From positions 1 to 28,467 of the IMG/VR virus record IMGVR_UViG_3300031772_004596: a DNA stretch of 28,467 bases; one strand, 5' to 3'. Numbering within the stretch: position 1 is the stretch's first letter; each line of letters opens with the position of its first letter. This stretch comes from a virus. Below the pieces are notes generated by a model. It was not told the origin of the DNA and ran no database searches. It worked only from the letters and a program-made list of their open reading frames with translations. Positions 1 through 28,467 of the stretch are shown piece after piece. Both the position numbers and the translations under genes were made by a program.

Positions 1-532
1 CCGCCCCGAGGAAGGCATGCCGGCCGATCCGCACATTGCCGGCTATCACGACGCCAGGCCCGAAGATGACGTTGTTGCCGACCTCCGCGTCATGCTCGAT
101 GATCACGCCCGAATAGAACCAGCACCACGATTCGATCTCGACGTTCTTGCCGATAATGCAGCCAGGGAACGCCACAAGATGGGATCCTATGCAGGCCCCC
201 GGGCCGATTGAAAGGCTCGGATGGATGGCAGAAGCAAGCGGAACGCCCGCCAACATCAGGCGCGAGAGGAGTGAATAGCGGACGGCCGCTCCCTTCGACC
301 CGGCGGCGATCATCACCAGTTCCCGATCGTGGATGCTCAATTTCATTCCTTCAGTGAAGTTGGCGACTATCGGCAGGCCGGCAGGACCCGATGTGCGGGC
401 CGGGAAGGCGTCGTCGAAGAATTCAATCTGGTCGATCGGCTTGCCTGTCGATTCCAGGAGCCGGACGATGTGATCCGCCATCTCGCCAGCGCCGAAGATA
501 TACCGAGGCGCAGGGGAGTCGGGCGCATTCAT
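1..532 (-). CDS. NeuD/PglD-type sugar acetyltransferase (C-terminus cut by window edge)
   Basis: Likely transfers an acetyl group from acetyl-CoA to a sugar or nucleotide-amino sugar, as PglD and NeuD family enzymes do in the cytoplasm. The first 177 residues are visible and family members have about 200-220, so only the tail is lost. The N-terminal part has a Rossmann-like start (YIFGAGEMADHIV, residues 11-23). From about residue 98 there are left-handed beta-helix hexapeptide repeats (IHPSLSIGPGACIGSH, then IIGKNVEIES). The segment IIEHDAEVGNN (144-154) matches the catalytic-His region, with His147. The ATG at 532 overlaps the upstream stop in an ATGA arrangement, supporting this start and translational coupling to the lysis genes. 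It may work with the distant aminotransferase at 21.6-22.2 kb, by analogy with PglE/PglD; that link is inference. Confidence 0.85.
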   Translation of the reverse strand, partial: MNAPDSPAPRYIFGAGEMADHIVRLLESTGKPIDQIEFFDDAFPARTSGPAGLPIVANFTEGMKLSIHDRELVMIAAGSKGAAVRYSLLSRLMLAGVPLASAIHPSLSIGPGACIGSHLVAFPGCIIGKNVEIESWCWFYSGVIIEHDAEVGNNVIFGPGVVIAGNVRIGRHAFLGA

Positions 533-975
533 CGGCTCACCACATATCCAGCTACTGCGGCGCCGGCGACGGCAATCCCAACGACGAGGCCCCACTTGAC
601 GGCGCGGCTCATGGCCTTGGATGGAGGAGGCTTCTTCAGGTCTTGGTAGGCCCTGGCATAGAAGTCGGCCCTCTCAGAGGCGAGCGCCAGGTCGCGCCTC
701 GTGAGTCCGTGGGCCTCCTTCTCAAGGTCCAGTTGCTTGCGCAGTTCGCCAACCAGGGCGGCATTTTCGGCCTTCGCCTGCTTGATCTCGTCCAATAGGG
801 CGAACACCTCCGACCGGCGGAATTCGAGCTCGTTGAGTTGCTTGAGCAGGAGCCTCCCGTCCTCCAGCGGCAGGACGAGGTCAATCAGGGGGCTGGGCCT
901 GCTCTGAGAGTCGTCTTGACTGCTGGCGAATCTCGTCAGGGAGATCAGCAGCAGGAATATGATCGATTTCCTCAT
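529..975 (-). CDS. Spanin-like protein: signal sequence, coiled coil, C-terminal membrane helix
   Basis: A 148-residue protein that starts inside the 3' end of the upstream spanin-like gene in a different frame (95-nt overlap). This is the arrangement of Rz/Rz1 gene pairs. It begins with a signal-like hydrophobic segment (IIFLLLISLTRFASS, residues 5-19). A charged, helix-prone middle follows (about 35-115), then a C-terminal transmembrane segment (WGLVVGIAVAGAAVAGYVV, about 128-146). An outer-membrane spanin would normally be a lipoprotein, but no lipobox cysteine is present, so a classical o-spanin role is doubtful. Its two hydrophobic ends recall unimolecular spanins without the lipid anchor. 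Role in lysis is inferred from position and topology only. Confidence 0.7.
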   Translation of the reverse strand: MRKSIIFLLLISLTRFASSQDDSQSRPSPLIDLVLPLEDGRLLLKQLNELEFRRSEVFALLDEIKQAKAENAALVGELRKQLDLEKEAHGLTRRDLALASERADFYARAYQDLKKPPPSKAMSRAVKWGLVVGIAVAGAAVAGYVVSR

Positions 976-1324
976 CCCGTTCTGTCCGTATTCGCGCCAG
1001 GTCGGCCAGTTTCGCTATCAATTGCCGTTCCAGCGCATCTATCTCACCCAGGATCCTGGACTCCGCGGCGGCCGACGCCTCCGTTTCTTTCTTGTTATCT
1101 GCCCGGAGAGCCGTCAGGTCCCTCTGGGCCAGTTTCTGATTGGCAAGGAGCTCCACCTCGAGCTCGCCATACATGTGAATCCGCTCCTTACGCTGGCCCT
1201 CAGCGATCTTCGAATCGCCGTAGATCTTGACCGCGATCATCAGGCCCGCGATCGCCGCGGCGCCGCCAACGATCTTCCACGCCCAGGTTGGCATTCCGGT
1301 GACGGCCGCGAGGAACGGAAGCAT
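881..1324 (-). CDS. Rz-like inner-membrane spanin (i-spanin)
   Basis: A 147-residue protein with one N-terminal transmembrane helix (about residues 14-33, WAWKIVGGAAAIAGLMIAVK). A long charged coiled-coil-like region follows (about 40-120), rich in Glu, Lys, Leu and Ala. The C-terminal tail (LPDEIRQQSRRLSEQAQPPD) resembles the ends of phage Rz-like proteins. i-Spanins sit in the inner membrane, cross the periplasm and help fuse inner and outer membranes in the last step of lysis of Gram-negative hosts. The gene follows the holin-like gene by 4 nt and overlaps the next gene out of frame, as Rz genes do. Sequence families are very divergent, so the call rests on topology and context. Confidence 0.75.
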   Translation of the reverse strand: MLPFLAAVTGMPTWAWKIVGGAAAIAGLMIAVKIYGDSKIAEGQRKERIHMYGELEVELLANQKLAQRDLTALRADNKKETEASAAAESRILGEIDALERQLIAKLADLARIRTERDEEIDHIPAADLPDEIRQQSRRLSEQAQPPD

Positions 1325-1328
1325 CGTC

Positions 1329-1694
1329 TCAGGCCCCCGGCATCTTGGATATGATCCACTTGACGAGATTCTTCGCGATGCTGGGCGCAGCGAGCTCCAT
1401 CAGGCCCCCGAAGGCAAACGCTACGGCGATGTGCAGCGGCACGACCGCGATCCACTGGAATATGCCCTCGCGTTCCCGGAGGTCGATCAGGACGGCGCCC
1501 GCGCACCAGACGATCGAGACGGTCGTGAACCAGCTCGTGGTATTGTCGACGCTGTCCTCGAAGAACCATTCCGCTATCGCATCGCGGGCCGGACGGCCAT
1601 GCTGCTTTTCTGTCCTGACGTAGCGAATGAATTTCCAACCGAGGGTCAGAAAGGCCCCCAGGAGATAAAACAACCACGCTGACTTATTGCTCAT
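1329..1694 (-). CDS. Holin-like membrane protein with three predicted helices
   Basis: A 121-residue protein with three hydrophobic stretches: about residues 5-24 (AWLFYLLGAFLTLGWKFI), 53-71 (SWFTTVSIVWCAGAVLIDL) and 78-103 (IFQWIAVVPLHIAVAFAFGG and following). Short length, several membrane helices, and position directly after the endolysin and before the spanin suggest a holin that permeabilises the inner membrane and releases endolysin. The ATG lies 11 nt inside the endolysin gene, so translation is probably coupled. No named holin family can be assigned from the sequence alone. Another membrane protein (2155-2508) is an alternative holin candidate. Confidence 0.65.
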   Translation of the reverse strand: MSNKSAWLFYLLGAFLTLGWKFIRYVRTEKQHGRPARDAIAEWFFEDSVDNTTSWFTTVSIVWCAGAVLIDLREREGIFQWIAVVPLHIAVAFAFGGLMELAAPSIAKNLVKWIISKMPGA

Positions 1695-2154
1695 AGAGCC
1701 TCCTCAATCCGAGGATGCGTTGTACGGGAAACATTGTGATGTTCACGCTGTCGTCCTGGTTGCCGCCCAAGATGTAGATGTTCTGAAACTGCTCGGGCGG
1801 GTACTTGTCGAAACCGCCGTAGAACCCAACGTGGTTTGGAGAGGCGATCACGGTCTCGTCCGGATCATTGTCGGTCCGTGAGAGGATGGCGATATCGAAG
1901 CCAACAGTAAGATCCTTGCCGAAGACGGGCCGGCCCACGTTGAGCCAGCTGCGGGCGCGCAGATCCTTTGACCTCGGCAAGCGGAGCAGCCAGGCGATAT
2001 AGTTCACGAAAGCCGAGCACCAGGCGACGGAGTCGTCCTCCGGCCATTTGTTGTCGAGCTGGAGCATGGCCATGATCTGAGGATTCCGGAGGGCCCCCGG
2101 GACTTCTCTCGCCCCGACAAATCGCTGCGCCAGGTCAAATGCCGTGATATTCAT
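1684..2154 (-). CDS. Endolysin, TIGR02594-type NlpC/P60-like cysteine peptidase/amidase
   Basis: A 156-residue protein matching the TIGR02594 family of phage cell-wall hydrolases, which cut peptidoglycan for host lysis. The catalytic cysteine is Cys46 in AWCSAFVNYI. The histidine is His108 in SPNHVGFYGG. A polar third residue lies in ILGGNQDDSVNI (Asn132/Gln133). Length fits the usual 140-170 residues of single-domain members. There is no signal peptide or transmembrane helix, so export should depend on a holin. The ATG directly follows the stop codon of the upstream membrane-protein gene, and the end overlaps the holin-like gene. Confidence 0.88.
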   Translation of the reverse strand: MNITAFDLAQRFVGAREVPGALRNPQIMAMLQLDNKWPEDDSVAWCSAFVNYIAWLLRLPRSKDLRARSWLNVGRPVFGKDLTVGFDIAILSRTDNDPDETVIASPNHVGFYGGFDKYPPEQFQNIYILGGNQDDSVNITMFPVQRILGLRRLYEQ

Positions 2155-2508
2155 TTATTTTCCTTCCCCTCCCTTCAGACCGGACGCGACCTTCATGTCA
2201 ATGCGGTTGAAGTGCTGCTGGCAGTCCGAAAGCCTGCGTTCACATCGTGAGTCGATATTGTCCAGGCGCCGGTACACTCCCAGAAATCCGTTGTTGACCG
2301 CCTCCTGCAGGGTGGATATCACGCGATCCTCCCGCCCTCTCACGATGTGTATTTCTGTGTCGGATGTATGTGCCGTGAACTCTTTGATGTTCTCGCCATG
2401 CTGATCCACCGTACTTCGCAGTCTTCCGGCACTATAGGCTCCGCGCGCGATCCATCCGATGACCGCGCCCGCAACAGTGCAGCCTCCATAGATGACTTCA
2501 GGATTCAT
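2155..2508 (-). CDS. Small membrane-anchored coiled-coil protein of the lysis region
   Basis: A 117-residue protein with one N-terminal hydrophobic segment (about residues 5-27, VIYGGCTVAGAVIGWIARGA) followed by a charged helical region up to the C-terminus. The ATG is preceded by a good Shine-Dalgarno (AGGAG, seven bases or so upstream). It is the first gene of the lysis cassette and its stop codon abuts the endolysin ATG. Single-helix proteins with soluble coiled-coil tails in this position are often annotated as holin or antiholin candidates. No family match is recognised, so function is open. Confidence 0.7.
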   Translation of the reverse strand: MNPEVIYGGCTVAGAVIGWIARGAYSAGRLRSTVDQHGENIKEFTAHTSDTEIHIVRGREDRVISTLQEAVNNGFLGVYRRLDNIDSRCERRLSDCQQHFNRIDMKVASGLKGGEGK

Positions 2509-2537
2509 TCGCTCTCCTCTATTCGCGCTGTCGCATG

Positions 2538-3005
2538 TTAGCCGGAACGTTTTCCCATCTTCATGAACTGACCACTTGTCGAATCCATTACCTGCTGTAC
2601 GGACTTAACCCGGAGCTTGTCTGGGCGACCCGGAGGCGCAAAGATCTCCACCTTGAGTACATTCGAAGGACCGCTCTCCTGAACGACTGCAGGATTCGGC
2701 GTGCCATCGACCGATAGGCCCAGATTGTAAGCGGTCGCGAAAACGAACTTGATGCCGACAGCCATCTGGAGCGTTTGTTGAAGCGCAATCCCGGCGTCAG
2801 TGCAGACGCGATCGACCGGGAATGCGCCTGACGGCCAGGAAATAGGGTCAACCGCAGACGTGCAGAGCTTGTATTTCACAGGGTTATTCACCGGACCAGG
2901 CCCATCTGCGGACGCGTCCCACTGGTAAGGTACGGCAAGCGTCTGCGCCCAGGCGCAAGTGCTGATGGCGAGAAACATTGCAGTGATTAGAAATAGTCGT
3001 TTCAT
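2538..3005 (-). CDS. Exported protein with a fibronectin type III-like domain
   Basis: A 155-residue protein with a clear Sec signal peptide. It has positive MKR, a hydrophobic core to about residue 16, then an AWA-Q site giving cleavage after residue 20. Cys17 does not fit a lipobox. The mature part looks like one fibronectin type III domain. It has YQWDASADG near the start (the usual W-D strand), a central YKLCTSAV strand, and FVFATAYN followed by ESGPSNVLKV near the end, the typical last strands of Fn3 domains. A phage gene with a Sec signal next to tail-fibre-like and lysis genes is unusual; the product should enter the periplasm of the infected cell. Function unknown. Confidence 0.75.
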   Translation of the reverse strand: MKRLFLITAMFLAISTCAWAQTLAVPYQWDASADGPGPVNNPVKYKLCTSAVDPISWPSGAFPVDRVCTDAGIALQQTLQMAVGIKFVFATAYNLGLSVDGTPNPAVVQESGPSNVLKVEIFAPPGRPDKLRVKSVQQVMDSTSGQFMKMGKRSG

Positions 3006-3015
3006 CGTTTCTCTT

Positions 3016-3837
3016 TTACATTCGCTGCTGTTGATCGAGCATTCTCGTGATCACCGGCCAGAATGTCCCTACACCGGCGGCAAAAGCCTCCCCGGCAGAA
3101 CCCGTCCGCCCATTGACGCCCATACGGAATGGACCCACGTTTGGATCGCTCACGCCTTTCGTGGCATTAGTCACGGTGAGAGTCCTGGTCGGATTGGCCC
3201 ATCCCCAGTTCGGTTCGGGACTGTCATCCCCCCACAGGGGCCAATAATCTTGCAGGTTTGCAATGTTGCGCCGGAATGGCTGTCCGCCCTTGAGCGCAGG
3301 CGAAACTCCCCAATCGGCGCCATAGGCATCAATGTCGTTCCAGATAGCCACATTGGCGACCTCTCCCGCCGCCGGGTATGAACCTGCATCATCGGCGTTC
3401 CCAACGTTCAACGCCAATGCACTCAGGTCCGAGTTTTGCAGTGCGTCCGTACTGTAAGCGTAAATCGCCTCAGCTCCGAGGGTTTGATTCCACACCCAAC
3501 GGTCGATCGTGATTCCAACGTCCTTCACCCCAGTTGACTTCCATCTGATAAGGATTGAGGTCCAACATCCCGCGGTAAATAATTCCGCATCCTCGGTGAC
3601 AACTCGACTGAAACTCTCTCCCTTGGCCCAGCCGCAATAGAGATTGTTTTGTCCCCCCACATAGAATTTGCTAATCTCAAAATAGTTTGGAGCGTCCCCC
3701 ATTCTGAGAATGATGTGATGCTGGTTGTCTCCAGACGACCAGGTAGGACGAATCCATAGCAGCAACTCACCCGCTTGCGGGAAAGGGTAGCTTGTTACCC
3801 TTAGAACTTCGCCGGAAGCATCTACAAGGCGCGACAT
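3016..3837 (-). CDS. LamG/concanavalin A-like jellyroll protein, probable virion accessory
   Basis: A 273-residue protein resembling LamG-like (concanavalin A-like lectin) domains found in phage tail-associated proteins. Visible marks are an N-terminal strand GELLLWIRPTWSSGDNQ (typical of the jellyroll first sheet), WTSILIRWKSTG near the middle, and AGEVANVAIWNDI (residues 160s-170s), the usual late strand. The C-terminal third (YWPLWGDDSPEPNWGW and onward) resembles the closing region of such phage proteins. It lies between two tail-tip-associated genes and the lysis region, fitting a carbohydrate-binding or receptor-contact role. Binding specificity cannot be read from sequence. Confidence 0.75.
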   Translation of the reverse strand: MSRLVDASGEVLRVTSYPFPQAGELLLWIRPTWSSGDNQHHIILRMGDAPNYFEISKFYVGGQNNLYCGWAKGESFSRVVTEDAELFTAGCWTSILIRWKSTGVKDVGITIDRWVWNQTLGAEAIYAYSTDALQNSDLSALALNVGNADDAGSYPAAGEVANVAIWNDIDAYGADWGVSPALKGGQPFRRNIANLQDYWPLWGDDSPEPNWGWANPTRTLTVTNATKGVSDPNVGPFRMGVNGRTGSAGEAFAAGVGTFWPVITRMLDQQQRM

Positions 3838-3841
3838 TCAA

Positions 3842-4327
3842 CTACTCCCAAATCAGAGCGGGAATCCAGGTTGAGATCTGGCTCAAAGTCCAGCTGGAAG
3901 TCTCAAACGTGAGATCCATTGCGATCACTTCACCCGCAACGGCCGTGTCGGCATCGAGAGTGATCTTGGTTTCGATGTACTTATTTGAATCCGACACCCC
4001 CCAGGTCACGGTCGTAGTGCCTTCAGCCTGGAGAGTCGCATCGGTCGGAGCTTCGCCCATCGCGACCGACGCCCATTTGGGATTCACTTTTGCGACCAGT
4101 GAATTGACCGAACAAAGTCCGATCAATCTCAGCTTCAGGGTTCCGGATGGCAATACGGTCGGGAGGTGAAACCGAAGTCGCCAGATGGCGTCACCGTCAA
4201 GCGACGGCATGACCCGTAGGCCTTCATCATGTTTGCTCGTTCCAGTGGCGGCAACATGAAACCCAGGGAATACCTTCCCCGACGTCACAGGGAAGGCGCT
4301 GGTGGGGAAAATGGGGCCGGTGGCCAT
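3842..4327 (-). CDS. Phage protein of unknown function, beta-rich, tail-tip adjacent
   Basis: A 161-residue protein whose general pattern is common in phage tail regions. It has WRLRFHLPTVLPSGTLKLRL (about 49-68), NPKWASVAMGEAPTDATLQA (about 82-101) and a C-terminal IPALIWE end. The composition suggests a beta-sandwich with no signal peptide or membrane segment. It follows the large tail-tip gene by about 19 nt with a recognisable Shine-Dalgarno (AAGGA) and precedes the LamG-like gene. It is likely a virion component or fibre accessory, but no function is known to me. Confidence 0.7.
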   Translation of the reverse strand: MATGPIFPTSAFPVTSGKVFPGFHVAATGTSKHDEGLRVMPSLDGDAIWRLRFHLPTVLPSGTLKLRLIGLCSVNSLVAKVNPKWASVAMGEAPTDATLQAEGTTTVTWGVSDSNKYIETKITLDADTAVAGEVIAMDLTFETSSWTLSQISTWIPALIWE

Positions 4328-4346
4328 CAGTCATTTCCTTTCATGT

Positions 4347-7300
4347 TTAGGATCCCTTCTTCCAAAATGCGTCCCACTCATCGTCCGCCGCGTTGTAGAT
4401 GGCGCCGAGTAGATCCCGCCCGGAGCTCTTGGATATGCTTTCTCCGTCCATCAGGCGGAATTTCGTGTCGAGCGTCGGGACCCCGGCACCGGTTATCATC
4501 CATAGAATCGTCTGCCCGCAATACAGCGTCCCGGCAGGATTCTTGAGTGTAAAGTTCGACGCGGAAGTAATACTGAACGTAGAACCAAGATCGGCGTTGG
4601 TATCGACCTCCAATGTTGCCGGGGAACCAACGGCAACTACACTTAGGATCGTGCAGGCCTGCGGATGGACCTCGGTCGGAGGATCGGGAGTGCCGGCCCC
4701 TCCAGGAATGAGCCGGGTACCGAGTCCATAGGGATTTCGGTTTGCCAGTGTGACGTAATAGGTCCCGTTCGGCATCGGCATGACCGGAGTTCTCCACACC
4801 GTTGCCTCGATATCCTGAGTGACCTGCGTGACTTGCCACTGATAATACGCCAGGTTGCTAGAACCTTCGTTCGGCCACCAGCAGTCGACAATCGCATAGT
4901 TGAACGTGCCGGTCCGCATGAATGGATTCGTCGAGGTGAAGGAGCGATCCGAAAGGGTGATTGTCGTTGCGGTCGCCGCGGTGATGACATTGCCGTCGAG
5001 ATCGGAATCCGGGCTGGCGTCGTCCGTGTACATCAGGAATATCTTGCCGATCACCGAGGCCGCCGGCGGGGATGGCCGCGTCACATTGATCCGCTTGTTG
5101 CCCCGGACGACTTCGCAGGTTCCCTCCTCAAGCACGGTCGTCGGATGGCCCGTGCGCTCGGCGTCATACGGACCCTCGGCCGGGAGCGCGCTTGAGAACC
5201 ATGCGGCGACAACGCTGATGTCTTTGTAGTTTAGAGTTTCCCTATTCCACTGGAGGGCTATGTAACCCGCAGGAATCTGCGGCTCGTCTTCGTGCGTCAG
5301 GATCTGCAGTCCCGTTGCGCCGGATGGGTTCCCCTCGCTCCCGACAAGTCCGCCCGTGATGATCCCGCCGTCCCATCTCGAAAATCCACTGTCAAACCAG
5401 ACTCTCGCTTCGATCGCCGATAGAGGAACGGAGGCCGGAACTTCTATCGGATCGGAGACGAAGATCGCCGTAGTCGTGTCCCCATGCTCATCATTGTCCC
5501 AGTACCACCTTTCATAAAGGCCATGATTGGGTTCCGCGCCGAAATATCCCTCGATCGTCCACTCCCAAGGAGGTTTGACCGAAAGCAACCTGAGATCGCT
5601 TGTGACCGCAGTCCTGAAGCGCCCGCGGACGTCGAAGTTGTCTGCAGTAGCAATGTCGAACCCGCTCGTCAGGCCCTGGATCCTGTCTATCGTCCCCCAA
5701 CTGCAATATTTCTCCTCCCAAACCCCTCCCCTGGGGTCGAATAGCAGGAGATCCCCTATGCGCGCGAAATCGAGCGGATCCTGCCCGCGCAGGCCGCCAT
5801 GAATGTTCGTCCCCCTGGTGAATCGCGTGTTATTTTTTGACGGTACGTGGGCGATGTCCCCATAAGCACTGTCATTCTGATCGCCATAAAATACATTCGC
5901 GCTTTCGACGCTTGCAGTGTTATCTCCGACACTGCGCCAGAGTCCCGTGCGATTATCTTTGATCTGCGCGACCCAAGCCCAGATCTTGGCTCCGTTGACC
6001 TTGGGTCTACTCGCTCGGACGATCACGGCATGGCGACCGCTGGGATCGGCTATTACTTCTACCCACCAGTCGTCGGGCGGTCCGGTCGCCGCCTGTCCGC
6101 TCACGGCTTGGACATAATTCTCGACATATTGCGGCGTTTTATTGCCATCGGTCCAGACCGAATCTCCCGCGGAGGAAGTGAACTGGAAGGCATAGTACCA
6201 AGCTCCTTCCGCACCGCTTACGAAGTCGTACTGTGCGCCGTACTGGTTGGCGAAGAACGGAGTATCGACGACGATCATGCCTCCGGCGAGGTTGTCCTCC
6301 ATGTCCCCACCCTCGACTATCGTTCTAAGATCCGCCGATTCTCCGGAGGCGAGAGGCTCCGCATAGTATCTGGCCCTGAATCTCGCCCCAGTGATGTTGC
6401 GGTTATACTTCCACGCCCTCGCGCCGCAGACGATCTGCAGGTCCGGATCCATGCCAGTAACATAAAGATCGTCCGGGACGCCGTCGGGGACGGTCCTGGC
6501 GGAGTAGGCCGTCCCGCTTGCCGGCCACGAATGCGTTACAATTGAACGGCAGTAGACCTGCACCTCGTGAACCCGGCCCTCATTGACCTTGTGATGGAGC
6601 GATTCGACGAAGAAATCGCCGTTGATCCCGAGTCCGAACGTGCCCAGATTCGCAGTGATATGAATCCGATCACTGACGTCTATGGCCTGCGCTTCGGCCA
6701 GGTGCGTAGCATTGTAATTCGCTTTGAGCGTGAATCGAAGTGCCGGCCGCGGGTTCTTATAGAGTGCGATAATGTGATTGCAATAAGCCTGTCCTTCAGC
6801 GAGTTGCGTCAGCCATTGCGATGGATTCGGTAATGCCCGCTTCCGGAACTTGGCCTGGCTGGTCGTGTCCTCCGCGCTCACCGTGAGTGGATCGCCCTCA
6901 ACGATTGCCACACCATTGACGAAGAGCCGGATGAAGTATCCGGCCGATCCGCTCGAGTTTACAAAGGTGCAGCGCAGGGTGCGGCCCAGTTCCTGCCTCG
7001 ACATCGTTACGAGGTTCGTCAGGTCGGTGCCATCGCCCGCTTCGGTCGTGTTGATCTCTACCGTCACGATCCCCCAGGTCTCCACGGCAAGGAGCTGCGA
7101 GGGGCTAGAGGGCGTGGGGAATTCGATGTCGATGACCTTTGTCTTGCCGTTCGCGAACGGAATCGGAGGGCCGCCCGTTCCGTTGCGGACGTCGCAGATC
7201 GTAGCCAGCGCTACGGTCTCGCTTTTATTGAATGTCCTTACCTTCGCCTCGATCGAATTGAAGATATCCAGCAGCGGGTCCTCCTGCTGCAGGTTCCAGG

Positions 7301-8009
7301 GCCGCAGGGTCCCGGTGCCGTAGGTCGAACGGGCCGTCGTGTGCGGAGCGGAAGCCCGATGCGCCCTGCTTTCGAACTGGATCTTACCGTCTTTGGTTTC
7401 ACGCAGGAGCCCCGTTTCCTGGGCTTCAAGTTCACGCAAGAGATCCAAGACCCTGCCCTTGCGTGCCCAGAACCGGCTCATGGTGGAGAGGCCGGTATCG
7501 ATATCACGATCCGCTGCCGGGTATCCTGCCGCATCGAGAATCAGATCAGCTGCAGCCCCCGTTGTGATATCGGTTTGCATCGGAATATCGATGTCGGCAT
7601 CGGCGGATGCCTGCTGGAGAGATCCGTAGGCCTGAAGCGTGGCGGTCGAGACGGTGACGCGATCGCCTACCCTGGGGACGATCGAATCGAGCTTCCCCTG
7701 CCACATCGTGACTTCGGCGCCGGCTCCGATCTGCATCGTGATTCGCACCCAGATGCCGGGGAGTATCTTGCCGTAGATGTCGCTTAGGGTATTGTAGGAG
7801 GAGAAGAGCGAGGAGGAGTTGTCGAGGGTTATGCTGGCGCTGCCGGCCTTGGTCTGGCCGGGCGTTCCACTGTCGCTGCCGTAGGACCAGTCGGCCTTCA
7901 GGGCATAGGCCGAGATGTCATCGAAGGCGCCGAGGAATGGTTCGACGGGCGGACTCTGGCCGGGACCGTTGTCCCAATCGACATAGTAGCGATAGGTCCC
8001 AAGATCCAT
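4347..8009 (-). CDS. Large tail-tip/baseplate hub protein with receptor-binding-like C-terminus
   Basis: A 1220-residue protein immediately downstream of the tape measure gene (its ATG directly follows the tape-measure stop). This is the position of tail hub and tip proteins. The N-terminal 500 residues resemble phage hub proteins. They begin YRYYVDWDNGPG, then have KAGSASITLDNSSSLFSS, a YGKILPGIWVRI strand and a WQGKLDSIVPRVGD segment, a pattern seen in Tal/gp27-like hubs. The middle and C-terminal parts are beta-rich, with Trp and Gly-rich stretches, and end in a distinct region with RLMDGESISK and the terminal DEWDAFWKKGS. No catalytic motif for a depolymerase is visible. Exact domain borders are uncertain. 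Confidence 0.8.
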   Translation of the reverse strand: MDLGTYRYYVDWDNGPGQSPPVEPFLGAFDDISAYALKADWSYGSDSGTPGQTKAGSASITLDNSSSLFSSYNTLSDIYGKILPGIWVRITMQIGAGAEVTMWQGKLDSIVPRVGDRVTVSTATLQAYGSLQQASADADIDIPMQTDITTGAAADLILDAAGYPAADRDIDTGLSTMSRFWARKGRVLDLLRELEAQETGLLRETKDGKIQFESRAHRASAPHTTARSTYGTGTLRPWNLQQEDPLLDIFNSIEAKVRTFNKSETVALATICDVRNGTGGPPIPFANGKTKVIDIEFPTPSSPSQLLAVETWGIVTVEINTTEAGDGTDLTNLVTMSRQELGRTLRCTFVNSSGSAGYFIRLFVNGVAIVEGDPLTVSAEDTTSQAKFRKRALPNPSQWLTQLAEGQAYCNHIIALYKNPRPALRFTLKANYNATHLAEAQAIDVSDRIHITANLGTFGLGINGDFFVESLHHKVNEGRVHEVQVYCRSIVTHSWPASGTAYSARTVPDGVPDDLYVTGMDPDLQIVCGARAWKYNRNITGARFRARYYAEPLASGESADLRTIVEGGDMEDNLAGGMIVVDTPFFANQYGAQYDFVSGAEGAWYYAFQFTSSAGDSVWTDGNKTPQYVENYVQAVSGQAATGPPDDWWVEVIADPSGRHAVIVRASRPKVNGAKIWAWVAQIKDNRTGLWRSVGDNTASVESANVFYGDQNDSAYGDIAHVPSKNNTRFTRGTNIHGGLRGQDPLDFARIGDLLLFDPRGGVWEEKYCSWGTIDRIQGLTSGFDIATADNFDVRGRFRTAVTSDLRLLSVKPPWEWTIEGYFGAEPNHGLYERWYWDNDEHGDTTTAIFVSDPIEVPASVPLSAIEARVWFDSGFSRWDGGIITGGLVGSEGNPSGATGLQILTHEDEPQIPAGYIALQWNRETLNYKDISVVAAWFSSALPAEGPYDAERTGHPTTVLEEGTCEVVRGNKRINVTRPSPPAASVIGKIFLMYTDDASPDSDLDGNVITAATATTITLSDRSFTSTNPFMRTGTFNYAIVDCWWPNEGSSNLAYYQWQVTQVTQDIEATVWRTPVMPMPNGTYYVTLANRNPYGLGTRLIPGGAGTPDPPTEVHPQACTILSVVAVGSPATLEVDTNADLGSTFSITSASNFTLKNPAGTLYCGQTILWMITGAGVPTLDTKFRLMDGESISKSSGRDLLGAIYNAADDEWDAFWKKGS

Positions 8010-11000
8010 TTAGGTAGCGAACGCGGGAGAGCCGCGCCGCCGGAGTTCTATGACGGACTTCTCGACGATGGCCGGGAAGTCCGAGGCGTAGATCGAGCCA
8101 TTGACGATAATGGTGTACTGGTCGCCCGGCACGGCCGCATTGCCTCCTGCGCCTTCTGTTCCGGTTGCCGACGAAGTGGCCGCCGCGGGCCCTCCAAGGC
8201 TTTCTGGCAATGGCTGACCCGGGTTCTGGATGACGAACAGGATCTTGTCCAGGTCGTCCACGATGGCCTGGCCGATGTCGTCTATCTTGCCTTGGATGCC
8301 TTCGGATACCGCGCCGAGGTAGGCGAGCACCGTCTGCCGTTCGGTCTTGTACTGGGCGTCCATGGCGGCCTTAGTCGAACTGAGAAGCGAAGGCGTTATG
8401 GTATTGAATCCCTTACCATAATTCTCGAGGGCCGTCATTCCCTGCGAACCGCCGAATTGCCAGAGCCCCTGCTCCAGGACCCCGCCCTTGGGCAAGACCC
8501 CGGTCTGCTCGAACTGCGCCGTGGCCGGCTCCCATCCCTTCTGGAACGTCATCAGGTCGGCCATCTTGACGAGCTTGGATGGGTCAAGTCCCATCGCCGC
8601 CAGGTCTCCCCAGCCCGTTGCGCCAAATCCCTCGCCGCCAAGGATCCTGTCGATTATTCCCTGCTCCGGGAGGATAGAATCCAGCCCTTCGACCAGGCTA
8701 CTGATGCCGGCCAGGTTCGCCCTGAGTCCGGGCAGGTCGGCCGCGCTCTGCCAAGTGGACAGATCCCCGCCGTATTTGAGGATCATGTCAGACAGCTCGG
8801 GCAGGATCTCCCCGGTATCCCAGAAGACCTGGTACATATCCTTCGCGGAAGGCAGACTGGCTGTGATGGCATCTCTGAGGCCTTGGAAGCCCACAGTTAG
8901 GTCATTGACGGCATCCGCAGTTGTCGATGCGGCGACACCGGCAGCGGCCAGCAGGGCCGTCAGGTCTGGCATCGCGGCGGTCAAGGCCTTGCTGTTTTTG
9001 AAGGCGGCCTGCCATGCGTCGTTGAATGGTTGCCAGTTGCCGGTGTCGATCCCCTGCTCGACCACCGTGCGGAAATTGAGGTAACCACTTGCGGCAATCT
9101 TTGTATCGACCGTGACCTTCTCAAGACTCTTCAGGAAAGATTCGAGCTTGCCTTGCGATTCCGCAGCCGGAACGGCGATTTGACTTATGAACAGAGGGGA
9201 CGTGAGCAGGTCCTTGCGGATCGGGAATGCCTGTTTTTCAGTCAGTCCGACACCTGTGAAGAATGCCTTGATAGCTTTCTCGCCAATATTGATTCCACCG
9301 AGATCGCGCGCCGCCTCTTTTGCCCCTGCCTCGAATGCGTCCTTATGCATGATCTTGGCAATGATGGCAGCGGTTACCGCCACTCCGATCGCAATCCAAC
9401 CAGCCACGGGTATAGCGGCAGCAATCCCCATGAAGGCACTACCTATTCCACCAAATATCCCTCCCAGTCCTCCGCCACCAGCCGCTGCTGCTCCTCCTGC
9501 GCCGGCCAGCGAACCAGTCCCGGCTCCGGCGAGCGGAATGCCATAGGCACCAGCCCCCATCGCGGCCGCCGAGGCTGCGGAAATTCCGCCCCCAAACACT
9601 GCGGCTCCGCCCCCAATCGTCCCGGCTGTCCCTATTCCAGCTTGTAGCCAGTTCGTTCCAAACGAACCGGCCGCCTGCATTTCGGCGCCGATTGCAACTC
9701 CTTGTCCTGCGCCTCCTCCACTAATACCCTTAGAAAGTCCACTGATAAGGGAATTGAGAATCCCGCCTCCGCCCCCGCCTGAAGACCCGCTCATGCTGAA
9801 GAGACCATCCGTGATTTTTGATAGCCAGTTCTGTAACGGTTTGAATAGTTGCTCAATGAACATTCGCAGAATGCCCTTGGCGGTATCCATGAAGATCGCT
9901 TTCAGCTTCTCGCGGAAGTTCTGCCCGGAAACGATGATGTCAGCGATGCCCCGGCTCCAGTCCGTGACGATAGTCGAGACCTGATTCCTCCAAGTATCAG
10001 CTACCGATTGGGCGGTTTGTTGGTTCGCGTTCTCGAAGTCCGGCAGCGTCTGGTGAACAGTGATTTTCATCAGATCATCGAATGTCTGGCCTTGCTGCGT
10101 TGCTGCCTTCGTCCATGGTTCCCGCGGCGTCAGTTTGTCGAAGTCGGCCATCTTCTTGTTGAGTTCTTCCTGCAGCTTTACCGCTTCGGAAATGCCCGGC
10201 CTTATATTCTTCTCCCAGTATTCACCGGCCGCCTTGACCAATCTCCCATAGATCGCAGTATCGTCGTTGAGCAGGGCCTCGCGCTCGATGGCCGCAATGG
10301 TCGCTTTCTCTGTGATGTCGGCCGCTTTCTTCAGTTCCGACGCGCGCTGTTTTTCGAATTCGATGGCCTGTTTCAGTGCGGCCGATTGCCCGGACAGGAT
10401 TTGCAGCCGTTTCTCGTCAAACTGCAATCCCTTGGCGTCCTTGACAATCTCCTGGCGCTCCTTCTCAACCTGCTTGAGCTTCAACGTCAGATCAAGCAGC
10501 TTGCCGCGCTCGCCCGATGCAACCGCATCCATCCGGGCAATGAGCATCCACCGGCGTTCCAGTTCGTCCGTCTGGTCCTTTAACGCCTTCGCCGACGCAA
10601 TGATCTCCGCGCCATGACCCGACATCGGCGTGAGCGGAATCGCTGTCTGTTCGGTCGCCTTCGTCGCGCCGCCAAATACAGCGCTTATCCCATAGGCCAT
10701 CCCGCGGAACGGCCCGGCAAGGTCCATCTTCTCGACCATCTTCACCACGGCAAGCGTGATTTCTCCGGTCACCATCGAGATCGCATTCTTCAATTCGACC
10801 CACGCACGGCCATGCTTGTCGATCTTCTCGTCCAATTCAACGAGCTCCTGGACCTGTGCAGCCTTCATCACGGCACCGGAATTCTTGATCACGTCCATGG
10901 ATTCCGTGATCGACCGTGTCGTGTTCATGACGAGCGGCGCCAGTTCATGCCACAATCTACGACCGAGGGCTGCGGCGCCTTCTTCTGCGGCCTTTGTTCG

Positions 11001-11819
11001 GTTCGGGATTTCCGCCAGTTTCTTGCGCATCTCTTCCAGGTAGTAGATCGCACCCCCGCCCTCTTTGACGGCGACATTCATCCGGAGGATCGCCTCGGTG
11101 AAATCTCCGCCCGCGCCTTTGCCAAGTTGGACGTTAAGCAGTTCGATTTTGCGCGTAAGATCGCCGACGCCCGCCTCTTCACCGAGTCGCTGGATCGCCT
11201 GTACGTCCTCCACGGTCATGCCGGTTGACATCGACAGGTTCTGCAATTGCTCGGCCGCCTCACCTGCATCTCTGCCCATCTTCAGGATTGCGGCCCCACC
11301 TGCAATCGCGGCCGCAGCGATCCCGCCGATGCCTACCGCAAGCGGCCCCATGGATTCAAGTAGCGACATCATGCCGTTCTGCGCGGCCTGGAGCGGGTTG
11401 CGAGCGAAGTCGATCATGGACTGCCCAAAGCTCCTGATGGCACTGCTCGCAGGCTGCGTAACGGTATCGAGCCGTTTCAGTTCGTCGGCGTATTTCTTGA
11501 ACCCTTCCGGGAGCGCCTGGCCATACTTCTCGGCGGTGACGATCGCATCCCGGATCGCCTTCTCGTTCGCCTTGACGATGTTCGTAAGGTTGAACGATTC
11601 ATCGCCGAGGTGCTTCCCGGCCTTCTCGAGCACCTCGAAAGTGCGCGCGAGCTCCCTGGCGGGGTTGACCGTATTCTGGAACACGGCGACCTGCTGCAGT
11701 CCTGCACGGCTGATCTTCTCGCCGCTCTCCTTGAACTTGTCCTGGACCTTCTGGAGCTCGGCCAGGAGCTGCGACGCGCTGCCGCCGATCTCGAAGAACA
11801 GTCTGCCGGTGCCCGCCAT
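8010..11819 (-). CDS. Tail tape measure protein
   Basis: The longest gene here (1269 residues), placed between the tail chaperone/gp10-like genes and the tail-tip gene, where tape measure proteins sit. The N-terminal 150 residues are helical and charged. A hydrophobic segment follows (about 158-180, LAVGIGGIAAAAIAGGAAIL). Long coiled-coil-like helices run from about 400 to 560. The segment WSRGIADIIVSGQNFREKLK (about 620-640) is typical of the family. A Gly/Ala-rich hydrophobic region spans about 675-823, likely membrane-active during DNA entry. No lysozyme or peptidase motif was seen. Using the usual 1.5 angstrom per residue, the length predicts a tail near 190 nm (inference). The ATG overlaps the upstream TAA by one base. 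Confidence 0.93.
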   Translation of the reverse strand: MAGTGRLFFEIGGSASQLLAELQKVQDKFKESGEKISRAGLQQVAVFQNTVNPARELARTFEVLEKAGKHLGDESFNLTNIVKANEKAIRDAIVTAEKYGQALPEGFKKYADELKRLDTVTQPASSAIRSFGQSMIDFARNPLQAAQNGMMSLLESMGPLAVGIGGIAAAAIAGGAAILKMGRDAGEAAEQLQNLSMSTGMTVEDVQAIQRLGEEAGVGDLTRKIELLNVQLGKGAGGDFTEAILRMNVAVKEGGGAIYYLEEMRKKLAEIPNRTKAAEEGAAALGRRLWHELAPLVMNTTRSITESMDVIKNSGAVMKAAQVQELVELDEKIDKHGRAWVELKNAISMVTGEITLAVVKMVEKMDLAGPFRGMAYGISAVFGGATKATEQTAIPLTPMSGHGAEIIASAKALKDQTDELERRWMLIARMDAVASGERGKLLDLTLKLKQVEKERQEIVKDAKGLQFDEKRLQILSGQSAALKQAIEFEKQRASELKKAADITEKATIAAIEREALLNDDTAIYGRLVKAAGEYWEKNIRPGISEAVKLQEELNKKMADFDKLTPREPWTKAATQQGQTFDDLMKITVHQTLPDFENANQQTAQSVADTWRNQVSTIVTDWSRGIADIIVSGQNFREKLKAIFMDTAKGILRMFIEQLFKPLQNWLSKITDGLFSMSGSSGGGGGGILNSLISGLSKGISGGGAGQGVAIGAEMQAAGSFGTNWLQAGIGTAGTIGGGAAVFGGGISAASAAAMGAGAYGIPLAGAGTGSLAGAGGAAAAGGGGLGGIFGGIGSAFMGIAAAIPVAGWIAIGVAVTAAIIAKIMHKDAFEAGAKEAARDLGGINIGEKAIKAFFTGVGLTEKQAFPIRKDLLTSPLFISQIAVPAAESQGKLESFLKSLEKVTVDTKIAASGYLNFRTVVEQGIDTGNWQPFNDAWQAAFKNSKALTAAMPDLTALLAAAGVAASTTADAVNDLTVGFQGLRDAITASLPSAKDMYQVFWDTGEILPELSDMILKYGGDLSTWQSAADLPGLRANLAGISSLVEGLDSILPEQGIIDRILGGEGFGATGWGDLAAMGLDPSKLVKMADLMTFQKGWEPATAQFEQTGVLPKGGVLEQGLWQFGGSQGMTALENYGKGFNTITPSLLSSTKAAMDAQYKTERQTVLAYLGAVSEGIQGKIDDIGQAIVDDLDKILFVIQNPGQPLPESLGGPAAATSSATGTEGAGGNAAVPGDQYTIIVNGSIYASDFPAIVEKSVIELRRRGSPAFAT

Positions 11820-12334
11820 TACAGGAATCTCCTCAATAGGGCCATTGCGGCAGCTTCTCCCGCCGCGATCGCGGATTGCTCCACGGTATCAGCGACCCGG
11901 GAGAACCACCCCTGATGGCCGCCGCTTATCCGCTTAAGATTCGAATAGGACTTCCTCAGGTACTTGCTCCCCTTGATTCTGCGAAAAGACGGCGAGTGCC
12001 ATCCATGCTCCAAGAAGAATCCATAATATCCAGTCTCGCGTTCGGGCCCGATAACCAGCTTCTGCGTCGCGCCCCTGTCGATGGTCATTGACACCAAACC
12101 ATGGAGTTGTGCCCTGTCTTTGTACTTCACGATGCGGATCGATCTCTTGAGCTGGCCTGGATGCCTGTCCTTCGTAGCCATTGATCCAACCGGCGCGGCG
12201 GCCTGCAGCCTCTCCTTGATCAGTTTTGCTGCGGCATTCTCGCCGGCTTCGAGCGCCTCGGTAGCGGCCGTGTTGCCAAACCCCTGGCATTGCTTGAGGA
12301 TCTCCTCAAGGCCCTTTATCTCGATCCCGGCCAC
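11819..12334 (-). CDS. HK97 gp10-like protein (tail completion/neck family)
   Basis: A 171-residue protein resembling the HK97 gp10 family of small neck and tail-completion proteins. It begins GIEIKGLEEILKQCQGF, then has AAKLIKERLQAAAPV (about 34-48), a basic linker with GQLKRSIRIVKYKD, and the family-typical GYYGFFLEHGWHSPS (about 102-116), where the F-x-E-x-G motif lies. Start is GTG at 12334, four nt after the chaperone fusion stop, with AGAGG as ribosome binding site. In HK97-like phages this gene usually precedes the tail tube gene; here it lies between the tail chaperone and the tape measure gene. Confidence 0.8.
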   Translation of the reverse strand: MAGIEIKGLEEILKQCQGFGNTAATEALEAGENAAAKLIKERLQAAAPVGSMATKDRHPGQLKRSIRIVKYKDRAQLHGLVSMTIDRGATQKLVIGPERETGYYGFFLEHGWHSPSFRRIKGSKYLRKSYSNLKRISGGHQGWFSRVADTVEQSAIAAGEAAAMALLRRFL

Positions 12335-12337
12335 GCT

Positions 12338-12909
12338 CTACCTCTTGCCGTTCTGTCCATCCGCGAATCCCTGCATGACGGAGAATTGATCTTCCCAAGT
12401 CTGCTGCCGACCTGGTGCCGTTGGTTGACCGGCATCAGATTTCATGCGGAAGTGGTGTATCCACTGGATGAATTCCGGATAGCTCATAGTGGCTTCCAGT
12501 TCCGCCACCGTGCGGCCGAGTTTTTCCGCTAGATCGAACTCGACTCTGCGCTCGGAATCATCAGCGAGTTTTTTTCCAGCTCCTCCGCCGCGCCGCGAAT
12601 CATTCCGGAGAACGCGAGGATGGCATCGAAGAGATTGGCGATGGGCTCACCCGATCTCTTCATCAGTTCTCCGATTTCCTTGTCATCGAAAAGAGGTGTG
12701 CCCTGGTCGTCGCAGATTGCCCACCTGACGACGGTGGCCTGGACACGGCTTATCTCGCCTGGATTCTCGGCGCAGGGCTTTGCCATCTGGGCGAAACGGC
12801 CTCGTTCGCCGAGCATCAGGGGGCGGATGAATACGGATCCGCCCCACTCTGGTACTTCGACTTCCTTGACCTTGGGGCGTACTGCTAGAATCTGGTCTTT
12901 CGTAAGCAT
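12338..12909 (-). CDS. Tail assembly chaperone, GT-type -1 frameshift fusion
   Basis: Predicted 190-residue fusion made when ribosomes slip -1 at 12568-12574, as in lambda gpG-gpT. The first 114 residues are shared with the short form. After the slip, translation continues for 76 residues (LADDSERRVEFDLAEKLGRT and onward) to a TAG at 12338-12340. The extension contains TVAELEATMSYPEFIQWI, a pattern typical of T-type tail chaperone extensions, followed by a hydrophilic end. It has no good start codon of its own near the slip site, which supports production by frameshifting. Such fusions coat the tape measure protein and recruit tail tube subunits; they are not in the finished virion. The gp10-like gene starts 3 nt later. 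Confidence 0.85.
12529..12909 (-). CDS. Tail assembly chaperone, short (G-type) form
   Basis: The zero-frame product of 126 residues, made when no frameshift occurs. It has TKDQILAVRPKVKEVEVPEW at the N-terminus, a central VFIRPLMLGERGRFAQM (about 27-43) and the helical ISRVQATVVRWAICDDQGTP (about 53-72), matching the general plan of phage tail chaperone N-terminal proteins. It lies between the tail tube and tape measure genes, as expected. The last residues after the slippery site (SLMIPSAESSSI) are unique to this form. The ATG is 31 nt downstream of the tube gene stop, with an AAAGG ribosome binding site. Confidence 0.88.
   Translation of the reverse strand: MLTKDQILAVRPKVKEVEVPEWGGSVFIRPLMLGERGRFAQMAKPCAENPGEISRVQATVVRWAICDDQGTPLFDDKEIGELMKRSGEPIANLFDAILAFSGMIRGAAEELEKNSLMIPSAESSSI
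12568..12574 (-). promoter_or_regulatory. Programmed -1 ribosomal frameshift slippery site
   Basis: On the minus strand the zero frame reads GAA AAA AAC, so the heptamer A AAA AAC is in the exact phase needed for tandem -1 slippage (X XXY YYZ). It lies 42 bases before the zero-frame stop codon. The -1 frame after it is open for 76 codons and encodes a chaperone-extension-like sequence. The phase, motif and gene position agree with known tail chaperone frameshifts. Confidence 0.88.
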
Positions 12910-12940
12910 TTCGGAGCCTTTCTAGCCCACGCCGCAAGAT

Positions 12941-13360
12941 CTAGGTGAGCACCATCTGCCCGGTCACTCGAAGCGTGACATTCAGCTCGAGCGGACCGTT
13001 CAGCGGCGCCGTCTGGCCTAGATTGCTGACATAGGCCTGGAATGTGTGAATCTTGCCGTTGGGATACGTGCACTGGAAGAACAGCACATCGGACGCCTCA
13101 TATGCCGTGTCGAGGGTCGCTTGTTGTGTGTCCACGGTCCAGTTGCACTTAAATGTGATGTCGCCGGAATTCTTGAACGTCGGCTTGTATTCACGGTATC
13201 CGCCCGTTGATTGCTGATGGGTGAACTCCGCGAACTCAACGGTTTTCCCGGCGACGTTGATGTCCTTGCATTCGCCGACGAGCAGAAAGTTGGTGGGCGA
13301 AACATCGGTCGCCACCTTGAGCATTGTGTTGAGACCTACGGTGCCCAATGTTGCACTCAT
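12941..13360 (-). CDS. Major tail tube protein
   Basis: A 139-residue protein immediately upstream of the frameshifted chaperone, the standard position of the tail tube subunit. It has the small beta-barrel character of lambda V-like or TTP-like tube proteins. It has VGECKDINVAGKTVEFAEFT (about 28-47) with the GxIxDIxxxG-type early strand, then STGGYREYKPTFKNSGDITF and FQAYVSNLGQTAPLNGPLEL near the end. The final strand NVTLRVTGQMVLT is typical. A strong Shine-Dalgarno AAGGAG (13368-13373) lies 7 nt before the ATG, fitting high expression. A hairpin precedes the gene, so it may have its own transcript end or start. Confidence 0.85.
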   Translation of the reverse strand: MSATLGTVGLNTMLKVATDVSPTNFLLVGECKDINVAGKTVEFAEFTHQQSTGGYREYKPTFKNSGDITFKCNWTVDTQQATLDTAYEASDVLFFQCTYPNGKIHTFQAYVSNLGQTAPLNGPLELNVTLRVTGQMVLT

Positions 13361-13446
13361 GTTATGGCTCCTTCATGCCTCACCCCCCTGTGAGTGTCCC
13401 GGGTTGCAGGCCGGAAACAGCGTCGGGAGCCGCTGCTTATCGAGCT

Positions 13447-13457
13447 ATAGACTCTAT
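13447..13457. other. Palindromic site in the leader of the tail tube gene
   Basis: ATAGA-C-TCTAT, a perfect 11-base palindrome with a central base, sits inside a wider CGAGCT/AGCTCG inverted repeat (13441-13446 and 13465-13470). It lies in the 174-base gap between the head-closure gene and the tail tube gene, the only sizeable non-coding gap in the window. It may be an RNA stem or a protein-binding site; no matching promoter box was recognised with confidence. Confidence 0.3.
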
Positions 13458-13481
13458 CCGGCCCAGCTCGTAGAAATGGGA

Positions 13482-13505
13482 AAGCCGGGCAATCACACCC
13501 GGCTT
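13482..13505 (-). terminator. Possible intrinsic terminator or processing hairpin
   Basis: The minus strand carries an 8-base perfect stem, AAGCCGGG and CCCGGCTT, with an 8-base loop, followed by TCCCATTTCTAC, a weak pyrimidine tract rather than a clean U run. It follows the head-closure gene stop by about 30 bases and precedes the tail tube gene. It could attenuate transcription between head-tail-joining and tail genes or stabilise the tail tube message. The imperfect U-tract lowers confidence. Confidence 0.5.
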
Positions 13506-13534
13506 CATTGCGCGCAAACAAACCTTCTAAAATT

Positions 13535-13870
13535 CTAGAGTCCCCTGCTGGTCCGCGCCTCTGCGTGGATGAGCAGATATGTTCCGATTTCCTCCGGCGG
13601 TCCTGTCATGACGAGGCGAGTTCCTTCCCAATCCAATTGCTGGAAGGCCGTCACTCCGGCGCGATACCGAATCCAGATGTTGTAGGGCTGCGTGGCCACC
13701 TGCTGCTGCTGGTCCTCCGCGATCAGACCTCCGCCGAGCGGTTCGATCTTGGCCCAGACGTTGCGGGCAAATGTACTCGTGATCGTGCCGCCCCAGTTGC
13801 TGTCGTAGGGCGGTCCCACGTTCAGGATGTCGACCCGCTCAGTGAGTTCGGCGATCTTCGGCGTGATCAT
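13535..13870 (-). CDS. Head closure protein, SPP1 gp16-like (head-tail joining)
   Basis: A 111-residue protein matching the phage head-tail joining family. It begins KIAELTERVDILNVGPPYDS, continues with VWAKIEPLGGGLIAEDQQQQ (about 38-57), and ends with a beta-rich domain, YNIWIRYRAGVTAFQQLDWE and LVMTGPPEEI. The ERVDI start, W-A-x-I-x-P strand and R-x-G-V strand are the usual marks of SPP1 gp16-like stoppers. It closes the portal-connector channel after DNA packaging and gives the site for tail docking. The ATG overlaps the preceding stop as ATGA. Confidence 0.85.
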   Translation of the reverse strand: MITPKIAELTERVDILNVGPPYDSNWGGTITSTFARNVWAKIEPLGGGLIAEDQQQQVATQPYNIWIRYRAGVTAFQQLDWEGTRLVMTGPPEEIGTYLLIHAEARTSRGL

Positions 13871-14175
13871 CGGTTGCGGACCTTGATCTTGAGACTGCGG
13901 TCATCGTCACGTCCGGCACTCGTATGAATGTGGTTGGTGATGATGTAGTCCTCGCCGTCCACTCCGGCTAACAGCCATATCGTGGAAGCCGTCGTGTTGT
14001 GAGAATGACTATTCTCGGTCAACCCCACGGCAGGCGAAGTCAGGTCGACCGGCAGCGCCCAGGTGGAAGTGGTTATGGTCTCGCCCGTCGCCAGCCAGAG
14101 CGACCAGTCGAAACCGAAGTCCAATACGGCCGCTGGATCCTTGACGTAGGTGACGAGGACGCGCGTGACTGTCAT
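13867..14175 (-). CDS. Phage fiber-tail adaptor-like protein
   Basis: A 102-residue protein resembling proteins annotated as phage fiber-tail adaptors. It has VKDPAAVLDFGFDWSLWLAT (about 10-29), the segment TSTWAL, a central NTTASTIWLLAGVDGEDYII and a final ITNHIHTSAGRDDDRSLKIK. The KDPxAVLDxxxDWSxWL and GRxDDRSxxIxV patterns are diagnostic of that group. I chose the ATG at 14175 rather than the GTG one codon earlier because the GGAGG ribosome binding site is then 5 nt away instead of 2. Despite its usual name its exact virion position is not well known. Confidence 0.78.
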   Translation of the reverse strand: MTVTRVLVTYVKDPAAVLDFGFDWSLWLATGETITTSTWALPVDLTSPAVGLTENSHSHNTTASTIWLLAGVDGEDYIITNHIHTSAGRDDDRSLKIKVRNR

Positions 14176-14196
14176 CACTGCCTCCGGACTATGGGA

Positions 14197-14577
14197 TTAT
14201 GTCGGGTCCTTCAGCTGGACGATGAATTCGCCCAGGTTCACCTGATCAGAGGCTCCGAGAGCAATCGGAGCTCCGGTGATGTCGGCTTCAATCAGCAGGG
14301 CGGCGCCGTCGAGCAGGACGACTTTCGTCGCACTCCCCGCCACGTCAACGGGGATGTTCGACATATCACCGGTGTCTTCGACGAGGCAGTCTATCCCCCT
14401 GCCTCCGCCGACGCCCCCAGCCTCCGGCGCATTGAAGTTGCCGCCGTTAAGCACGATTGCCGCCGGCGTTCCGACGAGCACCACGCTCGCGGCGCTCTGC
14501 ACTTGGGCGCCATCAGCATTTGTCGCGATGTAACTCAAAGCCGCATCGAATACGGCGTCTGCGATGGTTGCGGTCAT
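14197..14577 (-). CDS. Small phage structural-region protein of unknown function
   Basis: A 126-residue protein beginning TATIADAVFDAALSYIATNA, a start seen in small phage proteins near fiber-tail adaptor genes. A Gly-rich middle (EAGGVGGGRG, about 53-62) and an Ile/Val-rich C-terminal half follow. It has no signal peptide, membrane helix or enzyme motif. Its ATG overlaps the stop of the upstream 51-codon gene, and an AAGGAG lies about 8 nt upstream. It lies within the group of accessory virion genes between the connector and head-closure genes. Function unknown. Confidence 0.72.
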   Translation of the reverse strand: MTATIADAVFDAALSYIATNADGAQVQSAASVVLVGTPAAIVLNGGNFNAPEAGGVGGGRGIDCLVEDTGDMSNIPVDVAGSATKVVLLDGAALLIEADITGAPIALGASDQVNLGEFIVQLKDPT

Positions 14578-14729
14578 GTCTCCTTCTCCTTGTCTTTGTT
14601 TTCGGATTCTCGCTTCTTGAGAGCTTCGTTAAACTTCTCAAGCTCGATTTTGTTCAACTTGCGGCTGAACATGACCGCAACATCGAACGGAATGATTACG
14701 TCCATCGGTTTGATATTGATCACTGCCAA
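14574..14729 (-). CDS. 51-residue basic/charged ORF, unknown function
   Basis: A small gene between the repeat protein and the 126-residue gene. The reading frame begins at a TTG immediately after the upstream TAG. It is preceded by GGAGG (14738-14742) at 8 nt spacing, and its stop (TGA) overlaps the next gene's ATG. A GTG two codons in is the alternative start. The product begins with the hydrophobic NIKPMDVIIPFDVAVMF and then turns into a very charged Lys/Glu-rich helix ending KDKEKET. Good ribosome binding site and coupling on both sides support it being translated. Function unknown. Confidence 0.7.
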   Translation of the reverse strand: MAVINIKPMDVIIPFDVAVMFSRKLNKIELEKFNEALKKRESENKDKEKET

Positions 14730-16184
14730 CTAGGTTTCCTCCGGCACTACGCAGAATCTGTTTTCAGGATCGACGGCAGCGAACCTATTTTCGTTCTCCA
14801 CAGGCCAAAATCTGTTCTCCGCGGCGACCTGCGCCAACCGGCCCGCCAGGATGAATATCCCGAGATTCGTGAGAGTCACCAGCCCGACCGCAGTCCCGGC
14901 TGCGACTGCCGCCAGCGAGAGAGAGATCAGCAGACCGATCGTGAGGGCAACGGTCGTAACCGCCGATGCGGATGCGGCGTCCCCGATACCGAGAGGCCGG
15001 AGTGCGGAGAGAAGGACTGAACTCACCTGGGATGACGACTCCACTCCCAGCGCCTCCAGCCGACGGATCGCCTGCATCAGGACGTTGCCTACTGCCGTGG
15101 CCATGGAGGCCGCAACCGGTGACAGTCCGCGGATCGCCTGCAACGCCACCGTACCGACCTGGGCACTCGAAGCCGCATCCGTTAGTGACGTCAGTTGACG
15201 GATCGCTGTGAGAATGACGGTCGCAATCTGGGTCATCATCACGGCATCGCTGATGCCGAGTTCGGCAATCTTGGTCATCAGGACCGCAGTGACTTCGCTA
15301 TCGCTCTGGACGGCCAGGGCGTTGATGTCGAGTACGCCGATAATGGATACCGCCGCCGTAAGGACGTGCGAAGCCAACATGACATCCGTCAGATCCAATG
15401 CGCGGATAACCGCGAGCGCAAGATCGGATACCGCAGTCGCCGATTCGACGTTGATCGGCTGCAGCGCGCCCGTAATGGTCAGAACGATTTCCGTGACGGC
15501 TGCGAGCGACTCCGCATTCTCGATCCCCAGTTCGCGGCAGACGCTCATCGCGAGCGCCGTTACCGCCGACTCCGAAGGAACATCCAACGGATCGATTTGG
15601 CGAATCGCGGTGATTGCGGCCTCAGTCACTGCCGAATCCGATGAAACGGTTTCGAATCCAATCCCCACGCCGAGAGTTAATGCCACTGCCAGGACAGAGG
15701 AATCGGCGACCACATCGCCAAAGACTAACGCGCGAATGACGGACATGGCCGCGGAAGCAACTGCGGAATCCGCAGCGGCGTCCTCTATCGCCAGCGCCCT
15801 GAGGACGGAGAGCGCGGCAGTCGCGACGGCACTGTCCGAGGAAACATCGCTCAGGGCCAACGCCCGGCGAATGGTCATGGCCAGGGCGGCAACCTGGCTC
15901 TCTGAAGTTACATTCCCAATCGCCAGGGACTGCAACAGATTGATAGCTTCCGTGGCCACTGAAGTATTCGCAACCACATTGCTCTCATTCAAGATGCGAA
16001 TCGCTTGGGCCACGACCGACGATATCGAGGATGCAGCAGCGGGATTGCCCATCGCGATCTCCCGGATCATAGACAAGGCTACGGCAGCCACCTGAGACGG
16101 CGATGATGCATTGTCAAAGGCGAGGTTGACCTCCGCCCCTCCCGTCGTCCAGAAAAATGGCAGTCTAGTCCCGCTCAGGTTCAT
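14730..16184 (-). CDS. 22-residue tandem repeat protein, probable virion accessory
   Basis: A 484-residue protein. The short N-terminus (SGTRLPFFWTTGGAEVNL) resembles starts of phage virion accessory proteins. Residues 22-422 are about 18 tandem copies of a 22-residue unit (a few of 23-24). The most regular copies contain SDSAVATAALSVLRAL preceded by a D-x-x-S turn. The unit has a likely helix with spaced Val/Ala/Leu and a closing Ile/Leu-Arg-x-Leu. A hydrophobic stretch follows (about 424-450). The end carries three ENRF motifs nine residues apart. No signal peptide is present. It may form an extended solenoid or a long amphipathic helix; fibre, linker or membrane-contact roles are possible. 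Confidence 0.82.
   Translation of the reverse strand: MNLSGTRLPFFWTTGGAEVNLAFDNASSPSQVAAVALSMIREIAMGNPAAASSISSVVAQAIRILNESNVVANTSVATEAINLLQSLAIGNVTSESQVAALAMTIRRALALSDVSSDSAVATAALSVLRALAIEDAAADSAVASAAMSVIRALVFGDVVADSSVLAVALTLGVGIGFETVSSDSAVTEAAITAIRQIDPLDVPSESAVTALAMSVCRELGIENAESLAAVTEIVLTITGALQPINVESATAVSDLALAVIRALDLTDVMLASHVLTAAVSIIGVLDINALAVQSDSEVTAVLMTKIAELGISDAVMMTQIATVILTAIRQLTSLTDAASSAQVGTVALQAIRGLSPVAASMATAVGNVLMQAIRRLEALGVESSSQVSSVLLSALRPLGIGDAASASAVTTVALTIGLLISLSLAAVAAGTAVGLVTLTNLGIFILAGRLAQVAAENRFWPVENENRFAAVDPENRFCVVPEET
14745..14819 (-). repeat. Three ENRF-xx-V motifs at the C-terminus of the repeat protein
   Basis: The motif ENRF-x-x-V occurs at residues 456, 465 and 474 of the 484-residue protein, exactly nine residues apart. 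The spacers end V-E-N, V-D-P and V-P-E. Short tandem P/A-E-N/D-R motifs are a recurring end in phage accessory proteins near tail genes, and may be a contact or trimerisation strip. This is distinct from the 22-residue array before it. Confidence 0.7.
14919..16121 (-). repeat. 18-copy array of degenerate 66-bp units coding a 22-residue repeat
   Basis: Residues 22-422 of the protein divide into 18 units of 22 residues with three single- or double-residue insertions (copies 13, 15 and 18). DNA copies are diverged, so the array is recognised at protein level. Copies 4-6 are the most alike, sharing D-x-x-S/A-x-S-A-V-A-x-x-A-x-S-V-x-R-A-L. Repeated 66-bp units may allow length variation by recombination. 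Confidence 0.8.
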
Positions 16185-16934
16185 CTATATCAGCCTCGGG
16201 TTGTCGGGAGTGCCGTAGGGATTGCGACACAACTCTATAGCCTCGGACCAAGATAAACATCTCTGCCAGCATTCATATAGTTCATATGTTCCAGGACACT
16301 TGTTTTCCTGGGCTCCCCTATAGCCACCTCCCACTGACATACGATCAGCTGTTACAGTAGCGGCGGAATACGTAAAGTTCGTAGCGTCTTGCTTCCCATC
16401 AATATATAGAGTTAGTTTACCAGCCCCATCATCCGACACAACAACAGAATGTCTTATATTATCAAACACATTTGATGTGCTTACTTCGTATCCTTGGTGA
16501 TCGCTCCCACTATTGTCCCTCACGAAAAACCAAGCTTTATTACCATTATCCCAGCCACAGGACATGCCACACATAGATGTGCCCTGACTAAGATGATATG
16601 CAAATCTATAGCTATAACTCGATCCCAAAAAGGAACCGATAAGATGAACCGAGAATGGCCCACCAGTTGCAAGAGTGATGGTAGGAGTAATACCTAGTGT
16701 ATATGCAACACTTGCATTATTACTGACAGAGTAACCATTGGGCTTCCACAATCCAGGAGTAATGAGATCAGAGCCTATTTTAGCACATAGGTCATGCGCT
16801 AATGGCCCTGCAAATTCTCTGAATAAGAAACAGGACATTAATCTTCTATTCAACGGATGCTCCCAATTTATCTTCACCCGTTCGCACGAGAGCGGCTTTC
16901 TCCAAGTTATTGCTGGTAGTACAGCAAGAGGCAT
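16185..16934 (-). CDS. LamG-like lectin/glucanase-fold protein
   Basis: A 249-residue protein with a LamG-type (concanavalin A-like) domain. It has GPFSVHLIGSFLGS in the first half, SVVVSDDGAGKLTLYIDGKQ (about 163-182, the typical x-L-Y-I-D-G-K strand), then DRMSVGGGYRG and YELYECWQRCLSWSEAIELC. The last part continues to the end NPYGTPDNPRLI. These strands and the end are typical of phage-encoded LamG proteins. An AGGAG ribosome binding site lies about 7 nt before the ATG, and one base separates it from the upstream stop. The coding sequence is clearly AT-richer than its neighbours (locally about 35-45% GC by eye), suggesting recent acquisition. Probably binds glycans on the virion surface. 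Confidence 0.8.
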   Translation of the reverse strand: MPLAVLPAITWRKPLSCERVKINWEHPLNRRLMSCFLFREFAGPLAHDLCAKIGSDLITPGLWKPNGYSVSNNASVAYTLGITPTITLATGGPFSVHLIGSFLGSSYSYRFAYHLSQGTSMCGMSCGWDNGNKAWFFVRDNSGSDHQGYEVSTSNVFDNIRHSVVVSDDGAGKLTLYIDGKQDATNFTYSAATVTADRMSVGGGYRGAQENKCPGTYELYECWQRCLSWSEAIELCRNPYGTPDNPRLI

Positions 16935-16935
16935 T

Positions 16936-17388
16936 CTATGCTCCTGGAATGTATGACTTCGGACGGCACCAAACTCCCCAACCTGTACTCAGAGTCTGCG
17001 CCGTCGTATTCTCAAGATAGAAATAGCAACTAGATGAAAGTGGTACATCAGGCAACGGAATATATCCGGTGGAATTCGTCGCCATGCTCTGCTGCAAAGG
17101 GAAACTGCCGACATAGAGCTGTTTGAATGCAGCTGAAGGGACAATTGAGTCTATGGTCCCTCCGAGCAGGTCCATATCGCATCGATAGACGTTAATCACC
17201 TGCCAGCCAGCAAGGGCCGAGCCAAATCCCGCGACGTATAGCACCAAGTCGCACAACGGCCAGTTGCCGTGATTGCCACTTGTCATGCTGGCATCTGGTG
17301 CACTGGCTAAGGCAACATTTGCAATCTGTGCCCCGTCGGTTTCCAGGGCGACTGAACTCATGTAGGTCCATTCTACTTCATTCGCCAT
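16936..17388 (-). CDS. Phage accessory virion-region protein, unknown function
   Basis: A 150-residue protein of a type common in siphovirus accessory regions. It starts MANEVEWTYMSSVALETDGAQ and has a middle segment VINVYRCDMDLLGGT. The end has YIPLPDVPLSSSCYFYLENT and TLSTGWGVWCRPKSYIPGA. The overall pattern is beta-rich, with no signal peptide, helix anchor or catalytic motif. An AAGGAG ribosome binding site lies 6 nt before the ATG, which is 11 nt inside the preceding GT gene. It is next to the LamG-like gene and may be a virion protein paired with it. Function unknown. Confidence 0.72.
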   Translation of the reverse strand: MANEVEWTYMSSVALETDGAQIANVALASAPDASMTSGNHGNWPLCDLVLYVAGFGSALAGWQVINVYRCDMDLLGGTIDSIVPSAAFKQLYVGSFPLQQSMATNSTGYIPLPDVPLSSSCYFYLENTTAQTLSTGWGVWCRPKSYIPGA

Positions 17389-18040
17389 CTTTCACTCCTT
17401 CAGGTTTCGGTACATCTTCCCACCGAAATGCCCAAGTTCCCATATGCCAGCAGAGTTTTGTCGCATCGTGATCGACGTGAATAGGGAATCCAGCCTCAAC
17501 TACCTTTCTGCAAAACGGTGCATCTTCCGTTGTGTAGTGGTCCGTGAGCATGTTGTAGCCGATAAGGAAGCGGGGCCGCTTGATTGCTTCAATTACCTTA
17601 CGCTCTATCAGGGCAAATCCAAATCCGGTGAAGTTGCATTCCTCAACGCCTGTTGACTCTGGCCCAGTCCAGACTCGAGTTTTGCCATCAAGAGACAATG
17701 CGGTGAAGTCCGGTTTCACTCTCTGCTTCATGCTGTAGTTCACGGCCACGTAGGGCAGTTTCCTCGATGCAAGCATATGAAGCACCTGAGGTTGAAAAGC
17801 CATATCGGCGTCGATAAAGCATAGATGGGTGCAGTCTGTGGCCAGGAATGCTTCTGCATGACGTTCTCGATTCGCACTTAGCACGCAGGAGTTCTCGGGA
17901 GTCAAGTAGCGCAACCCCTGACGCGGATCATCCTCATAGACTGGCCGCTGACTGAAATAGAGGATCAACTCTATCATCGAGACGCAGTACTCCATGCAGG
18001 GATGGCCGACATACGGAGTTGCGATGGCTACGGTGAACAT
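17378..18040 (-). CDS. Glycosyltransferase-like protein, GT-A fold (GT2-like)
   Basis: A 220-residue protein with GT-A glycosyltransferase marks. It has VAIATPYVGHP at the N-terminus, a loop with SANRERHAEAFLATDC (about 55-70), and the metal-binding segment LCFIDADMAFQP (about 73-84) with D-A-D. The acceptor-side TEDAPFCRKVVEAGFPIHVD lies near residue 190. Proteins of this type are often next to phage structural genes. It is separated from the main glycan cluster by a homing endonuclease and a structural-region gene, so it may add the first sugar to a virion protein (inference). Its ATG overlaps the upstream TAA by one base. Confidence 0.82.
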   Translation of the reverse strand: MFTVAIATPYVGHPCMEYCVSMIELILYFSQRPVYEDDPRQGLRYLTPENSCVLSANRERHAEAFLATDCTHLCFIDADMAFQPQVLHMLASRKLPYVAVNYSMKQRVKPDFTALSLDGKTRVWTGPESTGVEECNFTGFGFALIERKVIEAIKRPRFLIGYNMLTDHYTTEDAPFCRKVVEAGFPIHVDHDATKLCWHMGTWAFRWEDVPKPEGVKDGE

Positions 18041-18498
18041 TACGGTGTTGCCCTCAATGCCTGCGCGATGTCCATTGGAGAGACATTCGTGCCTACGCCA
18101 AATAGTTGCTCGGCCCGTGAACCAGAACGTGACGCCAGTGCTCGCAGTCGCACTTCGCTCTGGCTTCCATTGACGAGGAATCGCATCAGATTCGTCATCA
18201 CTCGTGTGTCAGAGCCGTTCTCTTTGAGTATGCGAATCTGCTGAAACTGCGTCAGGCTCTCCAGCCATGATCCCATGAGAATTGTCTGCGCATTGGCCGC
18301 CACGAAATCCTGAACGCTGATCGCCTCCAGAACTTCCAGCGGACTCACATCCGGGCGCGGCATGACGATTGCGGCCCGAGCAAGGTTCAGCATATCGGCG
18401 AGGCCCTGATCGTTTCCAATAGCGATCAGCGGCGCGTAGCCGTAGGCGTTCGGATCAACCAACAATTCTTGGCGTAAATTCTGGTAATTTATAGGCAT
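18040..18498 (-). CDS. Phage structural-region protein of unknown function
   Basis: A 152-residue helical protein of a type recurring near fiber-tail adaptor genes in siphoviruses. It has LRQELLVDPNAYGYAPLIAI near the start, LADMLNLARAAIVMPRPD, and SVQDFVAANAQTILMGSWLE (about 61-80). The C-terminal half has RALASRSGSRAEQLFGVGTN. The D-P-x-x-x-G-Y start and the later A-x-S-R-A-E-x-L-x-G/x-G segment fit that group. It has no signal peptide or membrane helix. AGGAG lies about 10 nt upstream. It is the first minus-strand gene after the plus-strand HNH gene, so its transcription must cross or restart at that insertion. Role unknown. Confidence 0.72.
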   Translation of the reverse strand: MPINYQNLRQELLVDPNAYGYAPLIAIGNDQGLADMLNLARAAIVMPRPDVSPLEVLEAISVQDFVAANAQTILMGSWLESLTQFQQIRILKENGSDTRVMTNLMRFLVNGSQSEVRLRALASRSGSRAEQLFGVGTNVSPMDIAQALRATP

Positions 18499-18501
18499 TT
18501 T

Positions 18502-19269
18502 ATGTTAAACTCCTATGTAATGAATACGAAAAAGCGTCCATTGTGCTCAATCATTGGTTGCTCCGCTTCCCATCTTGCGAGAGGCTATTGCAAAACTCAT
18601 TACTACCGCTGGAGAAGACGCGGAGACCCGAATGTGGTTTTGGTCCGTCATTGCCAAGAAATATGTAGGATCGATGGATGCGGACAGCCTGCCATTGCGC
18701 GAGATCTGTGTCCCCGGCATTACATGCGTTGGCGCACTCACGGCGATCCCACGATCGTTCTCCAGGGCCCTCAGGGTTCCGGATATTTGGACCCCATGGG
18801 ATACCGAATCATCCGCGTGGCTGGCAGGGGCCAACTTAAAGAACACAGGGCCGTGATGGAAAAGGCTATCGGCCGACCGCTGAATTCTTGCGAGCACGTT
18901 CACCACATAAACGGAAACCGATCGGACAATCGCCTTGAGAATCTCAGACTGATGCCAGCGGCGCACCATATTTCTCTGCACCACCGATTGCCAATCAACA
19001 CCGATGTTGAGAAATTGTGTCCTGGTTGTCAGAAGGTCTTGCCGAGAACCGCATTCAACGCAAATCCCGCTCGCTATGACAGAATCGCTCCCCATTGTCG
19101 AGAATGCAGAAACAAGGCCTATATTCCTCGGCCGAAAAGGTCTCCGAAAAGTTGCTGGTGCGGGAAACCATTCAAGGCAAAAGGAATGTGCGCCTATCAC
19201 TATCAACATTCACGCCTTCCAATAATCAGGCAGGCCAGACTTCGCAAGATCAGGAAGTCTCCAACATAA
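18502..19269 (+). CDS. Free-standing HNH homing endonuclease with Cys-rich DNA-binding repeats
   Basis: The only plus-strand gene, 255 residues. The HNH core lies at about 110-160, with EHVHHINGNRSDNRLENLRL (131-150) and the following HHISLHH. It contains the two His, the N-x-x-x-D-N and the trailing His residues expected for HNH_3-type nucleases. Two zinc-binding units precede it (C15-x4-C20-x9-C30-x2-H33 and C55-x4-C60-x9-C70-x2-H73). A treble-clef-like C173/C176/C199/C202 follows, then a third copy (C218-x-C220-x9-C230-x2-H233). No Shine-Dalgarno is obvious; a second ATG at 18520 is an alternative start. It is inserted between the GT9 gene and the next minus-strand gene and converges with the GT9 gene. 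Confidence 0.88.
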   Translation: MLNSYVMNTKKRPLCSIIGCSASHLARGYCKTHYYRWRRRGDPNVVLVRHCQEICRIDGCGQPAIARDLCPRHYMRWRTHGDPTIVLQGPQGSGYLDPMGYRIIRVAGRGQLKEHRAVMEKAIGRPLNSCEHVHHINGNRSDNRLENLRLMPAAHHISLHHRLPINTDVEKLCPGCQKVLPRTAFNANPARYDRIAPHCRECRNKAYIPRPKRSPKSCWCGKPFKAKGMCAYHYQHSRLPIIRQARLRKIRKSPT

Positions 19270-19297
19270 AACTCAGGTTCATGTCCACGCCAGCACA

Positions 19298-20125
19298 TCA
19301 GAGGAATTCCTCCGCCACTCTTATCACTGCCGCTCGATCAATCTCCAGGCATCGCCAATCTCTGCAAGCTGGCCATCTTGGCGTGCTCACGCATGGATGG
19401 CAGGGCACCGTCGCGGCCACCTTCCGCTTCTGGGGACCAATCGGATCCGCCTTGTATTCGCTCGTCGCCGTATAGACCATCACGACCGGGATTCCGAGAG
19501 ACGAAGCGAGGTGAACGACCCCTGAATCTCCGCCAACGATGACCCGGCACCCCGCAAGGGCATCGGGCAACTTCGATATATCCGGAGTCCAGACGAATTC
19601 ACCTGGTATGGACTCGCAATCGTCGCCGGGCAGGCCAAAGACCGCCACGCGCCGACCTTCCTTTAGGAAATGCGCCGCCACGTCCTTCAGCCCCGGCCAC
19701 CGCTTCCGGATCCAATACCCGCCTTTGCAGCCCGGGACGATGCCCACATCCCACCGCGGCGTCCGGTCGAGGTCGCGGCACCAGTCCGACACGTCCAGCC
19801 AGCCGCCCTGATATCCGATCGACTGTGCCATCCGCAGGTTGGACTCCCAGACCGGGTCATAGATATTCCGTAGGGCAAACCGCAGGAACCGTCCGCCTTT
19901 CCATGCCGGCGGAGCATATTCGCCCGCCATCAGTCGATTTCCGTTCAGGTTGCCGGGTCCTGCCACGGCCCGTTTGGCATAGACGCAGCGCTTCCAGAGA
20001 TCGACGGTCGGGAAGTCGGTCTGGACGTACAGTTCCACCTCTTGGCCGATCGTCGTTAGAGCTTTGATAGCCGGCAGCATAAAGCAACAATTGCCGAGGC
20101 CCGATGCCAGTCCGATGGTTAGCAT
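19298..20125 (-). CDS. GT9-like glycosyltransferase (ADP-heptose/LPS heptosyltransferase type)
   Basis: A 275-residue GT-B-type enzyme, shorter than usual GT9 proteins (about 330-350). The N-terminus LASGLGNCCFMLPAIKALTT corresponds to the G-x-G-D-x-x-x-x-x-P-x-L motif. The C-terminal donor-binding motif is IVGGDSGVVHLASSLGIPVV followed by MVYTATSEYKADPIGP, typical for heptosyltransferase-like enzymes. The end has paired cysteines (PCHPCVSTPRWPACRDWRC). It is the last gene of the main glycan cluster and overlaps the GT4 gene by 7 nt. It would transfer a sugar from a nucleotide donor to a growing glycan or protein; donor and acceptor cannot be told. Confidence 0.85.
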   Translation of the reverse strand: MLTIGLASGLGNCCFMLPAIKALTTIGQEVELYVQTDFPTVDLWKRCVYAKRAVAGPGNLNGNRLMAGEYAPPAWKGGRFLRFALRNIYDPVWESNLRMAQSIGYQGGWLDVSDWCRDLDRTPRWDVGIVPGCKGGYWIRKRWPGLKDVAAHFLKEGRRVAVFGLPGDDCESIPGEFVWTPDISKLPDALAGCRVIVGGDSGVVHLASSLGIPVVMVYTATSEYKADPIGPQKRKVAATVPCHPCVSTPRWPACRDWRCLEIDRAAVIRVAEEFL

Positions 20126-20952
20126 GGGATGCCGATTGCCTCACACCAGAGCGACCGCCAAGCCGCGAATGAATAGGAGGCATAGTAGGATGGCTTCCGC
20201 CGTCCGGCCTCCAATTTGCGCCTCACAGCATCGATCACAAGGGCGACATCATCGCGGTCCTGCCAGCGGATCATCTCGGCGTCATCGAATTCTCGGTAGT
20301 TTCCAGTGTCCGTGGACACGATCGGTAGCCCGGCCGCCTCGGCATCGCACACCGAATAGGAACCGCCCTCGGACAGCGACAGGCAGAGGTAAAGGCTGGC
20401 GGCGCCGTACTGCGCCCGCCGGCCGGATCCGTCCGTGAACTGAAGCGGCTTGAATTCCCAGTCAGGGCAGGCTGCGGCGAGCTTCTTCCAGGTCGAGTAG
20501 CCCTTGTTGTTGTCGCGCCAGTCGCCGATGATCTTCGGCTTGCCGTACTTCGGCAGCGGCTCGATCGGTTCCACCCAATGCGGGATCACCTTCGCCTCGT
20601 TGCCGAATTGCTCGGCGACCCAAGCGCTCGGCGCGACGAAGGTCCGGTTGGGCAATTCCAGCATCTTCCGCTGGAGTTCTACGACATGCTTTAGCCGTTC
20701 ACCGCGCCAGGCCGGGTCGCGGTCAAAATGGATGCGGGCACATCCGTGATGGCAGACCGTGGTGGGAATCTCGGCCGGAACCTCGCAGGAGAGGTGGTTG
20801 TCGGTGATCACGACATCGTCTGGCCCAAGACTGGGCAGCACGGTCAAGGACTTCAGATCCGGGAAGACCCGCCGCAGGGAGAAGTCAAAGCGACCCACGC
20901 CAGTCCAGGCACCCTGCTCGACTGTCTTGCTGACGTAGCTAATTATGGCCAT
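20119..20952 (-). CDS. GT4-like glycosyltransferase (GT-B)
   Basis: A 277-residue protein with the C-terminal donor-site motif of GT4 enzymes. LCLSLSEGGSYSVCDAEAAG (about 193-212) is followed by LPIVSTDTGNYREF, where E-x7-E-like spacing is partly kept (SEGG...CDAEA). N-terminal to it is PSAWVAEQFG (about 109-118), typical of the linker before the second Rossmann domain. The N-terminal domain is short, so the protein is compact, as often in phages. It overlaps the deacetylase-like gene by 14 nt and GT9 by 7 nt, which suggests a coupled operon. Donor sugar and acceptor unknown. Confidence 0.83.
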   Translation of the reverse strand: MAIISYVSKTVEQGAWTGVGRFDFSLRRVFPDLKSLTVLPSLGPDDVVITDNHLSCEVPAEIPTTVCHHGCARIHFDRDPAWRGERLKHVVELQRKMLELPNRTFVAPSAWVAEQFGNEAKVIPHWVEPIEPLPKYGKPKIIGDWRDNNKGYSTWKKLAAACPDWEFKPLQFTDGSGRRAQYGAASLYLCLSLSEGGSYSVCDAEAAGLPIVSTDTGNYREFDDAEMIRWQDRDDVALVIDAVRRKLEAGRRKPSYYASYSFAAWRSLWCEAIGIPC

Positions 20953-21637
20953 TGAGATATACCGCCGCCGGGATGATGTAAGGGCCGATCTCGTCGGCCA
21001 GCCACCGGATTCCCTCGAGGTTCTTATGGAGTCCCGCCTCCCAGGTAATATGCACGGTCAGAACCGCCTTGCCGGGCCAATCAAGTAAATCAGGGAGAAC
21101 CTCCCGTAGGGGAGGAATGTCGTCGCGCATCCAGCCCGTGACGGCCGCATAGGTCGGCTTCCAACTCGGGACGAAGATGATATTTTCGAGCGGATAGGGC
21201 TGCGGAGGCGTCGGCCAGTCGCTTGGATCCGTCCGGGTATGATGCCCGCCGCCCCAGAGATACCTGATTCCCTCATGCATGCAGGCAGTCCCGAGTCCGA
21301 ACTCGTACTGATTATTCGGCAGGACCATGTCCTCCCATGCCACTTCTGCGATTGCCCGCCTTGCCTCGCATATCCTTTCCCGGCATTGCTCCATGGTGAG
21401 GCCCCGGAATTCGACGGGCCCGTGATCGAATCCATGTATGGCTACCCTCATGCCTTCTGGTTTCGACTGCAGCCAGGCCAAGCCGTCGGCATCCACGCAT
21501 GACGGGATGACGGCGGCGAGATAAGGCAAGCCCTGAAGCAGCGCATGGCACCGCTGGGCGAGCTCCAGACCGTGGTCGATCTTGTCATCAGATGCTGGAT
21601 TCCAGCCGGCATCATCAAGTCTCAGCGCAAACAGCAA
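20939..21637 (-). CDS. Polysaccharide deacetylase-like (CE4/DUF2334-type) protein
   Basis: A 232-residue protein whose marks fit the NodB-homology fold. ALRLDDAGWNP at the start gives the first Asp pair. VAIHGFDHGPVEF (about 66-78) gives the metal-binding His-x-x-x-His. A late strand KAVLTVHITWEAG (about 198-210) gives a further His near the end. CE4 enzymes use a metal ion to remove acetyl groups from N-acetylated sugars. The start is an alternative TTG codon inside the preceding aminotransferase gene (23-nt overlap). In this cluster it could edit an amino sugar after or before transfer; catalysis is not proven by motifs alone. Confidence 0.72.
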   Translation of the reverse strand: MLFALRLDDAGWNPASDDKIDHGLELAQRCHALLQGLPYLAAVIPSCVDADGLAWLQSKPEGMRVAIHGFDHGPVEFRGLTMEQCRERICEARRAIAEVAWEDMVLPNNQYEFGLGTACMHEGIRYLWGGGHHTRTDPSDWPTPPQPYPLENIIFVPSWKPTYAAVTGWMRDDIPPLREVLPDLLDWPGKAVLTVHITWEAGLHKNLEGIRWLADEIGPYIIPAAVYLNGHN

Positions 21638-22238
21638 CTGATGCCCCCTTATAGACTTCTGACTTGCTCAGATCCGGATAATGCTGATCTTCAAAAGGCA
21701 GATCCGGCAGATCCAGGTGCTTCAGTGATGCGAAGAGCAGCAATCCCCGCGCCGCCTGCTCGGGCTGCATATATGCGTTGAAACCGAGTATGCTGAATTC
21801 CTTCTGCTGACTGAGATCGCACTCCTCGCGGCCATCGAAACGCGCCAGTCGGAGCCACCGGTCCGCCTCGGGATCATCCGTCAGGATCATGCCTCCCCGG
21901 CCGATTTTCAAATGCTTGCGACTATGGAAGGAAAGGCACAATAGTCCGCCCTTATACATCCCGGGCCGGAATCGCAGGGCCCCATCCCAGATCTCCCAGG
22001 GGAAGAGTTGATATACGCCAACCCATGAGAGGGTATGGAACCTAACCGATCCGCCCGCATGGATAATCGCGCAAGGCACTGATGGATAGGTGCGAGCCGG
22101 AATCTCGACTTCTTTGACCTGGCGATAGACGCAGCACAGGAATATCGCCGCCGAACAGCTTTCCACCGCCACCGCATAACGCGACCCGGCGTATTCAGCG
22201 ATCGCCTCCTCGAACTCCCTCACAACGCGATATGGCAT
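21615..22238 (-). CDS. Short DegT/DnrJ/EryC1/StrS-type aminotransferase
   Basis: A 207-residue protein of the PLP sugar aminotransferase fold, much shorter than the usual 360-400 residues. The N-terminal half is well kept: FEEAIAEYAGSRYAVAVESC (about 9-28), then VEIPARTYPSVPCAIIHAGG (about 44-63). The PLP-lysine segment is LSFHSRKHLKIGRGGMILTD, with Lys108. The second half of the family is absent, but short forms of this type occur in phages. DegT enzymes add an amino group to a 4-keto or 3-keto nucleotide sugar. Whether the short form is active, or has become a binding protein, is open. It overlaps the DUF6625-like gene by 19 nt. Confidence 0.8.
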   Translation of the reverse strand: MPYRVVREFEEAIAEYAGSRYAVAVESCSAAIFLCCVYRQVKEVEIPARTYPSVPCAIIHAGGSVRFHTLSWVGVYQLFPWEIWDGALRFRPGMYKGGLLCLSFHSRKHLKIGRGGMILTDDPEADRWLRLARFDGREECDLSQQKEFSILGFNAYMQPEQAARGLLLFASLKHLDLPDLPFEDQHYPDLSKSEVYKGASVAVCAET

Positions 22239-22960
22239 GGCCAGCGATTCGTTCCCGGGAAGTGGAAGTTGAGCAGCTCGCCGCCCAAGTTCCCTGTCTT
22301 ATCCATGCGAAAGAGCTTGTTGCCCTTCAAAGCGCATCGGCTCCACGGTTCCGTCCTGTCGTGGGAGTCCAGATCCACGGGATAGAGCCCAAGCATCCTA
22401 CCCGCTGCAATCTCCTGAACCACCACTTCCTGCATGCCGCGCTCGTCCATGTGATATTGGGCGGTGGCCGACGCGACCATCTCCATCCGTTTCCGGTAAA
22501 GCTGCCGGAACTCGGGAGTGTTCCTGAAAATGGTGAATGGTCCGTTTACCGTATAGGAGGCACTCGAAATCATGTCGTACAGATCCAGCCGCTCATCCGT
22601 CAGGTACGAATCCCAATCGCCCCAGACGCAGTCCCACTCGCCCCAACCCCACCATGGATATGAGGCGACTGCTTTGGGGTACATATCCGCCATCATCGGC
22701 CGCAGTTCACATAGGCACTGTCCGCGCCCGAAGCCGGGCGTCGATTTATGCACCGGGACGCCCGCCGCTTCGCTTGCCCGCGCTTCGAATTCGTCCATGG
22801 TGCAGTGGATCCTCTTCAGACCAATGGACGGCTCGAATCCAGCGGCGTCTCCCACGAGTATTATCTCGAGTGATTGCAACGCGCAGGCCCGCATAATGAA
22901 CTGACTCTCCCATCCAGGCGCCGGGCCCCACCAGGGCATGAAGATCCCGGCTACAGGCAC
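22220..22960 (-). CDS. DUF6625-like putative glycosyltransferase
   Basis: A protein of about 246 residues resembling the DUF6625 group, thought to be glycosyltransferase-like. The marks are CELRPMMADMYP (about 82-93), then SYPWWGWGEWDCVWGDWDSY. The latter matches the family W-G-x-x-D-x-D-x-x-W-G-D pattern, where acidic residues may bind metal and nucleotide sugar. I chose GTG at 22960 over the ATG at 22990 because a GGGGGAG ribosome binding site is 6 nt before it and the overlap with the upstream gene falls to 10 nt. The C-terminus GELLNFHFPGTNRWPCHIAL gives the family-like FHFP. Substrate unknown. Confidence 0.72.
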   Translation of the reverse strand: MPVAGIFMPWWGPAPGWESQFIMRACALQSLEIILVGDAAGFEPSIGLKRIHCTMDEFEARASEAAGVPVHKSTPGFGRGQCLCELRPMMADMYPKAVASYPWWGWGEWDCVWGDWDSYLTDERLDLYDMISSASYTVNGPFTIFRNTPEFRQLYRKRMEMVASATAQYHMDERGMQEVVVQEIAAGRMLGLYPVDLDSHDRTEPWSRCALKGNKLFRMDKTGNLGGELLNFHFPGTNRWPCHIAL

Positions 22961-23517
22961 CAGACACTCCCCCTGACGGACGGATCGCATTGGTAGGGCA
23001 ATCCCTTGAGCGCCGCTATCACCGTGGCGTCATTGCCGTCATGGCCGCAAAGCAGCCCGCCCGCCTTCAGCTTCGGCCTCCAGACCCTGAGGTCATCCGA
23101 AACTCCCGGCGTTCGGTGATCCGCGTCGATGAAGATCACATCGCAGTTCCCATCAGGAACCTGGCCGGCCGCTTCCACCGATGGCTTCATGATGATCTGC
23201 GTGGTGAGGTCGGGCCGCATCGCCCTTACTTCATTGAGCACATTCATGAAATCGTGAAGTACCGACCCGCCGCGCTCGTTCAGGATCCGCGCCACCGTCG
23301 GATCCCACATCCCGCTCTGGAAGGTATCGACCGAAATGATCCTAGAGTTGGGCGGCAGGCTCAACGCCACCGCCGACCAGCTCCTTCCCATCCAGGTCCC
23401 CACCTCCAGCCAAACAGCGCCGGGTTTCAGGGCTGCGGCCGTCAGGATAAGGAAGGCGAGCTCATTCTCATACATCCACCCCGTCACGCCCAGCGCGTAT
23501 TCAAGAGCTGAGCTCAA
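22951..23517 (-). CDS. Class I SAM methyltransferase (Methyltransf_24-like)
   Basis: A 188-residue methyltransferase. The SAM-binding glycine motif is AVWLEVGTWMGRSWSAVALS (about 34-53). A second acidic strand RIISVDTFQSG follows, then DVIFIDADHRTPGV (about 127-140), the D-x-x-F-I-D-A-D-H segment typical of cephalosporin hydroxylase-like and Methyltransf_24 enzymes that O-methylate sugars. The C-terminal GGLLCGHDGND fits too. The start is TTG at 23517, inside the preceding methyltransferase gene (17-nt overlap). Probably methylates a sugar hydroxyl in the glycan made by this cluster. Confidence 0.82.
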   Translation of the reverse strand: MSSALEYALGVTGWMYENELAFLILTAAALKPGAVWLEVGTWMGRSWSAVALSLPPNSRIISVDTFQSGMWDPTVARILNERGGSVLHDFMNVLNEVRAMRPDLTTQIIMKPSVEAAGQVPDGNCDVIFIDADHRTPGVSDDLRVWRPKLKAGGLLCGHDGNDATVIAALKGLPYQCDPSVRGSVWCL

Positions 23518-24127
23518 ATACCTTGCTCCCGATCATCAGTTGATGAACCTGCGAACCATGCAACGGATTCTGGTGGACGAAAGAACCGCAATCCTCCCAC
23601 TTCAGTCGCGGCCAGAGGTCCATGTAATCCGCCGGCCCGGAATGCCGCATATGCGCCCCGCCGCCGCCCTCGGCATAACTCACGTTTTCAAACAGGACCA
23701 GACTCCCGCCGGGATTGAGGATCTCCTCGAATCCCTCGATGATCCTGGCCAGCACGGCATCATCCGTGACGTGTTGCAAGACGGTGCAGGTAAAGATCAT
23801 GTCAACCCGGATGTCACGCGGCGGTTCGCCCTGGCAATAGAGCGTTGGCGGCCTGCCCTTCCAGTCGGCCTTGAGGCCATCGAGCGCCGCCTGGCTCAGG
23901 TCCACGCCATAGAGTTTTGCCTTCGGCCATTGTGCACGCAGATGCCGCATCATTCGACCGTAAGCGCATCCCTGCTCGAGGATGCTCGCCGGGTTCAGGT
24001 TCGCAACGTGAGGCGCGATGAACTTCCAGAGATCGGCCGCGTTCTCTTCGGTCCCGGCCTCGATAGCGCCTTTGGCCATGCGCGCGGTCCAGTGGCCGAT
24101 GTATGCCTCTCCCGTCAGCTTGTCCAA
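23501..24127 (-). CDS. Class I SAM-dependent methyltransferase
   Basis: About 208 residues with a SAM fold. Motif I is ASILEQGCAYGRMMRHLRAQ, followed by AKLYGVDLSQAALDGLKADW with the ribose-binding Asp. IFTCTVLQHVTDDAVLARII is motif IV, and ILNPGGSLVLFENV is the post-motif strand. I chose TTG at 24127, which has GGAGG 7 nt upstream and trims the overlap with the FkbM gene to 13 nt. A longer frame begins at ATG 24208 but would lie in the end of the FkbM gene. The tyrosine/histidine-rich acceptor side gives no clear substrate. Confidence 0.8.
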   Translation of the reverse strand: MDKLTGEAYIGHWTARMAKGAIEAGTEENAADLWKFIAPHVANLNPASILEQGCAYGRMMRHLRAQWPKAKLYGVDLSQAALDGLKADWKGRPPTLYCQGEPPRDIRVDMIFTCTVLQHVTDDAVLARIIEGFEEILNPGGSLVLFENVSYAEGGGGAHMRHSGPADYMDLWPRLKWEDCGSFVHQNPLHGSQVHQLMIGSKVFELSS

Positions 24128-24774
24128 GATCTCCCCTCCAGAATATAGGTATCCGGCGCCACTTGTTCTATAGGCCCGTAAAGCTTGCTTATCGGTCCGA
24201 GATCGCACGGTTCCAGATGCGGATGTAGCGTGATGAGGACCGTCGGGCGAAAGCTCTCGAAGAATGCCACATCGGCCAGGACAAGCGCTTCCGCGCCCTC
24301 CGCGTCGATCTTAACCATGTCCACCCGTTGCATATTGCGGGCCAAGTCCGATAACGTGCAGCACGGCACGTCAAAGCAATCCATTTCGGAATGTACGCTC
24401 GTCATGCTGCTTCCCAATCCGTCCACGCTGCCCAGGCGCAGGATGCCGAGGCGATCGGCGATTGCTCCGGTGCTCGCCACGATCTTGAATTCAGGATTCG
24501 CCCGCACGTTACGCCAGAACATCTCATAGGCGACCGGATCGGGCTCGATTGCATGGCATTGAGCGCCCCCTGCGGCGGCATACAGGCTCACGGCGCCCAA
24601 CCACGCGCCTACATCGATGAATACACCGTCCGGTCGCAAGTATCTATCCAGGGCTTCAAATGTGTACGGCTCCCAATGCCCGTTTTCGACTTCGTCCCAG
24701 AAGAGCTGGTGAATACATTGCTCGTCCTCGTCCACAATGAACTGGCGGCCTCGGAGAATTATGGTCCGTTTCAT
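24115..24774 (-). CDS. FkbM family methyltransferase
   Basis: A 219-residue protein with all FkbM marks. These are VFIDVGAWLGAVSLYAAAGG (about 50-69; motif I), CHAIEPDPVAYEMFWRNVRA (the E-P-x-P segment), and VDMVKIDAEGAEALVLADVA (about 151-170; the K-I-D-x-E-G-x-E signature). FkbM enzymes O-methylate sugars and related hydroxyls, and are frequent in surface-polysaccharide loci. The ATG overlaps the GT2 gene stop as ATGA. It is the first of three methyltransferases in a row, so the glycan may be multiply methylated (inference). Confidence 0.88.
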   Translation of the reverse strand: MKRTIILRGRQFIVDEDEQCIHQLFWDEVENGHWEPYTFEALDRYLRPDGVFIDVGAWLGAVSLYAAAGGAQCHAIEPDPVAYEMFWRNVRANPEFKIVASTGAIADRLGILRLGSVDGLGSSMTSVHSEMDCFDVPCCTLSDLARNMQRVDMVKIDAEGAEALVLADVAFFESFRPTVLITLHPHLEPCDLGPISKLYGPIEQVAPDTYILEGRSWTS

Positions 24775-25454
24775 GATTGCCTGAGCGGAGGCTCCTCGCC
24801 GTCCGGTTGGCTGTTGCCCCAGGAGGACTCATCCGATTTGTAGAGAAACGTCCGCACGAGATTCGGGAGGCAGATAATCCTGTCGCCTGTCTTCTGGATC
24901 GAGTGAGGCGAATCCCTGACGATCCACCAATCCACGTCCGATCCTACTCCCCTGACGCGGCCCGGCACTCGCTTGGGTGCGCCAAGCGCAAATGTCGGGA
25001 TCGGCATGATGGATTGCCAGAACTCGCGATTGGCGTGCATGTGCACCGCGGCGCAACTCTGTTTGATCTTGAATCCGTTTATGTTCTGGGTCGCTGCATG
25101 ATAGCGGGAATCATGGCCGGTATAGAGCGCCGCCGGCATCTGCTTGGCCGCCGTCGCAAGTTCCTGAAGCAGTAGCGGATGCACGTCAACGTCATCCTGG
25201 AAATAGCTGATCCATTCGACCGATTTGTCGGCAAGCCAATAGGAAAGACCAATATTCAGAGCGGCGGCGAGACCGCGGCGCTGCGGAATGCGCAAATAAT
25301 CAGCGGTCGCGCACTTTAGATCATAGAAAGCGCTCTGGATTCCATGGCTTCCATCATCGACGATAAGAACGGGTGGGCCAAGCGAACAGATCTGCGGCAG
25401 GGATCGCGCTAGGGCCTCCGGACGGTTGCAGCTGGTGACCAGGATCCCAATCAC
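24771..25454 (-). CDS. GT2-like glycosyltransferase
   Basis: A 227-residue GT-A enzyme. The N-terminal motif is GILVTSCNRPEALARSLPQI, followed by PPVLIVDDGSHG (nucleotide-binding Asp pair). RRGLAAALNIGLSYWLAD (about 58-75) comes next, then the metal-site acidic run WISYFQDDVDVHPL (about 81-94) with D-D-x-D. The start is GTG at 25454, which overlaps the preceding 52-residue gene's stop as GTGA. A second His/Asp-rich region (GSDVDWWIVRDS) lies near 169-180. Likely transfers a sugar in glycan building; specificity unknown. Confidence 0.85.
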   Translation of the reverse strand: MIGILVTSCNRPEALARSLPQICSLGPPVLIVDDGSHGIQSAFYDLKCATADYLRIPQRRGLAAALNIGLSYWLADKSVEWISYFQDDVDVHPLLLQELATAAKQMPAALYTGHDSRYHAATQNINGFKIKQSCAAVHMHANREFWQSIMPIPTFALGAPKRVPGRVRGVGSDVDWWIVRDSPHSIQKTGDRIICLPNLVRTFLYKSDESSWGNSQPDGEEPPLRQS

Positions 25455-25609
25455 GATAGGTTCCTTCTCATCGCATTCAGCTTCTTTGCGATGCGATCCA
25501 CCCTTTTCTCTATGGTCTCAACCGTCGCTTTCAGCATCTGAACTTTGGCGATCGCCTCTTTCGTATCCAAGTCGAACTTCATCGTTATTTTGTCAAGTGG
25601 TAAAGCCAT
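25451..25609 (-). CDS. 52-residue helical protein, unknown function
   Basis: A small gene between the two GT2 genes. ATG at 25609 has a strong ribosome binding site (GGGAGG, 8 nt upstream), and its stop overlaps the next GTG in a GTGA. The product begins ALPLDKITMKFDLDTKEAIA and continues as an amphipathic, positively charged helix (KVQMLKATVETIEKRVDRIA and KKLNAMRRNLS), like a short coiled coil. It may help complex formation or be a chaperone-like small protein. Function unknown; the coupling and ribosome binding site make translation likely. Confidence 0.72.
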   Translation of the reverse strand: MALPLDKITMKFDLDTKEAIAKVQMLKATVETIEKRVDRIAKKLNAMRRNLS

Positions 25610-25628
25610 TACTATTTCCTCCCGATAG

Positions 25629-26297
25629 TTAGCATAGCGACAACCTCAGCTTCTCATTCTCCCAGAATCCGGCCGGGATCAGATCCTTTGACACGATGTC
25701 CTTCACGCCGACTTTGCTCGACGTATGGTCCAAATGAATCCGTGCCACAATGTACCGAGTCTCAGGCGACGGCAAAACGTGAGACATCATCGGATAGATC
25801 ATGCCGTTGTCCGTGGCGACCTGTTTATCCTTGAACTGATTCGCTTGCCAGAACGCCTTCCGATAGCAGAAGGATGTCCCGCAGATATAGTTATTGATCG
25901 TCGGCTTGTACCGCTTCGCCTGCTGCTTCAGCACGTCCCAGAAAAGCAGAGTACCGAATCCGGTGATCATCTTCTGCGAGGACTGAAGCAGGCCGACCTG
26001 AAAGCGGATCCGCTCGGGAGCGCTCCAATCGTCGCTATCGTAGTGGCAGATGATGCCTCCGTGCGTGAGCGAGCAGACGAGATTCCGCTTCGCGCCGAGC
26101 GTGATCCCCGGCCTGATCACGGAGTAATGCACGTTCTCCATTTCGAGTCCGTCCGGGAAGCTCCGGCAATCCTCGTCATCCACCACGATCAGTTCCTTGT
26201 TCGGCCAGTCCTGCTTCTGCCAGCAATTGAGGGCCGCTGCAGCCATATCGCGCCGACCGCGAGTCGGCATTACGCAGGAGACCAATTCTTCAGGCAA
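25629..26297 (-). CDS. GT2-like glycosyltransferase
   Basis: About 222 residues with GT-A marks: VSCVMPTRGRRDMAAAALNC at the N-terminus, ELIVVDDEDC (nucleotide-sugar Asp), GITLGAKRNLVCSL, then IICHYDSDDWSAPERI (D-S-D-D metal site), and a C-terminal DNGMIYPMM. I chose TTG at 26297, which overlaps the connector stop by 8 nt and has AGGGA about 8 nt upstream. A longer frame from ATG 26354 would start within the connector gene. This is the first gene of the glycan cluster. It directly follows the head-tail connector, so it is part of the structural operon. Confidence 0.82.
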   Translation of the reverse strand: MPEELVSCVMPTRGRRDMAAAALNCWQKQDWPNKELIVVDDEDCRSFPDGLEMENVHYSVIRPGITLGAKRNLVCSLTHGGIICHYDSDDWSAPERIRFQVGLLQSSQKMITGFGTLLFWDVLKQQAKRYKPTINNYICGTSFCYRKAFWQANQFKDKQVATDNGMIYPMMSHVLPSPETRYIVARIHLDHTSSKVGVKDIVSKDLIPAGFWENEKLRLSLC

Positions 26298-26619
26298 GGA
26301 CCGGATCCCTGAATCGGTGGAGCATGTCGCGCGTCGCCTGCGACAAGACATCACCCTCTTGGCGATTCTCGAACAGGTTCGCGAGCACCCGGAATACGCC
26401 CGCGCGGATCACTTCGCGCTCCGGTATATCGAGGCCGATTTGATCGATCCCGTTCGGCGCAGGCGACAGGTCATCCGGGACCGTGATCGTGTTGCAGTAA
26501 TCCAATACGATGGCACTCGCCTGGCCGATCAGGGCCATTACCTCATCGTCGAAGCGGTCGTCTTGATCGTCCAGCCGGAGCCGAACCTTTGCTTCGTCCA
26601 AATCGACTAGGTAGATCAA
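26290..26619 (-). CDS. Head-tail connector protein, HK97 gp6-like
   Basis: A 109-residue helical protein of the gp6 family, which forms a ring under the portal. The N-terminus VDLDEAKVRLRLDDQDDRFD and following EVMALIGQASAIVLDYCNTI are typical. The C-terminal helix REVIRAGVFRVLANLFENRQ (about 68-87) matches the family ending. Start is TTG at 26619 overlapping the collagen-like gene stop as TTGA. It lies 5-7 genes earlier than usual relative to its partner head-closure gene, because the glycan cluster and accessory genes lie between. Confidence 0.86.
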   Translation of the reverse strand: MIYLVDLDEAKVRLRLDDQDDRFDDEVMALIGQASAIVLDYCNTITVPDDLSPAPNGIDQIGLDIPEREVIRAGVFRVLANLFENRQEGDVLSQATRDMLHRFRDPVLA

Positions 26620-27629
26620 TGCTTGCTCCCGTCAAACGCCAGTTGCGTGAGATCCCTGCCGTCCTTCCCGTCTTTGCCTGGAGGACCCTGCTTGCCCTCT
26701 GAGCCATCCTTGCCGCGGCGCCCCTCTTTTACGATCAGGCGCCACTGCGGATCCTTGGATCCATTCTCGCTCGGCATGAGCTTCGCCCCGTCGGTCAGAC
26801 AGTGCCACGTCGACCCGCCGTAGGTGACCACGTCGCCGCGTCCATACTCGCCCTCCGGCTTCCAGATGCCGCGGTAGAGCATCACCGGAACGCGGAACAG
26901 GTTCACATCCTCCGCTTTCGTCTTCCTGCCTGTCAGCCTCGTCCTTACGCCAAAGATGCGCGGATCGTCCGGATCCTGGAAGACCTCGATCTCGGCGATT
27001 CCGCCCAGGACTACCTCCCAGCTGCGCTCAAGCTCCTCACCCGCGATGCTATCTTTGAAGGAACGAATGATGCCGCCGTCGTGTCGGGCATAAGTGCCGC
27101 GAGGATAGGCTCGGGAGAGGTCCACCGTGGAGAGAATGTCGATCTGCAGGGCGTCTCGCCCCGGGGCACCATCCTTGCCGGGAGGGCCGGTGATTGTCTC
27201 ACCTTTTTCGCCAATCGGCCCGGCAGGACCGATAATCGTCTCACCCGGATCGCCTTTTTCTCCGCGCTCTCCGCGGTCTCCCTTGATCGACTCTCCAGGG
27301 TCTCCTTTTGGCCCGCTTGGTCCCTCACCGCCGTCGCTGCCGTCTCGGCCTTGTTGACCTTCTGGCCCTCGATCTCCCGTTTCACCCTTGATCGACTCTC
27401 CAGGGTCTCCTTTTGGCCCCGGCGGCCCGGGGATGGCCAAGCCTGGTTCGCCTTTCTCGCCGCGCTCCCCGGGATCTCCCTTCTCCCCCTTGATCGGATC
27501 GGGGATACTCCTCAGCCGGCGGTCGATATCGTCGAGCCGAAAGGATAAGCCCCCTACCACTTCTGCTATGTGCTCTTTGATTGCCCTGATGACACCCTTC
27601 ACCACCGCCCGATCGTCTGGATCTGTCAC
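26616..27629 (-). CDS. Collagen-like protein with carbohydrate-binding (CBM5/12-like) domain
   Basis: A 337-residue protein between portal and connector. Residues 1-45 are helical (VIRAIKEHIAEVV), possibly a trimerisation or attachment helix. Residues 48-158 are Gly-X-Y collagen-like repeats rich in Gly-Glu-Lys and Gly-Asp-Pro. Residues 160-250 form a mixed domain. Residues 251-303 resemble a CBM5/12-type chitin/sugar-binding module with YRGIWKPEGEYGRGDVVTYG and the STWHCLTDG strand. A second short collagen-like stretch (304-325) follows. Starts with GTG overlapping the portal stop as GTGA. Such proteins may decorate the head or neck; trimeric collagen-like fibres are common in phage. Possible glycan acceptor (inference). 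Confidence 0.87.
   Translation of the reverse strand: MTDPDDRAVVKGVIRAIKEHIAEVVGGLSFRLDDIDRRLRSIPDPIKGEKGDPGERGEKGEPGLAIPGPPGPKGDPGESIKGETGDRGPEGQQGRDGSDGGEGPSGPKGDPGESIKGDRGERGEKGDPGETIIGPAGPIGEKGETITGPPGKDGAPGRDALQIDILSTVDLSRAYPRGTYARHDGGIIRSFKDSIAGEELERSWEVVLGGIAEIEVFQDPDDPRIFGVRTRLTGRKTKAEDVNLFRVPVMLYRGIWKPEGEYGRGDVVTYGGSTWHCLTDGAKLMPSENGSKDPQWRLIVKEGRRGKDGSEGKQGPPGKDGKDGRDLTQLAFDGSKH
27281..27419 (-). repeat. 34-bp direct repeats in the collagen-like gene
   Basis: Positions 27281-27314 and 27386-27419 are identical over 34 bases and lie 105 bases (35 codons) apart, in the same frame. Both code the segment GPKGDPGESIKG. This exact identity suggests a recent in-frame duplication within the Gly-X-Y region and a source of length change by recombination. 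Confidence 0.85.
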
Positions 27630-28467
27630 GCGATCAACTCCTTTCGCGCCAGGGCATAACCGAGTAGTTCCTCATCCTCCGGGTCGAGGCTCTTGGGCGG
27701 AACGGGCGGAGGCGTTGCCGGTGGGACTGGCGACGGAGCAGGCGTCGGCGGTTTCCCCACCGCAAATGGATCCGCCTGCGCATCGCGTTTCGCGAGAGCC
27801 GCCAGGCTATAGTTCTGCTGCTGGAGATATGGCGAAGCGCCGCCTGGAACCGGCCTATAGTTCGCCTTGAACCGAGCCTCATCCGGTGCCATCCATCCGC
27901 CAACTATGGCCTGGGTGTTGGCCTCATACAGTCCGAGCGTATCCATCCGCATGAGGCCGTCCAGGTCCAGCTCCGTGCCCATGTCGCGCGGCAGTTCGAG
28001 CCCTTCATCGAGGCACAATTCGAGCGATTCGACGAGAATTTGAAGGCAGGCGGTGTAGTAGTCCGTTATCAATGCTTCTACATTCCCGGCGTAGGGCGGG
28101 AGAGCGGCCCCCAGCTTGAACTCAGGATAGTGGAAGGCGCGCGCGATATCCGACGTCGTCCATTTCAACTGCTCCGCGAGTTGGCTCTGCTCGGCCGTCA
28201 GTTGCATCGCCTCGAACTTCAGGCCGTCGCCCAGGACCGCGAGCCTGCCGCTATTAGCCCCGCTGAAATTGGTCTCGAAGGCGGCCTTAAGTCGCCCGGC
28301 CGTATCGTTCGATATGGCACCCGGGGCTGTTAGGACTCCGCCCGGCATCGAGCGATTCGTGAAGAATCCCGTCGAGGCGTTCATGATCTTGTTGCCCATG
28401 GTCCCGCTCAAGGCGCAGGCATAGAGCGGCGACACGCCGATCAGCGGGTGCCATAGCGGACACATCA
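27626..28467 (-). CDS. HK97-type portal protein (N-terminus outside the window)
   Basis: The visible 280 residues cover the C-terminal two-thirds of an HK97-type portal, the 12-subunit ring at the capsid vertex through which DNA is packaged. The family patterns are clear: HPLIGVSPLYACALSGTMGN, TGFFTNRSMPGGVLTAPG, then SGRLAVLGDGLKFEAMQLTA, QLAEQLKWTTSDIARAFHYP (about 98-117) and LNEGLEL-like stretches after it. The first visible Met is almost certainly internal because the frame is open to the window edge. A Pro-rich tail (PTPAPSPVPPATPPPVPPKS) precedes the C-terminus. Stop overlaps the collagen-like gene start. Terminase should be upstream, off the window. Confidence 0.92.
   Translation of the reverse strand, partial: MCPLWHPLIGVSPLYACALSGTMGNKIMNASTGFFTNRSMPGGVLTAPGAISNDTAGRLKAAFETNFSGANSGRLAVLGDGLKFEAMQLTAEQSQLAEQLKWTTSDIARAFHYPEFKLGAALPPYAGNVEALITDYYTACLQILVESLELCLDEGLELPRDMGTELDLDGLMRMDTLGLYEANTQAIVGGWMAPDEARFKANYRPVPGGASPYLQQQNYSLAALAKRDAQADPFAVGKPPTPAPSPVPPATPPPVPPKSLDPEDEELLGYALARKELIA

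Follow-up and report, generated by a model that had tools for sequence, protein, structure and literature searches.

Why should a tailed phage keep an unbroken run of glycan-type genes in the midst of its head and tail genes? The question is raised by a 28,467-nt stretch of viral DNA (IMG/VR record IMGVR_UViG_3300031772_004596; hereafter the window), which comes from an uncultured virus and belongs to a contig that is a genome fragment. On its minus strand, at 19298-26297, lie 11 consecutive overlapping genes, 10 of them of glycan type, with the portal gene (9e-42), a collagen-like gene and the connector gene Ad1 upstream, and the head-closure gene Hc1, the major tail protein and the tail chaperone downstream. 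The block is probably a virion-glycosylation island that can be swapped between phages and sits within a tailed phage's late operon; the putative acceptor and sugars are considered below. The features concerned are as follows.

26616..27629, minus strand: collagen-like virion protein (PF01391, 1.8e-13)
26290..26619, minus strand: head-tail connector Ad1, gp6-like, right border of the island (phrog_40, 2.4e-9)
25629..26297, minus strand: GT2a, GT-A family-2 glycosyltransferase, first core gene (PF00535, 1e-8)
25451..25609, minus strand: cc52, 52-aa coiled-coil-like ORF (GGAGG ribosome site)
24771..25454, minus strand: GT2b, family-2 glycosyltransferase, core gene (PF00535, 1.6e-9)
24115..24774, minus strand: FkbM-family methyltransferase (PF05050, 6e-10; NCBIfam TIGR01444, 1e-22)
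23501..24208, minus strand: MT12, SAM methyltransferase (Methyltransf_12/25, 1.5e-9), true start probably near 24127 (TTG)
22951..23517, minus strand: MT24, SAM methyltransferase (Methyltransf_24; PF13578, 3e-16)
22220..22960, minus strand: DUF6625 protein with WGDWDS motif (PF20330, 5e-21; alignment), start probably the GTG at 22960
21615..22238, minus strand: compact DegT-type PLP sugar aminotransferase, 207 aa (PF01041, 9e-20)
20939..21637, minus strand: candidate CE4/NodB-like (DUF2334-type) deacetylase, TTG start (weak Pfam match, 0.098)
20119..20952, minus strand: GT4, GT-B glycosyltransferase, core gene (PF13692, 1.8e-5)
19298..20125, minus strand: GT9, heptosyltransferase-type GT-B, core gene (PF01075, 3.5e-14)
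18502..19269, plus strand: free-standing HNH endonuclease between GT9 and fibre-like genes (phrog_5351, 5e-23)
17378..18040, minus strand: further GT-like gene (phrog_1574, 7.5e-14)
13535..13870, minus strand: head-closure protein Hc1, left border gene in relatives (phrog_25, 2e-8)

An earlier note on this DNA had described an unbroken run of 11 genes beside a gp6-like connector, read as one coupled translation unit within the late structural operon, and this description held. The minus strand carries all 11 ORFs, arranged as first listed, with no intergenic gap above 19 nt, Ad1 on one side, and fibre-like and head-closure genes on the other. The cc52/GT2b and GT2b/FkbM junctions are GTGA and ATGA, respectively (-4 in both cases), most other junctions overlap by 7-23 nt, and GT2a starts at a TTG at 26297, sharing 8 nt with the Ad1 stop. 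Junction values of -40, -65 and -94 are an artefact of choosing the longest-ORF start. The span given for the glycan genes, 19298-26297, stood for the run itself but missed a twelfth, more distant GT-like gene at 17378-18040, whose product shares 26-29% identity with entries in 48 phage records, of which two carry a putative glycosyltransferase annotation. Scans for promoters and terminators returned site numbers no higher than in shuffles.

What the block might make was assessed by an HMM search of each gene, as the earlier note had proposed. Glycan-type families were matched, weakly for the CE4-like gene and just under the Pfam cut-off for GT4, where an alignment of eight served as a further basis. 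The PDB profile matches of GT2a include the GT domains of heparosan/chondroitin synthase and SpsA, GT2b has an invariant YFQDDVDV motif and shares 48-64% identity with its counterparts in seven other phages, and GT9 matched the heptosyltransferase II 1PSW (phmmer, 1e-5). GT4 had no match among 50,697 public phage records, and single-protein scans with GT9 or GT2a gave no additional relatives; these were recovered instead via two-sequence alignments and the major tail protein. Neither a protein-type GT (GT41, Maf) nor an oligosaccharyltransferase was recognised, and a 19-residue hydropathy scan predicted no membrane segment in the block proteins (maximum 1.56). GT2a, GT2b, GT4 and GT9 may act in turn to build a short oligosaccharide in the cytoplasm, which would be tailored by the products of the genes between GT2b and GT4.

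FkbM, MT24 (48-55% identical to the versions in relatives L015 and L027) and MT12 are probable sugar O-methyltransferases and would methylate the glycan. The three methyltransferases named previously were confirmed by HMM, and the "heavily methylated" product drawn from them remains conjecture. The DUF6625 protein is, by its motif and family match, probably glycosyltransferase-like and might add one extra sugar; its AF2 model (pLDDT 45) was too poor and was left out of fold searches. The compact DegT would perform a 4-amination and the CE4-like enzyme a deacetylation. The L015 homologue of the latter also gave a weak DUF2334 match (1.2e-3), and the NodB-like D-D and H-x3-H residues are retained by five CE4-like homologues. 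A strong ribosome site precedes the 52-aa ORF, which is missing in L002 and had no match in family searches. The gene families thereby support the multi-step glycan synthesis that had been claimed. They do not amount to a "full decoration pathway", as the window holds no nucleotide-sugar dehydratase or epimerase, and the NDP-sugars, including a 4-keto-sugar for DegT, would therefore come from the host or from genes off the contig.

Nine further contigs were found to carry such an island. As far as each contig shows, eight of these islands lie between the capsid or portal gene and the head-closure gene, in three different positions relative to Ad1, while the ninth is found in an unrelated 96-kb phage, upstream of the terminase on the same strand and adjoining terminase and portal. 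The GT2b-GT4-GT9 core has one fixed order wherever present, retained across phages at 39-64% identity, and this conservation in independent phages places the block above chance. GT2a comes ahead of the core in head-module islands, and the L027 core is without it. In L004 and L016, GT2a follows the capsid gene and is fused to a small N-terminal domain, for which a convincing family was not found. The slot between GT2b and GT4 is variable, holding methyltransferases, DegT, acyltransferase, CE4, DUF6625, sulfotransferase or WbqC. The island of L024 consists of the four GTs only (GT2a, GT2b, GT4 and GT9), that of L004, after the capsid, reads GT2a-GT2b-MT12-MT-GT4-GT9, that of L016 GT2a-Ad1-GT2b-MT12-GT4-GT9, and that of L015 GT2a...GT2b-MT24-PglD-DegT-DUF6625-CE4-GT4-GT9; L022 and L028 also carry the core. 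L028, an 8-kb contig in one Acidobacteria MAG, was the sole match with the whole cassette in genome_contigs. Since a search of 396 genomes of that phylum gave no further case of GT4, assignment of the phage to an Acidobacteria host was dropped.

Exchange can involve the whole set. In L066, the portal of which is 72% identical to that of the window, a glycan set unlike that of the window occupies the interval from GT2a-Ad1 to head closure, and in the cassette-free relative G007, Ad1 stands directly next to the head-closure gene, leaving an empty site. Between L002 and the window, DNA identity is 83-86% through GT2a, and GT2b is only 50% identical at the amino acid level. Distance correlation of island genes against Hc was mixed. 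Swapping of tailoring genes, or of the entire set, would give related phages distinct glycan coats, and the comparison suggests exchangeable sugar coats on such viruses.

The glycan may be placed on a virion protein of the same operon, with the capsid, the collagen-like protein, the repeat/fibre proteins and the major tail protein as candidates; a 22-residue-repeat protein is encoded at 14730-16184. The collagen-like protein is a possible, not universal, acceptor: it was rejected as a universal one since the gene is missing from several island phages (G001, G002, G003 and L022, the last a 12-kb fragment). The link to virion genes claimed by the earlier note was borne out by the placement beside head genes kept in other phages, and it is not a one-off, since this placement is conserved and the island of the 96-kb phage abuts terminase and portal. 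A late-operon location can nevertheless have reasons other than virion modification. The main rival is modification of a host surface glycan, where the island would draw on the flippase and lipid carrier of the host to alter the envelope late in infection, serving superinfection exclusion or release from debris. Such an acceptor is possible because GT9 resembles LPS heptosyltransferases and the cyanobacterial homologues of GT2b are domains within larger cellular proteins, often next to GT4-like genes; moreover, LPS loci commonly contain WbqC, DegT and CE4-like genes. A study of pelagimyophages makes the same case for GTs located in host-recognition regions (PMC7029224). Against it stand the make-up of the block, which encodes no membrane protein, polymerase or flippase, the absence of GtrA from all six viral relatives searched (control matched in 7 of 14 genomes), the steady placement in the head module rather than in an early or lysogeny region, and late expression, which would leave little time to remodel the envelope. 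We regard envelope modification as rather unlikely. The gtr serotype-conversion clusters of temperate phages likewise comprise phage-borne GTs, but the present block lies in a late structural operon and has no GtrA-type flippase or membrane GT. The gtr clusters are located at the attachment site.

Glycosylation of DNA by phage GTs is well established (reviewed in PMC12619734), and the block genes could in principle modify phage DNA or nucleotides. However, the thymidylate-synthase fold (PF00303), which includes the hydroxymethylases, was found in none of six viral relatives (two of ~44 kb, one of 96 kb; control matched), the window's own genome being partial, and sugar-type methyltransferases, an aminotransferase and a deacetylase suit the tailoring of an oligosaccharide. 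A search for TET/JBP oxygenases gave no match, and neither did its control. The claim that the target is something other than DNA is hence probable, and a DNA role appears barely credible.

The highly variable content, the HNH endonuclease at the block edge and the existence of relatives without the cassette could also be explained by passenger cargo (a moron) without a virion role, retained by chance at a permissive site of the late operon. This we consider improbable, as the core order is held across divergent phages, GT2a appears from its dN/dS against L002 (~0.15) to be under purifying selection, and the PLP residues of DegT are invariant.

Returning to virion glycosylation, the best reading is by analogy that the island works like bacterial flagellin-glycosylation islands. 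These lie beside fliC, contain GTs, FkbM and other SAM methyltransferases, DegT and NeuD acyltransferases, and vary in content between close relatives (PMC4875605). The same gene mix, insertion at a constant position next to a structural gene and variable content (window, L015, L024 and L066; empty in G007) are seen here, in a phage head-tail operon instead of fliC-fliA; the neighbours of the block are phage structural genes only, with no linked flagellin gene. In mycobacteriophages, virion glycosylation typically uses one or a few GTs, whereas here four core GTs and tailoring enzymes form one swappable island with a putative virion role. The likeness lies in the phage GTs, which in mycobacteriophages decorate capsid and tail tube, possibly as a shield against antibodies (Freeman 2023, as cited in PMC12619734), and which here are encoded together with virion genes in several phages. 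Two GTs occur in phages described in PMC11256854 and PMC10955285. The mimivirus fibre glycan clusters (viosamine pathway L136/L142, and L230; PMC4691112) similarly combine a viral DegT aminotransferase, an acetyltransferase, GTs and sugar-modifying enzymes into a virion glycan, though in a eukaryotic giant virus and with gene order and families unlike the block.

With slightly more doubt than confidence, we propose an uncultured siphophage lineage whose head-tail connector locus houses an exchangeable island for a virion glycan. It would combine a four-GT core, a combinatorial tailoring slot, wholly replaceable between near relatives, and a widespread compact viral DegT of ~200 aa without the usual C-terminal domain. 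If true, this would be the phage-particle equivalent of O-antigen or flagellin-glycan switching, with sugar-coat genes exchanged at a fixed genomic socket, and the role of virion glycans could be tested across relatives (window versus L066; island-free G007).

The compact DegT would raise a question of its own, namely the minimum size of a PLP sugar aminotransferase. Its best sequence match is GDP-perosamine synthetase (DegT family; PDB 3BN1, 3DR7), with which it aligns its K108 to the catalytic lysine, but at ~200 rather than ~370 aa it leaves chain residues 101-175 and the C-terminal domain of the synthetase unaligned. The mimivirus aminotransferase is full-length. A decayed pseudogene was ruled out: the protein belongs to a viral family of ~200 aa in 336 contigs, all 80 fetched relatives measure 180-260 aa, none reaching the usual two-domain fold (about 360-400 aa), and PLP Lys108 and Asp85 are invariant across 81 sequences. 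The AF2 model (pLDDT 42, shallow alignment) was too poor to judge the fold and was not used in fold searches, and a search of 294 genomes of one bacterial phylum, run without a positive control, gave no match. Among the viral loci, a GDP-mannose 4,6-dehydratase was found near the compact DegT in 52 of 80.

The 28,467-base IMG/VR record carries all its main genes on the minus strand save one, an HNH endonuclease gene, and the eleven-ORF run claimed in the earlier note was borne out, extending from a TTG start at 26297 to 19298 with junctions that are mostly 4-nt ATGA/GTGA or 7–23 nt overlaps. Pfam and NCBIfam recovered the two GT2 glycosyltransferases (GT2a and GT2b), FkbM, two further SAM methyltransferases, DUF6625, DegT and GT9. 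The GT4 assignment scored slightly under the Pfam cut-off, while the CE4 identity, weak in the window alone, gained support from homologues, one with a weak DUF2334 match and five having NodB-like D-D and H-x3-H residues in common.

Gene context in the window
Upstream of the island: portal, collagen-like protein, gp6-like connector (Ad1)
19298–26297, minus strand: the island
18502–19269, plus strand: HNH endonuclease, at the island's left edge
17378–18040: twelfth glycosyltransferase-like gene (phrog_1574)
Downstream, beyond the opposite-strand HNH and fibre-like genes: head-closure protein (Hc1), major tail protein, tail chaperone

The phrog_1574 gene sits beyond the HNH gene and has homologues in cyanophages and two Manatee Spring phage records. 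GC content drops to approximately 0.48–0.54 between 16000 and 19000 (0.58–0.62 in the surroundings), spanning the fibre-like and HNH genes.

Relatives were retrieved with Ad1 (L002), by scans with the major tail protein, GT4 and GT2b (L004, L015, L016, L022, L024, L027 and L028) and by a DegT scan (L066). L002 is 83–86% identical to the window in DNA through GT2a, beyond which the 52-aa ORF is absent and GT2b shares only 50% amino acid identity.

Gene orders in relatives (MT, methyltransferase; Hc, head closure)
L024: portal-collagen-GT2a-GT2b-GT4-GT9-Ad1-Hc
L022: capsid-GT2a-GT2b-MT12-CE4-GT4-GT9-Ad1-Hc
L028: portal/collagen-GT2a-GT2b-MT12-MT-CE4-GT4-GT9
L004: capsid-GT2a-GT2b-MT12-MT-GT4-GT9-Ad1-Hc
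L016: capsid-GT2a-Ad1-GT2b-MT12-GT4-GT9-Hc
L015: collagen-Ad1-GT2a-(fibre genes)-GT2b-MT24-PglD-DegT-DUF6625-CE4-GT4-GT9-Hc
L066: GT2a-Ad1-(GT2, methyltransferase, PIG-L-like deacetylase, compact DegT, WbqC-like, epimerase, DUF6625-like, two GT2)-Hc
G001, unrelated 96-kb contig: GT2b-MT12-sulfotransferase-MT24-DUF6625-compact DegT-GNAT-WbqC-CE4-GT4-GT9, upstream of terminase and portal, same strand

In L066, whose portal is 72% identical to that of the window, the genes listed other than DegT were named by sequence motif instead of by HMM scan, and the G001 terminase and portal were likewise identified from sequence, not by HMM. Across the relatives from L024 to L015 the order GT2b, GT4, GT9 is constant, with GT2a, where present, ahead of all three, and variation is confined to the GT2b–GT4 interval. 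By its gene content L024, which has just the four glycosyltransferases, shows that these alone can form a viable set. GT2a is under constraint comparable to that on portal and Ad1 (dN/dS approximately 0.15, 0.13 and 0.08, respectively, window versus L002). In L013/G007, Ad1 adjoins Hc and no sugar gene occurs from capsid to tail. These gene orders, including G001, indicate that the island can precede Ad1, follow it or be interrupted by it, but always lies with head and packaging genes. The block is one form of a swappable island, in which the order of the core is fixed, a slot is variable and the PLP enzyme is compact. No homologues of GT2a, GT2b, GT4 or DUF6625 were found by tblastn among 50,697 public phage records, and the island is therefore not described in them; nor was a description of such an island found in the open-access library searched.

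The contig of L016 (44.7 kb, with a 55-bp end repeat and an integrase-like gene at 2167–3444) is probably a complete temperate phage bearing the island. Homologues of GT2b in cyanobacteria (L029–L043) lie within larger open frames (approximately 800 aa), adjoined in several loci by GT4-like genes.

The window DegT has 207 residues. Decay was ruled out: at least 336 viral contigs match the compact form, all 80 ORFs fetched span 180–260 aa, and 81 sequences show complete or almost complete conservation of Lys108, Asp85, Ser103, Phe104, the GRGGMILT stretch and Arg137. Against solved structures, a compact-only profile aligned in two pieces to perosamine synthetases (3BN1 chain residues 40–101 and 175–253), leaving 101–175 and the C-terminal domain unaligned. 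Its lysine aligns with a Lys of 3BN1 that is replaced by Ala in 3DR4, the catalytic-lysine mutant. A GDP-mannose 4,6-dehydratase gene lies close by in 52 of the 80 loci (PF16363, 2e-108 for a representative) and a hexapeptide acyltransferase in 15. Given this alignment and these neighbours, the enzyme most likely aminates a 4-keto sugar. As a dehydratase is missing from the window, this substrate has to be supplied from elsewhere. Matches to the compact DegT also occur in seven public phage records, five of them annotated with full aminotransferase or synthase names.

The earlier note's observation was right, and a virion protein as the glycan target is the reading we judge best. Four cytoplasmic glycosyltransferases would build a short chain, slot enzymes would methylate, aminate and deacetylate it, and the product would be attached to a virion protein encoded on the same transcript. 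Modification of the host envelope is kept alive by the similarity of GT9 to LPS enzymes, but seems rather unlikely, since the block contains no membrane protein, GtrA was not found in six viral relatives and head genes are constantly associated with the island. Against DNA as the target stands the failure to find a thymidylate-synthase homologue in the same six relatives. The gene mix is the same as in flagellin glycosylation islands, which occupy a fixed site beside fliC and differ between relatives by single tailoring genes (PMC4875605). The Mimivirus fibre glycan is made with a DegT-type enzyme, an acetyltransferase and glycosyltransferases (PMC4691112), and virion glycosylation is established in mycobacteriophages (work cited in PMC12619734).

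As for the acceptor, in L004 (3475–4503) and L016 (6912–8036) the GT2a gene immediately follows the capsid genes and encodes a fusion with a small N-terminal domain, one not found elsewhere among the loci searched; this arrangement hints at a head target. Repeat proteins are possible acceptors too: window 14730–16184 encodes a protein of 484 residues, rich in Ala, Ser and Thr, in which a 22-residue unit recurs, and the L015 island encloses a gene for a 604-aa protein whose repeat unit is 23 residues long.
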